From a candidate division CPR2 bacterium GW2011_GWC2_39_35 (GTDB taxonomy: Bacteria; Patescibacteriota; CPR2), in NCBI GenBank assembly GCA_000995065.1, contig LBWX01000005.1, positions 1 through 59,021 on the forward strand: DNA of 59,021 nt, written 5' to 3'. The notes under the pieces were generated by a model. It was not told where the DNA came from, did no database searches, and saw nothing but the letters and a program-made list of their open reading frames with translations. The position numbers and the translations under genes were made by a program. Positions within the stretch are counted from its first letter, which is position 1. Every line of letters begins with the position of its first letter. This document shows positions 1-59,021 of this stretch, one piece after another.

Positions 1-474
1 CGTTTGAATTACTGGTTTGATTTCACGGTCTGTTTGATAGTTACGAATAACACGAAGCACTTCATCTTTATTGTTTGTAAGAATAAAAAGATCGATATCG
101 CTCTCGGCGGTATCTTCTCCTTTGACGGTACTTCCGAACAGAATTACTCTTTGGGAGATTGGTTTTAGAGCCTTAACAAGGTTCTCTAAATTAACAAGAT
201 TTTCATAGACCCGGTAATACTTAAAAAGTGGCTTAGTAGATAGAGTGTAAAACCACATCCGGCCCCGCTTTTCTCTCACAAGCAGACCGGCATCAAAAAA
301 CTGGCGAAGAATCATGTTGGTCATACCGCGGCTAACGCCCGTCTTCTCAGAAACTTCTTTATCATAAAAAGAAGCGTCTTGGTGTAATGTCAGGAAGCTA
401 AGGACTTTATTTGCGGCAGTGTTTAAAAGAATATCTTTAAGCATGACAGCCTTAAATTCATTATTTTGATACAT
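1..474 (-). CDS. Winged-helix/nucleotidyltransferase fusion protein (3' part outside window)
   Basis: The minus strand is open from an ATG at 474 to the window edge (158 codons), so the C-terminus is missing. Residues about 10-85 look like a winged helix-turn-helix domain (EKTGVSRGMTNMILRQF followed by a basic wing). Residues about 110-130 carry the Pol-beta-type nucleotidyltransferase signature ILFGSTVKGEDTAESDIDL, with the GS pair and the metal-binding SDID acidic residues intact. This fusion is typical of MNT/MNT-like antitoxin or transcription-linked nucleotidyltransferases that AMPylate partners or regulate their own operon. The partner, if there is one, would lie outside the window. Family call is confident, biological role is inference. 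Confidence 0.8.
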   Translation of the reverse strand, partial: MYQNNEFKAVMLKDILLNTAANKVLSFLTLHQDASFYDKEVSEKTGVSRGMTNMILRQFFDAGLLVREKRGRMWFYTLSTKPLFKYYRVYENLVNLENLVKALKPISQRVILFGSTVKGEDTAESDIDLFILTNNKDEVLRVIRNYQTDREIKPVIQT

Positions 475-709
475 ATGTTCATTATATTGAATTGTAGATG
501 TTGGTCAATACTATTTTCAAAACCCTATTTCCAGATAGCAAAGGATTCTAATATATTGGACTTATGTCTAATATATTAGAACATAAGGCAGGGTCAAGGG
601 TTTTTGTTTCCTCATCCAAGCCATTACCGTACTCCATAACTGTAGGCAGATATTAAAAAATGCCTGTTTAAAGTCATAATTTATGGGTTGTTTGACAATG
701 GAAAAACAA

Positions 710-738
710 TGGCTCCCCAGATCGGACTATCTTCGAAC
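710..738 (-). repeat. Decayed tRNA 3' end, copy III
   Basis: On the minus strand this reads GTTCGAA, five extra bases (GATAG), then TCCGATC and GGGGAGCCA. That is the T-loop, acceptor 3' strand and CCA of a tRNA. No matching 5' half or acceptor 5' strand lies upstream, so it is a fragment. It matches the copy at 1673-1696 except for the insertion and one substitution. Both are preceded by CAAAA. Confidence 0.65.
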
Positions 739-773
739 TTTTGGAGCAGTGGTGCCAATGTGTTTCTGCCTAG

Positions 774-798
774 AAAAAAGAGCCTTTCGGCCCTTTTA
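774..798 (-). terminator. Rho-independent terminator of the 814-1440 gene
   Basis: Minus strand: AAAAGGGCC, a GAAA tetraloop, GGCTCTTTT, then further T residues. The stem is 9 bp with one G-U pair and it sits 16 nt after the stop codon. Confidence 0.8.
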
Positions 799-813
799 AG
801 TATGCTCTTTTTA

Positions 814-1440
814 CTAAAGACTTTCTTGCTCATAGAATGAATTGGTATGCCATACTAAATACTGATGCATATCAACAGTAAAATCTGAGTTAGACTTTCC
901 CGAATTAACTACGGAGGTTAAATTAGCCCAATCTATTTTCACATAATCTTTGCCCGAGACACTTTCGATGGTGACTTTTCCCTTGTAAAGATGTCCTTCA
1001 TTTTTATAAAGATTCTTTGGCTGACCATTTGAGTATCCATATATATACAAGTCAACGATCTTTCCTGTTCCCAAATTCACAAACCAATACACCCCTTCCT
1101 GTTTCCCGTCACCGTTAACATCCGCATAAATAGGTTTTTGCCACTCACCCATTGATTGCTGCTTATTTACAACTGTACTAATATCAAGTGCCTTAATATC
1201 TTCAGAATCTTTATTTGTAACGGTAGGTATTGGCGTCGGCGTAACTTCCACAGCCTCTTCTTTATCATCATTTAGCTTATCAACCTGCCCTTGCAGGGCT
1301 GTAATCTTGTCATCATTCTTCTTTACCTTTTGATCCATGACATACCAGGTACCACCGGTAGCAAGACCGGCAATCACAATAACTAGAACGATTGACATCC
1401 AAAGAGGCATTCCTTTTTTAATTTTGTTTTGTTCTTCCAT
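814..1440 (-). CDS. Membrane-anchored exported protein, function unknown
   Basis: 208 residues. A basic N-terminus and one hydrophobic helix (about residues 14-35) are followed by a short coiled-coil-like stretch (about 36-60, K/D/N-rich), a Pro/Thr linker (VTPTPIPTVT), and an ordered C-terminal domain of about 125 residues. The C-terminal domain contains DVNGDGKQEG, a calcium-binding-loop-like motif also seen in FG-GAP and dockerin-type loops. The expected topology is an N-terminal anchor with the domain outside the cell. It lies alone between two tRNA-end relics, each with a terminator, the same layout as the cassette units at 27-35 kb. I do not recognise a family for the C-terminal domain. 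Confidence 0.75.
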   Translation of the reverse strand: MEEQNKIKKGMPLWMSIVLVIVIAGLATGGTWYVMDQKVKKNDDKITALQGQVDKLNDDKEEAVEVTPTPIPTVTNKDSEDIKALDISTVVNKQQSMGEWQKPIYADVNGDGKQEGVYWFVNLGTGKIVDLYIYGYSNGQPKNLYKNEGHLYKGKVTIESVSGKDYVKIDWANLTSVVNSGKSNSDFTVDMHQYLVWHTNSFYEQESL

Positions 1441-1511
1441 AATGCTCCTACATTTATAATCCTATTTATCATAACAGCTAAGGTAATTATTAGGCAATAG
1501 AAAGGCATTTT

Positions 1512-1545
1512 GGCATTTAACCAGGGGGTTGGATTCAAACTTTTT
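1512..1545 (-). repeat. Decayed tRNA 3' end, copy II
   Basis: Minus strand reads AAAAAGTTTGAATCC, then AACCCCCTGG and ends AAATGCCA. It aligns with the T-loop of copies I and III (AAAAGTTCGAATCC) and again ends in CCA, but its acceptor part is more diverged. It is the weakest of the three copies. Confidence 0.4.
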
Positions 1546-1552
1546 AGATAAC

Positions 1553-1576
1553 AAAAAATGGCTCTTTAAGGCCATT
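1553..1576 (-). terminator. Rho-independent terminator
   Basis: Stem AATGGC/GCCATT with an 8-nt loop, followed on the minus strand by six T. It follows tRNA-end copy I, and the same AATGGC-type hairpin follows the tRNA-end-like repeats at 29.6, 31.1, 31.9 and 34.0 kb. Confidence 0.7.
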
Positions 1577-1672
1577 ATCTTGTGGTTGGAATTATGTCTT
1601 ATCCGGTTCTATGAATTATTCAAACCGTTATTTTAGCGTTTGCAGAGCCTTAATTACCATATTCTTCCATAT

Positions 1673-1696
1673 TGGCTCCCCGGATCGGATTCGAAC
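1673..1696 (-). repeat. Decayed tRNA 3' end, copy I
   Basis: Minus strand reads GTTCGAATCC, then GATCCGGGGAGCCA, a perfect T-loop, acceptor 3' strand and CCA. The bases 5' of it do not form a tRNA: there is no complementary acceptor strand, anticodon arm or D arm. It is therefore an isolated 3' fragment, as an integrated element would leave at its far end. Confidence 0.7.
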
Positions 1697-1855
1697 TTTT
1701 GAAGAACTCACAGAGTTACTAAACAAATTAAGAACACTGCCAAGGATCACAGAGAGTGACACAAAGCAGTCTTTTCGTTCATTAAACAAGATTGCCATAC
1801 TTCGCTTGTAATGACGTGATTAAAAAAAGTTCTTAATTACCGTGTCGTACAACTT

Positions 1856-4800
1856 TTATTTTGTGACAGTGGCCACTTTAATAGTTCCATACCCTAAGAG
1901 ACCTTCGATCTTAGCCTTTAAATTATCCGAAAAGTCTATTCCAAAAGGTAATTTTATTTTAGTAAGCTCGCCTTCTTTATTTAAGTAGATGATTACCGGT
2001 ATCGCTCCCCTGTTCTCCATTAATACCTCTTTAGTTTTCTGAAGAATCATACCGTTTACCGAATCTGGAATTCTAATTTCTACTACCTCACCCTCAGAAG
2101 GCATAAAATCCGTTTGAAGAAGACTTTCTTCTATCTGACTGACGCCATCTGCCAATAGTTTTAGCTCGGAATCTTTAGTATTAGTCTTACCTTTTACAAT
2201 GACAGCCCGATCCTCCTGCCAAGCATTGGCGGTGTTTGAAAGAATCTTTGGAAATACCAAAACCTCTACCGACCCCCCCTTGTCTTCCAGCTTTGCAAAA
2301 AGCATCGACTGACCAGATCTTGTAAGAATCCTTTGAACCGACGTTATTACCCCGGCCACTTTAACTTGCTCCCCCACTTTTTCGCCAAGTTCTTTTATCG
2401 AGGTAAAAGTGTCGTCGATATACTTTTGATATTCATCCATAGGATGATTGGATAAGTAAACCGAGAGCAGTTCTTTTTCCCAAGATAAGATTTGCTTACC
2501 CGTAATCTGGATTTTGGCCGCCGGCAATTCTAAACTGGCAGTCTCAATGCCACTGCCGCCAAACAAATCCATCTGACCGTTAGCGGCATGGTTCTGAATT
2601 TTCTGGGCAAAATTAGATATCCGTTCATAATTCTCTAAAATTTGAGCCCGATCTAAACCAAGACTGTCAAAAGCCCCTGATTTTGCTAAAGACTCAAGCA
2701 TTTTTTTATTAATCTGAGAAGCATCAACTCGCTTTGCAAAGTCCTCAATCCCTTTAAATTTACCATTTTCTTTCCGCGCTTTAATAATAGCCTCGATAAC
2801 ACCTTCGCCAATATTTTTTACCGCTTTAAGACCAAAACGGATGTTTCCCGTCTCTTTTACAACTGCGAATTCCGAAAAAGATTCGTTTATATCCGGAGGC
2901 AAAACCTCGATCCCCATCTTTCGGCATTCCTCAATTTCTAAGGCGATTTTATCTTGATCGTCATAGTTGGAAGTCATGAGAGCCGCCATAAACGCTGCTG
3001 GAAAATGAGCCTTTAGGTAGGCCGTTTGATAAGCAATGATAGCATAGCAAGAAGCATGAGCCTTTACAAAACCGTATTGAGAAAACTTCTCGAAATCATC
3101 AAATATTTTAGAAGCAATTTTTTTACTGACCCCGTTGCTCACGCAACCTTCTATAAAGTCCTTTCGCATCTTTTTCATGAGCTCGGCAATTTTTTTACCC
3201 ATTGCTTTTCTTAGAGTATCTGCTTGGCCGCCCGTAAATTTAGCCATATCTTTGGAAATCTGCATCACTTGCTCTTGATAGACGATAACGCCGTAAGTGT
3301 TTTTAAGAGCATTTTCCATTAACGGATGGTCAAAAATAATTTCCTTTTTACCATGTTTACGATCGATAAAATCATCAATAAACTGCATCGGTCCCGGACG
3401 ATAAAGCGCTACCATCGCAATCACATCCTCAAAAACGTCGGGTTTTAATTTCTTGATGTACCGTTTCATACCGCCTGATTCTAGCTGGAATACTCCGGTA
3501 GTTTCGCCCCTAGATAAAAGCCCAAAGGTCCTTTTGTCATCTAAGGGAATCTTGCAAAGCTCAATTTCTTTGTTATAAACTTTTCCTATAATCCTTAAGG
3601 TGTTTTTAAGGATCGTCAAATTAGAAAGTCCCAGAAAGTCCATCTTTAGAAGGCCAAGATCCTCTATCGCGTGCATCTCAAACTGAGTATTAACCGAGAT
3701 ATCACCCTTTGTCGCCTTTTGAAGCGGACAATATTTAGTTAGCGGGTCTTTTGAGATCACGACTCCGGCGGCATGAGTCGAAGAGTGACGACAAACTCCT
3801 TCTAAGTTAGAGGCTAGATCAATAAGCTTTTTTACTTGGACGTCTGAATTGTATAACTCCCGAAGCTCCGGCACAACCTCAACTGATTTTTTGAGTGGTA
3901 TGCCCGGCTCGATTAGCTTAGCGATTTTGTCAACTTCGCCGTATGGGACACCTAAAACCCGACCCGTGTCCCGAACCGCATTCCGGGCGGCCATCGTCCC
4001 AAACGTGGCAATTTGAGCCACCTTATCCTTGCCGTACTTGTCGGTAACGTACTTAATGACCTCACTCCGGCGGTCGTCAGCAAAGTCCATATCGATATCA
4101 GGCATGGAGATTCGATCCGGATTTAAAAACCTTTCAAAAAGAAGACCATACTTTAACGGATCAAGTTCCGTAATTCCTAAAGCATAAGCCACAATGCTTC
4201 CGGCTGCCGAACCTCTTCCCGGCCCAACCACTATCCCCTCACGCTTGGCCCAGTTAACATAATCCGATACAATCAGAAAGTAATCGTCGTAACCCATTTT
4301 TTTAATCACATCCATTTCGTAATCTAGACGTTCTTTTATTTCGGGCGTTATCTCGCTATATATTCCCTTAAGTCCATCATTAACGAGCTCCCAAAGATAA
4401 CTATTGCTGCTATGCTCTTTTGGGACCTTAAAATGAGGCAATATCATCCCGCCAAGCTCAATCTCCACGTTGCACATATCGGCAATCTTTAAAGTGTTCT
4501 CCAAAGCCTCGGGAACATCTTTAAAAGCTTTTTTAAATTCCTCGGCTGGCCGCATAGAGACGTCAAATTCAGCCATCGACATCCTGTCGGTATCCGATAT
4601 AAATTTGCCTGTTTGAACACAAAGCAAAGCCTCGTGAGCTTCTTTTTGCTCCGGACGAATATAGTGAGCATCATTTGTTGCGACAAGACCCAAGCCCAAT
4701 TCCTTGGCAAGTTTCTTTAAACCCTCATTTGCAATAGCCTGCTCCTTAAAAGTCGGGTGATCCTGAAGTTCTAGAAAAAAATTTTCCTTGCCAAAAAACT

Positions 4801-5290
4801 CCGTGTATTCTTTAGCAGCTTTTTTTGCTTTATCGTATTCGCCGTTTATGATGTTTCGCGGCACTTCGCCCGCAATGCAAGCGCTTAGGGCTATTAACCC
4901 ATTAGAATGCTTTTTAAGTAAATTCTTGTCAATCCTTGGCTTATAGTAGTAACCTTCCAGATGACCCTGAGTCACCAGCTCAATTAAGTTTAAATAACCT
5001 TCCGTGTTTTTAGCTAGAAGAACTAAGTGGTAAGGACTGCTATCGATCTTTGGTGTCTTATCGGCCATCGTTCTCGGTGCCACATAAACTTCGCAACCTA
5101 AAATCGGCTTGATACCAGCCTTTTTGGCCGCTTTATAAAATTCAATAATACCATACATAACGCCGTGATCGGTAAGAGCCACGGATTTCATACCCAACTC
5201 TTCGGCTCTGATGAGTATATCAGGAACTTTCCCCAATCCATCTAAAAGCGAATAATGACTATGAACATGTAGATGCACGAAGTCTGACAC
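1856..5290 (-). CDS. dnaE: DNA polymerase III alpha subunit, DnaE type
   Basis: This is the replicative polymerase catalytic subunit. The N-terminal PHP domain begins at once (HLHVHSHYSLLDG, residues 6-18). The polymerase active site PDIDMDFADDRR lies at about residue 397 and the palm/finger region follows. A C-terminal OB fold (VAGVITSVQRILTRSGQS) precedes the tau-binding-like end. There is no inserted exonuclease domain, so it is DnaE rather than PolC. I chose a GTG start at 5290 because AAGGAA lies 7 nt upstream and the PHP motif follows directly. The longer frame to 5365 adds 25 unrelated residues. Length is about 1,144 residues, normal for the family. Confidence 0.96.
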   Translation of the reverse strand: MSDFVHLHVHSHYSLLDGLGKVPDILIRAEELGMKSVALTDHGVMYGIIEFYKAAKKAGIKPILGCEVYVAPRTMADKTPKIDSSPYHLVLLAKNTEGYLNLIELVTQGHLEGYYYKPRIDKNLLKKHSNGLIALSACIAGEVPRNIINGEYDKAKKAAKEYTEFFGKENFFLELQDHPTFKEQAIANEGLKKLAKELGLGLVATNDAHYIRPEQKEAHEALLCVQTGKFISDTDRMSMAEFDVSMRPAEEFKKAFKDVPEALENTLKIADMCNVEIELGGMILPHFKVPKEHSSNSYLWELVNDGLKGIYSEITPEIKERLDYEMDVIKKMGYDDYFLIVSDYVNWAKREGIVVGPGRGSAAGSIVAYALGITELDPLKYGLLFERFLNPDRISMPDIDMDFADDRRSEVIKYVTDKYGKDKVAQIATFGTMAARNAVRDTGRVLGVPYGEVDKIAKLIEPGIPLKKSVEVVPELRELYNSDVQVKKLIDLASNLEGVCRHSSTHAAGVVISKDPLTKYCPLQKATKGDISVNTQFEMHAIEDLGLLKMDFLGLSNLTILKNTLRIIGKVYNKEIELCKIPLDDKRTFGLLSRGETTGVFQLESGGMKRYIKKLKPDVFEDVIAMVALYRPGPMQFIDDFIDRKHGKKEIIFDHPLMENALKNTYGVIVYQEQVMQISKDMAKFTGGQADTLRKAMGKKIAELMKKMRKDFIEGCVSNGVSKKIASKIFDDFEKFSQYGFVKAHASCYAIIAYQTAYLKAHFPAAFMAALMTSNYDDQDKIALEIEECRKMGIEVLPPDINESFSEFAVVKETGNIRFGLKAVKNIGEGVIEAIIKARKENGKFKGIEDFAKRVDASQINKKMLESLAKSGAFDSLGLDRAQILENYERISNFAQKIQNHAANGQMDLFGGSGIETASLELPAAKIQITGKQILSWEKELLSVYLSNHPMDEYQKYIDDTFTSIKELGEKVGEQVKVAGVITSVQRILTRSGQSMLFAKLEDKGGSVEVLVFPKILSNTANAWQEDRAVIVKGKTNTKDSELKLLADGVSQIEESLLQTDFMPSEGEVVEIRIPDSVNGMILQKTKEVLMENRGAIPVIIYLNKEGELTKIKLPFGIDFSDNLKAKIEGLLGYGTIKVATVTK

Positions 5291-5443
5291 AAAATTTCCT
5301 TTTAATATCTTAACGTTAATTAATCTTAGACTAGATCTTATTCTAATGCAAAAGTTAAAATTCAAAATTACAGGTCAAAATTAAAAAGTAATACATTTTG
5401 AATTTTCAATTGCAATTTTGACTTTTTACCTTTGGATTTTGAA

Positions 5444-6049
5444 TTATCCCTTGTTTTTGTGTTCCATGAATATGAAGCTTACAAAAACCAATCCCAAGAC
5501 AACGGCTGCGGCAATTAAGACAACAATCACTTTATAATAAAAAAAGCGAGCGATCCCAAGAATAAATTTGACGATCTCTCCCCCTATCCAGGTATCTTCA
5601 GTAAACAAAACCAATCCCAAAAAAGCCATTATGCCAAAGGCAATATTTCTTAGCTTCTTTAGCTTTTTGGGGATATAGTATTCGAGATATAGCTTAATTC
5701 TTTCTTTTAAAGGAATAGACTTACCGCCCGATTCGATATCGACAATGGCTTTTTGATAAGACGCCAAGGCATCATTTACCTCTACCGAAGTAAGATTGTA
5801 GCTCAGGTGTTCAAGTATTTTCTCTTTAATATCAAAAGCTTCCATAAGCTTTCTAATATCAGAAAAATGCTCTTTTATTTTAAGAGCCCTGTCTTTGGTG
5901 CTTGTTCCCGGCACTCCTTTTAGAGTCATTAAATTATCTAGAGTTTTATCGGCTTCGATAACCGCCATTTTGTAAGCCGAAGCTTTTTCGTTTTTTAAAG
6001 CCTCTTCTACAATATCCCATAATTCTTCTTTGATCTTAATCTTTGTCAT
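5444..6049 (-). CDS. Helical protein with two C-terminal membrane helices; paralogue of the 8952-9392 protein
   Basis: 201 residues. The N-terminal helical domain (about 1-110) carries the pattern MAVIEADKTLDNLM..KGVPGTSTKDRALK. This matches ALIDADKLFDQALKDARVPG in the HEPN-like protein at 8952-9392, so the two share a domain. Here the R-x4-H motif seen in that paralogue is not visible, so catalytic RNase activity is unlikely. Two hydrophobic helices at about 137-150 and 170-195 anchor it. Its start overlaps the end of the MscS-like gene by 14 nt, so the two are probably co-transcribed and may act together at the membrane. Function unknown. Confidence 0.75.
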   Translation of the reverse strand: MTKIKIKEELWDIVEEALKNEKASAYKMAVIEADKTLDNLMTLKGVPGTSTKDRALKIKEHFSDIRKLMEAFDIKEKILEHLSYNLTSVEVNDALASYQKAIVDIESGGKSIPLKERIKLYLEYYIPKKLKKLRNIAFGIMAFLGLVLFTEDTWIGGEIVKFILGIARFFYYKVIVVLIAAAVVLGLVFVSFIFMEHKNKG

Positions 6050-6563
6050 TAAAGACTATCCATTCATTTTTTTCGACCAGAGAATTTGGAATGACATGGA
6101 CATTCCCCTCATCATCAACAATTCTGACTTTTCGCATATCGGTGGACTTTAAAATCCCGATCGTATCCTTATCCCCTGCCTTTAACCTGGAGCTAAGCTT
6201 AAAATCGTTATCTGCCGCCAAAGACAACCCGGCAATAATATCAGCAATAAACTGAGAAGCACCTGCTGATAAGACAAAAACCAAAATTGCTGTTGATCCC
6301 GTTATAACGCTTGCAAGACGCGAAAAACCAAGCGAATTGAGAAAAAATAAGATTAGAGCTGATCTCAAGACAAACTTAAAAATTGAGAGTAAAAAATCCT
6401 TAAAAGGTCGCAATTTTTTTCGGCTAAGAACTTTGTCTAAAATTTTGACGAGGATCTCGACCGCAATTATACCAACGCCCAAAGTAAGGAGTGCCTCAGG
6501 CAAATTCTTAAAAACATTTAAAATCGGATTAACAAATTTTTCGGAAAAAGTGAATAGGTCCAT
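6036..6563 (-). CDS. Small MscS-family mechanosensitive channel-like protein
   Basis: 175 residues. Several hydrophobic helices lead into a pore-type helix (GASQFIADIIAGLSLAADN, about 100-118). A short beta domain follows (AGDKDTIGILKSTDMRKVRI.. and HVIPNSLVEKNE), matching the MscS channel core. The large C-terminal cage of E. coli MscS is absent, so this is a minimal version. Such channels relieve pressure on hypo-osmotic shock. The ATG at 6563 follows a TACAAT hexamer by 6 nt, with no Shine-Dalgarno, suggesting a leaderless transcript. The next gene (5444-6049) overlaps it. Confidence 0.85.
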   Translation of the reverse strand: MDLFTFSEKFVNPILNVFKNLPEALLTLGVGIIAVEILVKILDKVLSRKKLRPFKDFLLSIFKFVLRSALILFFLNSLGFSRLASVITGSTAILVFVLSAGASQFIADIIAGLSLAADNDFKLSSRLKAGDKDTIGILKSTDMRKVRIVDDEGNVHVIPNSLVEKNEWIVFNDKD

Positions 6564-6877
6564 AGGGTTATTGTATAAGTTTATGCTAAAAAATCAATAT
6601 CAGTTACTATTTATTCAATACCCCTAGCTCTAAAATTTCTAATTAACCTAATTACTAATCGATCTAACAAAAATCCAAGTCAAGGGAATTTCTACTTTTC
6701 GTTTTTTTTAATTTTCATTGAATTTTCAAGTTTCTAATTTTCAAACATCTTACTGGTTATAATGACTTAGAAATTGAATCATTGTAAATTGATTGAAAAT
6801 TGAGAATTGGCAATTGAAAATTTATTGAGATATCAATTTCTCTAGGATGATTAGAGCAATTAGTAAATAGAACTTTT
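6564..6877. other. AT-rich gene-free stretch
   Basis: No gene is recognised. It contains several near-repeats and palindromes of the type TTGAATTTTCAA and AATTGAAAATT, and a TAATTAGT-like word near both ends. These look like decayed intergenic repeats. No structured RNA was recognised. Confidence 0.5.
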
Positions 6878-8344
6878 TTAGGAAAGCTTCTTTCTCAATA
6901 TTTCATTCACGATTTTCGGATTAGCCTGGCCTTTGGTTTCTTTCATCACCTGACCAATTAAGAATCCAAAAGCTTGTGCTTTTCCGGCTTTAAAATCTTC
7001 TACCGATTTTGGATTATTATCTAAAACTGCATCTACTGTTTCTTCTAAGGCCTTGGTATCAGTTATCTGGACCAAGCCCTTATCTTTAATAATCTCTTCC
7101 GGATTTTTGCCGGTTTCAAACATCTCGTCAAAAACGGTTTTGGCGATTTTGCCGCTAATCGTACCTTCATCAATTAAAGCGATAAGATCCGCTAGCTGCC
7201 TTGATTTGATGGGAGAATTCTTGACTGAGATTCCTTTGGCATTAAGGCGACCCAAAAGCTCAGTTAAGGTCCAGTTTGCAAGTTTTTTAGCGCTTTCTTT
7301 CGGAATAAAATCTTTGCTTTCTTTTTTCATAATCTCTTCTACGCCTTGCTCAAAGAATCTTGCAAGTTCCACATCGGACGTTAAAACCATCGCATCATAA
7401 GCCGTCAAGCCATATTCTCCCTCAAAACGCTCTCTTTTCTCGCTTGGCAGTTCGGGCATCTCTGCTTTTAACCTGTCGATAACTTCTTTTTTAGGCTTAA
7501 ATGGCGGCAAATCCGGCTCGGGAAAATATCTGTAATCATGAGCTTCTTCCTTACTTCGCTGAGACATTGTTTTGCCTTTATTTTCGTCCCAACCTCTCGT
7601 TTCCTGAAAAAGGGTGCCGCCCTCGCTTAGGGTTTCGGTTTGTCTTTTTACTTCATACTCTAAAGCTCTCTCTATCGATTTGAAGGAATTCATGTTCTTA
7701 ATTTCCACCTTTTTACCAAACTCTTTTTGACCTACAGGACGCAAGGAAATATTAGCATCTGCCCTTAAGTTACCTTCTTCCATATTTCCCGAAGAGATAC
7801 CTAGATATCTAACAATACTTCTTAAGTTTTCGGCAAACACTCTAGCCTCTTCGGGCGTCCTAAAATCGGCTTCGGTTACTAGCTCCATAAGGGGCGTACT
7901 AGCCCGATTTAAATCTACTAGAGAATAATTGCCGTTAGAGGCATGTACTAGCTTACCCGCATCTTCTTCTAGATGGATGTGGTTAATACGAATCTTTGAC
8001 TCCCCTTTTGATGTCACGATATCCAAATAGCCCCCAACTACCGGCGGATTAGTAGAACTTGTAATCTGATAGGCTTTCGGGAGATCCGGATAAAAATAGT
8101 TTTTTCTTTCAAAATTAAAACTATCGGCTACCTTACCGTTAAGCGCCAATCCCAAAAGCATTGTCCATTCGATAGCTTTTTCGTTGGCAACAGGCAGCGT
8201 TCCCGGAAAACCCATACACGTAGGACAAGTATTGGTGTTTGGTTTTGCCTCCGCCGAATAATTGTCGCACCGACAAAACATCTTGGACTTGGTATTTAAT
8301 TGAATGTGAAATTCCATACCGATAACGGTTTCGAATTTGATCAT
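6878..8344 (-). CDS. gatB: Aspartyl/glutamyl-tRNA amidotransferase subunit B
   Basis: 488 residues, normal length. The N-terminus (TVIGMEFHIQLNTKSKMFC) and the zinc-site CPTCMGFPGTLPVAN segment are typical of GatB. The kinase-like cradle domain includes NRASTPLMELV and HDYRYFPEPDLPP, and a C-terminal YqeY-like tail domain ends in GFLIGQVMKETKGQANP. With GatA and GatC it amidates Glu-tRNA(Gln) and/or Asp-tRNA(Asn). It is the last gene of the minus-strand run starting at gatC, separated from gatA by three other genes. This means the complex is encoded in one broken-up transcription unit. Confidence 0.96.
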   Translation of the reverse strand: MIKFETVIGMEFHIQLNTKSKMFCRCDNYSAEAKPNTNTCPTCMGFPGTLPVANEKAIEWTMLLGLALNGKVADSFNFERKNYFYPDLPKAYQITSSTNPPVVGGYLDIVTSKGESKIRINHIHLEEDAGKLVHASNGNYSLVDLNRASTPLMELVTEADFRTPEEARVFAENLRSIVRYLGISSGNMEEGNLRADANISLRPVGQKEFGKKVEIKNMNSFKSIERALEYEVKRQTETLSEGGTLFQETRGWDENKGKTMSQRSKEEAHDYRYFPEPDLPPFKPKKEVIDRLKAEMPELPSEKRERFEGEYGLTAYDAMVLTSDVELARFFEQGVEEIMKKESKDFIPKESAKKLANWTLTELLGRLNAKGISVKNSPIKSRQLADLIALIDEGTISGKIAKTVFDEMFETGKNPEEIIKDKGLVQITDTKALEETVDAVLDNNPKSVEDFKAGKAQAFGFLIGQVMKETKGQANPKIVNEILRKKLS

Positions 8345-8408
8345 GATGTGCTCCTTACTGTCCGAATATTTATCACATTATTAAGGCTTTTTCTGCTTAA
8401 ATTATGAT

Positions 8409-8915
8409 TTACATTTTCCTTAATATCTCTTTCTTCTTCTTTAAAAACTCTTCTTCGGTAATTATACCCTTTTCTTTTAATTCCGCCAGACCAGTAAGTT
8501 GTTCCTTAAACATTTTTTCTCGTCCTATCAACCCTTCAGTTATATCGGGCTGTCTGTGTTTTTGGATATGTTTTTCAGCCCTGTGAACAAAACCCAAAAC
8601 CTCATCCCTCCTTGAAGAAAAGATCGGCATTTCAAAGGCTGACTCTCCTTTAAAATTAATTTTTAGAGTATCAAGAACCGGTCCGGCATCTAATTCCAAA
8701 ACGGGATCATCATCGTAATAGAACGAATCAACGTCGAGACGCCATGGCCTCTTTCTAACCCGAACTAGCCTTATATCAGTATAAAACAAGATGTCTGTAC
8801 CTCGATAAATTGACCAAACCGAGGATATTGCATCAAATACCTTCTCATCATCATCCAAATAGTCATTTAAGACCTTGCGAACAATCGGCGATAATTTAAT
8901 TCCTATTTCTTTCAT
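8409..8915 (-). CDS. PH-like domain protein with C-terminal SHOCT motif
   Basis: 168 residues. Residues about 1-110 form a beta-rich stretch (DILFYTDIRLVRVRKRPWRLDVDSFYYDD) resembling bacterial PH-like domains. The C-terminus (LAELKEKGIITEEEFLKKKKEIL) is a clear SHOCT motif, a short oligomerisation module found at the ends of many bacterial proteins. No membrane segment is present. It sits between the HEPN-like gene (36 nt away) and gatB (64 nt away), in the same direction. Its cellular role is not known. Confidence 0.75.
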   Translation of the reverse strand: MKEIGIKLSPIVRKVLNDYLDDDEKVFDAISSVWSIYRGTDILFYTDIRLVRVRKRPWRLDVDSFYYDDDPVLELDAGPVLDTLKINFKGESAFEMPIFSSRRDEVLGFVHRAEKHIQKHRQPDITEGLIGREKMFKEQLTGLAELKEKGIITEEEFLKKKKEILRKM

Positions 8916-8951
8916 ACTTCAAGAATAGTATTTTTTTTGAAAAAGTTCACC

Positions 8952-9392
8952 TTACAATTTACCTAATTTCCGAAGACCCTCCCCAAAACAATCCAAGGAC
9001 TCCTTAACTTGCGAGGAATTGACGACTACATTTACATCGTGCGCGTAATAATTCCTTAATTTATGGGCTTCCCAAAGCTCTGAATACAATTTTTGATCAA
9101 AACGATGTCGAGCATTTTTGAGCCTATCGCCCATCGTCTGTCCTGGCACCCTAGCATCTTTTAAAGCTTGGTCAAAAAGTTTATCGGCATCTATTAAAGC
9201 TTTGGAAAGATTGCTAGTCTTACCAAGCCGGAATTGCTCTTCTATTTCTTTCCACTTTAGCCTGGCCGACTGAGGCGAAACGTATCCTGGAGCGTTAAAA
9301 CCTTTCTGTCCCCCGGTCCGAGAAATAAGAAGCAAGACTACGCCTCCGAGTATGGCAAGTAAAATTACTGGTAATATTTCCAAATTTGGCAT
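8952..9392 (-). CDS. Membrane-anchored HEPN-like protein with an R-x4-H motif
   Basis: 146 residues. A single N-terminal hydrophobic helix (about 5-23) is followed by an all-helical domain. The domain contains ALIDADKLFDQALKDARVPG and, at residues 113-118, RNYYAH. R-x4-H in this helical setting is the metal-independent RNase signature of HEPN domains. The start codon overlaps the stop of the cyclophilin gene (TAATG), implying translational coupling. A paralogue without the motif lies at 5444-6049. I infer either a membrane-tethered RNase or a decayed helical adaptor; the HEPN assignment rests on the motif only. Confidence 0.65.
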   Translation of the reverse strand: MPNLEILPVILLAILGGVVLLLISRTGGQKGFNAPGYVSPQSARLKWKEIEEQFRLGKTSNLSKALIDADKLFDQALKDARVPGQTMGDRLKNARHRFDQKLYSELWEAHKLRNYYAHDVNVVVNSSQVKESLDCFGEGLRKLGKL

Positions 9393-10207
9393 TATTTTTC
9401 CTCAATATTAATGCTCTTTACAGTAACCGGCTCGATCGGCCTATCGTTTTCGCCAATCTGAACCCCCTCAATTCCCGTTACAACATCCATGCCTTCAATG
9501 ACTCTTCCGAACGGCGTATGTTTTCCATCCAACCAATCCGTTTTGTCTTTTGTAATAATAAAGAATTGGGAGCCGTTAGTGTTAGCGCCGGAGTTAGCCA
9601 TCGCCAGAACGCCTTTTTCGAGTTTTATTGTCTCTAAACTATCATTATATTTGTAACCGGACCCCTCATTCATCTTTATCTTGTCTTCGGAAAGGCCAAT
9701 GGCCTTGGCATTGATTTCGTCTTCAAACTTGTAGCCGGGATCTCCGGTACCATCACCCTTCGGGCAACCACCCTGAATCATAAAATCTTTTATAACCCGA
9801 TGGAAAGTAAGACCATCGTAATATTTGTCTTTTGCTAATGAAACGAAATTATTAACCGTTTTTGGAGCGTTCATGACTAAAAGCTCGATCTTAAAATTTC
9901 CCTTATTTGTTTCGAAATTAGCATAATACTTTTTGCTTGCATCTATTGTCATATCTGCCTCCTTTGAATATTTTTTATCCCCAGTTTTATAAACTCCCGC
10001 AACTTTAGTTTCTTTTTTTAAAGTTTTTGGCCAATATTTTGCCGGATACCATATATTATATGACATAACTAGCGCCGTTGTTAAAAAAGTGGACAAAACA
10101 ACCGTGCCTCCATACCTAATTAACCGATCATTTCTTTTTTTTCTTCTGGCTTCGGCTTCAGTTCTTTCTTTTTTTCGTTGTTCTTTGTACTTTTTTGCTT
10201 TTCCCAT
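9392..10207 (-). CDS. Membrane-anchored cyclophilin-type peptidyl-prolyl isomerase
   Basis: 271 residues. A very basic N-terminus (residues 1-30) and one membrane helix (about 32-50) place the enzyme on the outer face of the membrane. The cyclophilin domain (about 90-268) contains FHRVIKDFMIQGGCPKGDG, with the catalytic Arg of FHR, and GSQFFIITKD and LDGKHTPFGRV. An insertion of about 25 residues (NAKAIGLSEDKIKMNEGSGY) lies between the catalytic and substrate-binding loops. It probably assists folding of exported proteins. It is coupled by TAATG junctions both to gatA upstream and to the HEPN-like gene downstream. Confidence 0.93.
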   Translation of the reverse strand: MGKAKKYKEQRKKERTEAEARRKKRNDRLIRYGGTVVLSTFLTTALVMSYNIWYPAKYWPKTLKKETKVAGVYKTGDKKYSKEADMTIDASKKYYANFETNKGNFKIELLVMNAPKTVNNFVSLAKDKYYDGLTFHRVIKDFMIQGGCPKGDGTGDPGYKFEDEINAKAIGLSEDKIKMNEGSGYKYNDSLETIKLEKGVLAMANSGANTNGSQFFIITKDKTDWLDGKHTPFGRVIEGMDVVTGIEGVQIGENDRPIEPVTVKSINIEEK

Positions 10208-11643
10208 TAGCTTACCTCCTTATTCTGCTCATATACATACGCCATATTCAGTATCTTCTCTTCTTCCCACTGCGGGCCAATGATTTGCATTCCCACGGGA
10301 AGATCCATTACCTCGTTGGCCGGAACAGAAATAGCCGGAATGCCTGCAATATTTACCGGCACAGTATAAACGTCTGCTAAATACATTTGAAGCGGATCGG
10401 TCATTTTTTCGCCAATTTTAAACGGCAAAACGGGGCTTGTTGGCGTCACTAAAACATCAACTTTTTTAAAGACCTCTTCATAATCCTGCTTTACTAAGGC
10501 TCTAACCTTTTGAGCTTTTAAGTAATAAGCCTCGTAATAACCAGAAGACAAGGCGTAAGCCCCAATCATTATTCGCCTTTTGGGTTCCGGGCCAAAACCC
10601 TTGGCCCTGCTTTTAAGATAGGTTTCCATAAGATTTTCGGCGTCTTTTGCAGAGTAACCATATTTAATTCCGTCATATTTAGCCAAATTAGCGCTAACCT
10701 CAGATGGCATAATGATATAATAAACCGCCAAAGCATATTTTGTGTAAGGAAGAGAGACATCAACCACTTGGGCACCTTCGGACGCCAACCTTTCGACAGC
10801 CTTATGGATGTTTTCGGCAATTCGAGAATCCAAGCCTTCAAAATATTCTTGAGGCAAACCAATTCGCATGCCCTTAATAGATTTACCTAAATTTTTGGAA
10901 TACTCCGGAACCTCCATATCAACAGAAGTAGAGTCTAATTTGTCTTTTCCTGCAATTACTTCCAAAGCAATTGCTGCATCTTTTACAGTTTTGGTGATGG
11001 GACCAACCTGATCTAAGGAACTCCCCATTGCAAAAACTCCTCTCCTGGAAACCCGGCCGTAGGTCGGCTTTAAGCCCACTACGCCGCAAAAAGAAGCCGG
11101 TTGCCTTATCGAACCGCCGGTATCAGTGCCCAAAGCAAAGATGGTTTCATCCGCTGCCACAGCCGCTGCCGAACCGCCGGAAGACCCACCCGGAACCCTG
11201 GTTAAATCTCGCGGGTTTTTAGTCGGACCGTAGTAAGAAGTTTCGGTACTAGATCCCATTGCAAACTCATCCATATTGGTTTTACCTACAATGACCGTAT
11301 CGGCCTCTTTTAACTTTTTTGTAACTGTTGCATCAAAAGGCGGTATGTAATTTGACAAAATCTTCGAACCGGCTGTTGTCAGTAAATCCTTGGTCGAAAT
11401 AATATCTTTTATGGCCACCGGCACCCCCGCTAATTTCCCCACTTTTTCGCCCTTAGCTCTTTTAGTGTCGATCAACTTAGCTTTATTTAAAGCATTTTCA
11501 GCATCTACTGTAATATAGGCATTTAGATCTTTTTCTTTATTTTCGATGGAACTTAAAACCGATCTCGTTAGATCTTCGGAAGAGATTTCTTTGCTATCTA
11601 GCTTTATAATTGCTTCTTCGAGGGTTAGTTTAGAAAGCATCAA
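10207..11643 (-). CDS. gatA: Aspartyl/glutamyl-tRNA amidotransferase subunit A
   Basis: 478 residues, normal length. It is an amidase-signature enzyme with the catalytic Lys in VPVAIKDIISTKD, the cis-Ser in PGGSSGGSAAAVA and the nucleophile loop GTDTGGSIRQPASFCGVVG. It releases ammonia from glutamine for the GatB kinase site. The ATGA overlap with gatC (4 nt) and the TAATG overlap with the cyclophilin gene show a tightly packed operon. Nothing appears missing. Confidence 0.97.
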   Translation of the reverse strand: MMLSKLTLEEAIIKLDSKEISSEDLTRSVLSSIENKEKDLNAYITVDAENALNKAKLIDTKRAKGEKVGKLAGVPVAIKDIISTKDLLTTAGSKILSNYIPPFDATVTKKLKEADTVIVGKTNMDEFAMGSSTETSYYGPTKNPRDLTRVPGGSSGGSAAAVAADETIFALGTDTGGSIRQPASFCGVVGLKPTYGRVSRRGVFAMGSSLDQVGPITKTVKDAAIALEVIAGKDKLDSTSVDMEVPEYSKNLGKSIKGMRIGLPQEYFEGLDSRIAENIHKAVERLASEGAQVVDVSLPYTKYALAVYYIIMPSEVSANLAKYDGIKYGYSAKDAENLMETYLKSRAKGFGPEPKRRIMIGAYALSSGYYEAYYLKAQKVRALVKQDYEEVFKKVDVLVTPTSPVLPFKIGEKMTDPLQMYLADVYTVPVNIAGIPAISVPANEVMDLPVGMQIIGPQWEEEKILNMAYVYEQNKEVS

Positions 11644-11948
11644 ATAGACTCCCTCTCTTCGAAAACCGGCTTTACTTTTATAAAGCCATCTAAAGTTTCC
11701 GGGGTATTCCTTAAAAGATCTTCTCTGGAAACTTCCGGCTCTAAAATTTCATCATTCGAAGAGACGTTTTCGAGTCCGGTAATCTGAGTTACGGGTTCAG
11801 CACTAATTACACCTAACTCATTTAACTGTTCCACGTAAGTTAGAATGCTCGAGAGCTCCGTAGAAAATTTCTCAATTTCTATTTCTGTTAGTCCAAGCCT
11901 AGAAAGCTTAGCAATTGATTTTACTTGTTCTTTAGATAGCTTGCTCAT
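11640..11948 (-). CDS. gatC: Aspartyl/glutamyl-tRNA amidotransferase subunit C
   Basis: 102 residues. It shows the usual GatC pattern: VKSIAKLSRLGLTEIEIEKF, then LSSILTYVEQLNEL, then a VTQITGLENV segment and an extended C-terminus with LRNTPETLDGFIKVKPVFE. It stabilises the GatA-GatB assembly. It is the first gene of the operon. A TATAAT hexamer ends 7 nt before the ATG and there is no Shine-Dalgarno, so the operon probably starts with a leaderless message. Confidence 0.95.
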   Translation of the reverse strand: MSKLSKEQVKSIAKLSRLGLTEIEIEKFSTELSSILTYVEQLNELGVISAEPVTQITGLENVSSNDEILEPEVSREDLLRNTPETLDGFIKVKPVFEERESI

Positions 11949-11955
11949 AAGTGAG

Positions 11956-11961
11956 ATTATA
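11956..11961 (-). promoter_or_regulatory. -10 element of the gatC operon
   Basis: TATAAT on the minus strand, separated from the gatC ATG by CTCACTT. A transcript starting 6-7 nt downstream would begin at or next to the start codon. Confidence 0.7.
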
Positions 11962-12010
11962 ACAAGAATATTAGCGTTTTTGAAGAAAAAAATTATATCT
12001 AACTATAAAC

Positions 12011-12685
12011 CTAAAACTGATCCGGATAATCGCTGGCATCAATAAATTCATCGATATGGCTAAAAGGAGACATAAGACCGAATCCCGGAACATCAGCCTG
12101 GGCCTTAAAACCAAAAGTTTTTTCGAAAGCCACCGTGTGAGTAAAGGTATTTGCAAATTGTTCGGTTAAATGCCACCGTTCGTCATCCGAAAACTTCTTT
12201 AAATATTTTTTGGCATAAGCATCGAAGTAAAAACACAAGAGCTCAAAAACCACCGAACTAATAAATTCTTCATCCTTTTTGCCGATCCACACCTGAAAAC
12301 TTTTGTTATCCAAAAAATTGTTTCCAGAATCAAAAATCGAAAGATAAACGGTTACTTTTCCCAAAGGAAAAGGCTTATTGGAAATCTTGGAGATAAATTT
12401 CTCAAACCTTTTTTCGTATCTTACCCAAACCTTATAAAGCTCTTCTTTTTTTTCTTCCAGCTCCTCATTAAAAGTAGCGTAGAAATCATCCACTTCTTTA
12501 GAAATGAGCCTGGTTCTTTTGGGCTGTGTCATAACAAGAGCCACTTCTAGCTTCGGCAGCACATAAGTAATACAGTTGCCAATATTCAGGTTTCCAAAAG
12601 AAAATCCCAAAAAATGCTCGGCCGTTTTTTTATCAAGTTCTTTATTGAGGCGAATGTCGAGAATGGAAGATTTAGCGTTACTCAT
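12011..12685 (-). CDS. Conserved-looking protein of unknown function
   Basis: 224 residues, soluble, no signal peptide. It is a mixed alpha/beta sequence with a Lys/Glu-rich helical middle (about 68-100) and aromatic-rich C-terminal third (DDERWHLTEQFANTF, then FGFKAQADVPGFGLMSPF). I do not recognise a family. TATCAT ends 6 nt before the ATG with no Shine-Dalgarno, so the start is supported as a leaderless one. It stands alone between gatC and a small membrane protein gene, in the same direction as its neighbours. Confidence 0.65.
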   Translation of the reverse strand: MSNAKSSILDIRLNKELDKKTAEHFLGFSFGNLNIGNCITYVLPKLEVALVMTQPKRTRLISKEVDDFYATFNEELEEKKEELYKVWVRYEKRFEKFISKISNKPFPLGKVTVYLSIFDSGNNFLDNKSFQVWIGKKDEEFISSVVFELLCFYFDAYAKKYLKKFSDDERWHLTEQFANTFTHTVAFEKTFGFKAQADVPGFGLMSPFSHIDEFIDASDYPDQF

Positions 12686-12903
12686 GTATTAATGATAACC
12701 TTTAACAGCGCAAACTTCAATCTCTTACTCAGCCGGCATACGGTATGGAAATATGAAATTTGGTATTTAGACATTCAATATTTTATATTCATACCATTTT
12801 TAATGCTAGATACTAAATGCGAGATACCAGCTGCTTTTTATTCCCATCTTAGTACTTCGATCGGATTTTTATTGGCAGCTTTGATGTTAATTTACTTTTT
12901 CAT

Positions 12904-13380
12904 TTATCTTTCTCGTTTTTTTTGTTTTTTTATCTTATAAATCTCTTTCTTATAATAAAAACAAACGGTAGCCGTCTCAAGAAGCAAAAGAGCCAATATA
13001 AAAACAAGTACTTTTATAGATTCGTTAAATAAATTCTCCGAAAAATACGGGATTATTATTAGTAAGGAAACAAAAAGGATAGCAATAATCCCTAGAAATA
13101 TACGACGCCGAGGAAGTTTCTTCTCATTTTCTGCCTGGACTTCATCCATATAATCCCCTTCCCACGGGAAACGCGGGATAATAAAACCCCTTCTCTTGTA
13201 GTCTTTAATAAGAGACGGGGCATTTAGAACCGATAAAATTACTGCTATAATAATGCCTGCAAAAATGGCCAGAAACTTAGGCTTAGAGGCAATAAATAGT
13301 CCGCTCCAAAACAAACTAAGCCCCAAGAGAGAGTAAAAATCTTTTCTATACCGATAAATATCTGTTATATTTTTTTTCAT
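12904..13380 (-). CDS. Small membrane protein of unknown function
   Basis: 158 residues with four hydrophobic helices in two hairpins (about 17-31, 35-52, 95-111, 122-141) and a cytoplasmic-looking loop between them. The loop carries RRGFIIPRFPWEGDYMDE, and the C-terminal tail is strongly basic (KKEIYKIKKQKKRER). No family is recognised. The upstream gene (RRM protein) ends in a terminator, so this gene is probably transcribed alone. Confidence 0.65.
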   Translation of the reverse strand: MKKNITDIYRYRKDFYSLLGLSLFWSGLFIASKPKFLAIFAGIIIAVILSVLNAPSLIKDYKRRGFIIPRFPWEGDYMDEVQAENEKKLPRRRIFLGIIAILFVSLLIIIPYFSENLFNESIKVLVFILALLLLETATVCFYYKKEIYKIKKQKKRER

Positions 13381-13400
13381 TTATTCATAAACATTAACAT

Positions 13401-13427
13401 AAAAAGGGAAGCAAGGCTTCCCTTTTT
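13401..13427 (-). terminator. Rho-independent terminator after the RRM gene
   Basis: Perfect 12-bp stem AAAAAGGGAAGC/GCTTCCCTTTTT with a 3-nt loop. It would work on both strands, and it lies 21 nt after the RRM gene's stop codon. Confidence 0.9.
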
Positions 13428-13448
13428 AAATTTATTCTCAAGTATTTC

Positions 13449-13709
13449 TTATCCTCTTGGTTGTTGAGGTCTAGCTTCGTTTACAACGAGCTTTCTACCG
13501 TCCATGTCTTTACCATTAAGATCCTTGACTGCCTGATCGCCCTCGGCATCATTGGCATACTCTACAAAACCGAATCCTCGGCTTCGACCAGAGAATTTAT
13601 CAGTAACAACGTTTGCTTGTGTTACTTCTCCGGCTTCACTGAAGAACTCAGCTAAGCTTTGATCATTTGCGCTGTAGGGTAGATTACCTACATACAATTT
13701 AGTGGCCAT
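13449..13709 (-). CDS. RRM-domain RNA-binding protein
   Basis: 86 residues and a single RNA-recognition motif: RNP2 is LYVGNLPY (5-12) and RNP1 is RGFGFVEY (about 44-51). A short C-terminal tail, RPQQPRG, lacks the long glycine-rich region of cyanobacterial cold-induced Rbp proteins. Such proteins act as RNA chaperones or post-transcriptional regulators. A strong Shine-Dalgarno (AAAGGAG, 5 nt before ATG) sets the start. The leader upstream contains a short hairpin (GTCCGA/TCGGAC at about 13725-13742). It is a self-contained transcription unit bounded by terminators. Confidence 0.93.
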   Translation of the reverse strand: MATKLYVGNLPYSANDQSLAEFFSEAGEVTQANVVTDKFSGRSRGFGFVEYANDAEGDQAVKDLNGKDMDGRKLVVNEARPQQPRG

Positions 13710-13858
13710 TTGGCTCCTTTCTTTGTCCGAATAACATCGGACTGCCGGCTTACCCTTTTTTAGGATTTACGGCTTTATTAATACAAGGCCACTCGAGAAA
13801 ACATACTATTATTTGGTTTTTCGAGAGACCTAACAACTATAACACAATAATAAAATAA

Positions 13859-13893
13859 AGCAAGAGCAAAAGATAAAATTTAATGCTCTTGCT
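13859..13893 (-). terminator. Terminator after the small basic membrane protein gene
   Basis: 9-bp stem AGCAAGAGC/GCTCTTGCT followed on the minus strand by a T-rich run. It lies just downstream of the gene at 13910-14119. Confidence 0.75.
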
Positions 13894-13909
13894 ACGAAAT
13901 TTTTTAATA

Positions 13910-14119
13910 TTAAGAGATAAAGTATGCAATTGCAGGCAAAACAATGACAAAAGCAAATACCACACATCCGCCGCTAGGCTGTCTTCTACCACCTTTATAG
14001 CCACCCTTGTAGTTACTGCTTTTTTTGTAAGAACCGCTCTTTTTGGGCCTATAATTCGAACTTCTCTTAGGCTTATAAGAAGACTTGCTTTTTGGCCTGT
14101 AAGGCCTATTTTGAGCCAT
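13910..14119 (-). CDS. Small basic, tail-anchored protein
   Basis: 69 residues. The first 50 are low-complexity and very basic (Lys, Arg, Ser, Tyr, Pro and Gly; repeats of the type YRPKxSxSYK). The last 19 are hydrophobic (CVVFAFVIVLPAIAYFIS) and would insert as a tail anchor. AGGAGGGAG ends 5 nt before the ATG, a very strong ribosome-binding site, and a terminator follows, so the gene is real. The basic Tyr-rich part could bind nucleic acid or anionic envelope polymers. That is inference from composition only. Confidence 0.75.
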   Translation of the reverse strand: MAQNRPYRPKSKSSYKPKRSSNYRPKKSGSYKKSSNYKGGYKGGRRQPSGGCVVFAFVIVLPAIAYFIS

Positions 14120-14292
14120 TATTACTCCCTCCTAAATCTAGTATAAAGGTTATAACAAATAAGTGCAAATTAATCGTCGTACAAAATACTAATTAACAAA
14201 CAAACTCGTTTAGAGCATAATTATTGAATTTTGGGGAGCTTGTTTGTGATTTGGGTTTTGTAATTTGTAACTTGAAATTTAAGCGTATCGCC

Positions 14293-15966
14293 CTACATTC
14301 GTTCCGGCGCCTCGACTCCAATAACCATTAATGTTTCGGCAAGAACAATCGAAGCCGCCTTAACAAGATAAAGACGCGCTTTTGTAAGTTCCGCGTCCTC
14401 GCTTAAAACCCGATGCTTATCATAAAAAGAATGTAATTTATTAGCTAGCTCTATAGCATAATAAGGTAGTTTTTGCACTTGAAAATTAAATGATATTTCC
14501 TCAATTATTTCCGGGAAAAGCATTAGATCTGTTATGACTGCAATTTCTTCCGGCTCTTTAAGCTTAGAAAGGTCAGCATCTTTAAAATTGATGTTCATTT
14601 GATTATCAGATACTGATTCGGCTTGCCTTAAAATTCCATGCAGTCTTGCCAAGGCATACTGAACATAATAAAGAGGATTCTGGGCTGTCGTGTTCTTGGC
14701 AAGCTCTAAGTCGAAATCCAAATGAGAGTCCGGGGCCCTCAAAAGGAAGAAAAACTTTAAGACGTCAGACGGCACTTCCGAAACAACTTGGTCGGCAGTT
14801 ACAAAAGTCCCCTCGCGCTTAGCCATCCGCAGCACTTCGGCGCCTTGCTTTAACCGGACGAATTGGTAAAGGACAAATTGCAGCTTTTCGGGATCAACCC
14901 CGATCGCCTTCATAGCCGCTTTCATCCTTGCGATATGGCCGTGGTGGTTTGAGCCCTGAACATCGATGATAAGATCAAATTTTTTATTTATAAAGCGGTT
15001 CCAATGATAAGCGATATCATCCATAAAATAGGTATAGGTCCCGTCGCTCTTTTTAAGAACCGATTCTTTTTCAGCCAAATCCTCAAAATCGGGCGAGGTA
15101 AACCAGACGGCACCTTCGCTCTCTTTTGTATAACCATTTTGCTCCAAAACCTTAAAGACCTTTTCGGTAAAGCTCTTCTGAACATCTTCCTCGCTCACCC
15201 AGCGGTCAAAATCAACCTTTAAATTGCACACAGTTTCCTTTATTAAAGCCACGGAAAGCTCCATTCCTACTCTTCTGAAGGTTCCCTCAATTTCTTCCGG
15301 TTTTTGCGCCAATAATTTGTCTTTTCCAAGAAGCTGAACAACTTTATTACTCAATTCTCTGTAAAATTCTCCCGGATAACCGCCTTCCGGAAATTCTACC
15401 GTCTCCCCCAACTCTGTCTTAAACCAATACACTAAGGTTCTGGCAAATTTGTTAGCCTGACCCCCAATGTCATTTACATAGAACTCTTTTTCAACTTCAT
15501 ATCCGGCCTTAGTAAGAACATTGGCAATCGTATAGCCGATTATTCCCCTTGCGTTTCCAATATGAACCGGGCCCGTGGGATTGGCAGAGAGATAATCGAT
15601 ATTCACTTTCTTTCCCTTACCAAGGTCTAAATTCCCATAATCCGAGCCTTTTTCCATTATCTCTATTAGGGCTTCGGATCTGGCATTTACGGAGAGATAA
15701 AAGTTGATGAATCCGGGCGGCAACGCTTCTATCTTTTCGAATCTTGGATCTTCGGGTAGGTTTTTAATTATTAGGCTGGCAAGCTCCAGGGGCTGACCGT
15801 AATCCTTAGCCATTCGCATGGCGATATTGGTCGAAAAATCACCAAAACGGGAATCTTTGGCATGACCAACAACAATGAGTTCCGGATGAATTACCGAAAT
15901 TAAATTCTCATCGGCAAGCCTTCTAAGGCTTTTTTCGACTAATAAAAAAATATCGTCTTTAATCAT
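14293..15966 (-). CDS. argS: Arginyl-tRNA synthetase
   Basis: Class I synthetase with an N-terminal Add-N domain. The HIGH-type motif is SANPTGPVHIGNARG and the KMSKS-equivalent is RMAKREGTFVT. The C-terminal DALR anticodon-binding domain starts at about residue 430 (NPLYYVQYALARLHGILRQ). Length is about 557, normal. I prefer the ATG at 15966 over 15975. The second start is preceded by GGGGA and lies 7 nt after TAAAAT, which fits both a ribosome-binding site and leaderless spacing. No partner gene is adjacent. Confidence 0.95.
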   Translation of the reverse strand: MIKDDIFLLVEKSLRRLADENLISVIHPELIVVGHAKDSRFGDFSTNIAMRMAKDYGQPLELASLIIKNLPEDPRFEKIEALPPGFINFYLSVNARSEALIEIMEKGSDYGNLDLGKGKKVNIDYLSANPTGPVHIGNARGIIGYTIANVLTKAGYEVEKEFYVNDIGGQANKFARTLVYWFKTELGETVEFPEGGYPGEFYRELSNKVVQLLGKDKLLAQKPEEIEGTFRRVGMELSVALIKETVCNLKVDFDRWVSEEDVQKSFTEKVFKVLEQNGYTKESEGAVWFTSPDFEDLAEKESVLKKSDGTYTYFMDDIAYHWNRFINKKFDLIIDVQGSNHHGHIARMKAAMKAIGVDPEKLQFVLYQFVRLKQGAEVLRMAKREGTFVTADQVVSEVPSDVLKFFFLLRAPDSHLDFDLELAKNTTAQNPLYYVQYALARLHGILRQAESVSDNQMNINFKDADLSKLKEPEEIAVITDLMLFPEIIEEISFNFQVQKLPYYAIELANKLHSFYDKHRVLSEDAELTKARLYLVKAASIVLAETLMVIGVEAPERM

Positions 15967-16016
15967 TTTCCCCATTTTAGCAGATTTTAAGTGAAAAATG
16001 TAGTGTAAAAAGAGAA

Positions 16017-16048
16017 GGAGACCGTCTTAGAATATAAAACAGGTCTCC
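16017..16048 (-). terminator. Terminator-like hairpin after the 16061-16444 gene
   Basis: 7-bp stem GGAGACC/GGTCTCC with an 18-nt loop and TTCTCTTTTT following on the minus strand. The long loop makes it a moderate terminator. Confidence 0.55.
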
Positions 16049-16060
16049 CTAATCTTTTGC

Positions 16061-16444
16061 CTATCGCGCCTTATTTTTTCTTCGTCTCATCCGCTGGTCC
16101 ATTTTTATATAGAGGTTTTGAACAAGATGAGGAAACTTATCTTTCGGCCCGGCGTAGAAAATCGTTAATTTCTGATAGTTAAGTTCATAAACTGTCCTTA
16201 GTAGGCTGCCTATAGTCCGAAACTCGTAGAGACCATGTGCCTCATATTTTTGACGCTGAATCCTGCGGGCAGTTAATGAGCTCCTAAACACAAGGCAATG
16301 CTTTTTTTCCTTGATGTTAATAACATAAATTAAATCTCGTGATGCCTTATATGGTATCTCGTCCTTTAACTCAATTTGTTCAAAAATCACTGATACTCCC
16401 CCTCTAATACGTTGATTACTACTAATATTGCTGTGGCCCGACAT
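16061..16444 (-). CDS. Small basic protein of unknown function
   Basis: 127 residues, soluble and basic, with a C-terminus rich in Arg/Lys (RMRRRKNKAR). It alternates beta-like and helical segments (LIYVINIKEKKHCLVFRSSL, then LYEFRTIGSLLRTVYEL). No known family is recognised. The basic tail would fit nucleic-acid or ribosome binding, but nothing more specific can be read. It lies between capA and argS on the same strand with its own terminator-like hairpin. Confidence 0.55.
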   Translation of the reverse strand: MSGHSNISSNQRIRGGVSVIFEQIELKDEIPYKASRDLIYVINIKEKKHCLVFRSSLTARRIQRQKYEAHGLYEFRTIGSLLRTVYELNYQKLTIFYAGPKDKFPHLVQNLYIKMDQRMRRRKNKAR

Positions 16445-16591
16445 CTATTTTAAAACAGATAAAAACTTTCCTATCCAATTGTAAAAGAACTGATTAGTAG
16501 AAAATTATACAACAAATTATCTATTTCTTCAAAAAAGGGTTGGCCCGGCAACCATAATTATCCTAATTTCAATGCCTTACTGCTTAGCCAA

Positions 16592-18046
16592 TCAAAACTC
16601 TTTGCTAATCTTTTTTGAGCTTTCCCAAACCGCGTCCATTATTACCTTGCCTTCTTTCTTGTCTAAGATTCGCGGTTTATGAAAGTCCTCGATTAAAACT
16701 GGCGCCAAACTAACATTTAAAAGCTTGTCTTTGTAAAAAATGGTGTCCATTATTAGGCCTTGCTTGGTTTCTTTAGACCAATCCTGATCAAAAACGAAGT
16801 TGCCCAAGGAATAAGCAATGAACTTATCCTTGTAGACTTCTATCCCTTGTGTCCAATGAGGGTGGGTACCAACAATTAGATCCGCCCCGTTATCAATAAG
16901 TTGATGGGCTAGATTTTTCATTTCGTTGTTTGGATCATGCGTGTATTCTTTGCTCCAATGCACCATCACCACCGCAAAATCTGCTTCCTTTTTGGCTTCT
17001 CTAAGCTTCTCTAGTAATTCATCCACTTGTTTTTGATCTATCTTGCCCCAAGGCTCGAGATTAATATGCCAAACTCCGGCCGAATCGCCCTTAGCCGCTA
17101 AATCGCCCACAATACTATTTGTATTCAAGAAGGCAAACTTTTTACCCTTAACATTTATCGTTTTATAGCTCTTGGCATCTACCTCACTTCTCCCCCCTCC
17201 AACATATTCAATCTTGTTCTCTTCAAGTAAATCCAAAGTATCCTTAAAGGTTTTCTCGCCAAAATTAGTGCTATGATTGTTTGCTAGGGCCAAGACATCA
17301 AATCCGGAAGCAAGAATGCCTTCAATAGCTTTTTTTGGTACGAGGAATGACATCCCTTCGGTTGGAGGTTTAATTGCATCCGAAAGTGGCGTTTCTAAAT
17401 TCCCAAAAGTAAGGTCCGCGTCAGCCAATCTATTAGCCACGTTTTCAAATGGGCTTAAAAAGCCTTTATCAACCATCTTTTTATATACGGTTCTTCCCAG
17501 AATAACGTCCCCCACCGAAGTCATTTTTATCAACTTAGATTTATCAAAGCTTTGTTCCTGGCCTTTCTTAGTAACTTCCGCCACCAAAGAATATCCATCA
17601 TCTTCCCAAACCGATTTTTTATCAACGGTTAACACTTTAAAAGCCGGGTTTAAGGATTCTAACCTCAAAATTGCCAGCTGATCTTTGGTAAGCTTAATTT
17701 GAGAAACCGAAGGTGAAGTAGTTTGAAATTCGCTTTTTAAAATTCTCGCCACATCCTCTTTATCGTTATCCGTTGCAATAAGCTTTCCATCTTTTGCTAG
17801 GGCCGAAAGTTCTTCTTTGGTGATATCATCCTTCTCGTTTGCAAGATATGCTGCCACCACATAAGCCCTCTTTATCTTAATTTCCGGTTTTGGAGTGGGC
17901 GCAATATTGGTATCGACGCCTCTATTTAGACTCACATTTTTAAACTGACCGGCTGTTTTAAGACCGATAACAGCAAAAAAACCGATAAATACTGCTGCAA
18001 TTATTGGTATAATTATTTTCTTTAGCTTAGATTTTTTCTGAACCAT
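16592..18046 (-). CDS. CapA-family metallophosphatase-like envelope protein
   Basis: 484 residues. An N-terminal membrane helix (about 9-28) is followed by a Pro-rich linker, a SpoIVB/SLAP-like 100-residue region and the CapA domain from about residue 175. CapA motifs in order are SVGDVILGR, FGNLETPLSD, ALANNHSTNFG, VMVHWSKEY, GTHPHWTQGIE and YSLGNFVFDQ. They carry the metal-site Asp, Asn and His residues of the calcineurin-like fold. CapA proteins take part in poly-gamma-glutamate or capsule formation. No other capsule genes are adjacent, so the substrate is open. The protein should lie outside the membrane. Confidence 0.88.
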   Translation of the reverse strand: MVQKKSKLKKIIIPIIAAVFIGFFAVIGLKTAGQFKNVSLNRGVDTNIAPTPKPEIKIKRAYVVAAYLANEKDDITKEELSALAKDGKLIATDNDKEDVARILKSEFQTTSPSVSQIKLTKDQLAILRLESLNPAFKVLTVDKKSVWEDDGYSLVAEVTKKGQEQSFDKSKLIKMTSVGDVILGRTVYKKMVDKGFLSPFENVANRLADADLTFGNLETPLSDAIKPPTEGMSFLVPKKAIEGILASGFDVLALANNHSTNFGEKTFKDTLDLLEENKIEYVGGGRSEVDAKSYKTINVKGKKFAFLNTNSIVGDLAAKGDSAGVWHINLEPWGKIDQKQVDELLEKLREAKKEADFAVVMVHWSKEYTHDPNNEMKNLAHQLIDNGADLIVGTHPHWTQGIEVYKDKFIAYSLGNFVFDQDWSKETKQGLIMDTIFYKDKLLNVSLAPVLIEDFHKPRILDKKEGKVIMDAVWESSKKISKEF

Positions 18047-18169
18047 GATAGTTTTTCTCTTAAATCACGTCTACCTTTATTGTAGATTATACTGAAAAAA
18101 AATCAAAAATATCACTCTTTGTTCTGAAACACCCTCACTTTCAAAATTAAAAAGAGATGAACTCCAGTT

Positions 18170-18247
18170 GTCATTCCCGCGGAGACGGGAATCTAGAGAC
18201 TATACTATTTCTGAAACTTCCTGGATTCCCACCTGCGCGGGAATGAC
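18170..18247. repeat. Intergenic palindromic repeat (GTCATTCCCGCG type)
   Basis: GTCATTCCCGCG at the left is the exact reverse complement of CGCGGGAATGAC at the right, 78 bp end to end. It is a common dispersed palindromic repeat type in bacteria and could fold into a long cruciform. It lies between divergent capA and smpB. Confidence 0.8.
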
Positions 18248-18280
18248 GAAGGAAGGTGAGAGTGGCTACGAACGACAATA

Positions 18281-18309
18281 TTGTATTTATAGGCAAAATG
18301 TTGTATAAT
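18281..18309 (+). promoter_or_regulatory. smpB promoter
   Basis: TTGTAT (18281-18286), 17-bp spacer, TATAAT (18304-18309). The smpB ATG follows 9 nt later, so the transcript has almost no leader. Confidence 0.7.
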
Positions 18310-18318
18310 TACCAAATC

Positions 18319-18777
18319 ATGGTTGGTATAAAAGTAATCACCCAAAATAGAAGAGGCCTGTTTGACTATGAAATTACCGAAAAATTCGAGGCGGGACTGA
18401 GTTTAACCGGGCCGGAAGTAAAATCAATCCGGGCTGGTCATATTAACTTAAAAGATAGTTATGCCGTGGTAAAAGACGGCGAAATCTGGCTTCTAAACAC
18501 CTACATTTCTCCTTACCGATTTGCACCAGGAGAAGGCTACGACCCCGAGAGAAGCAGAAAGTTGCTTTTACACAAAAAAGAAATAAAAGGTCTAATCGGA
18601 AAATTAGAAATGAAAGGTTTAAGCTTAATTCCGTTAAAAGTCTACTTGAAACATGGACTCGTTAAGGTAGAATTAGGATTAGGCCGAGGCCGAAAAAAAT
18701 ATGATAAACGCGAGTTAATTAAAAGACGCGAAACCGAACGAGAAATACAGAAAGAAATAAAACAAAGAACTAGATAA
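18319..18777 (+). CDS. smpB: SsrA-binding protein SmpB
   Basis: 152 residues. It binds tmRNA and brings it to stalled ribosomes. Family hallmarks are ITQNRRGLFDYEI, EAGLSLTGPEVKSIRAG and NTYISPY, plus the basic C-terminal tail (KKYDKRELIKRRETEREI..) that enters the mRNA channel. I start it at the ATG at 18319. The longer in-frame extension (to 18256) covers the promoter and has no ribosome-binding site. ssrA follows 152 nt downstream, so both parts of the rescue system are together. Confidence 0.95.
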   Translation: MVGIKVITQNRRGLFDYEITEKFEAGLSLTGPEVKSIRAGHINLKDSYAVVKDGEIWLLNTYISPYRFAPGEGYDPERSRKLLLHKKEIKGLIGKLEMKGLSLIPLKVYLKHGLVKVELGLGRGRKKYDKRELIKRRETEREIQKEIKQRTR

Positions 18778-18929
18778 GTTCTTTAAAATGTCAAAGTTCA
18801 AATATCAAATGTCAAATCAATAACAAATGACTTAATGACTAAATAATTCTTTTTTGACATTTGGATTTTAGATTTTATTTGTCATTTGGATTTTGTCATT
18901 TGAAATTTCGCCGCTTTGCGGCGGCTCAT

Positions 18930-19309
18930 GGGGCTGCTACGGCATCGACAGAAGTACTTTAAAATCTAAAGGCTAGTAAGCCGAAGAGCAAACTTCGTTA
19001 ACAAAGCAACACAATAACTGCAAAATTCGCAGAAAAAGTTAAGACCGCTTTTGCTGGTCTTAGCTTTCAACCAGCTGTAGCCTAAATCAGGCTACCCGTC
19101 TTTAGTAGCCGGCCCGGCGACGGCTAAAGACGAAATAATCCGGGATGCAGGGGCCGTATGTCTGTGACGGCGCTCAAGACTTATCAGGCTAGACTGGAAA
19201 GAATTTGTCTAATTTATCTTCTAGTTTAAAACTCAAATTAGACTAAGCTTGCTAAAAGTTTTTAGGTTTTTACTTTTGGACGCGGGTTCGACTCCCGCCA
19301 GCTCCACCA
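18930..19309 (+). ncRNA. ssrA: Transfer-messenger RNA
   Basis: The 5' end GGGGCTGCTACGGCATCGAC and the 3' end GGGTTCGACTCCCGC, CAGCTCC, ACCA form the tRNA-like domain. The acceptor arm GGGGCTG/CAGCTCC pairs over 7 bp with one G-U. Total length is 380 nt, normal for one-piece tmRNA. The tag is not certain. GCA AAC TTC begins a 9-codon frame (ANFVNKATQ) from a canonical GCA AAC resume position. Another frame ends QPAVA, which has the more usual hydrophobic end. The 3' end serves as the integration site for the element at 19300-27218, and integration leaves the RNA intact. Confidence 0.93.
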
Positions 19310-20919
19310 ATGACGAAAAGTCGCTTATCAACCAGTTCCTTAAAAGGCGAATTAAGTTCAAAATCAACAACTTCTGACTTCGAGACGGTAAAGTTCGAAA
19401 AGATTTTTTTGATAATAAAGTCTAAATCCTTCATACTTTGTGGTTTTTTCACTATTGAAGCCAAATTTTCAAACAGTTCGACAAATTTGTCATAATCCAA
19501 GACTGCACTTTTACTATTTCTTAGCATTTCTTCTATTTTGGATAATTGTTCTTCCGCTTCTGTAAGCAGCTTTTGATATAACTTTAAATCATCCTTATAC
19601 ATACTTTGGAGATCAACATCTGGTTTCACTTCCGCCATTTCATTATGCAACAATGTTTTAGTATTATTGATCTTAGTTGCTAAACCACTTTTCTTTTGCC
19701 TTAGAATTCTCTTCTTCTCAGTTAAATCTGCCTGATTTTTAGCGATTGCCTTTTCCATATCGCTCACATAACGCTTATAAGCAGTCTTCGTAATAAATTT
19801 ATGATTTTCTAAAAACTCGGCTACAAAATCGACAACAACACGTGCCCTAACTGATTTATTGTGAAATTCGCAGTCCTCCGTTCTACATCGATAAAAGAAA
19901 TAGCTCTTTCCATCATTCTTCCTAGTAATACCTGTTGAAAGTAACTGCTTACAATGACTGCAGTAAACCATTCCCCTCAATAAATCCGATCTTATTGCTT
20001 TTTTAAGGCCGGATTTTAATCGCCCTATATTTTTATCATTTTTATTTATTTCCAAAAATTCATTAACCGCGACCATTGGCTTAAAATCATACTTTTGCGT
20101 TAGGTCAACAAAACTTTTACCATGTTTTAAAACGCCTGCATAGACAGAATCCATCAAAACCTCCGAAACTTTCCGGAAATCAACGTTAACCGAGATTCTT
20201 TTTTCCGTTCCGAAACCAACTGTCTGTGTCAGTCCATTCTCATTTAGATAATCAGCTATTTCTTGCTGTGTTTTGCCTTCAAGCCTCATCTTCCATCCTG
20301 CTTTAACAAGATCATAATTTTCACCATCAGGCCTTAGATATTGTTGACTATCTCGAAAATAACCTAACTTTGGCTTAAAGCATTTACCGACTTCTTCTGT
20401 GCCCCTCTTATTACCCCTTTTAATATTTTCGCTTAATTGGTCGGAATACTGTTTGGACATTACAAAAGCAATTCCCAAAAGCATTTTACCGGAGGAAGAA
20501 TTATCAAAGTGGAAACTTCTAAATTTCAAATCCTTTATTTTCCCATTGTCGATTAGATCAATTATTTCCCCAGCTTCTCTCATATTCCTTGCTAAACGAT
20601 CTGGATGCCAAGCTATAATACCGTCATATCTACCCTTTTCAATGTCAGTTATCATTTGCCTAAACTTTAATCTTTTATTTGGCTCTTTTGCACTCTTAGC
20701 TTCCATTATTGGCTCTGAAATAACTTTTAAACCCTGTTCTTTCGCTAAATCCTTGCATTCGGCCACCTGATCAGGCAGAGAACGTGCCTGTTTTTCATCT
20801 CCATCGGTAGATTTACGAGCATAAATAACATATCTAAGAGGCTTTTTTTGTTCTTGCTCATCATTGCCCTGCAATTGCACAAACATTTTAAGTAGATCTT
20901 GTGGTGTTTTCTGTATCAT
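19270..20919 (-). CDS. Large serine recombinase (integrase of the ssrA element)
   Basis: 549 residues. The resolvase catalytic domain begins at about residue 29 with YVIYARKSTDGDEKQARS, whose Ser37 is the nucleophile. The Arg-rich DRLARN motif follows. A Recombinase domain (KPKLGYFRDSQQYL.., about 180-290), a zinc ribbon (CSHC at about 318 and CRTEDC at about 345), and a coiled coil (about 370-450) complete a standard large serine integrase. The last 13 or so residues (GGAGGSRTRVQK) are antisense to the ssrA 3' end. The present stop therefore comes from the chromosome side of the junction. The start overlaps the next gene's stop by 4 nt (ATGA). Confidence 0.93.
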   Translation of the reverse strand: MIQKTPQDLLKMFVQLQGNDEQEQKKPLRYVIYARKSTDGDEKQARSLPDQVAECKDLAKEQGLKVISEPIMEAKSAKEPNKRLKFRQMITDIEKGRYDGIIAWHPDRLARNMREAGEIIDLIDNGKIKDLKFRSFHFDNSSSGKMLLGIAFVMSKQYSDQLSENIKRGNKRGTEEVGKCFKPKLGYFRDSQQYLRPDGENYDLVKAGWKMRLEGKTQQEIADYLNENGLTQTVGFGTEKRISVNVDFRKVSEVLMDSVYAGVLKHGKSFVDLTQKYDFKPMVAVNEFLEINKNDKNIGRLKSGLKKAIRSDLLRGMVYCSHCKQLLSTGITRKNDGKSYFFYRCRTEDCEFHNKSVRARVVVDFVAEFLENHKFITKTAYKRYVSDMEKAIAKNQADLTEKKRILRQKKSGLATKINNTKTLLHNEMAEVKPDVDLQSMYKDDLKLYQKLLTEAEEQLSKIEEMLRNSKSAVLDYDKFVELFENLASIVKKPQSMKDLDFIIKKIFSNFTVSKSEVVDFELNSPFKELVDKRLFVIGGAGGSRTRVQK

Positions 20920-21680
20920 TTTTTATCTTTACTACTTAGCACCACTACGTCAATAGGTGTGCCAATTATCTGTGTATTATTTAGTTTTTTATAAATATAA
21001 GTAATTATCTCAAACTTTGTCTTAACGTATTCTTTGTATTCATCCTTAGTCTTTGGTTTCTTGAAATCTTTAAACTGGAATAGCGTATTAAATACCCTGT
21101 CTAAAGGCTCAGAAGCAACAGCGTGCCCTCTAAAATCTCCATTTCTATAAACCCATATCACCTTTTCAGTTACAGAAGATAAGTCTTTCCCATCCCAACC
21201 AAAATTCTTTGCATCTCTTCCCAACCAATCAGATGAAGGTTCGGCATATCTCGGTTTTGTCTCTACATAATTAAAGCCATCCAGTCCGCCAATATTACTT
21301 AAATACCAAAACTCAGGAATATTCTGATTGTTATAGCCACAAATATGAAACCCTGAGGCATATCGTGACAGCGTCTCTTGTGGTATGACATTATGTAGCT
21401 CTTCTCTTAGATTCCCAGAAAACTCTTCCAAAGTTTTGACATGATTTTGTGATCTGATAAATGAAGGAAGCCAATCAGACAACAATTGATTCTTCCCATT
21501 TGGAAAAACCTCCGCTAGGCCAAAATAAGAAACTGTTCCCCTTAGGTAAGGAATTTCAAATAACTTTTGCCTAGTATCGGCATATCTACCATTAATTGAT
21601 AGCCTTCTATCTGCTGCAGCAACTATCATCGTTTCATTAAAACCGTCTATTAAATGAATTTCGTTCAAAATTAAAGTCAT
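20916..21680 (-). CDS. Proteasome/HslV-like Ntn-hydrolase-fold protein (tentative)
   Basis: 254 residues, soluble. The N-terminal part reads TMIVAAADRRLSINGRYADTR then QKLFEIP. This matches the start of proteasome beta and HslV subunits in order (a Thr followed by strand IVAA, then AD.R.S..G, then a D..K.F motif). After that the sequence diverges, and no known processing site precedes the Thr at about residue 17. It could be an active peptidase, an inactive relative or a different Ntn enzyme. It is translationally coupled to the recombinase gene (4-nt overlap) and to the zinc-finger gene upstream (4-nt overlap), so it is part of the element's core operon. Confidence 0.5.
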   Translation of the reverse strand: MTLILNEIHLIDGFNETMIVAAADRRLSINGRYADTRQKLFEIPYLRGTVSYFGLAEVFPNGKNQLLSDWLPSFIRSQNHVKTLEEFSGNLREELHNVIPQETLSRYASGFHICGYNNQNIPEFWYLSNIGGLDGFNYVETKPRYAEPSSDWLGRDAKNFGWDGKDLSSVTEKVIWVYRNGDFRGHAVASEPLDRVFNTLFQFKDFKKPKTKDEYKEYVKTKFEIITYIYKKLNNTQIIGTPIDVVVLSSKDKK

Positions 21681-22129
21681 AAATCCTCTTTTTTAATTTC
21701 ATCTAGCTCCCGCATCAACTCTTCCTCTGAAATTTCATAATCGTCTTCTTTCCTAATATTATGCTCTTTAATTATCTCCTCTAGTTCTTTCATTCTTTTA
21801 TCAATTTCAATAACCTTTTTTGCTTCTAGCATTTTTCCCGCCAAAATTGCCAAGCAGTTAGCTATTTTAACATCCATACATCCGTTTTCATCAACCTGCC
21901 TTACCCTATTTATAGTGTCTGTAAGCAATGTAAAAACCAATTCGGGGCTTGAGAGATCTAACGGGTCTAAAAGCACCGTGTTGCCCTTATAAGACACACT
22001 CCCGCCTTTTCTAGTAGCTTTTAAGTGTTCACCCTTAACTCTGGGGTTATGTGAAAAACAAAATTGTTCACCAATCATTGCTTTGGCCTTACACCTTGAA
22101 CCATTTTTAATTATTTGTTTGCATTCCAT
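21677..22129 (-). CDS. Small protein with N-terminal Cys-Cys-Cys-His zinc finger
   Basis: 150 residues. The N-terminus CKQIIKNGSRCKAKAMIG.. then FCFSHNP has the spacing C-x7-C-x10-C-x3-H. This is a small zinc finger often seen in phage and mobile-element proteins next to terminase-like or integrase genes. The remainder is helical and ends in an acidic coiled coil (ELEEIIKEHNIRKEDDYEISEEELMRELDEIKK). It overlaps the Ntn-hydrolase-like gene by 4 nt. A DNA-binding regulator or recombination accessory factor is plausible but not shown. Confidence 0.7.
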   Translation of the reverse strand: MECKQIIKNGSRCKAKAMIGEQFCFSHNPRVKGEHLKATRKGGSVSYKGNTVLLDPLDLSSPELVFTLLTDTINRVRQVDENGCMDVKIANCLAILAGKMLEAKKVIEIDKRMKELEEIIKEHNIRKEDDYEISEEELMRELDEIKKEDL

Positions 22130-22197
22130 AGTTATGATTTTATCATAACTTAACTAATGGGGGTCTACTTAAGGCTTAATTAGAAACAGGCTAATAG

Positions 22198-23499
22198 CTA
22201 ATCTACTTCAGGAAATTCCGATTCATGAAAACTTATGCTTTGGAGATTGCTAAACCAACCCAATTTCTTTGCATCTTCCATTATTGCTTCTTCAGTTTGC
22301 GTATCAAAAGGAGTGAGATTTTCATCTAATGCAAATTTAAACTGTTTCATCTTGTTAGTCGTCGCAATCACTATCATTTTTTCTATTTTATATCCGTTAT
22401 AAACGTAAAAACTGTCCATTGCTAACTCAATAAGAGTATTTACATTTTCCTCGTCCATCTCTGATGGATAAAAGAAAAACGTAACCCCCACTCCATCAAC
22501 ATCACCACTAAACCTTCGTGCAACCATGTTCCCGTAACAATTTTGGTATTTGTCAAAAAAATCAAAGAATGACTTGGCGAGACTTCTTCTTGCAAGTCGA
22601 TTAAATGATAGAAGCTCTTGCGCAATCTTATCGCCCATCTTATTATCGATATTTGTAAGAACCTCTCTTGCAACTAGTTCATCAATAAAATAACTAACCT
22701 TGTTTTCATTTTTCTTTAGCAATACCTGTTTATGAGTAGTAAATTCATTCCACGCACCATCTAACTGAAGAGAAAGCGCATCATATTCATCTGATGATAA
22801 TAAATCAGGAAATTGATGCTCATTTCTTAGATAGGTAGCTAATAAATCACACTCCGAACCAGAAATGAGAATTTGTTTTTTCTCATTATTACGATTAGAC
22901 GTATAATCGAAAAATTGTTTTGCTGTCGCCTCATCAAAATCATATTCGTCTTTCGGTAATATCAAAACATCGGAATTATTAAAAACTAGACTCTTTTTCT
23001 CTAGATACTCTATGAAATCAGGAATCGTGTCAAGCTCAGAAACGATTGTAGAAAATGTTTCCTTATCAAAAACATGAATAAATTTACCTTCCTTTGAAAT
23101 TCCAGAAAATGGATAGAACTGAACTGCTTCTGCCAAATGAACGACAACTCGAAAGACTCTTTTGATTTTACTCTTATTAATCTTTTCAGTTGGCCTATCC
23201 GGATGCTTTATATAAATTTCGGTTTTATTTGTCAGCTTGCGCTCTGCACCATTGATTTGGTTAATATCCTTTTCAATAGTTTTCCTAAAATACCTTTTGT
23301 AGTCGTCTTTAAAATCACAATTTTTAACACAAAAAATTATTATGGTATCTTTGAAGATAATGAGCAAATCACAAATCTCTTTTTTATCACCGTTTTCATC
23401 TTTAGGATTAGGATAACACCAATATTTAAGAAATGATTTATAGGCTATCTCATTGGCAAATTTTTCGCCAATTTTACCTTTTTCTGTCTGTTCTTTCAT
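22198..23499 (-). CDS. Nuclease-like protein (PD-(D/E)XK/NERD-type N-terminus, tentative)
   Basis: 433 residues, no membrane segment. Residues 7-60 (GKIGEKFANEIAYKSFLKYW, then KKEICDLLIIFKDTIIIFCVKN) follow the pattern of restriction-endonuclease-like domains: a Glu-containing helix, E-x-CD-LLI strand, then a strand ending in x-x-K. The usual acidic residue before the Lys is Val here (CVK), so the site may be altered. The C-terminal 350 residues are not recognised. Position in an integrated element suggests a defence or maintenance role, which is inference. Confidence 0.5.
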   Translation of the reverse strand: MKEQTEKGKIGEKFANEIAYKSFLKYWCYPNPKDENGDKKEICDLLIIFKDTIIIFCVKNCDFKDDYKRYFRKTIEKDINQINGAERKLTNKTEIYIKHPDRPTEKINKSKIKRVFRVVVHLAEAVQFYPFSGISKEGKFIHVFDKETFSTIVSELDTIPDFIEYLEKKSLVFNNSDVLILPKDEYDFDEATAKQFFDYTSNRNNEKKQILISGSECDLLATYLRNEHQFPDLLSSDEYDALSLQLDGAWNEFTTHKQVLLKKNENKVSYFIDELVAREVLTNIDNKMGDKIAQELLSFNRLARRSLAKSFFDFFDKYQNCYGNMVARRFSGDVDGVGVTFFFYPSEMDEENVNTLIELAMDSFYVYNGYKIEKMIVIATTNKMKQFKFALDENLTPFDTQTEEAIMEDAKKLGWFSNLQSISFHESEFPEVD

Positions 23500-23589
23500 T
23501 TCCCCTTTCTCATCATCTCATCTCGATTAGAATTAACGTAATAAGTCTTTTATTTCTAAAGTATCCGCTCTTTTTTAAAAAATTTTCAA

Positions 23590-24987
23590 TCAAGCCAATT
23601 GCTTTAGCTCACTTAACTCCCCTTTAAAATTCTCAATATTCATCATTATTTTCTTTCTGGCTTCGGCTTTACCTAAAGGCAATTTATTAAAGAAAAGATT
23701 AGCGAACCTATTATTATTTGGCAGATCAGCGGCGGCTATCAGCTGATCGAGAAAAGCATCGAAATTTAAAATCTCTTTCTTTTGCTGACTGTTGTGCCGC
23801 TTAATACTCAGAATCAGTTGAACTCCCTCTTCTCTGATTGACCTATCATGGGCTCCAACCGACAAAACAAACGTTTCCATAAAACCGCTCCTCTCATACT
23901 CGAGCAATCGTTTATTTCCTAAAGAATGATCTATTTCATCCAATAGTAGGTTATGAGTGACAATAGTAATGAACTTCAGTCTTTCTCCTTTTAATTTACC
24001 ATCCTGAACCATTTGAGCTAGCATAAAGCTAATTCTAATTATGCTTTCATTTATCCTATTTGTAATTAATTTTACTTCTTCCTTAATGGCAACATGAGAT
24101 ACGTCTTCTAGAAAAAATAAAAGGTCACAAAGCAGATATTCAACAAATGGTTCTTTGTCTTCATCTTTGACATCTTTATGCGATAATATTCGCCCCACAA
24201 TTGCATTTGAGTTGAAACCATAATAGTCTTTATCGCCAGAAACCTTTTTGGTTAACGATATTACAGAAGGATGAGCAGTATAAAGCAGCCCCCTTTTTCC
24301 GATTATTGGAGTCACCACAACATTTACAAGAGTTGCCAAACACTCATCAAATAAATTATGATCCCTATTCTTTATTGCTTTCTGCAAAACCGAATGAAAT
24401 TCCCGAATCATTTTGATATATGTCCATGACCCAATTACATTGGATTTTTGATACTCCCTAATCATTTTTCGATAACCAAATAAACCAAATTTACTAGCAT
24501 ATAAACTGATTATTCGAGAGGTATTCAAATGAGTTACCACAAAAGAAATAAACAAAACGCTATATCCCACAGATAATACTGCGGATTTTAAAGAAAGTAA
24601 TAGATTTCCTTGCAATAGGCCATAAACTGAAACAACAAGCATAGCGATAGCGGCTACCCAATATAAATATTTCCAGGCAAAATATCTAACAAAATTTAAA
24701 GAGGTGTATTCTACTCCTTCAACAAGCAAGAGAAATGAAAGTGGTATTAGCAATGACGTCAGGACAAAAGATGCATTAATAATTATGCTTCCAGTAGTTA
24801 ACATTTGACCGTTATCAAAGAAATTTCCAAACTCGATAAAAGGCGCATTAACAAATAGTAATAAGATAGCAATGAATGGTAGCAGTTGCCATGTGTTGCT
24901 TACAAGCCAAAGAAAATAGCTTATAATCTCTTCGATATTAAATGGTTTTTCTTCAACCTTCTCCCTTCCCTTTGTCTCCATTACCAT
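23590..24987 (-). CDS. Membrane protein with long cytoplasmic helical domain, function unknown
   Basis: 465 residues. About five hydrophobic segments lie in the first 155 residues (for example LLPFIAILLLFVNAPFI, ASFVLTSLLIPLSFLLLVEG and YLYWVAAIAMLVVSVYGLL). A roughly 300-residue mostly helical region follows, which looks cytoplasmic. No motif is recognised. Its neighbours in the element are two more membrane-anchored proteins (25004-25471 and 25634-26344), which suggests a joint membrane function. There is a 90-nt gap to the nuclease-like gene downstream. Confidence 0.65.
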   Translation of the reverse strand: MVMETKGREKVEEKPFNIEEIISYFLWLVSNTWQLLPFIAILLLFVNAPFIEFGNFFDNGQMLTTGSIIINASFVLTSLLIPLSFLLLVEGVEYTSLNFVRYFAWKYLYWVAAIAMLVVSVYGLLQGNLLLSLKSAVLSVGYSVLFISFVVTHLNTSRIISLYASKFGLFGYRKMIREYQKSNVIGSWTYIKMIREFHSVLQKAIKNRDHNLFDECLATLVNVVVTPIIGKRGLLYTAHPSVISLTKKVSGDKDYYGFNSNAIVGRILSHKDVKDEDKEPFVEYLLCDLLFFLEDVSHVAIKEEVKLITNRINESIIRISFMLAQMVQDGKLKGERLKFITIVTHNLLLDEIDHSLGNKRLLEYERSGFMETFVLSVGAHDRSIREEGVQLILSIKRHNSQQKKEILNFDAFLDQLIAAADLPNNNRFANLFFNKLPLGKAEARKKIMMNIENFKGELSELKQLA

Positions 24988-25003
24988 AGATAACCCTTTC
25001 CCA

Positions 25004-25471
25004 TCAAATAGAACTGTGACTTAACAGTCTTATGATATAAGATTCGTCACTTTGTTTTTTAATGAGGACTTTAGACTGAAATTTCTTACCTTGTATGTTC
25101 TCATAATTTAATATAATCCTAGCCTCATTGTTTGGCTCCATCTCAAGGACTAAAGGAAAAGTATAAACATCACAGCCCGATGAAATTGTTTGTGTGGCTG
25201 TCAAAGATCCGACATAAGGAACAAGAATATTGGTGAAATCAGCACTACTTACAATTGTAGCTCCTCTTGCAGACCAATTTATCTTCTTGGCGGTGTCGCG
25301 CCCAATATTACGAATCCTAATATATGGAGAATCATGTTCAAGAGTTAAAACTGGTGTCTGTCTATCATCTAAAGCCTTTTTCGCAGTTCGAGCCGATTTG
25401 ATTGCATATATTGCTGAAATTACGGCAGCAAATGTTGCGATAGAAGTAATAATCAGAGCAGTGTCATCCAT
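25004..25471 (-). CDS. Single-pass membrane protein with a beta-sandwich-like domain
   Basis: 155 residues. I use the ATG at 25471: AAGGAGG lies 7 nt upstream of it, inside the longer in-frame extension to 25495. One N-terminal helix (ALIITSIATFAAVISAIYAI, about 4-23) is followed by a basic linker and a beta-rich domain. The segment VLTLEHDSPYIRIRNIGRDT resembles the start of immunoglobulin-like repeats in bacterial membrane proteins. Function unknown. It belongs to the membrane-protein group of the integrated element. Confidence 0.65.
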   Translation of the reverse strand: MDDTALIITSIATFAAVISAIYAIKSARTAKKALDDRQTPVLTLEHDSPYIRIRNIGRDTAKKINWSARGATIVSSADFTNILVPYVGSLTATQTISSGCDVYTFPLVLEMEPNNEARIILNYENIQGKKFQSKVLIKKQSDESYIIRLLSHSSI

Positions 25472-25633
25472 CAAAGACCTCCTTAGTAGCATCATTAATG
25501 ATTAATTTATCGCATTATAAGCCAGAATTAGGTATTTCTCAAGATATTGCTATTCATATTTAATTATCATCTTATGCAAAACGTTTCAGATCAAAGAGGA
25601 AAATAAACCCTCGAGTAGCAAGTAATATTTTGA

Positions 25634-26344
25634 TTAATTAATCATGAAAGTATTTGATCTTAATATAGTGCTTCCCTCATTTGCACAAAGAACTGCTAAG
25701 TCCTGAATTTTTGTCTGATAGACGTTAAAGCGTGTGCCATCGCCTGTTGCGAATTCAATAAACGGAACGATAACACTATCCTTTTTAGGTATCCCATTAG
25801 TTCTATATTCGTATTTGTTGTTCATACGAAAAATGCAATTAACCCAATTTTTGTCCTCATTGTTATCGATTTTAAATGCCACAGTGTTATAAGTAACTTT
25901 AGTATCTAAATCCTTGGTTTCTTCTGCTATTTTTGCTTTTTCCTCTTGATCCTTTTGAGATTTAACCTTGGCTTCTTCTTCTCTTTTCTTCTTATTTTCC
26001 TTTTCTTGTGCTTCCCTAACAATTCTTTCAGCCTCATTTTTCTGTTTAGCAACTTTATAGTTATTATTTAGCCTGATAAACCAAAAAGAAGAAGCAATTA
26101 AAGCCAGGACTACTAATGAGGTAATAAGTATAACTTTATTTTTCTTAACGGGAACTTTTTTATTAACAAACCATATAGTTAAAATGCAGAGGAGAACTGG
26201 CCATAAATAGTAAGCGATTACCGAGTATATCGAAACAACTAAAAGGAGTGGAATTGGTCTTTGGGGAAGTTTAAGTTTTCTTAGTAATTCATTTTGTTTT
26301 TTAGAGGTTAATGAAACATTATTTTCTTTTGATTCTTCAGACAT
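25634..26344 (-). CDS. Two-helix membrane protein with a charged coiled coil
   Basis: 236 residues. Two hydrophobic stretches (about 33-61 and 71-90) are followed by a highly charged coiled coil (about 95-147, rich in KEEAK-type repeats). A C-terminal globular part (about 148-236) contains two Cys (NCIFRMNNKYEY and VLCANEGS). A strong AAAGGAGG sits 5 nt before the ATG. The layout is an N-terminal anchor with an extended stalk. No family is recognised. It is the most upstream minus-strand gene in the element's run and is divergent from the XRE regulator. Confidence 0.65.
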   Translation of the reverse strand: MSEESKENNVSLTSKKQNELLRKLKLPQRPIPLLLVVSIYSVIAYYLWPVLLCILTIWFVNKKVPVKKNKVILITSLVVLALIASSFWFIRLNNNYKVAKQKNEAERIVREAQEKENKKKREEEAKVKSQKDQEEKAKIAEETKDLDTKVTYNTVAFKIDNNEDKNWVNCIFRMNNKYEYRTNGIPKKDSVIVPFIEFATGDGTRFNVYQTKIQDLAVLCANEGSTILRSNTFMIN

Positions 26345-26458
26345 AGTCCTCCTTTAATTAAAGGTATTGTGTTTTCCTTAACGATAGCACAAAAAAGGCC
26401 TCAAAACAACAAGCTGTTTATGGTATTTTCTGCGCATTTCCCTACATACTGTTAGGAT

Positions 26459-26689
26459 ATGAGGACAAAAGAACCGAAATTTCTAAGAGATTTTGGAGCA
26501 AGAATAGCCGAAATAAGAAAGCAAAAAGGTTATACTCAAGAAAAACTAGCTTATGCTATTGGCGTTTCTCCAACTTATATCGGATTTATTGAACAAGGAA
26601 AAAGAAATCCCACCATTTTGAATATCCAAAAGATTACTAAAGCTCTGGATATAAGTTTAAAAGAATTGTTTTCTCCGTTTGGTAAATAG
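26459..26689 (+). CDS. XRE-family transcriptional regulator
   Basis: 76 residues, essentially one helix-turn-helix domain. GARIAEIRKQKGYTQEKLAYA is followed by IGVSPTYIGFIEQGKRNPT, the scaffold and recognition helices, then LNIQKITKALDISLKELF. It is the only plus-strand gene in the element, divergent from the membrane-protein genes, so it probably controls them or itself. CATACT ends about 8 nt before the ATG with no Shine-Dalgarno, consistent with a leaderless message. Confidence 0.9.
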   Translation: MRTKEPKFLRDFGARIAEIRKQKGYTQEKLAYAIGVSPTYIGFIEQGKRNPTILNIQKITKALDISLKELFSPFGK

Positions 26690-26717
26690 ATACTAATCCA
26701 CTATTTAAATTTCATTC

Positions 26718-26741
26718 AAAAAAAGAGGCCTTTTGACCTCA
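26718..26741 (-). terminator. Terminator between convergent 26459 and 26773 genes
   Basis: Stem GAGG/CCTC with inner partial pairing and seven T on the minus strand. It lies 32 nt past the stop of the minus-strand gene. Confidence 0.6.
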
Positions 26742-26772
26742 ATGACAATATCTTGTTTAATTACAGTTAAAC

Positions 26773-26988
26773 CTAAAACTGTTGATTAAACAGACTACCC
26801 CTTCCTTCCTTGAACGAAATATGATGTCTGCCCTCATTCAGATTGACCACCTTTCCATCTGTGTCTAATACTTGTCCGTCCTTTAAGTTCACAAGCCTCA
26901 CATCATTTCGATCTTGATTATCTCTAACAGTTTGCAAATGGTTTGCTAAATCTGCCAAATTGTTTTGTTCGTTACCTCTAATACTCAT
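26773..26988 (-). CDS. Small protein of unknown function
   Basis: 71 residues, hydrophilic. The first half is Asn/Gln/Asp-rich and helical (NEQNNLADLANHLQTVRDNQ). The second half has beta-hairpin-like repeats (LVNLKDGQVLDTDGKVVNL). TATTCT ends 6 nt before the ATG, and a terminator follows. Last gene before attR. No function can be assigned. Confidence 0.55.
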   Translation of the reverse strand: MSIRGNEQNNLADLANHLQTVRDNQDRNDVRLVNLKDGQVLDTDGKVVNLNEGRHHISFKEGRGSLFNQQF

Positions 26989-27187
26989 GACTAGAGAATA
27001 GCAAATAATTTAATTATTTAAAAGACTAATGATAGTTCGAAAAAAATTAGCTTATTAAATATAATTGATTCACAATCTGACACTAGCCAAATTATTATCC
27101 TTTATCCCCTTTCGATCTTCGAGAAAGTCTGGCACTGAAAAGTTAAATTGTTTTACCGCCTCTATATTTTTTAATATAGATGAGTAT

Positions 27188-27218
27188 AGTTCGAAAATAT
27201 TTACCTTAGCTCCACCAA
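27188..27218 (+). repeat. tRNA-end-like repeat copy A, including attR
   Basis: AGTTCGAAAATATTT, then ACCTT, then AGCTCCACCAA. The last 11 bases equal the end of ssrA and form attR. The left part aligns with the other copies (AGTTC-x-AA). A hairpin (TTTTCGCC, GTGA, GGCGAAAA) follows at 27219-27238. Confidence 0.7.
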
Positions 27219-27488
27219 TTTTCGCCGTGAGGCGAAAAATGTCCTTCCGAAGCTTTATGCGAAGGAGGACTGCCCGATTTAAAAATAAAGTTTAGCAAAT
27301 GGCTTCAAATGGCAAGCCAAAATAGAGTGATTTTTATTTTCGCTAAAGCTATCCACCCTCCGTTCCGACAAGTCGGAACTTCGGAGGACAAGCAAATGGC
27401 AAGCCAAAACTTTGGCGCAGGATGGTGAATAAAAACATGTGTACAGGCACATGTTTTTATTTTTGCCAAAAAAGAATAAAATAAGTTT
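27219..27488. other. Leader region between attR and the GIY-YIG gene
   Basis: No gene is present. It holds in order: the hairpin at 27219-27238, an imperfect palindrome around GTCCTTCCGAAGCTTT (27241-27270), the words GCTTCAAATGGCAAGCCA (27303-27320) and CAAATGGCAAGCCA (27391-27404), a second palindrome (TCCGACAAGTCGGA), and a terminator-like hairpin AAAACATGTG/CACATGTTTT (27430-27459). The palindrome and the GCTTCAA-x-TGGCA word recur before the GIY-YIG fragment at 33146 and after tRNA-Val (50.3 kb). Confidence 0.6.
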
Positions 27489-27725
27489 ATGTATTATGTA
27501 TATCTTCTTAAACTTTCAAATGATGACTTCTATGCGGGATCAACGAAAGATTTAAAATCTAGATTTGAAAAGCATAAAAGTGGCGAGGTTCCTCACACGG
27601 CAAAGTTTAGACCTCATAGATTGGTTTGGTATGCAGCATTTGAAACAAAGGAAAAAGCTGCACAATTTGAAGATTATCTCAAAACCGGATCAGGCAAAGC
27701 ACTTAGGAATAAAAGATTGGTTTAA
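27489..27725 (+). CDS. Single-domain GIY-YIG endonuclease
   Basis: 78 residues, the whole protein being one GIY-YIG domain. The first strand is YYVYLLKLSND and the second motif DDFYAGSTKDLKSRFEKH has the catalytic Arg; the conserved Tyr sites are present. The C-terminal FEDYLKTGSGKALRNKRL contains the metal-binding Glu. Small standalone GIY-YIG proteins of this UvrC-like group are common in CPR genomes and their job is not settled. Broken copies occur at 33146 and 39756. No Shine-Dalgarno is obvious. Confidence 0.9.
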   Translation: MYYVYLLKLSNDDFYAGSTKDLKSRFEKHKSGEVPHTAKFRPHRLVWYAAFETKEKAAQFEDYLKTGSGKALRNKRLV

Positions 27726-27745
27726 CAGCTTTTTAGGGCTGTTTT

Positions 27746-27788
27746 CTAGTTTTCGTCAAAATCAGCTTCATTTCGAGAACCGGTCCCT
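27746..27788 (+). repeat. Partial copy of the GAGGGACCGGTTCT-type miniature element
   Basis: CTAGTTTTCG, AATCAGCTTCATTT and GAGAACCGGTCCCT match the right half of the 96-bp element at 37533-37628. Only one end is found here. Confidence 0.6.
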
Positions 27789-27867
27789 AAGCCCCTGTAA
27801 AGAGAGAAGGCCTGGCTGCGAGTATACACACATTTGTTAGAGTTACAGGCTTTCTTTAAAACTTTTT

Positions 27868-27897
27868 GCCTAACGGCTCATTGTGTAAGCGTTAGGC
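27868..27897. repeat. attC-like hairpin 1
   Basis: GCCTAACG/CGTTAGGC arms (8 bp) with a 14-nt interior. An extra G and a further GCT/AGC pairing give a bulged stem. The arms match the R-type core of integron attC sites (RYYYAAC...GTTRRRY), but the site is half the minimum usual attC length. Confidence 0.45.
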
Positions 27898-28138
27898 TGC
27901 TGCGCCTTATCCGGTGACTAGAGATGTCTTGTGGACGTTGGCTCCGCCGCTTATGTTCGATGCCCTCGATTTATGACCGACTGATGAGTTGACGAAAGCC
28001 GCAAAGTCTTGCGTGCTTTGTGTACGCAACATGTCTGGAATAGGTTTCATGTGAGTCCCTTCGTGTGTCATGAAGATTTAAAGGCCGTCAATTTGAACTG
28101 TCAAGAATTGTATATTCTCATTATTGACGTGGCGAAGT

Positions 28139-28166
28139 GCAGCCTAACGCAAAGGCGTTATGCTGC
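28139..28166. repeat. attC-like hairpin 2
   Basis: GCAGCCTAACGC, AAAG loop, GCGTTATGCTGC: a 12-bp stem with one mismatch. GCAGCCTAACGC is also the reverse complement of bases just right of hairpin 1 (27889-27900), so the two hairpins bracket about 240 bp with matching arms. Confidence 0.45.
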
Positions 28167-28691
28167 CGGTTGCAGATACGGTCCAGAGCTAATCACAAAT
28201 GATAATGCAAAGAAAGTCTTAAGCCTTTCTTTTTCACCCTCATAGCTCCTGCAAGCTTATATCAGCTTCGCTCTCAACTGATACTACTTGAAACTGAGAT
28301 CCAACCCCAGTCTTCCCATGATCTGCTTAAATCGGGGCGATGATTCGGTTTCTCGGTTCGTGCTGGGCGCCCTGTGAAACTAGTGAAGCTTGGTGAATCT
28401 GGTTCAAGTTTAGGTTCGTGGAAACCTCGGCCGGTAAAACTATGCCATAGAGACATCCGGCTATCACATCGTGGTTTGGATGTGGTTGATCTCCGAACCC
28501 ATGTCCATCCGTTAAAAAAATGACCTTCACCCCCTTTGTCCGTAATATGTTTATATGTGTTTCAATGTATTGCCGCGTTTATTTGTTAATCATGCAAGGA
28601 TAGCATCCGTCTAGTAGTAACTAATGATAAATAATACTAGCGCTTGTTTGGCTCTAAGTCAACATTTTTGTTAAGCATTTGTGCTAAATAT

Positions 28692-29417
28692 GGGGACGGT
28701 TCTCTTTTAAATACACAATTACACTTTTTATAACCTCCATGCTATTATCTATATATGCCTAGACCACCAAGACTTCTTTTATCTCAAAGCTACTATCACA
28801 TCATGACTCGCGGCAATAACCGCAATACTGTTTTTGAATGCGATGAAGACTTTGAGTATTATCTGGAACTCATTGAAAGATTTAAAAAAGATCATCCTTT
28901 TGACCTCTATCACTACTGTCTTATGTCTAACCATGTTCATTTTCTAATTAAAACCAATAAAGCAACGGACTTTTCTAATTTTATGAAGCGGTTGAATCTT
29001 GCTTACTTTCATCACTACCGCAAAACTTACGGCTGGGTAGGCCATTTCTGGCAGGATAGATTTAAAAGCCAACCTGTTGGCAAGGACGAATACTTTATTC
29101 AGTGCGGCAAATACATTGAGTTAAACCCCGTAAGAGCCGGAATAGTTAAAAATCCGGAAGACTACCGATATTCCAGTTATTCTTATTACGCAATGGGTAA
29201 AAATAATCCATTACTCACAAAAGACATGTTCTATGATAACTTAGGCAGAACCCGAATAGAAAAAATGAAAAGCTACAGCAACTTAAGTTTTGACGATATT
29301 ATTACAAGTAGTTATTCCGAAAATATTTGGGGCTCAAATAAGCAAAGATACAGAGAGCAAGACAAGATCAACCGAAAACAAAAAGTGTAAAACCCCGATT
29401 GATTGAGAACCGTCCCC
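28692..29417 (+). mobile_element. Y1-transposase element with 13-bp inverted ends
   Basis: GGGGACGGTTCTC at the left and GAGAACCGTCCCC at the right are perfect inverted repeats. Subterminal TACACTTTTT-type and AAAAAGTGTA-type words add to the symmetry. Inside is one Y1 transposase gene. The structure is that of REP-associated (RAYT/IS200-like) elements. A 135-bp internally deleted copy lies at 36646-36780 in the opposite orientation. Confidence 0.8.
28755..29390 (+). CDS. Y1 (HUH) transposase, REP-associated type
   Basis: 211 residues. It starts PRPPRLLLSQSYYHIMTRGN and contains the HUH metal motif NHVHFLI at about residue 54. The catalytic Tyr lies in KYIELNPVRAG at about 125, followed by the DYRYSSYSYY segment typical of RAYT proteins. 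It makes single-strand cuts at hairpins in its element ends. TATTAT ends 6 nt before the ATG, so it is probably leaderless. The length is complete, so it may be active. Confidence 0.92.
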   Translation: MPRPPRLLLSQSYYHIMTRGNNRNTVFECDEDFEYYLELIERFKKDHPFDLYHYCLMSNHVHFLIKTNKATDFSNFMKRLNLAYFHHYRKTYGWVGHFWQDRFKSQPVGKDEYFIQCGKYIELNPVRAGIVKNPEDYRYSSYSYYAMGKNNPLLTKDMFYDNLGRTRIEKMKSYSNLSFDDIITSSYSENIWGSNKQRYREQDKINRKQKV

Positions 29418-29499
29418 CAATCCTCTTCGTTGGATCGTACCGAAAGCCCTTTTTTTCCAAATAATTTTTGATGTCATAGTATGTATGATTATTTACCAT
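29418..29499 (-). pseudogene. Possible N-terminal gene fragment cut by the Y1 element
   Basis: From an ATG at 29499 the minus strand encodes about 27 residues (VNNHTYYDIKNYLEKKGF..) running straight into the right end of the Y1 element. No matching continuation was found left of 28692. It could be the start of a gene interrupted by the insertion, or a chance frame. Confidence 0.3.
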
Positions 29500-29567
29500 G
29501 ATTGGATTATAACCAAACATTAGTGGTATTTAAATGGCGCATTTCTTACTGCTTGAGTCCTTATAAA

Positions 29568-29599
29568 AGTTCCAAACCTGTTCCACTATGCTCCACCAA
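29568..29599 (+). repeat. tRNA-end-like repeat copy B
   Basis: Begins AGTTCCAAACCTGTTC and ends CACTATGCTCCACCAA (32 nt); preceded by TCCTTATAAA, shared with copy C. The CTCCACCAA end equals that of ssrA. A terminator (29602-29629) follows directly. Confidence 0.8.
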
Positions 29600-29601
29600 T
29601 T

Positions 29602-29629
29602 AAAAAATGGCTTAATGAAGCCATTTTTT
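29602..29629 (+). terminator. Terminator following repeat B
   Basis: 12-bp stem AAAAAATGGCTT/AAGCCATTTTTT with a 4-nt loop (AATG). Confidence 0.85.
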
Positions 29630-29664
29630 AGTTAGAACACCCAACTTTTTACTGATAAAAACTA

Positions 29665-29693
29665 TTGACAAATTTGCATAACTTGTGTACAAT
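29665..29693 (+). promoter_or_regulatory. Strong sigma-70-type promoter for the 29799-30367 genes
   Basis: TTGACA (29665-29670), 17-bp spacer, TACAAT (29688-29693). A leader of about 100 nt follows before the first ATG. Confidence 0.75.
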
Positions 29694-29798
29694 TTACTGT
29701 TGCTGTATTGATCTGCAATTTGAAAATTGATAGCCTAGCGCTAAAACATATAAATATAGAAATGGTAATCACAAACGAAATTAAAGGAGACTGAGTTT

Positions 29799-30020
29799 AT
29801 GGGACTGCTAGAAAACATGCGTCTTAAGAACGAAAATGACCTTGGAAATGCGGTGGCAATCCTGACGAGTGGAATCCCAGGGTCAATCATAGCTTTACAA
29901 CAAGTCCTTCGAGTAGACCCCGAAATGGCTCTACAACTAGACCAGAGAGGTGTTTACGATGGTGAGATCCACGAGATCTTCATCAAATGCGAAGGTAACG
30001 CGGAAGAGTTCATCTGCTAA
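29799..30020 (+). CDS. Small soluble protein of unknown function
   Basis: 73 residues, acidic. A helical N-terminal half (ENDLGNAVAILTSGIPGSIIALQQVL) leads to a short C-terminal part with two Cys (FIKCEGNAEEFIC). AAAGGAGA lies 9 nt before the ATG, and a consensus promoter lies 100 nt upstream. Expression is therefore likely even though the function is unknown. The next gene (30080) follows in the same direction after 59 nt. Both sit between repeats B and C as one cassette-like unit. Confidence 0.7.
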   Translation: MGLLENMRLKNENDLGNAVAILTSGIPGSIIALQQVLRVDPEMALQLDQRGVYDGEIHEIFIKCEGNAEEFIC

Positions 30021-30079
30021 GTTCATGTATTAGGACTTCACGATTCGATAACTGTCATCTGAAATTGGAAGGAATTAAA

Positions 30080-30367
30080 ATGAGTACATTCAAGTGGACA
30101 GTTTTACTATCAAAAGACACGGCAATCCCCACAGAACTTTTCCCCGTTGGAGGTGATAATGGGCCAGTTATCTGGTGCCAGAACCCTCAACTCTCGGGAA
30201 ACGTAGCCAATGCAATGAACGCCCAAGAAGCAAATGATGACCTGCAGCTCTTACTAACCGCAGCAGAGGTCGCCATGACTTCTGATGGCGAAAACCGAGA
30301 TAAGGCCATTAAAGTCTACGAGACGCTCAAGGAACGCTATAACTCCAAGACTTTCACTGGTCGATAA
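30080..30367 (+). CDS. Small protein of unknown function
   Basis: 95 residues. The first half is beta-rich (STFKWTVLLSKDTAIPTELF). The second is helical and repeats-like (DDLQLLLTAAEVAMTSDGENRDKAIKVYETLKERY split across two helices, resembling one TPR unit). GGAAGGAAT lies 6-7 nt before the ATG at 30080, which sets the start; an in-frame ATG at 30065 has no such site. It shares the promoter at 29665 with the preceding gene. No family is recognised. Confidence 0.7.
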   Translation: MSTFKWTVLLSKDTAIPTELFPVGGDNGPVIWCQNPQLSGNVANAMNAQEANDDLQLLLTAAEVAMTSDGENRDKAIKVYETLKERYNSKTFTGR

Positions 30368-30445
30368 CTATGCCCATCAACCTGCTCAGATGAAAACGGT
30401 CCCCTATTTCCTAACCAAAAATACACAGTCTAAAGGAATGCCGAA

Positions 30446-30508
30446 ATGAAATCGCAGGTAGCTAAAGGAAAACTTCTTAAAACAAGCCTCAGACCTAGTC
30501 AAGAATAG
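30446..30508 (+). CDS. Possible 20-residue peptide
   Basis: ATG preceded by AAAGGAA at 11 nt; sequence MKSQVAKGKLLKTSLRPSQE, basic. It follows the two small genes and precedes their terminator. It is too short to judge. Confidence 0.25.
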   Translation: MKSQVAKGKLLKTSLRPSQE

Positions 30509-30530
30509 TAAACATGAACCACATCACCGA

Positions 30531-30576
30531 GCCGATGAAACTTGATTTATCAAGGATTAATCGGTTCTTTTCTTTT
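30531..30576 (+). terminator. Compound terminator of the 29799-30367 unit
   Basis: Outer stem CCGAT/ATCGG with an inner perfect hairpin CTTGAT/ATCAAG, then TTCTTTTCTTTT. Confidence 0.7.
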
Positions 30577-30618
30577 ATAAGAATATAAACAGGGACTAAG
30601 GGAATTGATCCTTATAAA

Positions 30619-30650
30619 AGTTCCAAACCTGTTCAACCATGCTCCACCAA
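30619..30650 (+). repeat. tRNA-end-like repeat copy C
   Basis: Differs from copy B at two bases within 32 nt (AGTTCCAAACCTGTTCAACC, then ATGCTCCACCAA). The preceding CCTTATAAA is also shared. It is followed by a weaker hairpin TTGGCTTTATTAAGCCA (30661-30677). Confidence 0.8.
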
Positions 30651-30669
30651 TGCCTATATTTTGGCTTTA

Positions 30670-31036
30670 TTAAGCCATTTTCAATATTTTGTTTAAAGCG
30701 TATACTATAATTTCTTTTGGAATTGATTCTAAGGAATCCCCATTTATATTTAATTGTCCGACAATTTGTATCTTCTCCTGAAAGACAACTGCATGAACCA
30801 CAGTGATTATCAGAAGCCTCAGTTCCGAGGATGTCTTCAATCATTTCACCGTTAATTATTATGGAATTTGATTGTGCCATATCTTTGGCTTCAAGTTTGG
30901 TCTCCATATATTCAACTTTAACATTTTTTGGTAATTCCTTAATCGCTAATTGAATATTCTCACCTGTGTTATTACACCTTGTGCAGGTTTCGCCCTCTTT
31001 ATCGTAATGTTTCCATTCAATTAGTATTTTCTTCAT
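30670..31036 (-). pseudogene. DUF2703-type thioredoxin-fold-like protein, frameshifted near its C-terminus
   Basis: The N-terminal 100 residues match the DUF2703 pattern: KILIEWKHYDKEGETCTRC, a CxxC-type pair, SNSIIINGEMIEDILG, then CGSCSCLSGEDTNCRTIKY. After TIKYK one extra T at about 30741 shifts the frame. Dropping it restores GDSLESIPKEIIVYALNK and a TAA at 30670-30672, the normal family ending. As written, the open frame instead runs on through repeat C to 30596. TATAAT ends 5 nt before the ATG. It could be a recent mutation or a sequencing error. The family is probably a redox or metal-handling protein. Confidence 0.75.
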
Positions 31037-31057
31037 ATTGGATTATAACACGCGGTA

Positions 31058-31110
31058 TAGTCCAACTTGCCTCACTAGACTTTATTAAATGGCTTAATAA
31101 GCCGTTTTTT
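31058..31110 (+). repeat. Degenerate repeat copy C' with terminator
   Basis: AGTCCAACTTGCCTCACTAG aligns with the left part of the repeat with small gaps. The CTCCACCAA end is missing, but the typical hairpin ATGGCTT/AAGCCGTTTTTT follows at 31089-31110. It separates the DUF2703 gene from the next gene. Confidence 0.5.
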
Positions 31111-31162
31111 ATATATCATTATTAATATTTGGTTTATAATTTAAAACATAATAGGAGAAAAA

Positions 31163-31852
31163 ATGAAAACAAAATTAAACTTAAATTCAGGTGTCGCACT
31201 ATTCACCTCGGTTTTAACATTACTCACTTTAATTCTTGCCTACAACACTCCTCCGCTATCAGGACCTTTTTGCCGAGCAGCAAGTTGCTTTCAATATCCA
31301 TATCTTGATATTGCTTCAAGATTTCCTAGAGATTATTACTGGATGGCTCCAGCGATGGGCATCGTCGTTGCCTATTTGATTTTAATGCTAATTTTAAGTA
31401 ATCGAACTGAAGCAAAAAAGAAATTATTCGGACAGCTTACTGTCATTTTTGCTTCAATGTCCACGGCTATTTTTCTATTAACTTTCTTTACTCAATTATC
31501 GGTTATTCAACCAAGCCTTTTAAAGGGTGAAGCAGATGGAATTTCTCTCTTAACGCAATTTAATCCTCACGGCCTATTTATCGCCCTAGAAGAATTGGGA
31601 TTCTTGCTTATGGTAGCTTCTTTTCTTTTTGTTGGTTTAGCAATGACGGTTAAAACAAGATTGGAAAAATGGATTAAAGGAATATTCATCGGAGGTTTTG
31701 CCTTAACGATACTTTCATTAGTTATAATTCTTGCAACTATGGGACTAAACAGAGAGTATTTCTTTGAGGTTGCTGCATATAGCCTTACTTGGCCTACACT
31801 AATCATTAACGGCTTCCTTTTATTCAAGTTATTTAAGAAAGACCAGGCATAA
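31163..31852 (+). CDS. Multi-pass membrane protein of unknown function
   Basis: 229 residues with about six hydrophobic helices: residues about 10-27, 61-78, 90-112, 132-158, 168-192 and 204-224. A conserved-looking extracytoplasmic loop (FCRAASCFQYPYLDI) carries two Cys near the first helix. AGGAG lies 6 nt before the ATG. It is bounded by repeat C' upstream and repeat D downstream, a single-gene unit. The overall layout resembles DUF4386-type membrane proteins, but I cannot confirm it. Confidence 0.7.
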   Translation: MKTKLNLNSGVALFTSVLTLLTLILAYNTPPLSGPFCRAASCFQYPYLDIASRFPRDYYWMAPAMGIVVAYLILMLILSNRTEAKKKLFGQLTVIFASMSTAIFLLTFFTQLSVIQPSLLKGEADGISLLTQFNPHGLFIALEELGFLLMVASFLFVGLAMTVKTRLEKWIKGIFIGGFALTILSLVIILATMGLNREYFFEVAAYSLTWPTLIINGFLLFKLFKKDQA

Positions 31853-31887
31853 ATTTGGTCTAAATCAAATCGGATTTAAACTATAGA

Positions 31888-31919
31888 AGTTCCAAACCTG
31901 TTCCACTATGCTCCACCAA
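31888..31919 (+). repeat. tRNA-end-like repeat copy D
   Basis: Identical to copy B over all 32 bases. It is followed by the hairpin AAAAATGGCT/AGCCATTTTTT (31926-31952). It lies 35 nt after the stop of the 31163 gene. Confidence 0.85.
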
Positions 31920-31925
31920 GATAAG

Positions 31926-31952
31926 AAAAATGGCTATGTTAAGCCATTTTTT
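31926..31952 (+). terminator. Terminator following repeat D
   Basis: Stem AAAAATGGCT/AGCCATTTTT with a 6-nt loop and T tail. Confidence 0.8.
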
Positions 31953-32027
31953 AGTTAAGACTAAGGGGCCTTAATAAATTAAATAAGCCACTGAAAAACC
32001 ATCGACTGCTTCTTTATCATCTTGAAA

Positions 32028-32825
32028 CTACTTTTTTAACGGAATATTAACCTCTCTTGAATCGTTTCCAAATGTCTGGAGATTGATTTTTCCTGGCTCA
32101 AAAGTTAAAATAGACCAGCTAAGCGCCGGGGTATTATCACCAATATTTTCTACCAAAGACTGTAGGGTGATATAGGGAATATTATTATGATAATTCAGTT
32201 TATACCAATGGTTATGAGCGCTAATTACTGCCACTACTTTGCCAGAATCCTCTAGAACCTTTCGGACTTCGGCTCTATTTTCTGTCAAACCAAGTTCTGG
32301 CCGTTCTTCGAACCAAGGATTCCCTTCAAATGACTGGTCGTCAACGGGATAATGAGCGAAAATAATGACCGGCTTTTTAGATTCTTTCAGTTCTTTCTTT
32401 AGCCAGTCTAGCTGAGCGATACCAACCCGAGCCAAAAAATTATGCATTCGCCGTTCAGAAAAAAGAACGACACATTTGTAGCCATCACAATCAAAAGAAT
32501 AAAAAAGATGATCAAGTCCAAGCCAAAACCGAAGATCTTCGTCACCTAAAAAAACCTGATCATGGTTCCCGATAACATGGTAAGTTGACTGAGGTAATTT
32601 CTTAAATTCATTTAAAGCATCTTGGTAATTCTTCGCATCCGTTTTGTAATCCTGTTCTTGAATAAGATCGCCAAGCTCAACAACAGCATCAATGTCAGTC
32701 ATCTCGCTAACTTTATTGATAAACCTTTTTAGCTCAGACTCCGAGTGACGTGAGAGCTTTAAGATTTTTCCCTTAAACTCTTTTTCCGGCCCGATATGAA
32801 CATCTGCTATAACTGCAACCTTCAT
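32028..32825 (-). CDS. Calcineurin-like metallophosphoesterase
   Basis: 265 residues, soluble. Two-metal site motifs are in order: IADVHIG (residues 6-12), ELGDLIQ, VIGNHDQV, FAHYP and SAHNHWY, all with their Asp, Asn and His residues. The overall pattern is that of CpdA/Icc-type cyclic-nucleotide phosphodiesterases or related enzymes; the substrate cannot be read. TAAAAT ends 7 nt before the ATG with no Shine-Dalgarno. It runs against the neighbouring genes as a single-gene unit between repeats D and G. Confidence 0.85.
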   Translation of the reverse strand: MKVAVIADVHIGPEKEFKGKILKLSRHSESELKRFINKVSEMTDIDAVVELGDLIQEQDYKTDAKNYQDALNEFKKLPQSTYHVIGNHDQVFLGDEDLRFWLGLDHLFYSFDCDGYKCVVLFSERRMHNFLARVGIAQLDWLKKELKESKKPVIIFAHYPVDDQSFEGNPWFEERPELGLTENRAEVRKVLEDSGKVVAVISAHNHWYKLNYHNNIPYITLQSLVENIGDNTPALSWSILTFEPGKINLQTFGNDSREVNIPLKK

Positions 32826-33145
32826 AAAAATAATTTTAGCATATTAGGCAAATCATGTAAGTGCTATTTCCTCATGGGATATAAATAATTATCTAATTTA
32901 TACCGTTCATACTCAGAACTTAGGATTGTTCTCCATCCTCACACCTCCTCCAAGATTGAGTGCAAATTATTTCTGAGGAGCTCCACCATTTTACGCAACA
33001 GGCAGAAAATGCCCTCCCGTCCTGTCCGTCGTAACTTTAGTGAAGCTGGAAGCTTTGGCGTAGAAGGGCTAGTTTGTAGAATCAACGAAGCTCAATCTTG
33101 AGGCTTCAACTGGCAGGTCAAAAGATTTACTGCTAGAATATACAC
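32826..33145. other. Gene-free stretch with copy G and relics of the GIY-YIG leader
   Basis: Besides repeat copy G (32959-32988), it contains TTTTACGCAACAGGCAGAAAATG, aligned in pieces with the hairpin after copy A, a diverged GAAGCTTT-type palindrome, and GGCTTCAACTGGCAGGTCA (33102-33120). The order matches the leader before the intact GIY-YIG gene at 27489. Confidence 0.55.
32959..32988 (+). repeat. tRNA-end-like repeat copy G
   Basis: AGTGCAAATTATTTCTGAGG then AGCTCCACCA. The left part is closer to copy A than to copies B-F, and so is the sequence to its right, so A and G form a subgroup. Confidence 0.6.
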
Positions 33146-33241
33146 ATGTTTTATGTGTATATTTTGTTATTATCGAATAGCAAGCATTACATAGGCCAGA
33201 CCGAGGACTTAAAGAAAAGGAGAGAATATAATGAAGAATAA
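33146..33241 (+). pseudogene. GIY-YIG nuclease fragment (first 31 codons)
   Basis: MFYVYILLLSNSKHYIGQTE then DLKKRREYNEE and stop. This is the N-terminal half of a GIY-YIG domain (YVYIL..., YIGQT.DLKKR), cut off where the methyltransferase gene begins. Its LKKRR codons (AAGAAAAGGAGA) now serve as the Shine-Dalgarno of the methyltransferase. Confidence 0.8.
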
Positions 33242-33920
33242 AACAGATATAGCGATTGAAGCATATGATAATGTAGTAGATGAATATATCGAATACTTTA
33301 AATCAAAAGATTTGAAAGGTAATGTTCAGTTTCAAAAAGAAATTGATTATGTTGTTTCTAAATTACAAGATAAAGCCTCCATATTAGATATGGGGACTGC
33401 TATAGGAGATTACCCTAAATTTTTAACGGAAAAATGTAACAAAGATTTTTATGTAGTTGGCATTGACTCATCCCCAAATATGTTAGAAAAAGCCAAAACA
33501 AATACACCAAAAGCAAATTTTGAGTTGATGGATATTAGAAAGTTAGGCTTTAAAGAGAAAAGTTTTGATGCAATTATTTGCTTTGCTATCTTGACATATG
33601 TAGATGATGGAGATTGTCTAATTGTATTAGATAAAGTTGATAAAATATTAAAGGATGGCGGAATGATAGCTATCAATGCATTAGAATTCAAAGATGGCGA
33701 CCAAAAAGAAATGATAATTCCTGAACCATTTAATCCCAAATACAACAACTACTATAATCGCTATACAAAACAGTTTTTTATAAATTATTTTAATAAGAAG
33801 AATTATGAAATTTTAAATTTTTATGATAATCCAATATTTAGTTCTGAAAAGGCAGGAATTTTTAGTACAGAAAATCAATTTTCAATAATAGTTAGGAAGC
33901 AGTTCGCCTCAAAAGGTTAG
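33231..33920 (+). CDS. Class I SAM-dependent methyltransferase
   Basis: 229 residues. Rossmann motif I is SILDMGTAIGDYPKFL (about residues 45-60). The acidic motif II is VVGIDSSPNML, a motif near ELMDIRKLGF follows, and post-I/III FDAIICFAILTYVDDGD completes a class I methyltransferase. A C-terminal beta part (PEPFNPKYNNYYNRYTKQF) would define the substrate. The substrate is unknown. AAAAGGAGAG precedes the ATG, borrowed from the GIY-YIG fragment. The gene is notably A+T-rich compared with its left neighbour. It is closed by repeat E. Confidence 0.85.
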   Translation: MKNKTDIAIEAYDNVVDEYIEYFKSKDLKGNVQFQKEIDYVVSKLQDKASILDMGTAIGDYPKFLTEKCNKDFYVVGIDSSPNMLEKAKTNTPKANFELMDIRKLGFKEKSFDAIICFAILTYVDDGDCLIVLDKVDKILKDGGMIAINALEFKDGDQKEMIIPEPFNPKYNNYYNRYTKQFFINYFNKKNYEILNFYDNPIFSSEKAGIFSTENQFSIIVRKQFASKG

Positions 33921-33983
33921 GCCAGCTTAAAAAAATAGAAAAATTCTCTTTTCGCCCCTTCGAAACGGCATTTAACTTATAAA

Positions 33984-34015
33984 AATTCCGAACCTGTTCA
34001 ACTATGATCCACCAC
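33984..34015 (+). repeat. tRNA-end-like repeat copy E
   Basis: AATTCCGAACCTGTTCAACT then ATGATCCACCAC. Five or six differences from copy B; the CTTATAAAA preceding it is shared. A hairpin-like TATTAAGCCATTTTTT run follows (34037-34050). Confidence 0.7.
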
Positions 34016-34086
34016 GTCCTTATTAAATCGCTCTATTAAGCCATTTTTTATATTGATATTTCTTAACTTATTGGTAAAATGAAATT

Positions 34087-34857
34087 ATGAATTTTAAAGA
34101 AACGGCCCTAGAAGCAGCTATAGCTGGCGGTAACATCTTAAAGAAACAGTTTGGAAATATTGAAAGTATTCAAGCCAAGGCAGCGCATGATATTGTTTCG
34201 AGCGCTGATTATGCGTCGGAAAAAGAGATTCGAAGAATAATTGAATCGGCATATCCCGAACATAATGTTGTAGGCGAAGAGACGGGAGATAACAATAAAG
34301 TCTCTGAATATTCATGGATTATTGACCCACTTGATGGAACATCGAATTTCGTTACAGGTAATCCATACTTTTCTGTTTCTATCGCATTAGCTTTTAAAAA
34401 CGATGTTATTCTAGGTATTGTCTATAATCCAATTTTAGATGAAGTATATTTTGCCGAAAAAGGTAAGGGATCATTCCTAAATGACAAGAGAATATTCGTT
34501 TCAGATGAAAGAGATCTTAAGAATGCTCTCCTGGGCTCTGCATACTCTCCTTTAGAAGAAAAAATCAAAAGTGGTCTAAAGGATGTCGAAAAACTGTCCC
34601 TAAAATCTCGAAAGGTAGTCATAAATTTTTCGCCTGCGCTAGACCTCTGCAATATAGCAAGAGGTAGAATACATGGATTATTTGATAACGGCACAAGACC
34701 TGAAGACCATGCAGCAGGAAGCTTGATATTAACTGAAGCAGGCGGTAGAGTTCAAAATTACAATTCAGATTCTTGGGACATCAAAAAGATTGGGATAATA
34801 GCTTCGAATGGTAAATTACAAAGTTCGATTATAAATGTATTAAAGTCAGACGATTAA
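34087..34857 (+). CDS. Inositol-monophosphatase-family phosphatase
   Basis: 256 residues. Metal-site motifs are VVGEETG (about residues 63-69), WIIDPLDGTSNFVTG (about 79-93) and RPEDHAAGSLILTEAGG (about 203-219). In the last the usual WD pair is ED, keeping the Asp-equivalent acid. The family dephosphorylates inositol phosphates, fructose-1,6-bisphosphate, PAP or histidinol phosphate; the substrate cannot be told. TAAAAT lies 6 nt before the ATG, leaderless type. It is a single-gene unit between repeats E and F. Confidence 0.88.
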   Translation: MNFKETALEAAIAGGNILKKQFGNIESIQAKAAHDIVSSADYASEKEIRRIIESAYPEHNVVGEETGDNNKVSEYSWIIDPLDGTSNFVTGNPYFSVSIALAFKNDVILGIVYNPILDEVYFAEKGKGSFLNDKRIFVSDERDLKNALLGSAYSPLEEKIKSGLKDVEKLSLKSRKVVINFSPALDLCNIARGRIHGLFDNGTRPEDHAAGSLILTEAGGRVQNYNSDSWDIKKIGIIASNGKLQSSIINVLKSDD

Positions 34858-34880
34858 ACAATAATACCCAGCAGAGTAAT

Positions 34881-34912
34881 AGTTCCAAACTTCTTTCACT
34901 AAGCTCCACCAA
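34881..34912 (+). repeat. tRNA-end-like repeat copy F
   Basis: AGTTCCAAACTTCTTTCACT then AAGCTCCACCAA. It lies 24 nt after the stop of the IMPase-like gene. A hairpin AAAACT...AGTTTTTT follows (34911-34936), with a sequence unlike the others. Confidence 0.75.
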
Positions 34913-35005
34913 AAACTCATCACGAAAGTGGTAGTTTTTTGATTAATGAATCGCACATTTAACAAGCAAAAGTGTTATAATGCCTTATGTTAAAAGGGGT
35001 TTATT

Positions 35006-35314
35006 ATGAATAAAGAATTACTGCTTAAAACTTTCCGAAATACATCCGGCGCTGCCGTCTATATGTTTCTAGTTTCTCAAGTTATGCAAAACGGATCGAA
35101 ATTGTTCGGAGAAAAAGATAGTATGTTTACTCCCCTTGTTGTTTTGCTGCTATTTTCACTTTCTGCTGCTGTTGTTGGCGGGCTTGTATTCGGACAATCG
35201 ATTATACTATTTCTTAACAAAAAGAACAGTGAAGGCATTAAAGCAGCTATTTACAGCATCGGTTGGCTTGGAATCTATACAGTGCTCGGATTACTGCTAT
35301 TACTCATTGTATGA
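35006..35314 (+). CDS. Small three-helix membrane protein
   Basis: 102 residues with three hydrophobic helices (about 16-25 weak, 41-72 and 80-102) and a short charged loop (NKKNSEGIK). AAAAGGGG lies 8 nt before the ATG. No family recognised. It is the last gene of the repeat-separated region; no repeat copy closes it on the right, though a possible fragment of the Y1-element end lies at about 35371. Confidence 0.65.
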   Translation: MNKELLLKTFRNTSGAAVYMFLVSQVMQNGSKLFGEKDSMFTPLVVLLLFSLSAAVVGGLVFGQSIILFLNKKNSEGIKAAIYSIGWLGIYTVLGLLLLLIV

Positions 35315-35670
35315 GAATTTCACACACCCGGTGTGTACCAAATAGACACATCAGGATAACAGAATAGAAAGCGGACAGTTCTCTTTTTGAATATAAAATT
35401 AGTTATTTTGTATTTTATGATGCTTCAGAGAAGTGCCCTGCATTGTCCATAAAGTGAAAATGACTAAAACCGTGCTCAAAAGAATATCCGTACCCTATCT
35501 ATCCCATTAGCTTAAGCAAAAGAAAAAGCTCGGGTTCATGGGTATACCCGAGCTTAAAAACTCAAAAAGCTTGTCAAATGTTACGGTTCTGCTCTACCTT
35601 CTAAGATATCTAATTTATTTTGAAGCATAGCTGTTAAAACTGAATCTTGTTGGACTACCGGATTTTAAAG
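35315..35670. other. Gene-free stretch with an element relic and a hairpin
   Basis: At 35371-35405 GCGGACAGTTCTCTTTTTGA resembles the left end of the Y1 element (GGGGACGGTTCTCTTTT). A strong hairpin lies at 35526-35556. No gene is recognised. Confidence 0.45.
35526..35556. terminator. Strong hairpin, probable terminator
   Basis: 10-bp stem AAGCTCGGGT/ACCCGAGCTT with an 11-nt loop and A/T flanks on both sides. Either strand could use it. Confidence 0.6.
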
Positions 35671-36402
35671 TTACTTTTTTGTCTGTTCTTTAATCTCTAG
35701 CATCTCGGAAGTTTGCTTAGACATTCCAAAGAGCATATTACTTAAAAAAACAAACCACAATCCAGAAAAAAAATTGCCATTAAATGCAATTATTAAACCG
35801 AATATACCGAGACCCAGGGCTATAAACAAACTCACCCTAACAGCCATCCTGGTACTTTTATCAATATTATCGGTATATAGCCAAAATATAGATCTTAATA
35901 TTCGGCCACCATCCAAGGGGAACCCGGGAAGAAGGTTAAAAGCAGCAAGGACCAAATTTATTACCGTCAGGTAAACAAACATTTCCTTTGGTAACAACAG
36001 GGTATCTGGAATAAATATCGCAATTGCCATAAAAACAAATGCCATAAAAATACTAGCTAGCGGCCCCGCAGTAGCCATTTTAAATTCAGCTTGAGGTGTT
36101 TTTAGCTCTTCCTTAATAATAGCAGCAGCACCAACAAACATTAGAACTACGCCCACAATTTCTATCCCATTTTTTCTTGCTACTATGGCATGTGCAAGCT
36201 CATGCGTAAGCAAGGAGATATACAGCAAGACTGTGGTAAGTAATCCTAAGAAAATGTACATATTTCTTGATAGACCTGGCAACATCTCAGGATATAAAGC
36301 ATTTATTGCTAAATACATTACTATGAGCAATAATATTAGAGCTCCTGATTTTGCTCTAATATCAATTCCAAAAATCCTTCCGATTCTAAACGTCGACTCC
36401 AT
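35671..36402 (-). CDS. Site-2 protease family (M50) intramembrane metalloprotease
   Basis: 243 residues, six or so membrane helices. The zinc motif THELAH (about residues 66-71) and the third ligand motif NLLPGFPLDGGRILRS (about 156-171) are intact. No PDZ or CBS domain is attached, giving the minimal type seen in many CPR and archaeal relatives. It cleaves membrane-bound substrates, often anti-sigma factors, but no such partner is adjacent. AAGGAGGCG precedes the ATG by 7 nt. Confidence 0.92.
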   Translation of the reverse strand: MESTFRIGRIFGIDIRAKSGALILLLIVMYLAINALYPEMLPGLSRNMYIFLGLLTTVLLYISLLTHELAHAIVARKNGIEIVGVVLMFVGAAAIIKEELKTPQAEFKMATAGPLASIFMAFVFMAIAIFIPDTLLLPKEMFVYLTVINLVLAAFNLLPGFPLDGGRILRSIFWLYTDNIDKSTRMAVRVSLFIALGLGIFGLIIAFNGNFFSGLWFVFLSNMLFGMSKQTSEMLEIKEQTKK

Positions 36403-36645
36403 TCTTAATCGCCTCCTTAAGGCCCATAACTACATATGCATATTTTTATCTGGGACATCCAGGTTATTTTTCAAAGAACCTAAAACAAAGCATATTCTAA
36501 CACAATAATAGGCATCTGTGAAGGGTTTAGTCTTAACCTTTATCTGACATAATGTTTCCTAGATATTAATATCCGGTCCTCGCTAGCTATAAGCTTAAAT
36601 GACTTCTTTCTAAGTCAAACATACATGATACCAACAAGAGAGTAG

Positions 36646-36780
36646 GGGGATGGTTCTCAATCAATCCGGATTTTACACTTTCTGCCTTTAATTAACGTTT
36701 TGACAATCTAGGCTTTGTAAATAATGGCCCAAATATAACGCAAAAAAGTGTAATTAGGTGTTTAATAGAGAACCGTCCCC
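36646..36780 (-). mobile_element. 135-bp miniature relative of the Y1 element
   Basis: GGGGATGGTTCTC and GAGAACCGTCCCC form the ends, and the subterminal CCGGATTTTACACTTT and AAAAAAGTGTAATTAGG match the two ends of the 28692-29417 element in reverse orientation. The transposase gene is missing. It is probably moved by the full element's enzyme. Confidence 0.8.
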
Positions 36781-36850
36781 TATTCTTGTCCTGTTGTACT
36801 CAAAATGTTTGATTCAATATTTGTATTAGAAAAGCCGTCAATGATTGTAA

Positions 36851-37420
36851 TTAACATTGACGGCTTACCCCTATTTTGCTTACTTGTAGTTCCGTAATAA
36901 TAGGCCTCTCACTCCTGCTTGCTCTTGCTTTTTCTCTCTGGTCTTTCAGGCAGGAATGGCATTTTTTCTTGCGATATGCCTTTGGATTAACTCCGCAGCG
37001 GGTGCACAGACCATTAATAAGGTAGTATTCGTAAGTAAAAGCATCGTACTCTCTAGTTTTTTTTAGGCAGACAGCACAACTCTTCTTATCCTTCTTGGCC
37101 TTGCGGCAACCGCAAATTGGGCAAATGCCATCTTCTTTGTTCTTTTTTCGTTTATTTTGTTTAGCTTCAACATCGTTATTCTTACATTCGCTGCAATAAG
37201 TGCTAAACTCTAAACGAGGTCTTTTGCGGCATTTTGTACACAGCCCTTCTTTATTGGCTTTTTCTATTGCCTTTTTGTTCCTCTCTGCCGCTCGATCTTT
37301 GCGTTTATTGACGCATTTACCTTCAGATATAGTGCAGTTGTCGCACCATGACTTACCGTTTTCGGGACGCATCCTAGGTTCGCTATAGTCGATCCAATTT
37401 GTGTCCCTTATTCTTGCCAA
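36851..37420 (-). CDS. Protein with multiple CxxC zinc ribbons
   Basis: 189 residues from a TTG at 37420, chosen because AAAGGAGG lies 7-8 nt upstream and TATAAT lies at 37463-37468. A longer frame reaches into a miniature element. It contains at least four Cys-pair groups (CDNC, CTKC/CSEC, CPICGC/CAVC and CTRCG/CHSC). They are separated by Lys/Arg-rich linkers, so two to four zinc ribbons are expected. The pattern resembles HNH-lacking zinc-ribbon proteins that bind DNA or RNA. A role in gene regulation or with the nearby mobile DNA is possible but unproven. Confidence 0.7.
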   Translation of the reverse strand: MARIRDTNWIDYSEPRMRPENGKSWCDNCTISEGKCVNKRKDRAAERNKKAIEKANKEGLCTKCRKRPRLEFSTYCSECKNNDVEAKQNKRKKNKEDGICPICGCRKAKKDKKSCAVCLKKTREYDAFTYEYYLINGLCTRCGVNPKAYRKKKCHSCLKDQREKARASRSERPIITELQVSKIGVSRQC

Positions 37421-37532
37421 ACCAATCCCTCCTTTTAATGACCAATCCGAAAATGACACGTAATTATACCATAAAGTAGTCTTTGGGTAAAGGTAATTAG
37501 ATAATTTGGCCGTAGCGGGTATAATGCATCTT

Positions 37533-37628
37533 GAGGGACCGGTTCTCAAAATGAAGCTAAATTTCCGAAAAGACTTATCCGCTAATTAGTTTTCGCTAAA
37601 ATGAAGCTAAAAAAAGAACCGGTCCCTC
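37533..37628. mobile_element. 96-bp miniature inverted-repeat element
   Basis: Ends GAGGGACCGGTTCT and AGAACCGGTCCCTC are perfect 14-bp inverted repeats. Inside, AAATGAAGCTAAA occurs twice as a direct repeat. A half copy lies at 27746-27788. This family differs in its end sequence from the GGGGACGGTTCTC family but has the same architecture. Confidence 0.75.
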
Positions 37629-37777
37629 TGGTTCTCCCTAAATAAAAGGTATTCGCTCTTTTACCCATCAACCGCTTCTCCCTATCTTACCTTTCTGCCC
37701 TTGAAGAAAGCTTAGGTTCTATCTATAATAATCCTGTAATCAAACGCTTTCTCGTTTTGATAAGATTGGATACCATA

Positions 37778-38863
37778 ATGCAGCTCAACACACTAAGAAA
37801 TTCTAGAGAAAAACAGCACGAGCGAGAACTCGTGAATACTTTAAAGAAAATGAATAAGCTGGGGGAGACCGAAGTCCCTCCCTTTTCTTATGGAATAAAC
37901 AATTTAGGTATCTCCGGTGAAAACGAGCGAAAAGAATTTGAAAAATTTGTTGACAACTGGTTTAGGAATCCCGCATCGTTTCTTAATTTCGAAAAATATT
38001 CTCCCCCCCCCTTACCAAGCATTAGTAATAAGAAAGAACTGGGGGAATCCTGTTTTACTTTTAAGAGCTTCGTCGACAAGGGCGACACGGCAAAGTTTTT
38101 TGCGTCCCCGCAACCATTTTACGGTCGTGGGGAAAGAATCGCATTTATTATCATTCCCCACTGGAGCAGCCATTTTGGCAAATATAAATTGGGGACTTCA
38201 GTCATCCGTAATTTTTTTATTCCCACGGCGTCATACCGCTACTTTCCAACATATAAGACAGAAAAATTCTACAAAGATCGCCCCAGATACGACATTGTCG
38301 GCCCCGATCTTGGTTTAATAATAAAACGCGTCTGGCAAGATACTTTAAATATTCAATATTTTGCAAAATATCTAAAAGAAGATCTGGGCTACGAAAAAGT
38401 CGGGTTATGGGCCACCAGCATTGGAAGCCTTCGCGGATACCTAGCTTCTATGTTCTCTGAAAATCTGATTGATTTTCTGATAATGCACTCTTTGGCAGAT
38501 AGTTTTCCGAAAGCGCTTCTTGGAGGAATTTCAACTCAACCCATTGCCAAAGCGATACTGGAAAATACCGATGAGGAGGAAACGGAATTTCTTTTGTCGC
38601 CTCTTAGCCCTGGCCACTACGGAAAATATCTAACATATTTACCCAAAAATACAAGATTAGTCCAAGGCAAGTACGATCTTGTTTTTGGAGAAGAAAATAA
38701 TCGACGCATGGTCGAGAAATTAAGAAGAAACGCACCTTTTGTTGAGATCGAATACGGCAAATTTGGCCATACAACTTACGGAGAAGTAGATAAAGTCATC
38801 CCGATGGTCTTTCGAAACAGCAAGTTTGTTTTTCGAAATTCAAAGTTACGGTTTTTGATTTAA
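37778..38863 (+). CDS. Alpha/beta-hydrolase-fold protein
   Basis: 361 residues from the ATG at 37778 (the ATA/ATG region just upstream offers other starts). The central part has FIIIPHWSSHFGKY. The nucleophile elbow is GLWATSIGSLRGY (Ser in A-T-S-I-G-S), the acid region is QGKYDLVFGEEN and the His segment is KFGHTTYGE. This order fits an alpha/beta-hydrolase with a complete triad. No signal peptide. The C-terminus has a short repeat (VFRNSKF/VFRNSKL), arising from a duplicated DNA word. Substrate unknown; acyl or ester hydrolysis is the family guess. Confidence 0.75.
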   Translation: MQLNTLRNSREKQHERELVNTLKKMNKLGETEVPPFSYGINNLGISGENERKEFEKFVDNWFRNPASFLNFEKYSPPPLPSISNKKELGESCFTFKSFVDKGDTAKFFASPQPFYGRGERIAFIIIPHWSSHFGKYKLGTSVIRNFFIPTASYRYFPTYKTEKFYKDRPRYDIVGPDLGLIIKRVWQDTLNIQYFAKYLKEDLGYEKVGLWATSIGSLRGYLASMFSENLIDFLIMHSLADSFPKALLGGISTQPIAKAILENTDEEETEFLLSPLSPGHYGKYLTYLPKNTRLVQGKYDLVFGEENNRRMVEKLRRNAPFVEIEYGKFGHTTYGEVDKVIPMVFRNSKFVFRNSKLRFLI

Positions 38864-38876
38864 AAATAACTAAAAG

Positions 38877-39023
38877 CTATCGGAATCCGACGATCTTTTT
38901 GTCTCTCAAGATAGCTAAAACATGCATAAAAAAAATCATGAGTACAAGAAACACCGTCTTTAAAAACGGCAAGCGCTCTATAAGATCTCCTAAAAATTTT
39001 TGATTATGATAAAATGACCACAT
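38877..39023 (-). CDS. Possible 48-residue membrane peptide
   Basis: An open frame from ATG at 39023 encodes MWSFYHNQKFLGDLIERLP, then a hydrophobic helix (KTVFLVLMIFFMHVLAIL) and a basic end. The topology is plausible, but there is no good ribosome-binding site and it overlaps the likely promoter of the HAD gene on the other strand. Weakly supported. Confidence 0.25.
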   Translation of the reverse strand: MWSFYHNQKFLGDLIERLPFLKTVFLVLMIFFMHVLAILRDKKIVGFR

Positions 39024-39054
39024 TAGGTCTAGACTGATTAACCTCGGAGCCAAA

Positions 39055-39684
39055 ATGCCCAAGCAAGTAATAATCTTCGACTTCGACGGAACTATCGCCG
39101 ATTCCTTAGAATCGTTTATTAAAGTAACGAACGATTTTGCGGACAAATTCGGCTTCGAAAAGTTTACCAAGGAAAGCATCGAAAACTTTAGAGACAATAC
39201 CCTTTGGGAGAACGTAAAGCGTATCAAGATTTCGAAATTAAAGTCTTACCGGCTACTAGGCAAGATTTTAGACAACCTTGGCAAAACCATCCCAAACACA
39301 AAACCTTTTCCAGGTATTAAAGCTTCACTCAAAGAACTAAAGAAAAACGGTCACACGCTAGGGATATTGACTACTAACCGCGTTCAAAATGTGGAGCAAT
39401 TCTTAAAAAAACACGAACTCGAATTTTTTGATTTTATCCATTCCTGCAGCTTGTTTGGGAAATCCAAAGTCATAAATAAAATAATGGACGAACTTAAAAT
39501 AGAAGCAAAGGATGTTATTTATGTCGGAGACGAAGTAAGAGATATCGAAGCCGCTAGAAAAGCCAAAATCCCTATTATCGCCGTCGGTTGGGGTTATAAT
39601 TCCAAAAAGCTTCTTCAGAAATACAATCCCGATTATTTGATAGATAAGCCGAGGGAGCTTGTTGAAGTGCTAAATGAGATTTAA
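39055..39684 (+). CDS. HAD-superfamily phosphatase (phosphoglycolate-phosphatase-like)
   Basis: 209 residues. HAD motif I is FDFDGTIADS (residues 8-17), motif II Thr is in GILTTNR, the Lys is in GKSKVI and motif III/IV is YVGDEVRDIEAARKA. A helical cap lies between motifs I and II, as in phosphoglycolate phosphatase-type enzymes. AAAATG start with CTCGGAG upstream. Substrate not identifiable from sequence. Confidence 0.88.
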   Translation: MPKQVIIFDFDGTIADSLESFIKVTNDFADKFGFEKFTKESIENFRDNTLWENVKRIKISKLKSYRLLGKILDNLGKTIPNTKPFPGIKASLKELKKNGHTLGILTTNRVQNVEQFLKKHELEFFDFIHSCSLFGKSKVINKIMDELKIEAKDVIYVGDEVRDIEAARKAKIPIIAVGWGYNSKKLLQKYNPDYLIDKPRELVEVLNEI

Positions 39685-39700
39685 GAATCTTGATCACACC

Positions 39701-39735
39701 GTCATTGCGAGAAGGCTTTGCGACGTGGCAATCCC
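39701..39735 (+). repeat. CATTGCGAG-type repeat, left arm
   Basis: GTCATTGCGAGAAGGC then GTGGCAATCCC. Pairs with the inverted arm at 40048-40082. The two arms bracket the broken GIY-YIG gene. Confidence 0.7.
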
Positions 39736-39755
39736 AACTGATACATAATAAAGCT

Positions 39756-40047
39756 ATGAAGAACAAACAATATTGCGTTTATATACTTGCCAACCGACCT
39801 AACGGAGTTTTATATACCGGCATAACAAACGATTTAAAGAAAAGGATTTACCAACATAAAGAAAAGTTAGCCAAAGGGTTTACCTCAAAATATAATGTCG
39901 ATAAATTAGTTTATTATGAAATATTTGATGAACCTGAAAATGCATTTTTTAAGGGAAAAACAAATTAAAGCGGGATCAAGGAAAAAGAAGTTAGACCTAA
40001 TTAATAATTTTAATCATAATTGGAAAGATTTATTTTATGATCTATGA
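39756..40047 (+). pseudogene. GIY-YIG endonuclease gene with a frameshift
   Basis: MKNKQYCVYILANRPNGVLY then TGITNDLKKRIYQHKE show a GIY-YIG domain. The frame holds to about FDEPENAF, then a stop (39966-39968). In a shifted frame KQIKAGSRKKKLDLINNF then NHNWKDLFYDL and TGA give the normal family ending. A single indel in the run TTTTTTAAGGG (about 39945-39955) explains it. The gene lies inside an inverted-repeat pair. The protein is of the longer type than that at 27489. Confidence 0.85.
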
Positions 40048-40082
40048 GATTGCCACAGCCATAAGAATGGCTTCGCAATGAC
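40048..40082 (-). repeat. CATTGCGAG-type repeat, right arm
   Basis: GATTGCCACAGCC then GGCTTCGCAATGAC, the inverse of the left arm at 39701-39735, with an extra internal AAGAATGG stem. Such arms are frequent dispersed repeats in many bacterial genomes. Confidence 0.7.
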
Positions 40083-40100
40083 TTGCATGAGGTTCATAAA

Positions 40101-40328
40101 CTAATCCAAGACCTCAACCAATTTAAATCTTGGCACTTTTTTGCCATCAACTCCCACATCTTCTAAAAACATGCTCTTAGGACGCACCCATAAAGCAGTT
40201 AGGCCATATTCAGGACTCTCAAAGAGCCCACGATAAATAACAAGTTCCTCAAAGGTTTCGCTATTTCTGGCGACCCCAATAACTTCGTATTCCTTGCCTT
40301 TGTAATGCAGATATCTTCCTAGTTTCAT
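40101..40328 (-). CDS. DUF1653 family protein
   Basis: 75 residues. It matches the DUF1653 pattern closely: GRYLHYKGKEYEVIGVARNS, ETFEELVIYRGLF, YGLTALWVRPKSMFLEDV and VPRFKLVEVL. The family is small, widespread and of unknown function. Its start overlaps the end of the membrane-protein gene upstream by 4 nt, so it is the last gene of the XRE-controlled operon beginning at 41275. Confidence 0.9.
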   Translation of the reverse strand: MKLGRYLHYKGKEYEVIGVARNSETFEELVIYRGLFESPEYGLTALWVRPKSMFLEDVGVDGKKVPRFKLVEVLD

Positions 40329-40777
40329 TTCTTTCCAATACCTCTCATTAAAAAGACATTAATTACTTTAGCAATAATATATGCGATAAACGGAAAGGTT
40401 AAATACAAGGCATTGGCGAACCCAAGATCCCCAATGAGATTAAAATTATTTTCCGAAGAAAGCCCATACAAAAGCCAAATCACAAGCACCACATCCATAA
40501 ATCTCCAAGCAAACGCATCTGCACGCACCATAACCGCCATTTCCCTTTCATCGGCTTTTCTTAAAGTTCCTCTGAATATACCAACCCCAAGATAAATCAT
40601 AGTCATGGCAATGGCAGCAAGAGTTGTAGCTATTGTAAAAGGCAGTGCCTGACTTATGTCTCTATTTAAATAGGCAATCAAAAAAGAAAGAAAAAAAAGA
40701 ATAATACCCAATCCAATGAAGGATTTAATTGCCTTCTTATCCATCCTTTGCAATATTTCAATAAATTGATTCCTCAT
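40325..40777 (-). CDS. Four-helix membrane protein of an XRE-linked operon
   Basis: 150 residues with four hydrophobic helices (about 19-36, 47-68, 93-106 and 121-142). The cytoplasmic DEREMAVMVRADAFAWR motif after helix 2 is typical of the DUF2178-type group, which usually sits beside small XRE regulators. It overlaps its neighbours by 4 nt on both sides (ATGA), so expression is coupled. Function unknown. Confidence 0.75.
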   Translation of the reverse strand: MRNQFIEILQRMDKKAIKSFIGLGIILFFLSFLIAYLNRDISQALPFTIATTLAAIAMTMIYLGVGIFRGTLRKADEREMAVMVRADAFAWRFMDVVLVIWLLYGLSSENNFNLIGDLGFANALYLTFPFIAYIIAKVINVFLMRGIGKK

Positions 40778-41064
40778 TTCTTCTCCTTATTTTTTGAAGC
40801 TATATCTTTCTTATAGACCGCCTTCCAACGAAGTTGCAATAAAGTCCTAGTAAATAAGCCTGTCATAGCAATCCAAACAACTGTGGATTGAATAAGATAC
40901 GACACTGTGTCATTTGAATTCATCAAAGCCTTATATCCGTAATAAAAAATAAATATTCCCGCAACTAACGTCATTGCAAACACAGCCGCTTGGCTTGCTA
41001 GCCCATCATAATAAATAGCTCTTTCATCTCGATTTTTAACAAAGAATTTTTCTAATTTATCCAT
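40774..41064 (-). CDS. Two-helix membrane protein of an XRE-linked operon
   Basis: 96 residues with two hydrophobic helices (about 28-47 and 57-78). The N-terminal [20 protein letters not shown] contains the DER motif shared with the 40325 protein, suggesting the two are related and may form a complex. It overlaps the regulator gene by 8 nt. Function unknown; membrane-stress sensing is a guess from operon type. Confidence 0.7.
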
Positions 41065-41275
41065 TTTTCTCCTCTTTTTCTATTATATAAAATACTTTTT
41101 CAAACAGTAAACCAAAAAAGACAGCGATCTTTAAGGCAAGAAGGGCCGAGGGAGTATATTCGCCTTTTTCTATCGAAATAATAGTCTGGCGAGTAACGCC
41201 AACCTTATCCGCCAGCTCTTCCTGGGTCATTTTATGCCTGGCTCTTAATTCTCTTAGATTATTCCTGAGTTCCAT
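41057..41275 (-). CDS. XRE-family regulator of a membrane-protein operon
   Basis: 72 residues. The helix-turn-helix is [18 protein letters not shown] followed by [16 protein letters not shown]. This is the short YvaO/Cro-type regulator that heads DUF2178-like operons. I start it at 41275: TACAAT ends 6 nt upstream and TTGACA lies 17 bp further. A perfect 8-bp inverted repeat (ATTGTAAA...TTTACAAT) overlaps the promoter spacer and -10, so self-repression is very likely. Confidence 0.9.
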
Positions 41276-41281
41276 AAGACA

Positions 41282-41310
41282 ATTGTAAAGCATGTTTTAC
41301 AATTTGTCAA
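41282..41310 (-). promoter_or_regulatory. Promoter and operator of the XRE operon
   Basis: Minus strand: TTGACA (41305-41310), 17-bp spacer, TACAAT (41282-41287). The palindrome ATTGTAAA-6 nt-TTTACAAT (41282-41303) covers the spacer and -10 box, as expected for an autoregulatory operator. Confidence 0.85.
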
Positions 41311-41321
41311 ACCCTTTTTAC

Positions 41322-41368
41322 AAAAAAGCTGCGTGCTCAAGGTTTGGCCTCGAGCACGCAGCTCTAGA
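41322..41368 (-). terminator. Strong terminator between the 41394 gene and the XRE operon
   Basis: Perfect 12-bp stem AGCTGCGTGCTC (41327-41338)/GAGCACGCAGCT (41352-41363), followed on the minus strand by TTTTTTG. It ends the transcript of the 41394-41735 gene. Confidence 0.85.
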
Positions 41369-41393
41369 TTCGATTGGATGTGCTATGAAGGGT

Positions 41394-41735
41394 TTATTTC
41401 TTAACTTGTTTTTCGGCGATGTCGCCAACTACTGGAAGCTTAAACATTTCGCCCTGAAAAGCCTTAACCATGAGAAGAATCCAAAGAACAAGGCCGAGAA
41501 GCCCAACTAATGGCGAAAGCATCCAGCCAATAATCGGAATCATGGTAAATATGCTTAGGGCTCCAAAGGTTATGATTGACTGAATTGCATGGAATTTAAT
41601 AAAATCATTCTTTGGTTCCAAAAGTAAAAAAATAATTCCGGTAATCCAACCCACCGAATAGCAAAGTAGCCCTTCAACATTTTCATCAAGACCCAAAGCA
41701 GTCTTTTTTTCTTTAGTACTTTTTTCTTCGCTCAT
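41394..41735 (-). CDS. DUF4870/Tic20-like small membrane protein
   Basis: 113 residues with three to four hydrophobic helices. The pattern TALGLDENVEGLLCYSVGW, then GIIFLLLEPKND, FIKFHAIQSIITFG and MVKAFQGEMFKLPVVGDIAE matches the DUF4870 family. It is common in CPR and Firmicutes and of unknown biochemical role. A terminator follows. Confidence 0.85.
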   Translation of the reverse strand: MSEEKSTKEKKTALGLDENVEGLLCYSVGWITGIIFLLLEPKNDFIKFHAIQSIITFGALSIFTMIPIIGWMLSPLVGLLGLVLWILLMVKAFQGEMFKLPVVGDIAEKQVKK

Positions 41736-41813
41736 TTTTAAAAACCTCGCTTTTTAAGCATTATATATTCAATCGTACTACAACAATTGTCATTTAAGCA
41801 AGAGATTTAAGAG

Positions 41814-42158
41814 CTATCGCTTAGCACTATCCCAAACTCTTTTGCTGTTTTCAACCTCTTTTTCCCTAAAGGCAGTAAATAAATCTATGTTAAGCTTGTT
41901 TGCCAAGTCTAAAAGATACGACAAAATATCCGCCATCTCATGTTCTATTTTCGAAAAGTTGTTTTTACTACTATCTATTTTGATGCCAGATTGCTTCCGT
42001 GAAGCTTTTGCCAACTCCCCTATTTCTTCAACCATCAAAAGCATTTTCTCCTGAGGCGTTTCATCAGAAAATCCTCTTTTGATATTAACTTCCTTAACAT
42101 ATTTTTGAAGCTCAGAAATTGATGATTTCTCATTTATTTCACTTACTGATTTAGACAT
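41814..42158 (-). CDS. MazG-like nucleotide pyrophosphohydrolase
   Basis: 114 residues. All-alpha NTP-PPase pattern: MVEEIGELAKASRK (EExxE metal site, about residues 43-56) and EMADILSYLLDLANKLNID (ExxD site, about 77-95). Such enzymes hydrolyse dNTP or NTP analogues. It overlaps the Nudix gene by 16 nt, so two house-cleaning enzymes are probably made together. Confidence 0.88.
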   Translation of the reverse strand: MSKSVSEINEKSSISELQKYVKEVNIKRGFSDETPQEKMLLMVEEIGELAKASRKQSGIKIDSSKNNFSKIEHEMADILSYLLDLANKLNIDLFTAFREKEVENSKRVWDSAKR

Positions 42159-42577
42159 TTTACCCCTTGTTTGAGTTCCTCAAAATCTTTTTTAACCCCG
42201 CCAATTAACTCGTATTTATCCAGCTCATCCAAGGAAATCCAAGCATAATCAGTAAAATCCTCTTTTGGCACTTTTACTTCCCCCGCTTTTACTTTGGCCT
42301 TAAATCTAACAATAATTACGTGGTAATCGTCTGGTCTTGTAAATTCGCTATTGCCCACATACTCGATATTGCCCTCGACTTCTAATCCAGTTTCTTCTTT
42401 AACTTCCCTTTCAATTGACGCCGTTAGACTTTCACCCCTCTCGACTTTTCCGCCAGGCAAAGTCCACATGCCTGGCTTAACGATCTCGTCCTCACTTCTT
42501 TTTAAAATCAAATACTTTCCATCTCTCTCAATAAAAGCAGTGACGGCAATAATATGAAGTTTGTCCTGGCTTACCAT
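42143..42577 (-). CDS. Nudix hydrolase
   Basis: 144 residues. The Nudix box GGKVERGESLTASIEREVKE then ETGLEVEG conforms fully (G-x5-E-x7-REVKEETGL). Strands before it (AVTAFIERDGKYLILKRSED) are typical of MutT/CTP-pyrophosphohydrolase-like members. It probably removes damaged nucleotides; the exact substrate cannot be read. It is coupled to the MazG-like gene and lies 10 nt after the O-antigen-ligase gene on the same strand. Confidence 0.92.
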   Translation of the reverse strand: MVSQDKLHIIAVTAFIERDGKYLILKRSEDEIVKPGMWTLPGGKVERGESLTASIEREVKEETGLEVEGNIEYVGNSEFTRPDDYHVIIVRFKAKVKAGEVKVPKEDFTDYAWISLDELDKYELIGGVKKDFEELKQGVKCLNQ

Positions 42578-42587
42578 AAGACCTCCT

Positions 42588-44705
42588 TTAGCTTTCTATC
42601 TTTTGACGGGTTGCTTCTAGTGCTTGAGGATTGATTTTATCTAGGGGATACTTTTGGGCTTCTTTAAAAGCTTCTAAAGCTCTAACCTTGTCCTTGTTAT
42701 TCAAATGAATGCGGCTTAAAGTCAGATAAGCATTAGCCTTATTTTTATCAGTCGTGTATTCTATAGATTTTTTAATGTATTCCTCCGCTTTCTCCATATC
42801 CCACGTAAACCAATAACTTGATGCGATTTGCGTATAAAGATTTGCGTTTTCAGGTTCTAATCTGCTAGCCTCCCTAAAAGCTTTTTCGGCTTCTTTTTTG
42901 TAATCCTCATCAAAAGCTTGAAGCCCTAGGCAAATAGCACCTAAATTTAACGAGTTAAGAGAAGCTTTTGGATTCATTTCCACCGCTCTTTTAGCAAGCT
43001 TTAGTGTCTGTTCGGCGTCTTTTGATTTGGCTTTGCGGTAAGCTGATTCCTTTAAATTTCCCTCTTTAAGAATCTTCTGATATTCAAAGTAGCTATAATC
43101 CATTTGATATAAGTCATTTGAGGGAGAAAGGCTAATTGCCTTTTTGTAGTATTCGCCATTTTGAGTCTTAGAAGCTTTCGCATAATAATAGTCACCCAGC
43201 CATAGCTTGGCCGGAAAAGTCATCAAAAATAATGATGCAGCAATCGCAGCAAAAGAGATTCCTCTTTTTAACCATAAGTTAGATTCCTCAGCATCCCCTT
43301 TTAAATGTCTCACTTTTCCAGCTAAGATAAGAATAAGTGCTGCTCCCATCCAAGGTAAAAAAACCGTGCTAACAGATGGGGAAGCAAATATTCGATAACC
43401 AAAGTATAAGAAAGTAGAAGCAAGAAAGGTGCCAATGAGCGGCCAATTTTCCTGTCTTCTAATAACCATCAAGATAGCTACGTAGAAAATGTATCCCCAA
43501 ACCAAAAGATATGATATAAGACCAAGAATACCAGCGGAAGAGAAATAATATAAGGGTTCATTATATGTAGAATTAAAATTTGCCACAGTAACCAGATATT
43601 CGACTGGCCCACTATATCTGTCTCCAAGCGGCAAACCATCATAATCTAAAAAATGATGTTTTTCGATAAGACTCGGCAAATTATATGTAATAGTCGCTGG
43701 CCCCGAACCAAACCAAATATTATTTTTACCATTTTCCATGGCCACTTCCCGACTCCAATATCTTAAGGGATTTAGAGAATCCTTAAGGTTTTTGCCAACC
43801 AAACTTCTTGACTCAAAAATACCAAGACCAAGAGCCACCAACAGAATAAGAGCATATATTTTCATTTTCTTAGGATTATTAAAAAGGGTTTTTATCTTTT
43901 TAAATTTATCAATATACGGATAAATCAATCCCATTAGAAGGATCATCAAAAAAAATGCATCTATAAAAAGAGAGTGAAACGCTCTAAAAAGATTTCGAAT
44001 TTCGTAATCAGAAAGAAGATAGGCAGCATAAGCCATAAAAGAAAAAGTGACTAATGAAATTAAACGCCAATAATTTTTCTCACCTTTCTTAAGGTAAAAA
44101 TAAATACTAAAAGGCAAGACAAACATTATATAAGAAAATGTAGCTTGGTTATTTTGAAAAAGGCCCTGAATCTCAGATGATGAAGCTGAAGGATTACCCA
44201 ACACTCCTAATGATTCTAAAACCGCATGAATCCCAATAAGACCACCAAAAATTAGAAGCACTCTTAAAAATCTTATAATGTCTATTGGCTCTGGCCGACT
44301 AAGAAGAATTAAATAAAAGAATAACGCCCCCACAAGAACCATTAAGGAGCTAGAACCATAATTTACATAATTACCAGTTAAACTATCGATAGGACTAATC
44401 GACAGATAAGTAGCCAAAACCATAATAACTAAAAAAGGGATGATAAACTTAAACCAATGCGTATAAGTCCAGTCAATTTTTTGTCTTAAAAAACCAACTG
44501 CCGCAAAGATAATTACAACAAGAATTGCAATCATACTAAAATAGAATTTTGGTGCTTCCAAACCAAAACCCATAGTGCCTCTAAACAGAGGCAGCATAAA
44601 AATTATGCTCACAAGACTGTATCTCAGCCATCGCTTAAAAAAGTCTTCCTTCCTCACTGCCATCTCTTTTCGACGCCTGTGAGATAACTTTTTTACTTTT
44701 GCCAT
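42588..44705 (-). CDS. O-antigen-ligase-type membrane protein with C-terminal TPR repeats
   Basis: 705 residues. About twelve membrane helices fill residues 28-500. A long periplasmic-type loop (WSREVAMENGKNNIWFGSGP, about 323-342) matches the Wzy_C loop. The C-terminal 200 residues form TPR units (LAKRAVEMNPKASLNSLNLG, AFREASRLEPENANLYTQIA, KKSIEYTTDKNKANAYLTLS). This fusion is frequent in CPR genomes and is thought to ligate or polymerise surface glycans. A basic N-terminus (RRRKEM) is cytoplasmic. Confidence 0.88.
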   Translation of the reverse strand: MAKVKKLSHRRRKEMAVRKEDFFKRWLRYSLVSIIFMLPLFRGTMGFGLEAPKFYFSMIAILVVIIFAAVGFLRQKIDWTYTHWFKFIIPFLVIMVLATYLSISPIDSLTGNYVNYGSSSLMVLVGALFFYLILLSRPEPIDIIRFLRVLLIFGGLIGIHAVLESLGVLGNPSASSSEIQGLFQNNQATFSYIMFVLPFSIYFYLKKGEKNYWRLISLVTFSFMAYAAYLLSDYEIRNLFRAFHSLFIDAFFLMILLMGLIYPYIDKFKKIKTLFNNPKKMKIYALILLVALGLGIFESRSLVGKNLKDSLNPLRYWSREVAMENGKNNIWFGSGPATITYNLPSLIEKHHFLDYDGLPLGDRYSGPVEYLVTVANFNSTYNEPLYYFSSAGILGLISYLLVWGYIFYVAILMVIRRQENWPLIGTFLASTFLYFGYRIFASPSVSTVFLPWMGAALILILAGKVRHLKGDAEESNLWLKRGISFAAIAASLFLMTFPAKLWLGDYYYAKASKTQNGEYYKKAISLSPSNDLYQMDYSYFEYQKILKEGNLKESAYRKAKSKDAEQTLKLAKRAVEMNPKASLNSLNLGAICLGLQAFDEDYKKEAEKAFREASRLEPENANLYTQIASSYWFTWDMEKAEEYIKKSIEYTTDKNKANAYLTLSRIHLNNKDKVRALEAFKEAQKYPLDKINPQALEATRQKIES

Positions 44706-44849
44706 AATTTTCTAAACCCATTAAGTATAAAAAGGATACCAAATAGATCGCCCTTAAGCAATCGGATTTGAATAAACTTTTAGTACCCCTATCTTGGACC
44801 CCTCCAAAATATTAAGAGTTTTGCCTTGCCCAAAGACCCAAACTGCTGC

Positions 44850-44855
44850 TATAAT
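44850..44855 (+). promoter_or_regulatory. -10 element of the PIG-L gene
   Basis: TATAAT, separated by TCTAAA from the GTG start at 44862. Confidence 0.65.
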
Positions 44856-44861
44856 TCTAAA

Positions 44862-45683
44862 GTGAAAAAGATATTTAAACGAATAAAAAAATTACCCACA
44901 AAGTATAAAATTCCTGCCTACACCGCGATTGCAATCGGGGTTTTATATTTTGGTAGTTTCGGTATCTACTTTAAATATTACGGTACCCTTCCCGACGCCC
45001 TCTCAAATCTACTCACTGAAATCCCAACAGCTAGTAAGGACGAGAGAATTCTAATTTTTAGCCCCCATCCGGATGATGAAACTATCGGCGCCGCCGGGTA
45101 TACGAAGAAAGCGATAGAAAATGGCGCCGTGGTTAAAATAGTCTGCGTAACAGATGGTAATAAGCATAACTTAAAAGAACTAAGATATCAGGAGATCCAG
45201 AAAGCAACAAAAGTCCTAGGAGTAAGCGAAAAGAACCTTATTTTTTATGACTTCCCGGATACTAAGCTAAAAGATAATGCTCAAAGGTTTAAAGAGCTGG
45301 CAAAAAAAGACATTTACGATTTTAAACCTACTATAATTATTTCTACTATTACCGCAGACATAAATAAAGACCATAAGGAAACAGGTGAAATAATAGATGA
45401 TTTAATCAGAGAAAATAAGGATCTTAAGATAACACAGCTTGGATTTCTAGTTCACTACCCAAAATGGCCGCGACCAGAAGGCCTTTATCCTCATAGGAAC
45501 TTACTGCCTCCGGTTAAACTTATGAGACCAGAATATAACTGGGTCAAATTTCCGCTAGATGAAGCCACTATAGACACTAAAGAGGAAGCTGTTTTGCAAT
45601 ACAAGTCCCAATTAAAACTCATCTTGCCCCGCATTCTGCTTCAAAGTTCGGTAAAGAAAAACGAACTGTTTGTGGTAAAATGA
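44862..45683 (+). CDS. PIG-L family deacetylase, membrane-anchored
   Basis: 273 residues from a GTG at 44862. The longer frame (from 44826) covers the promoter. One N-terminal helix (about 19-38) is followed by the PIG-L domain. LIFSPHPDDETIGAAG (His-Pro-Asp-Asp zinc site, about 65-80), VCVTDGNKHN and a distal TITADINKDHKETG segment with the third ligand region complete it. Family members remove N-acetyl groups from sugar lipids or similar. Together with the O-antigen ligase divergent to it and DedA downstream, it points to cell-envelope glycolipid work. Confidence 0.88.
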   Translation: MKKIFKRIKKLPTKYKIPAYTAIAIGVLYFGSFGIYFKYYGTLPDALSNLLTEIPTASKDERILIFSPHPDDETIGAAGYTKKAIENGAVVKIVCVTDGNKHNLKELRYQEIQKATKVLGVSEKNLIFYDFPDTKLKDNAQRFKELAKKDIYDFKPTIIISTITADINKDHKETGEIIDDLIRENKDLKITQLGFLVHYPKWPRPEGLYPHRNLLPPVKLMRPEYNWVKFPLDEATIDTKEEAVLQYKSQLKLILPRILLQSSVKKNELFVVK

Positions 45684-45687
45684 GACA

Positions 45688-46320
45688 ATGATTGACTACT
45701 ACGCCCTATTTCAACATCAGATAAATATCATTGAGCACTATGGTTTACCGGCTATTTTTCTATCCACGACCATTGAGAATCTTGGTATACCCTTTCCAAC
45801 CGAAGCCGCATTCTTAGTCGCCATTGGTCTAATTACTTCGTCAAAGTTATCGTTTTTAGAAGCTTGGATCATCATTAACGGCGGGATGCTTACCGGAAGC
45901 ATTATCTCTTACTTTTTGGGATTTTATGGCGAAAACTTTTACGCCGAACGCCTCAAAAAAAGCAAGAGAGTTCACAAAACTCGTGAAGTTTTGCATAAGT
46001 GGTTCGAAAAATATGGCGCCTTAGCGATCCTTGGCTCGAAACTAATCGGCTATGTCAGACCCTGGTCATCTTTTGTGATTGGCATTGCCGGAGTACCGTT
46101 CGGAAAATTTTTATTCTGGACTTGTATCGGCACCAGCATTATTACTTATATCGATCTTTTAATATCAAAACAAGTTATTAATATCTGGCTAATGTACCCA
46201 GAATATCGCCAGATTTTCTCCGTGATATTATTCGCCATTGTTTTTGGCTTTTTCATTTATCTTATTGCCTCAGTAGTCGTTTCTAGAATTAGAAAATACC
46301 ACAAAAGAAAATCCAAATAA
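45688..46320 (+). CDS. DedA-family membrane protein
   Basis: 210 residues. It has the DedA/VTT signature: TTIENLGIPFPTEAAFLVAIG, a re-entrant-type segment, GSKLIGYVRPWSSFVIGIAG with the conserved Gly and Arg, and a C-terminal helix followed by a basic tail. DedA proteins move or flip lipid carriers and support membrane homeostasis. It starts 4 nt after the PIG-L stop (TGAGACAATG), so the two are co-expressed; both may act on the same lipid-linked substrate. Confidence 0.92.
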   Translation: MIDYYALFQHQINIIEHYGLPAIFLSTTIENLGIPFPTEAAFLVAIGLITSSKLSFLEAWIIINGGMLTGSIISYFLGFYGENFYAERLKKSKRVHKTREVLHKWFEKYGALAILGSKLIGYVRPWSSFVIGIAGVPFGKFLFWTCIGTSIITYIDLLISKQVINIWLMYPEYRQIFSVILFAIVFGFFIYLIASVVVSRIRKYHKRKSK

Positions 46321-46336
46321 AAATAGGTCTCAAACC

Positions 46337-46363
46337 AAAAAAGCCCCATAAAGAGGCTTTTTT
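46337..46363. terminator. Bidirectional terminator between dedA-like and channel-like genes
   Basis: AAAAAAGCC/GGCTTTTTT stem with one mismatch and an 8-9 nt loop; convergent genes on both sides. Confidence 0.85.
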
Positions 46364-46377
46364 GAGTAGCTAAAAGA

Positions 46378-47040
46378 CTACTTTGGAAGATTCTTTCTAA
46401 ATCTGCTCAGAATTTCTTTTGCAAAATCCTGACCGCCAAAACCAAAAGCGATAGCAAAAGTTGCCGCAAGTCCAAAAGCAATAGCTTTAATTATATCCTC
46501 TGATGATTCGATACCTAGCTGCTGAGCGCCTGCTAATACGGCGAGAATAATAATAGTCCATCTCGCAACATCAGCGAGTAACTTAGCGGATTTGGCACCA
46601 ATCGTTGCGACTGTTCCTTCTATTGCCCTAGAAACTAAATCGGCAATAATGAAAACAACCATGATGATTGCAATAGCCGCAACCACGTTTGGAATATAGC
46701 CAACTATTTTAGTAACTAGTTCGTTAGTCTGCTGCGCGTTTAATGCATCTAGCGCTGGAATCAAGAAAATAATAATAACAATCCACTTTGCAACATCCCC
46801 TAAAAATTCAACTAGGTCAAATTTAGCTGGATAAACTTTTGCTAAGCCCAATTTATCGATATATGGCTTTAGCTTAATTGACTCTAAAACTCTTACGATA
46901 AGAGTCTTAAAAGCCCATCCCACTAGGATACCAATTAAAATAATAACCAGGGCGCCTATTACGTTTGGTATATAGGATATGACCCCGGCCAATCTATCGG
47001 TGATTCTAGTGGCTACTTCATTCCATGAAATGGCCTGCAT
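46378..47040 (-). CDS. Mechanosensitive-channel-related membrane protein (repeated TM-helix family)
   Basis: 220 residues from the ATG at 47040, which lies 8 nt after GGAGG. The upstream GTG is part of the Shine-Dalgarno region. Three to four hydrophobic helices with the repeated motif YIPNVIGALVIILIGILVGW and YIPNVVAAIAIIMVVFIIAD belong to the conserved TM-helix group found in MscS-related proteins. No MscS beta domain follows; the protein ends GFGGQDFAKEILSRFRKNL. It probably forms or modulates a small channel. Confidence 0.8.
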   Translation of the reverse strand: MQAISWNEVATRITDRLAGVISYIPNVIGALVIILIGILVGWAFKTLIVRVLESIKLKPYIDKLGLAKVYPAKFDLVEFLGDVAKWIVIIIFLIPALDALNAQQTNELVTKIVGYIPNVVAAIAIIMVVFIIADLVSRAIEGTVATIGAKSAKLLADVARWTIIILAVLAGAQQLGIESSEDIIKAIAFGLAATFAIAFGFGGQDFAKEILSRFRKNLPK

Positions 47041-47364
47041 CTTACTCACCTCCTTTCTTTTTTTGATTAGGGGGAGATAATTTTCCCTCTACCCTAAAAA
47101 TAAGGCGACAATCGATTGATGTCAATAGCAATATTGGTTAATAGGTTTATGAGTTTATGAGTTTCAATTTCCCCATTGGCCTATTCACCCATTAACCCAT
47201 CTACCCATAGAAACTCTGCCTTGCCGTTTGTTACCCAACCTATATGTAAAAATATATATTTTTTGCCAGAGATAAGCCAAGACTTATCATTAAACAAAGT
47301 TAAATTTTTTTCGTGGCCGTTAACTCGCACAAGGCAGAATTTTTAAACTACATCTTTTTAGTTA
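47041..47364. other. Gene-free stretch
   Basis: Holds no recognised gene. It contains low-complexity words of the CCCATTAACCCAT type (47180-47215), also seen at 51170-51235. A partly symmetrical segment (TGCCTTG...) brackets 47218-47338: CTCTGCCTTGCC at the left and AAGGCAGAA at the right are complementary. No function is recognised. Confidence 0.45.
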
Positions 47365-47478
47365 CTAGGAACAATCCATCCAATCTTCGGCTTCGTCTTC
47401 CGTTTCGGTAGCCGTCAACACTTTTTCAAAAAACTCTTTATCAAAATCGTCGTATATGTCTAAAATATCTTTTTCCAT
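47365..47478 (-). CDS. 37-residue acidic peptide
   Basis: Starts MEKDILDIYDDFDKEFFEK and ends EDEAEDWMDCS. AAGGAA lies 8 nt before the ATG, a good ribosome-binding site. It is very acidic and has a single penultimate Cys. It lies 112 nt after the stop of the second CdaR/PucR-type gene on the same strand. I know no family. The good start signal and the neighbouring regulators support it as a real small gene. Confidence 0.55.
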   Translation of the reverse strand: MEKDILDIYDDFDKEFFEKVLTATETEDEAEDWMDCS

Positions 47479-47589
47479 AGTTGATTCCTTGGTTAATAAT
47501 CTTTAGTTATGTTAGATATTATATAAGAACTGGTTTTGAGTCTCATCATCCAAATAACCAAAAAGTCCCCCTAAAGTTAGAAAAAAAAT

Positions 47590-48759
47590 TTACTTTAGAG
47601 ACGAGAGCATAAAACCGAGTTTAATCTGGAGAGCGCCGTTAAACGAACGCGGATTAAGACCAATAAGCTGCTTAACTTTATCAAGACGATAAATAAGGGT
47701 ATTTCGGTGAACATGAAGGTCTTTGGCTGCTTTGGTCAAGTTCATACCGCTCGTTAGAAAAATTTCGACGGTTTTTTTTAGCTCCCCATTCTCTAGAAGA
47801 GGATGCAGCAGTTGGTTGGATAGTTCAGCTTTTCGCTGGTGAGATATAGAAGCCAGGCTCACAAAAATACCAACATCTAGAATATGGTAATCCTTACCGA
47901 GTCCCCAAATTTTAGCACCAATTTCTAAAGCTAATTTTGCATCATTAAACGATTTCTTAAGACCTTCGAAGCCCGGATAGAACTGCCCAATTCCGATGGT
48001 TACCTCGCCTTCGGTAATATTCTTTATTACTTCGTGCAAATATTTACCCTTTTTTAAGAAAAATTTTACGGAATTTTCTGTTGTTACCTTCCCGCCCCTA
48101 ATACCTTTTAAGATAAGGAAAATATTATGGCCAAAGTACACTACAACATTTTGATCGTTTCCGTCAAAAGCTTCCTCTATTTTTCTTAACATGGAAGAAA
48201 TATATTCTTCGAATTTTATTACCTTTTCTTCCGGAGAAAAGTTGTTTAAAGAAGCTAGATAATTTTCCTGAAAACCTGATACATGAGCTAAAATTATGGC
48301 CTGATTCGCCCGCAAATTGAGTCGTAAAATATCCGCCTGTTCACCAGCTTGATCTTCGGATTTAATACTGCCGCCCATTAGTATCTCTCTAATGAATCCG
48401 GCTCTTGCCCTATCTAAGGAATACAACTTTTCTAAAAGCATTCCCTGATAGATTAAAACTTGAGACAATCCCTGAACTAAATCTATCGTTTCCTGAGTTA
48501 CTTCCGACAAGCTACCTGATATCGAGAAAGAGCCAACAGCCTGACCTTCGTAATACAAGGGCGACCAGGTTACAACCTTTTCCCCTTTTTCTTCGGTAAT
48601 TCTTCTTTGATTAATTGCTTGGTAAGAATATAAGTCAAAATCTCCCGGACGCCCCCCGGCAAGCACAATCCCACGATCATCCGTAATAGCAAGATGCATG
48701 TTTAAGATATCTCTAGTTTTATCAAATATTTGCTGTGCAATTTCTTTATTTATTTTCAT
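47590..48759 (-). CDS. CdaR-like regulator (diacid-recognition and PucR-type HTH domains)
   Basis: 389 residues. The N-terminal sugar-diacid-recognition-like domain starts IAQQIFDKTRDILNMHLAIT and runs to about 130. A GGDEF-like middle part follows (about 140-290, FLILKGIRGGK and TIGIGQFYPGFEGLKKSF). The C-terminal PucR HTH is LTKAAKDLHVHRNTLIYRLD. In CdaR, binding of a small acid changes transcription of catabolic genes. It overlaps the upstream paralogue by 4 nt (ATGA), so the two form a coupled pair. No catabolic operon is adjacent. Confidence 0.88.
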   Translation of the reverse strand: MKINKEIAQQIFDKTRDILNMHLAITDDRGIVLAGGRPGDFDLYSYQAINQRRITEEKGEKVVTWSPLYYEGQAVGSFSISGSLSEVTQETIDLVQGLSQVLIYQGMLLEKLYSLDRARAGFIREILMGGSIKSEDQAGEQADILRLNLRANQAIILAHVSGFQENYLASLNNFSPEEKVIKFEEYISSMLRKIEEAFDGNDQNVVVYFGHNIFLILKGIRGGKVTTENSVKFFLKKGKYLHEVIKNITEGEVTIGIGQFYPGFEGLKKSFNDAKLALEIGAKIWGLGKDYHILDVGIFVSLASISHQRKAELSNQLLHPLLENGELKKTVEIFLTSGMNLTKAAKDLHVHRNTLIYRLDKVKQLIGLNPRSFNGALQIKLGFMLSSLK

Positions 48760-49898
48760 CTGACCACCGCCTCGCTATCTTTAGAAAATTGATTAAATAA
48801 TAAGGCAAGCTTTATCTGAACCGCTTCTTCAAAAATTCTTGGATCAAGCCCCAAAGTTTCGGTGATTTTATCCAAACGGTATACTAAAGTATTTCGATGG
48901 ATTTTTAAGATTTTTGAGGTTCTAGTAAGGGACATGCTAGACTCAAAGAAGACATCGATTGTCCTTCCGATTTCGTCTTCGTTCGATATTTTCTTAAGCA
49001 TTTTCTGTGAAAATTCCAAGTTTTTTTCATTTATTCCGGATAAAAGCGGCGCCACAACACCGAAGTCATCGATATTAAAGACCTCATTAGTTCCCCAGAG
49101 TTCTTCGCCAAGCTGTGAAGCAAGATACGCTTCTTTGTACGAATCTCTAAGCCCCGTTACCCCTTGATGATAAGAGCCAACCCCGATCGTAATATCCGTT
49201 CTTAACTCATCCTTTACTATCTTATGGATTATTTTTAAAGTTGCTTTAAAATGATCCAAGTTTTTCGACACTTCCCCTTCTTCGCCTAAGTCTTTTAAGA
49301 TGACAAAGATATTTTTTCCAAAATATGCAATCACGTTCTCGTTCAGACGAGTATAAAAGGAATCCAATCCCCGAATCACTCCTCTCTTAAATCTCGATAT
49401 TATTATTTCCTTGTCATTAAGCGAAAGTTCATCGGAAGACAGATTCTTTCCAGCTTCTCCATTTACAAGAAGCGTAAGCACTATCCTTGACCTTTTTAGG
49501 TTAAGATCAAACACTTTTGACTCAGCTAACGAGAGTTCCGTATCGATCTCCTCACTATTTAAAAGATCGTAAATAAACTTGTCTTGCCTCTGATCTTTAG
49601 AAATGATGTTTTCCGAAATATTTACCTGGTGAATAAGAAGCTCTACCATCGATTTTACGAGATTTGCAAGCGGCCTGATTGTTTCTGATGGCTCGTCGAT
49701 GTAGGCATAGCCAACGGGCACACCTCCATAAAACAAAGGAACTGCTTTTACATCCTTCTCTATCTCTAGAATTTTATTTCTAGAAATAGTATGGGTAGAC
49801 GATAAGCAGTTCCCTCTTATATCGGTTAGAATTACTTTTTTCGGAAGAAGATTAGATAGCTTCCCCGTTACTATTGTACTTGTACCTGAATTTAGCAT
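48756..49898 (-). CDS. CdaR/PucR-like regulator, paralogue of the next gene
   Basis: 380 residues from the ATG at 49898, chosen because it is coupled to the short upstream gene (stop and start overlap in ATGCTAA) and follows a GGGGG run. It has the same domain order as the 47590 protein. The C-terminal HTH is LTRTSKILKIHRNTLVYRLD, and FVILKDLGEEGEVS and TIGVGSYHQGVTGLR lie in the middle. The N-terminal sensor domain is shorter and diverged (NSGTSTIVTGKLSNLLPKKV). The two probably form a heteromer or respond to different ligands. Confidence 0.85.
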   Translation of the reverse strand: MLNSGTSTIVTGKLSNLLPKKVILTDIRGNCLSSTHTISRNKILEIEKDVKAVPLFYGGVPVGYAYIDEPSETIRPLANLVKSMVELLIHQVNISENIISKDQRQDKFIYDLLNSEEIDTELSLAESKVFDLNLKRSRIVLTLLVNGEAGKNLSSDELSLNDKEIIISRFKRGVIRGLDSFYTRLNENVIAYFGKNIFVILKDLGEEGEVSKNLDHFKATLKIIHKIVKDELRTDITIGVGSYHQGVTGLRDSYKEAYLASQLGEELWGTNEVFNIDDFGVVAPLLSGINEKNLEFSQKMLKKISNEDEIGRTIDVFFESSMSLTRTSKILKIHRNTLVYRLDKITETLGLDPRIFEEAVQIKLALLFNQFSKDSEAVVR

Positions 49899-49993
49899 GA
49901 TGGGCCCCCGCCTTTGTAAGTTTGTACATACTCCCCCCAAAGTTGGGTTGCTTTTACCCAAGTAACCGAAATGCCATTTTTTGTTTTTAGCAT
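49892..49993 (-). CDS. 33-residue peptide ending GGGPSC, coupled to a PucR-type regulator
   Basis: Begins MLKTKNGISVTW, continues VKATQLWGEYVQTY and ends KGGGPSC. AGGGGGAAC lies 6-7 nt before the ATG. Its stop overlaps the start of the regulator gene (ATGCTAA), a layout of translational coupling. The Gly-Gly-Gly and terminal Cys recall processed peptides and signal peptides, but no export or processing genes are visible. No family is recognised. Confidence 0.65.
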   Translation of the reverse strand: MLKTKNGISVTWVKATQLWGEYVQTYKGGGPSC

Positions 49994-50206
49994 TTTTGTT
50001 CCCCCTTTTTGTTTTAGTCTTTGTTAATTTGCACAAATTGTACCACCCCATTTTTTTGAATGCAAGCATAAGCTCGTTTCTTTAGTTTGACTTTTTATAA
50101 AAAAGTTTGTAAGATTATACGGTGAAAAGATAGTAAATAGAAATCAGTAAATAAAAAGTCATTTAGAGAAATTCTTGATTATTTATTATTTCCTACTTCC
50201 TGTCAT

Positions 50207-50283
50207 GGGCGGTTAGCTCAGCTGGTTAGAGCGCTACGTTGACATCGTAGAGGTCGGTGGTTCGAGTCCACTATCGCCCACCA
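50207..50283 (+). tRNA. tRNA-Val (GAC anticodon)
   Basis: Full cloverleaf of 77 nt. The acceptor GGGCGGT/ATCGCCC pairs over 7 bp with one G-U, the D arm is TTAGCTCAGCTGGTTAGAGC, and the anticodon loop TTGACAT has GAC. The T arm is GGTGGTTCGAGTCCACT. The discriminator is A and the CCA is encoded. It stands alone, 309 nt upstream of and divergent from the PucR/CdaR pair. Confidence 0.97.
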
Positions 50284-50707
50284 TAATGAATTTCGCTCCT
50301 TCTTAAGCTTCAATTGGCAGGCCATTTTTTGGCAACTTATTCATCTTGAGAGATGGTTCAAAATAGATTTAAGAAATTTGTCCCGCGAAGCTTTAGCGAA
50401 GCAGGACAGCCGCAGAAAAAAAATTTTCCGATTTTACCAATGTAGAATAAAAAAGAATGATAGTGATCAAATAATGAATAGCCTTTGGGGCTATTTTTAT
50501 TTGTAAAAGAAAATCTTCATTTTCGCAAATAGGGATTTCTCCCAAGCATCCAGCATAAACCTGTCACTTGGAATAAGGATAATGGATTATCCTTATAACG
50601 TGTCGCCCAGCGCAGTATTATACAACTGATGAGAGCTAACTAGCCAAAATACCAAAAATTAAAAATTAGTTGTTTCCTTTTTATATACCTTTGATAAAAT
50701 AACCCTA
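50284..50707. other. Gene-free stretch after tRNA-Val with GIY-YIG-leader relics
   Basis: Contains AAGCTTCAATTGGCAGGCC (50306-50324) and GCGAAGCTTTAGCGAAGC (50383-50400), the two words that also stand before the GIY-YIG gene at 27489 and the fragment at 33146. The order is inverted relative to those. No GIY-YIG gene remains. A hairpin AATAGCC/GGGCTATT lies near 50478. Confidence 0.5.
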
Positions 50708-50932
50708 ATGGAAGCTAAATATTTACAACGTTACAATAATCATAAAAGATTCGGGCTGCTTGCAAACATTTTTGTTCCCCTTGGAGTAATGCTTGCTTTC
50801 GGATTATTTTACCTTAGTTTCGCCGCTATCTTACTCATCGTTGTGCCAATTATAAGCGCTATTCTTCTTGTACAATTTTTCTTGTTTAAAAGAAAAATAA
50901 AGAAGATGTTTGCTACCAATACTAAGCGATAA
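50708..50932 (+). CDS. Small two-helix membrane protein
   Basis: 74 residues: a basic N-terminus, two hydrophobic helices (about 16-33 and 36-60) and a basic C-terminus (FKRKIKKMFATNTKR), so both ends are cytoplasmic. TAAAAT ends 7 nt before the ATG without a Shine-Dalgarno. Function unknown. The thrS leader promoter begins right after its stop codon. Confidence 0.65.
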   Translation: MEAKYLQRYNNHKRFGLLANIFVPLGVMLAFGLFYLSFAAILLIVVPIISAILLVQFFLFKRKIKKMFATNTKR

Positions 50933-50933
50933 C

Positions 50934-50963
50934 TTGGCAAATTACCTTTTTTTGTGTTAAAAT
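50934..50963 (+). promoter_or_regulatory. Promoter of the T-box/thrS transcript
   Basis: TTGGCA (50934-50939), 18-bp spacer, TAAAAT (50958-50963). It ends about 15 nt before the T-box stem I. Confidence 0.6.
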
Positions 50964-50977
50964 GCAAATAATTAAAT

Positions 50978-51145
50978 ATAAGCGTTTAAGGGAGCCTCAC
51001 CAACTCCTTAAGCTTCGCAAGGAACCAGCGTTAAAGGTCCGAAAGAGAGGCCGATTCGGCAGTTGCCGAACCGAGCAAATTGGGTGGAACCGCTCCGACG
51101 CTATGGCCGGAGTCCCAATGCGTAAAGCATTGGGTATTTTTATTT
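50978..51145 (+). promoter_or_regulatory. Threonine T-box leader with very short stem I
   Basis: Stem I is a single hairpin (TTAAGG/CCTTAA and AAGC/GCTT), whose loop CCTCACCAA has ACC (50999-51001) in specifier position, matching threonine. The T-box bulge TGGGTGGAACC lies at 51081-51091. A terminator follows: CCCAATGC/GCATTGGG (51114-51134) plus TATTTTTATTT. CCCAATGC can instead pair with ATTGGG in the T-box, giving the two-state switch. Uncharged tRNA-Thr should allow read-through into the 51248 gene and thrS. Confidence 0.85.
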
Positions 51146-51247
51146 GGGTGTATAGGTTAATGGGTAAATCGGTTAATAGGAAAAACTCAAAAACCCATGA
51201 ACCTATCGACCAATTAACCCATCAGCCAATCAAAGGAGGGATAAATT

Positions 51248-51553
51248 ATGAAAAAAATTTCAAACAAACAGGCGCAAAAGAACATTAACGACTTTAAGGC
51301 AAAAATAAAAAAAGCGACTATACCGCACCTCGCAGTTGCCGCTATTAGCGCCCACTTTCTAACCCTAAAAGACATCCAGACCGATTTTAAAATTTTAAGT
51401 GAAGGCGGGTCAACCAATGCAAGTTTAAATTCAGTGATAGCATCCCTAACAGGCGGTAATTCTTCTGTAACTTACTTAACCCTAACCATTTCATTATTCT
51501 TGCTACTCATGGTTCTCTACACAGGGATTTTACAGTTTAAGCAAAGTAAATAA
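51248..51553 (+). CDS. Small membrane-anchored protein between the T-box and thrS
   Basis: 101 residues. The first 70 are helical and soluble (NKQAQKNINDFKAKIKKA, then HLAVAAISAHFLTLKDIQ) and the end is a hydrophobic helix (YLTLTISLFLLLMVLYTGIL). AAAGGAGGG lies 7 nt before the ATG. It is the first gene behind the T-box, so it shares threonine control with thrS. No family recognised; a link to threonine or peptide transport would be a guess. Confidence 0.65.
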   Translation: MKKISNKQAQKNINDFKAKIKKATIPHLAVAAISAHFLTLKDIQTDFKILSEGGSTNASLNSVIASLTGGNSSVTYLTLTISLFLLLMVLYTGILQFKQSK

Positions 51554-51557
51554 ATTA

Positions 51558-51639
51558 GTCATTGCGAGGAGAGTACGACGAAGCAATCTAGCACAATTTA
51601 GAAAAGATTGCCACGCTCCCTCTGGTCGCTCGCAATAAC
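51558..51639. repeat. CATTGCGAG-type palindromic repeat
   Basis: GTCATTGCGAGGAG at the left and CTCGCAATAAC at the right are complementary, and GAAGCAATCT/AGATTGCCAC forms an inner pair. It lies between the small membrane gene and thrS, inside the T-box transcript. Confidence 0.7.
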
Positions 51640-51661
51640 AATAAATAAAAGAAGGAAAAAT

Positions 51662-53425
51662 ATGTCTAAAGAAATTAAAGAATCAAAAGAAATAGAAATT
51701 CGACGACATTCCCTCGCACATATTTTGGCTTATGCTGTTCTAGAAATGTTTCCAGACACTAAATTCGGCATTGGTCCGGCAATAGAAAACGGCTTTTATT
51801 ACGATTTTGACCTCACTCGCTCTCTTACTCCGGAAGATCTAAAAACAATTACCAAACGAATGCAGGAAATAATCAAAAAAGACCTGCCATTTGAGGAGTT
51901 TCACCGGAAAATATCCGATGCCGTCGCCCTCGAAAATAAAAACGATCAGCCTTATAAGAAAGAATTGATCGAAGACTTAGAAAAGAAAGGCGAAAAGGAA
52001 GTTTGTTTTTACAAGATTGGCAACTTTGAGGATTTATGCGCCGGCCCTCATGTGGAATCCACCGGAAAAGTCGGCGCCTTTAAGCTAATGTCCGTGGCTG
52101 GCGCTTATTGGAAAGGCAGCGAAAAGAACCCCATGCTTCAGCGCGTTTATGCTGTTGCTTTTCCAACAAAAGAAGAACTAGAAAATCACCTAAAAATGCT
52201 AGAAGAAGCCAAGAAAAGAGACCATCGAAAATTAGGAAAAGAATTAGAATTATTTGTCTTTTCAGAATTAGTAGGGCCGGGGCTTCCTTTGTATACGCCA
52301 AGAGGAACAACAGTAATCAAGGAAATGCAAAAATTCTCTATGGAAGTCCGAGTTAAAAGCGGCTTCCAGGAAGTTCATACACAAGTGATGAATAAAGCTG
52401 AACTATTTAAGACCTCAGGTCATTATGATAAATATGAAGAAGATATGTTTAAGGTTCACTCCCACTATACCAAAGAGGAATATTTCTTAAAACCCATGAA
52501 CTGTCCGCAGCATACTCAAATCTATGCCTCTCAAATCCGAAGCTATAAGGACCTTCCTTACCGAGTTGCCGATCATTCCATGATTTACCGTGATGAAAAG
52601 TTGGGCGAAGTCGCTGGCTTAACCAGAGTTAGGGGCTTTATTATGGATGATGGCCATTCTTTCTGCCGTGAAGATCAAATAGAAATAGAATTTAAAACTA
52701 CTCTTCAAGGTATTCGAGAAGTTTTAGATATCTACGGTATGGACTTTTACGTAAGGTTCTCGACCAGAGACCCTGAAAATAAAGCTGGGTATCTAGGCGA
52801 CGACAAAATTTGGGAAAGGGCTGAGAGTACCTTAGAGAAGATCCTAAAAGATCTAGATATTTCTTACGTGATCGGAATTGGAGATGCTGCTTTTTATGGG
52901 CCGAAAATGGATATTATAGCTAAAGATGCCCTGGAAAGAGAACATCAGATATCAACTATCCAGTTAGACTTTAATATGCCGAACCGATTTGGCCTAACCT
53001 ACGTTGGTGAGGACGGTAAGGAATATCCCCCGATTATGATTCACAGTGCCCTTATTGGTTCAGTGGAAAGATTCTTAGGAGTTCTTATTGAACATTACGC
53101 CGGAGCTTTTCCCACTTGGCTCGCTCCGGTTCAAGTAAAAATTCTAACAATCGCCGACAGACACAATGACTATGCTCAAATAGTTGCCGCCAAATTCGCG
53201 GAAAATAGCGTTCGAGTCGAAATTGATAACAGAACAGAAACAATCGGCAAGAAAATCCGCGAAGCCGAGATGCAAAAAAATCCTTATATGCTGATTGTTG
53301 GCGATAAAGAAATCGAAGAAAATAAAGTCGCAGTCAGAAGATATGGCAAGGGAGACCTCGGTTCAAAATCGGTTGAGGAACTTATAAAAGAGATTAGGGA
53401 AGAGATAAGAGAGAGAAGAAGATAG
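51662..53425 (+). CDS. thrS: Threonyl-tRNA synthetase lacking the TGS domain
   Basis: 587 residues. The start at 51662 follows GAAGGAAA. The protein begins directly with the editing domain (HSLAH, residues 16-20, and a distal CAGPHVESTG with the Cys-His site). The TGS domain found at the N-terminus of E. coli ThrRS is absent. The class II catalytic core has RGTTVIKEM (motif 1), the zinc-ligand Cys in KPMNCPQHT, motif 2 MIYRDEKLGE and motif 3 GSVERFLGVLIEH. The anticodon-binding domain fills the last 100 residues. Controlled by the T-box upstream. Confidence 0.95.
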   Translation: MSKEIKESKEIEIRRHSLAHILAYAVLEMFPDTKFGIGPAIENGFYYDFDLTRSLTPEDLKTITKRMQEIIKKDLPFEEFHRKISDAVALENKNDQPYKKELIEDLEKKGEKEVCFYKIGNFEDLCAGPHVESTGKVGAFKLMSVAGAYWKGSEKNPMLQRVYAVAFPTKEELENHLKMLEEAKKRDHRKLGKELELFVFSELVGPGLPLYTPRGTTVIKEMQKFSMEVRVKSGFQEVHTQVMNKAELFKTSGHYDKYEEDMFKVHSHYTKEEYFLKPMNCPQHTQIYASQIRSYKDLPYRVADHSMIYRDEKLGEVAGLTRVRGFIMDDGHSFCREDQIEIEFKTTLQGIREVLDIYGMDFYVRFSTRDPENKAGYLGDDKIWERAESTLEKILKDLDISYVIGIGDAAFYGPKMDIIAKDALEREHQISTIQLDFNMPNRFGLTYVGEDGKEYPPIMIHSALIGSVERFLGVLIEHYAGAFPTWLAPVQVKILTIADRHNDYAQIVAAKFAENSVRVEIDNRTETIGKKIREAEMQKNPYMLIVGDKEIEENKVAVRRYGKGDLGSKSVEELIKEIREEIRERRR

Positions 53426-53683
53426 GGCAGCATTGTAACAGAATTAAGAATTAGGAATAAAGAATATAGGATCAATTAGAATGTTATGTCTGTCTTTATT
53501 CCATATTCGTGATTCCCCTTCTTAATTCAAAATTCTTTATTCATTATTCTTGCTCTTCAATTAACTGGGTTTTATTTGTTATTTGGATTTAGGATTTCAT
53601 TTGACATATATCATTCTGCAATTATCTTCATCTTCTCTTAATCTGCCCTTGTTCAAATCCTTAGATCTGTTAACATATTAGAC

Positions 53684-54826
53684 ATGAATGCCAAAGAACT
53701 TCATAAAAAAAATCCGGGTAAACTAGAAGTTATTCCGACCGTTCCCCTAGAAACCAGGGAAGATTTAAGCTTAGCTTATACGCCGGGCGTGGCTGAAGTC
53801 TGTTTAGAAATTGCAGCCAAGAAGGCGCACGTTTTTGATTATACGATAAAGCAAAATACGATTGCTATTGTTACCGATGGCTCCGCGGTTCTGGGTCTTG
53901 GCAATATCGGCCCCGAAGCTGCCCTACCGGTTATGGAGGGCAAAGCGGCTCTCTTTAAAAAATTTGCCAATGTCGATGCCTTCCCTATTTGCCTTAACAC
54001 ACAAGACACCGAAGAAATCATAAAAACTATTAGAAATATCGCGCCGGTTTTTGGCGGCATCAACCTGGAAGATATTTCCGCCCCAAGATGCTTTGAGATC
54101 GAAAAAAGACTGATAGAAGACTTGGACATCCCGGTCTTTCACGATGACCAGCATGGCACCGCCATTGTAGTCTTGGCCGCCCTCATAAATGCTCTTAAAG
54201 TTGTAAAAAAAGATAAGAACGCAAAAATCATAGTCTCCGGAGCTGGCGCTGCCGGTACCGCCATCGCTAATATTTTAAGAAACTACGGCTTTTACAATAC
54301 CTCTGTTTGCGATAGCCAAGGTCTAATTTGCACCCTAAGAACCGATGTCAATGAAGCTAAAGCAAATCTTAATAAAATTTCCAATCCAAAGGATATTTGC
54401 GGCCCTTGCACCAACGCTATTAAAGGCGCTGATGTTTTTATTGGCACTTCTGCACCCGACGTTCTTACTAAAAAAGATGTCCGGGGTATGGCCGAAGGTG
54501 CTATTATTTTTGCATTAGCCAACCCGATTCCGGAGATAAATCCCGGAATAGCCAAAAAAGCCGGCGCCAAAGTTATTGCCACCGGCAGATCAGATTATCC
54601 AAACCAGATAAATAATGTCCTGGCTTTTCCCGGCATTTTTAGAGGCGCGCTTGATGCTAAAATTAAAATAATAACAGAGGAGATGAAACTTGAAGCTGCC
54701 TTAGCTTTAGCAAACATGGTTAAAAACCCGGACGTCGAAAATATAATACCAAGCGTTTTCGATAATGGAGTGTCTAAAAATGTGGCAAATGCCGTCAGGA
54801 AAATTGCCCGGAAGGAGCGTAAATGA
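53684..54826 (+). CDS. NAD(P)-dependent malic enzyme (short bacterial type)
   Basis: 380 residues, the short type without a phosphotransacetylase domain. It converts malate to pyruvate and CO2. Motifs are AYTPGVAEVC, TDGSAVLGLGNIGPEAALPV, NLEDISAPRCFEIE, VFHDDQHGTAIVVLAAL and the Rossmann motif IIVSGAGAAGTAIAN. GRSDYPNQINNVLAFPGIFRG is complete. It supplies pyruvate or reducing power in an organism with little visible central metabolism here. It overlaps the first receiver gene by 4 nt, an unusual pairing. Confidence 0.93.
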   Translation: MNAKELHKKNPGKLEVIPTVPLETREDLSLAYTPGVAEVCLEIAAKKAHVFDYTIKQNTIAIVTDGSAVLGLGNIGPEAALPVMEGKAALFKKFANVDAFPICLNTQDTEEIIKTIRNIAPVFGGINLEDISAPRCFEIEKRLIEDLDIPVFHDDQHGTAIVVLAALINALKVVKKDKNAKIIVSGAGAAGTAIANILRNYGFYNTSVCDSQGLICTLRTDVNEAKANLNKISNPKDICGPCTNAIKGADVFIGTSAPDVLTKKDVRGMAEGAIIFALANPIPEINPGIAKKAGAKVIATGRSDYPNQINNVLAFPGIFRGALDAKIKIITEEMKLEAALALANMVKNPDVENIIPSVFDNGVSKNVANAVRKIARKERK

Positions 54827-55221
54827 GCCAAGATAGAGTTTTAATTGTAGAAGATTATTCCCGAATAGCAGATATGTATGAGCAAAAGCTTAAACTGGAA
54901 GGTTTTAGTGTCGAAGTAGCAAGTAACGGAGAATTAGCCTTAGAAAAAATTGGCACGTTTAAACCTCAGCTTGTGCTTTTAGATATCATGATGTCCGGTA
55001 TGGACGGCTTGCAAGTACTTCAAAAAATTCGAAGCAACATCGAAACCAAGAGCATCAAAGTAATTATCCTTTCCAATCTTGATTCCAAGGAAATAATTGA
55101 TAAAGCCGAGGCTTTGGGAATAGACGATTATATTACAAAATCAGATCTGACTCCAAAAGAAGTGGTAGATAAGATAAAAATTGTACTCAACAACCTTGAC
55201 ACCGAAGCCAAAAAAACATAG
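54823..55221 (+). CDS. Standalone receiver-domain response regulator 1
   Basis: 132 residues, one REC domain only. The acidic pair is VEDY (9-12), the phospho-acceptor Asp is D54 in LLDIMMSG, the switch Ser lies in IILSNLD and the Lys in YITKSDLTP. There is no output domain, so it acts as a CheY/Spo0F-like phospho-relay or protein-binding module. It is coupled to the malic enzyme gene by an ATGA overlap and followed by a paralogue after 24 nt. No kinase is in the window. Confidence 0.9.
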   Translation: MSQDRVLIVEDYSRIADMYEQKLKLEGFSVEVASNGELALEKIGTFKPQLVLLDIMMSGMDGLQVLQKIRSNIETKSIKVIILSNLDSKEIIDKAEALGIDDYITKSDLTPKEVVDKIKIVLNNLDTEAKKT

Positions 55222-55245
55222 GCTAGTAGTAAAGGAAATAAGAAA

Positions 55246-55641
55246 ATGAATGAAAATCCTCAGAAAATACTCATTGTCGAAGACGATCTTCAGCTTGTCG
55301 ATATGTACAAGAAAAAATTTGATTTAGAGGGATTTGTCACCGAAATGGCGGGCGACGGCGAAAAAGCATTAGAGAAAATCCAAGAATTTAAACCAGACAT
55401 AATTCTTCTGGATATTATGATGCCAAAAATCGACGGCCTAGAAGTTTTAAAGCAGATTAGGGCCGACAAAGAGACTAAAGACACCTTGGTTATTATGCTT
55501 ACCAACTTAAGTTCCGAGAGCGTAGCCGCACAGATTCACAAATTAGGGGCTACGGACTATATCGTAAAAGCGGACTTTACGCCGCTTGAGGTTGCCAATA
55601 GAGTAAAACAGATATTTAAGGACAGTTTATCTAAAGATTAA
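55246..55641 (+). CDS. Standalone receiver-domain response regulator 2
   Basis: 131 residues, a paralogue of the preceding protein. The acid cluster is VEDDLQLVDMY, the acceptor Asp is D56 in LLDIMMPKIDGLEVL, the Thr/Ser switch is in IMLTNLSSES and the Lys is in YIVKADFTP. All phosphorylation residues are present. The tandem pair probably comes from a duplication. Its stop overlaps the 3' end of the convergent ZIP gene by 4 nt. Kinase and partner unknown. Confidence 0.9.
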   Translation: MNENPQKILIVEDDLQLVDMYKKKFDLEGFVTEMAGDGEKALEKIQEFKPDIILLDIMMPKIDGLEVLKQIRADKETKDTLVIMLTNLSSESVAAQIHKLGATDYIVKADFTPLEVANRVKQIFKDSLSKD

Positions 55642-56366
55642 TGACTTCCTAAAAATCTAACCAGCAAAAATATAATCAGAAATCCGGCAATTGTTGCCAC
55701 TAAAGCACTGTAAGTGCTTTTTTCTTTATGAGCCTCCGGCAGTAGATCGCTACCTCCAATGTATAAAAATAAACCGGCAAAGAAAGCAAGCATGAGACCT
55801 AATGCTCTATCTGTTAGGCTAAAGAAAGGAGCTAATATAAAACCGGCAATTGGCGCTATAGCTTGAATGCCTAGCCAATTAACGCACTCTTTGCGGCTTT
55901 TCTTGTCTTTTAAGAGAATGACAACTGTGTTTAATCCATCAACAAAACTATGGATAATAATTGGTAGAGCAATAATAAAACCGATGCCTTGGCTAATAGA
56001 AAAACCTACCCCAATTGCAAGTCCATCCAAAAAACCATGAATAGACATTCCAAGAGCACCAAAACGACCAATATGACTATGAACATGGGCCTCGCACTCA
56101 CTCTCGCGGCAAGCGTGCAAAACCATTGCTCTTTCTAGGATATGGAAGATTAAAAAACCGGCAGCAACCATTAGCATCACTGTTTGGTGCCCAAAATCAT
56201 CCGCAATTTCAAGGCTCTCAGGAATTAAATCAAATATCGAGACACCAACTAACATTCCGGCCGATAAAGCCATAAGCAAGCTTAGGTGGTTTTTCTTTTT
56301 AAGTGTAAATATTCCCCCAAAAAAAGTAAAAATAATCTTAAGAGCGATAAATAAAATCCCAAACAT
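55638..56366 (-). CDS. ZIP-family metal transporter
   Basis: 242 residues from the ATG at 56366; the longer open frame is only tandem repeat. Seven to eight membrane helices are present. Helix 4 has IHGFLDGLAIGVGFS and helix 5 has IIIHSFVDGLNTVVILLK. They carry the His/Asp/Asn positions of the ZIP metal pathway (the usual His-Glu pair is partly HS-F-VDG). A His-rich loop (ECEAHVHSHIG) lies before helix 4. Zinc or iron uptake is likely. TATAAT ends 6 nt before the ATG. A 10 x 7-bp tandem repeat overlaps the promoter's upstream part. Confidence 0.9.
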   Translation of the reverse strand: MFGILFIALKIIFTFFGGIFTLKKKNHLSLLMALSAGMLVGVSIFDLIPESLEIADDFGHQTVMLMVAAGFLIFHILERAMVLHACRESECEAHVHSHIGRFGALGMSIHGFLDGLAIGVGFSISQGIGFIIALPIIIHSFVDGLNTVVILLKDKKSRKECVNWLGIQAIAPIAGFILAPFFSLTDRALGLMLAFFAGLFLYIGGSDLLPEAHKEKSTYSALVATIAGFLIIFLLVRFLGSH

Positions 56367-56372
56367 AGGGGT

Positions 56373-56378
56373 ATTATA
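56373..56378 (-). promoter_or_regulatory. -10 element of the ZIP transporter gene
   Basis: TATAAT on the minus strand, 6 nt before the ATG. The -35 region falls inside the 7-bp tandem repeat. Confidence 0.65.
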
Positions 56379-56383
56379 GCACA

Positions 56384-56453
56384 GGAACAAGGAACAAGGA
56401 ACAAGGAACAAGGAACAAGGAACAAGGAACAAGGAACAAGGAACAAGGAACAA
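56384..56453. repeat. Perfect tandem repeat, 10 copies of GGAACAA
   Basis: 70 bp of uninterrupted GGAACAA units (TTGTTCC on the minus strand) starting 6 bp upstream of the -10 of the ZIP gene. The unit length of 7 is not a multiple of 3 and copy-number change would shift the -35 position. Confidence 0.95.
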
Positions 56454-56601
56454 CTAGATTGTCGAACCTTCAGGGAATTATTATCAAATTTTAGAATATG
56501 GTGCTTAGTTTTAAAGGAAATAAGAAAATCGCTATTTGCTTACTGTTTTTAGAATGCCTTTGTTTATTGTTTATTATTTGTTGTTTTGTTACACTCAAAA
56601 C

Positions 56602-58104
56602 ATGGAAGAAAAAGCTAAAAAAATTATTGATGACATAGAGAATGCCCCGAAATCAATCGGTAATGAAATCGTTAGAGATAGTAAGGTAGTTACTGACGAG
56701 ATTATTAAGGACACCAGGATAGTAGCCGGAGGCATTGCTACCGGCACCAAGGCAGTGGCCGGAGAGATTGCCAAAGATACTAAGATGGTGGTAGAGGGCA
56801 TCGAAAAAGCGCCTCAAGTTATTGTAGAGACCCTAAAGCGGCCGGCTCATTTCAGCTTAAAAATATTTTTAAAAAAATTAGGGCCAGGACTAATAACGGG
56901 TGCTTCAGATGATGATCCATCCGGGGTCGCCACTTATTCCTATGTCGGCGCCCGTTTTGGTTACCAGCAATTATGGCTTTCTCTTTATTTGCTCCCCTTA
57001 ATGACTGCAGTTCAAGAAATTTGTGCAAGAATCGGTTTAGTTACCGACGAGGGATTGGCCGGAACAGTTAAAAAGCATTACGGCAAAAAATTGGTTATCT
57101 TTGTCTCGACCCTGCTTTTATTTGCCAACATAGTGAACATCGGGGCAAATCTTGGCGCCATGACATCCTCAACCAGGCTTTTAATACCCAACGTTAACTT
57201 TACGCTTATTTTAATCGCCTATACTGTTATTGTGTTGCTTTTAGTACTTTTTGTCCGATATCATACCTATTCAAAAATCCTTAAATTTCTGGTTATTTCG
57301 TTAGGCGCATATATTGCTACCGGAATAATTACCCGGCCAGACTGGAGCATGGTTTTAAAAAGCGCCCTTATCCCTCAAATACAATTTAATAAAGATTTTT
57401 TGATGGCCATGGTAGCCGTCATGGGTACAACCATCACTCCCTATCTTTTCTTTTGGCAAACTTCCGAAGAGGTTGAAGAGCATATTGAAAAACATTTAGA
57501 TGTAAAGAGATCTAAAAAAGTAGAATTAGCAGAACTGGCTGATATGCGGGAAGATGTTTTTGCCGGCATGGGGCTTGCCAACCTGGTTTTCTTTTTTATC
57601 ATCGTTACCACCGCATCTGTCTTATTTACAAATGGCATCACGAACATAGAAACTGCCCAAGATGCAGCTATGGCCCTCCGTCCTCTTGCCGGCGACCATG
57701 CCTACCTCTTATTTGCTACCGGCATTATTGCCACCGGTTTTCTATCTATTCCGGTTCTGGCCGGCTCTGTAGCCTACGCCGTTTCCGAAACCTTTGACTG
57801 GAACGAAGGCTTATACCACAAATTTAAGGAAGCTAAGGGGTTTTACGGCATTATTATTCTAGCAACCATTGTAGGACTTATTATCAACTATATTGGAATT
57901 AGTCCTTTTAAAGCCCTTATTTATGCTGCCGTTGTTAACGGCATTATTGCTCCTATTCTTTTGTTTACCATCATGGTCATTTCTAACGATAAAAAAATTA
58001 TGGGCGATTTTGTAAATAGCCGAACTTCAAACTTCTTTGGCTGGCTCGCCACTATTCTAATGGGTGCCGCCGCCGCCACCCTTATTTTAAGTATGGTGTT
58101 TTAG
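56602..58104 (+). CDS. Nramp-family divalent metal transporter with an N-terminal 11-residue-repeat region
   Basis: 500 residues from the ATG at 56602 (TACACT lies 6 nt upstream). Residues 10-75 form six 11-residue repeats (NEIVRDSKVVT, DEIIKDTRIVA, GGIATGTKAVA, GEIAKDTKMVV..). From about residue 88 the Nramp fold follows with about eleven helices. Helix 1 is GPGLITGASDDDPSGVATYS, where canonical Nramps have DPGN. Helix 6 has TTITPYLFFWQTSEEVEE in place of the MPH motif. The metal-selecting Met is missing, so the ion may be Mg2+ or another hard metal rather than Mn2+/Fe2+. Confidence 0.85.
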   Translation: MEEKAKKIIDDIENAPKSIGNEIVRDSKVVTDEIIKDTRIVAGGIATGTKAVAGEIAKDTKMVVEGIEKAPQVIVETLKRPAHFSLKIFLKKLGPGLITGASDDDPSGVATYSYVGARFGYQQLWLSLYLLPLMTAVQEICARIGLVTDEGLAGTVKKHYGKKLVIFVSTLLLFANIVNIGANLGAMTSSTRLLIPNVNFTLILIAYTVIVLLLVLFVRYHTYSKILKFLVISLGAYIATGIITRPDWSMVLKSALIPQIQFNKDFLMAMVAVMGTTITPYLFFWQTSEEVEEHIEKHLDVKRSKKVELAELADMREDVFAGMGLANLVFFFIIVTTASVLFTNGITNIETAQDAAMALRPLAGDHAYLLFATGIIATGFLSIPVLAGSVAYAVSETFDWNEGLYHKFKEAKGFYGIIILATIVGLIINYIGISPFKALIYAAVVNGIIAPILLFTIMVISNDKKIMGDFVNSRTSNFFGWLATILMGAAAATLILSMVF

Positions 58105-58113
58105 ACTCAAGGC

Positions 58114-58659
58114 CTATAAAAACACTTGCCCTAAGGTAACTAACCCAAAGAAAATAAAAGCACTAGCCGAGATGTATTGAATTTTTTTATGAGGCAATCT
58201 CTTGCCTAAATATAAACCCGCTAAAATAGCCAAGACATCTGCCGCCAAAAGACCCAAAACCGAACCAGCCCAAACTTGCCAAAAGGAGTTATATTTAGCA
58301 GCTAAAGAGAATGTAGCAAGCTGGGTTTTATCCCCCAGCTCAGCCACAAAGAATAAGAGAGCAATGGTTAAGATAATTTTAAAAGAACTTCTTTCTTTTA
58401 TATCCTTTGCCTTTTCTACATCCTCGTCTTTCCTTAATGACCAAATTCCAAAACCAATAAACAATATTCCCACTCCCAACTGTAAATAATTTTGAGGAAT
58501 TACATTGCCAATTTTCTCACCCAACATTGCCGCTAAAAACTGTAAAACCAAAATTGCCAAACCAATACCCAAAATTACCCTTGCCTGTTTATATTTTGTG
58601 GCAAAAGAAAGCGCTAGAAGCTGGGTTTTATCCCCCAGTTCTGCCAGCGCTATTAGCAT
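58114..58659 (-). CDS. Gdt1/TMEM165-type (UPF0016) cation transporter
   Basis: 181 residues with six membrane helices in two repeats. Each repeat starts with ELGDKTQL (residues 7-14 and again at about 107-114), the metal-binding signature of the family. The DNA of both motifs is also nearly identical (CTGGGTTTTATCCCCCAG on the plus strand). Bacterial members export or take up Mn2+ (or Ca2+). TATAAT at 58669-58674 precedes the ATG by 9 nt. With ZIP and the Nramp-like gene this makes a cluster of three metal transporters. Confidence 0.92.
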   Translation of the reverse strand: MLIALAELGDKTQLLALSFATKYKQARVILGIGLAILVLQFLAAMLGEKIGNVIPQNYLQLGVGILFIGFGIWSLRKDEDVEKAKDIKERSSFKIILTIALLFFVAELGDKTQLATFSLAAKYNSFWQVWAGSVLGLLAADVLAILAGLYLGKRLPHKKIQYISASAFIFFGLVTLGQVFL

Positions 58660-58683
58660 ACTTAAATTATTATAGCACTAATC

Positions 58684-59021
58684 TTAACAAATCCTCGGTA
58701 AAATCTCCCCATCCGGAATATCGATGATTCTTTTGCCACCAAGCTGGTTTTTTAAAACAACCTTTTCATGCTCTCCTGTCACTCTTCCGATAACTATCAT
58801 TTCTTTTGGTAATTTATCATCCGGAGAAATAATGGCCACTAATTTGCCCTCGTTAGCCAAATAAAGCGGATCAAAACCTAAAAGATTGCAAACAGAAGCC
58901 ACCTCTTTTTTGATGGGCACTCTTTGCTCTTCAATTTCAATCCCTACGCCGTAATGGCTGGAAACTTCGTTAAGAATTGTCGCCAATCCTCCGCGGGTGA
59001 TGTCGCGCATGAATTTAAGGG
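58684..59021 (-). CDS. hypE: Hydrogenase maturation protein HypE, C-terminal part (5' end outside window)
   Basis: The minus strand is open to the window edge. 112 codons are visible. MRDITRGGLATILNEVSSHY, VPIKKEVASVCNLLGFDPLYLANEGKL and the C-terminal LPRIC match HypE. The terminal Cys receives the carbamoyl/cyano group used to build the NiFe active site. Selenophosphate synthetase and PurM relatives share the ATRGG and ANEGK motifs but lack the PRIC end. Presence implies a NiFe hydrogenase elsewhere in the genome. Confidence 0.9.
   Translation of the reverse strand, partial: LKFMRDITRGGLATILNEVSSHYGVGIEIEEQRVPIKKEVASVCNLLGFDPLYLANEGKLVAIISPDDKLPKEMIVIGRVTGEHEKVVLKNQLGGKRIIDIPDGEILPRIC

Follow-up and report, generated by a model that had tools for sequence, protein, structure and literature searches.

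Rows of small cassettes behind tmRNA and tRNA genes of Patescibacteria and their possible link to large serine recombinases

Known systems and the CPR2 locus

Small cassettes at tRNA genes are known from the additive flexible genomic islands of Ca. Actinomarinales (PMC7771536), Alteromonas (PMC4119200), and the Methylophilaceae (fGI-2; PMC10872708). In these islands, each cassette has a 3′-end direct repeat, the content varies between strains, and exchange between genera occurs. A similar arrangement was found in the window, i.e., the whole stretch of 59,021 nt analyzed from a candidate division CPR2 bacterium, and in related genomes: an RNA gene (ssrA, tRNA-Phe, tRNA-Pro, or tRNA-Leu) stands at the border with the sites downstream on the same strand, each cassette has its 3′-end direct repeat, and the content varies at a conserved locus (genomes G341, G101, and G152). 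However, the repeat described for the additive islands comes from within the tRNA, e.g., the last 20 nt of tRNA-Lys, whereas here the match comprises 6–10 nt, shorter than the repeats in the literature, and is joined by a separate arm of about 22 nt that is conserved across classes and target tRNAs. In addition, tmRNA is also a target, and elements encoding a large serine recombinase (LSR) share the site. The tRNA-targeted additive cassette islands as such are already known; the conserved arm, the link to LSRs, and the lineage appear to be new.

The SCC and ECC elements with CcrAB LSRs (PMC6222049) resemble the locus in the use of LSRs, a single chromosomal 3′-end target, and att sites in a row, and their cargo can also be without an own recombinase. 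Their target is rlmH, and ECC elements have 21–78 kb, in contrast to the cassettes of Patescibacteria, which carry single genes, measure about 0.9 kb, and lie at tRNA/tmRNA ends. Integrons and CALINs (PMC11389934) are likewise rows of small gene cassettes that each end with a recombination site, and an integrase may or may not be nearby. A preliminary description of the window had called the array integron-like, which holds as an analogy but not as membership, because an attC fold and an adjacent IntI are absent. An attI is also absent, the genes have both orientations, and the target is an RNA gene end. An adjacent integrase is not required of a CALIN, and among the arrays, only that of G275 holds a tyrosine recombinase. 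Tycheposons, as outlined in PMC10872708, also carry cargo at tRNA genes of streamlined genomes; they are presented there with the tyrosine recombinase XerD and sizes of 4–200 kb, whereas the cassettes here are small and devoid of a recombinase. No tyrosine recombinase was found within an element in the window.

The array behind ssrA

The features of the locus are the following (bits refer to the site model):

18930–19309, + strand: ssrA (tmRNA), the target gene (ARAGORN; Rfam RF00023, 1.5e-57)
19301–19309, + strand: last 9 nt of ssrA, GCTCCACCA, the core common to every full site
19270–20919, − strand: LSR gene (549 aa) whose 3′ end overlaps ssrA; Pfam domains Resolvase (4.2e-22), Recombinase, and Zn_ribbon_recom
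19310–27217, no strand: putative LSR-encoding integrated element of about 7.9 kb, from ssrA to A, LSR at one end and GCTCCACCAAT at both
19392–19401, + strand: AGTTCGAAAA, direct repeat, without mismatch, of the arm motif of A, 83 nt past the ssrA end (10/10 match, 0/300 shuffles)
27188–27217, + strand: A, presumed to be the attR (right end) of the LSR element; has the core and, in the usual register, AGTTCGAAA, with another inner arm; below the model threshold
27218–29561: interval A–B with a GIY-YIG gene (27489–27725) and an IS200/Y1 transposase gene (28755–29390; Pfam)
29562–29598, + strand: site B, 33.0 bits
29603–29628, + strand: hairpin resembling a terminator, to the right of B; it is the right arm of the cassette that follows
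29599–30612: cassette B–C with small ORFs at 29799–30020 and 30065–30367 (ORF list)
30596–31036, − strand: DUF2703 gene, its C-terminal end reading through site C (Pfam 5.8e-26)
30613–30649, + strand: site C, 28.9 bits
31056–31079, + strand: C′, truncated site, core lost, hairpin retained (read by eye)
31163–31852, + strand: membrane protein gene (ORF)
31882–31918, + strand: site D, 30.0 bits, identical to B over 32 nt
32028–32825, − strand: calcineurin-like phosphoesterase gene (Pfam 1.7e-15)
32959–32988, + strand: G, core and weak AGTGCAAAT motif only, below the model threshold
33231–33920, + strand: methyltransferase gene (Pfam 1.8e-17) with a GIY-YIG remnant in front
33978–34014, + strand: site E, core GATCCACCA, 26.9 bits
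34087–34857, + strand: inositol monophosphatase family gene (Pfam 4.1e-57)
34877–34911, + strand: site F, 26.6 bits, with which the array ends; a terminator-like hairpin lies behind it
35006–35314, + strand: gene after F, presumed ancestral neighbour of ssrA; an orthologue also lies behind the ssrA array of G006 (tblastn 71% over 87 aa, 1e-29)

The repeat in one orientation that had been described for this locus is real for B to F, which scored 27–33 bits. The near identity of the best copies (C differs from B and D at two bases) and the presence of the core at the end of ssrA were also confirmed. Site E ends with GATCCACCA. In contrast, A and G had been counted as copies of the same repeat, and this did not hold: their inner arms are unrelated, and apart from the 9-nt core, they resemble the sites in a motif 21 nt upstream of it, in the same register. 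Hairpins resembling intrinsic terminators were confirmed to the right of B, C, D, and E. Pfam searches recovered the described gene contents, which occur in both orientations, and the Resolvase, Recombinase, and Zn-ribbon domains of the serine recombinase at ssrA. Signs of age and decay are visible in some arrays, e.g., at C′ and E.

To find degenerate sites, a profile model was used instead of a regular expression, which returned noise. Outside B to F, no place in the window exceeded 4.1 bits, and the best score in 600 kb of order-1 shuffled sequence was 8.9 bits. With at least 12 bits, about 60 distinct sites were found in the fetched loci versus none in the 600 kb of shuffled sequence. On its + strand, the window contains seven copies of the core GCTCCACCA, with 0.23 expected. 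A pattern search of the own genome (1.12 Mb) with up to three mismatches matched B, C, D, and E only; thus, the genome-wide scatter of repeats that would have spoken against a cassette array was not seen. An exact-pattern scan of 84,980 genomes yielded G006 and G150, plus three matches within coding sequences, which were judged to be due to chance. The scanned viral contigs gave no match. The motif TATGCTCCACCA alone turned out to be unspecific as a marker, and the inspected matches outside the genomes with true sites were located within genes or ordinary tRNA ends. A hairpin spanning arm and core was not conserved; stable hairpins were found right of the core or were absent.

The site family in other Patescibacteria

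The roughly 60 sites belong to about 20 Patescibacteria of several classes. They consist of the conserved arm of about 22 nt (AGTTC..AAC.TC.TC...AT), followed by the last 6–10 nt of the upstream gene, which can be ssrA, tRNA-Phe, -Pro, -Leu, -Ala, or -Met. In most arrays, the core shared these 6–10 nt with the 3′ end of the nearest upstream tRNA or tmRNA gene on the same strand; in the G006 arrays on C3 and C9, the nearest tRNA matched over just 5–6 nt. In G275, the cores differed with the target and ended with CCACCA behind tRNA-Phe and with CGACCA behind tRNA-Pro.

Arrays at ssrA were found in three other genomes (G006, G150, and G030), and arrays at tRNA-Phe, -Pro, and -Leu in another class of Patescibacteria. 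The intervals thus vary among relatives while the repeats persist, as the preliminary description had proposed to check, and near-empty loci exist. At one conserved locus, the same flanking gene begins a further part of the chromosome at very different distances from the tRNA: 34 nt in G341 (tRNA-Pro), 391 nt in G101, and 9.8 kb in G152, where two sites lie in between. The stretch without homology between G101 and G152 extends about 230 nt to the right of the last site. One cassette was 89.8% identical over 2129 nt between G152 and G375, which represent two genera, versus 73–84% for pieces of the flanking genes.

It might be argued that the repeats are signals at the regulatory or RNA level, e.g., tRNA-like ends, terminators, or promoters, and have no role in recombination. 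The right flank is indeed often an intrinsic terminator, and the core is identical to the 3′ end of a tRNA. However, the arm stays constant while the core follows the upstream tRNA, the genes have both orientations, the cargo of the conserved locus varies among relatives, and LSR elements terminate in the same type of site, so that we regard this explanation as highly improbable.

A second possibility is that successive whole elements with their own integrases entered ssrA and then decayed to one or two genes. The truncated sites C′ and E would fit such a history, and the intact upstream LSR element shows that full elements do enter at ssrA. However, the 28 inter-site intervals had a median of 887 bp and mostly contained single, unrelated genes, nearly all had no recombinase remnants, and the ends on both sides were intact; therefore, deletions would have had to halt at the ends repeatedly. 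The cassette common to G152 and G375 also has no integrase in either copy. Decay of whole elements is thus a rather improbable origin of the arrays.

Because of the family of sites, the variable cargo, the near-empty locus, and the shared cassette, the cassettes very probably entered the 3′ ends of tRNA/tmRNA genes by site-specific insertion. The earlier proposal of a cassette array made by an enzyme that targets such ends is supported by the recurrence of the site in relatives with other cargo.

Candidate enzymes and the proposed route of insertion

An LSR is the most likely enzyme because the LSR elements of G013 and G198 end in exactly such a site. In G013, tRNA-Met is followed by the LSR gene, 6 kb, and a site of 24.0 bits; in G198, tRNA-Ala is followed by the LSR gene, 4.4 kb, and a site of 27.7 bits, both with a core match of 9 nt. 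The two sites fit the family model and thus share the arm with the cassettes; end A of the LSR element in the window does not. An LSR at one end and an att core at both ends, which characterize LSR integrative elements themselves and not cassettes, were found for 19310–27217 with A and for the elements of G013 and G198. The LSRs of G013 and G006, both at tRNA-Met, are 54% identical, and the arms of their nearest sites are almost the same. A copy of GGGCCCACCA that would bound the tRNA-Met LSR element of G006 was not found. The right flank repeats the arm motif exactly in two LSR elements only, not generally in cassettes.

Judged from these comparisons, LSRs acting in trans on the cassettes would be a reasonably probable solution, and the combination of cassette insertion with an LSR as the enzyme is favored to the same degree. 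Against an LSR stands the different inner arm of A; that the recombinase next to ssrA is evidently the enzyme for B to F is thus not supported. In addition, a search for dyad symmetry around the core (arm and right flank), which an LSR attP might show and a Xer site as well, gave no convincing center. In G001 and G004, which have sites, the search for an LSR gave no match. An LSR attL is normally no partner for attP, and therefore, stepwise growth by an LSR would need relaxed specificity, as in SCC.

The same cassettes could also be moved in trans at tRNA ends by a tyrosine recombinase similar to XerA or integron integrases, comparable to the enzyme of tycheposons. The tRNA-Pro array of G275 contains a full-length gene of this type between two sites, and relatives with 57–58% identity are encoded in G002, G128, and G359, in the latter beside tRNA-Ser. 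For some tyrosine integrases, crossover at the extreme 3′ terminus of tRNA genes is known. However, the G275-type enzyme was present in 3 of 42 genomes of its class versus sites in 17 of 45, no sites lie near its relatives in G128 and G002, and Xer is the only tyrosine recombinase of G006, the genome richest in sites. We therefore consider such an enzyme unlikely. A second tyrosine recombinase is common in the class of G275, but most members are without the catalytic arginine and histidine, and it has a fixed chromosomal place and does not track the arrays. In the source genome, two tyrosine recombinases (PF00589) were detected, both on other contigs and none in the window.

With LSR-driven insertion as the preferred reading, the array in the window would be a row of small non-autonomous cassettes inserted site-specifically at the 3′ end of ssrA. 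We infer that the free cassette is a circle with one attachment site, composed of the arm (AGTTCCAAACCTGTTCCACTAT) and the core GCTCCACCA, often with a terminator at its right. The core would equal the last nucleotides of the target gene. Recombination within the core beside ssrA would leave the RNA gene whole, place the terminator of the cassette behind ssrA, and leave arm and core at the far end. Every new cassette would enter beside ssrA and shift the older ones away.

The array looks like a gene-collecting system, which is probably driven by LSRs and not by an integron enzyme. It is a more tentative idea that this is a general route of gene capture in Patescibacteria, an LSR-based analogue of integrons in which integrase-less cassettes with a single gene and one conserved arm are added in trans behind tRNA and tmRNA genes and the core is retuned to each RNA gene end. 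Little is known about how these ultra-small bacteria, whose genomes have about 1 Mb, acquire genes. A recognizable site family would allow anyone to map recent acquisitions in thousands of such genomes, would name hot spots (ssrA, tRNA-Phe, -Pro, and -Leu), and would help to test which recombinase acts. LSRs that accept many tRNA-end cores via one arm would, if confirmed, also be useful tools. Two types of cargo were encountered repeatedly: in five genomes, an M23 peptidase gene lies next to sites, and a radical SAM gene does so in two classes.

Sites and genes of the array in the window

Five well-preserved sites (B to F) were found on the plus strand between 29562 and 34911 of the window, with the sequence TATAAAAGTTCCAAACCTGTTCCACTAT-GCTCCACCA or a near variant. 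Each consists of a conserved arm of about 22 nt followed by a short core. Neither a pattern search allowing up to three mismatches nor a model search retrieved sites of this type from the rest of the genome. The intervals between B and F contain one or two unrelated genes in both orientations, and the cargo of the array comprises two small ORFs, a DUF2703 protein, a membrane protein, a phosphoesterase, a methyltransferase, and an IMPase-family enzyme. Sites B, C, D, and E are each followed on their right by a terminator-like hairpin. The methyltransferase (33231-33920) matches the PADLOC model mad2 across its methyltransferase part (6.6e-14), which probably reflects a common fold only. The target of the array is the tmRNA gene:

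18930-19309, ssrA (tmRNA gene), target of the array; its 3′ end is GCTCCACCA, as in the sites

An element of about 7.9 kb with a large serine recombinase (LSR) separates ssrA from the array, and its far end is the core copy A. The preliminary description had counted A and G as copies of the same repeat as B to F. This does not hold: A and G have only the core and a motif like AGTTCGAAA in the same register in common with B to F. A similar GC-richer stretch with a GIY-YIG gene is present to the right of both A (27218-27725) and G (32989-33230), and the gene is complete next to A but only a remnant next to G. A and G may therefore belong to another type of tRNA-end element, one linked to GIY-YIG genes.

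A site family with target-dependent cores in Patescibacteria

Models made from the window sites were used to locate arrays in other Patescibacteria. In G006, a genome of the same class, two cassettes lie behind ssrA, first one with a P-type ATPase and then a PQ-loop/SWEET-like one, and each is closed by a site; contigs C25 and C18 were read as adjacent because their ends overlap by about 130 nt. Three additional arrays are present elsewhere in this genome. In G150, ssrA is followed by a methyltransferase gene and a site, with two further sites, and in G030 ssrA is accompanied by two sites. In another class, that of G375, 17 of 45 genomes contained a model match. Here, arrays lie immediately behind tRNA-Phe (G275, G292, and G179), tRNA-Pro (G275), and tRNA-Leu (G152 and G388).

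With a profile made from 35 sites and a cut-off of at least 12 bits, about 60 distinct sites were found in all fetched loci, many of which had gone into the profile, so that their own scores are not independent evidence. The independent evidence is the shuffled control (600 kb, top score 8.9 bits) and the location behind tRNA genes. In most arrays, a site closes with 6 to 10 nt that are identical to the end of the nearest upstream tRNA or tmRNA on the same strand. The clearest case of a core following its target is G275, in which the sites end with CCACCA behind tRNA-Phe versus CGACCA behind tRNA-Pro, while the arm is similar. The exceptions are contigs C3 and C9 of G006, with 5-6 nt in common with the nearest tRNA.

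Variable content at fixed loci

Loci were compared via the protein family of a 665-aa gene to the right of the G152 array. In G341, its homologue begins 34 nt past tRNA-Pro, and in G101, from the genus of G152, it begins 391 nt past tRNA-Leu. In G152, the same tRNA-Leu and the 665-aa gene are about 10 kb apart, with two sites between them. The interval in G101 contains two further 21-nt copies of the tRNA-Leu end (locus L264, tRNA at c2792-2877), at spacings of about 148 and 166 nt and with no gene between, which make up a small non-coding element at the tRNA end.

A three-gene cassette (NUDIX, M23 peptidase, and a 274-aa protein) is 89.8% identical over 2129 nt between G152 and G375, which belong to different genera, whereas the aligning pieces of the flanking gene are only 73-84% identical. 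M23 peptidase genes occur next to sites in five genomes and radical SAM genes in two classes, and a gene of 112-122 aa behind tRNA-Phe is common to G275 and G179 (90%). In G006, an orthologue (71%) of the window gene that comes after F (35006-35314) likewise lies on the right-hand side of the ssrA array. A direct junction of ssrA with an orthologue of this gene was not found in any relative, and the ancestral ssrA/35006-35314 order is therefore one that we infer.

Candidate enzymes and known systems

In the class of the window genome, LSRs are commonly encoded at the ends of tRNA genes. In G013, tRNA-Met (GGGCCCACCA) is followed by an LSR gene with a split reading frame, six more genes, and a family site with the core GGCCCACCA. 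In G198, tRNA-Ala (GGTCCACCA) is followed by an LSR gene, a Rep-like gene, a KsgA/Erm-like gene (rRNA adenine dimethylase family; locus L199), and a site with the core GGTCCACCA. Further full core copies were absent from both elements. On a plain reading of these sequences, the site would mark where the LSR element ends on the right, and thus LSRs would recognise the arm of the family. The LSR of G013 shares 54% identity with that of G006, which also lies at tRNA-Met, and the associated arms are nearly the same. LSRs acting in trans are thus somewhat favoured as the candidate enzyme for the cassettes. Against this, the window LSR is paired with a different inner arm, and G001 and G004 yielded no LSR match although sites are present.

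The arm motif of the window LSR element, AGTTCGAAAA, occurs as exact direct copies at 27188-27197 and 19392-19401, the latter 83 nt past the tmRNA end and within the end of the LSR gene. Likewise, an exact direct copy of AGTTCCAACA, the arm motif of the G198 LSR element, lies about 93 nt past the tRNA-Ala end, also within the LSR gene end. Such a repeat after the RNA gene was not seen for cassettes.

The main rival to LSRs is a tyrosine enzyme of the XerA/integron-integrase kind, such as the one encoded within the tRNA-Pro cassette array of G275 (L189:12439-13242). This gene occurs in just 3 of 42 genomes of the class of G375, and its relatives were not located beside sites. A second tyrosine recombinase (about 291 aa; L240-L256 and contig C1 of the window genome) is present in nearly all tested genomes of the class of G375, and in several of them it occupies a syntenic position close to an ftsB-like gene and trpS. 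In most members the tyrosine is kept, whereas the first catalytic arginine has been lost, as has the HxxR histidine.

In streamlined marine bacteria and Alteromonas, tRNA genes are described as hosts of additive flexible genomic islands whose cassettes leave tRNA-end repeats (PMC7771536, PMC4119200, PMC10872708). SCC/ECC elements use LSRs and a single 3′-end target, where multiple att sites are lined up one after another (PMC6222049). An integron was ruled out by test, with neither an attC fold nor an adjacent integrase. A literature search of open-licence papers retrieved no account of such arrays in Patescibacteria. What appears to be new is an arm conserved between classes in combination with a core that changes with the target, as well as the link of the sites to LSR elements, the use of tmRNA as a target, and the lineage.

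Beside the array, an IS200/Y1 (TnpA) gene (28692-29436) is bordered by GGGGACGGTTCTC-type repeats, which form another pair 7 kb away (36627-36785); this arrangement resembles a REP-associated transposase with its repeats.
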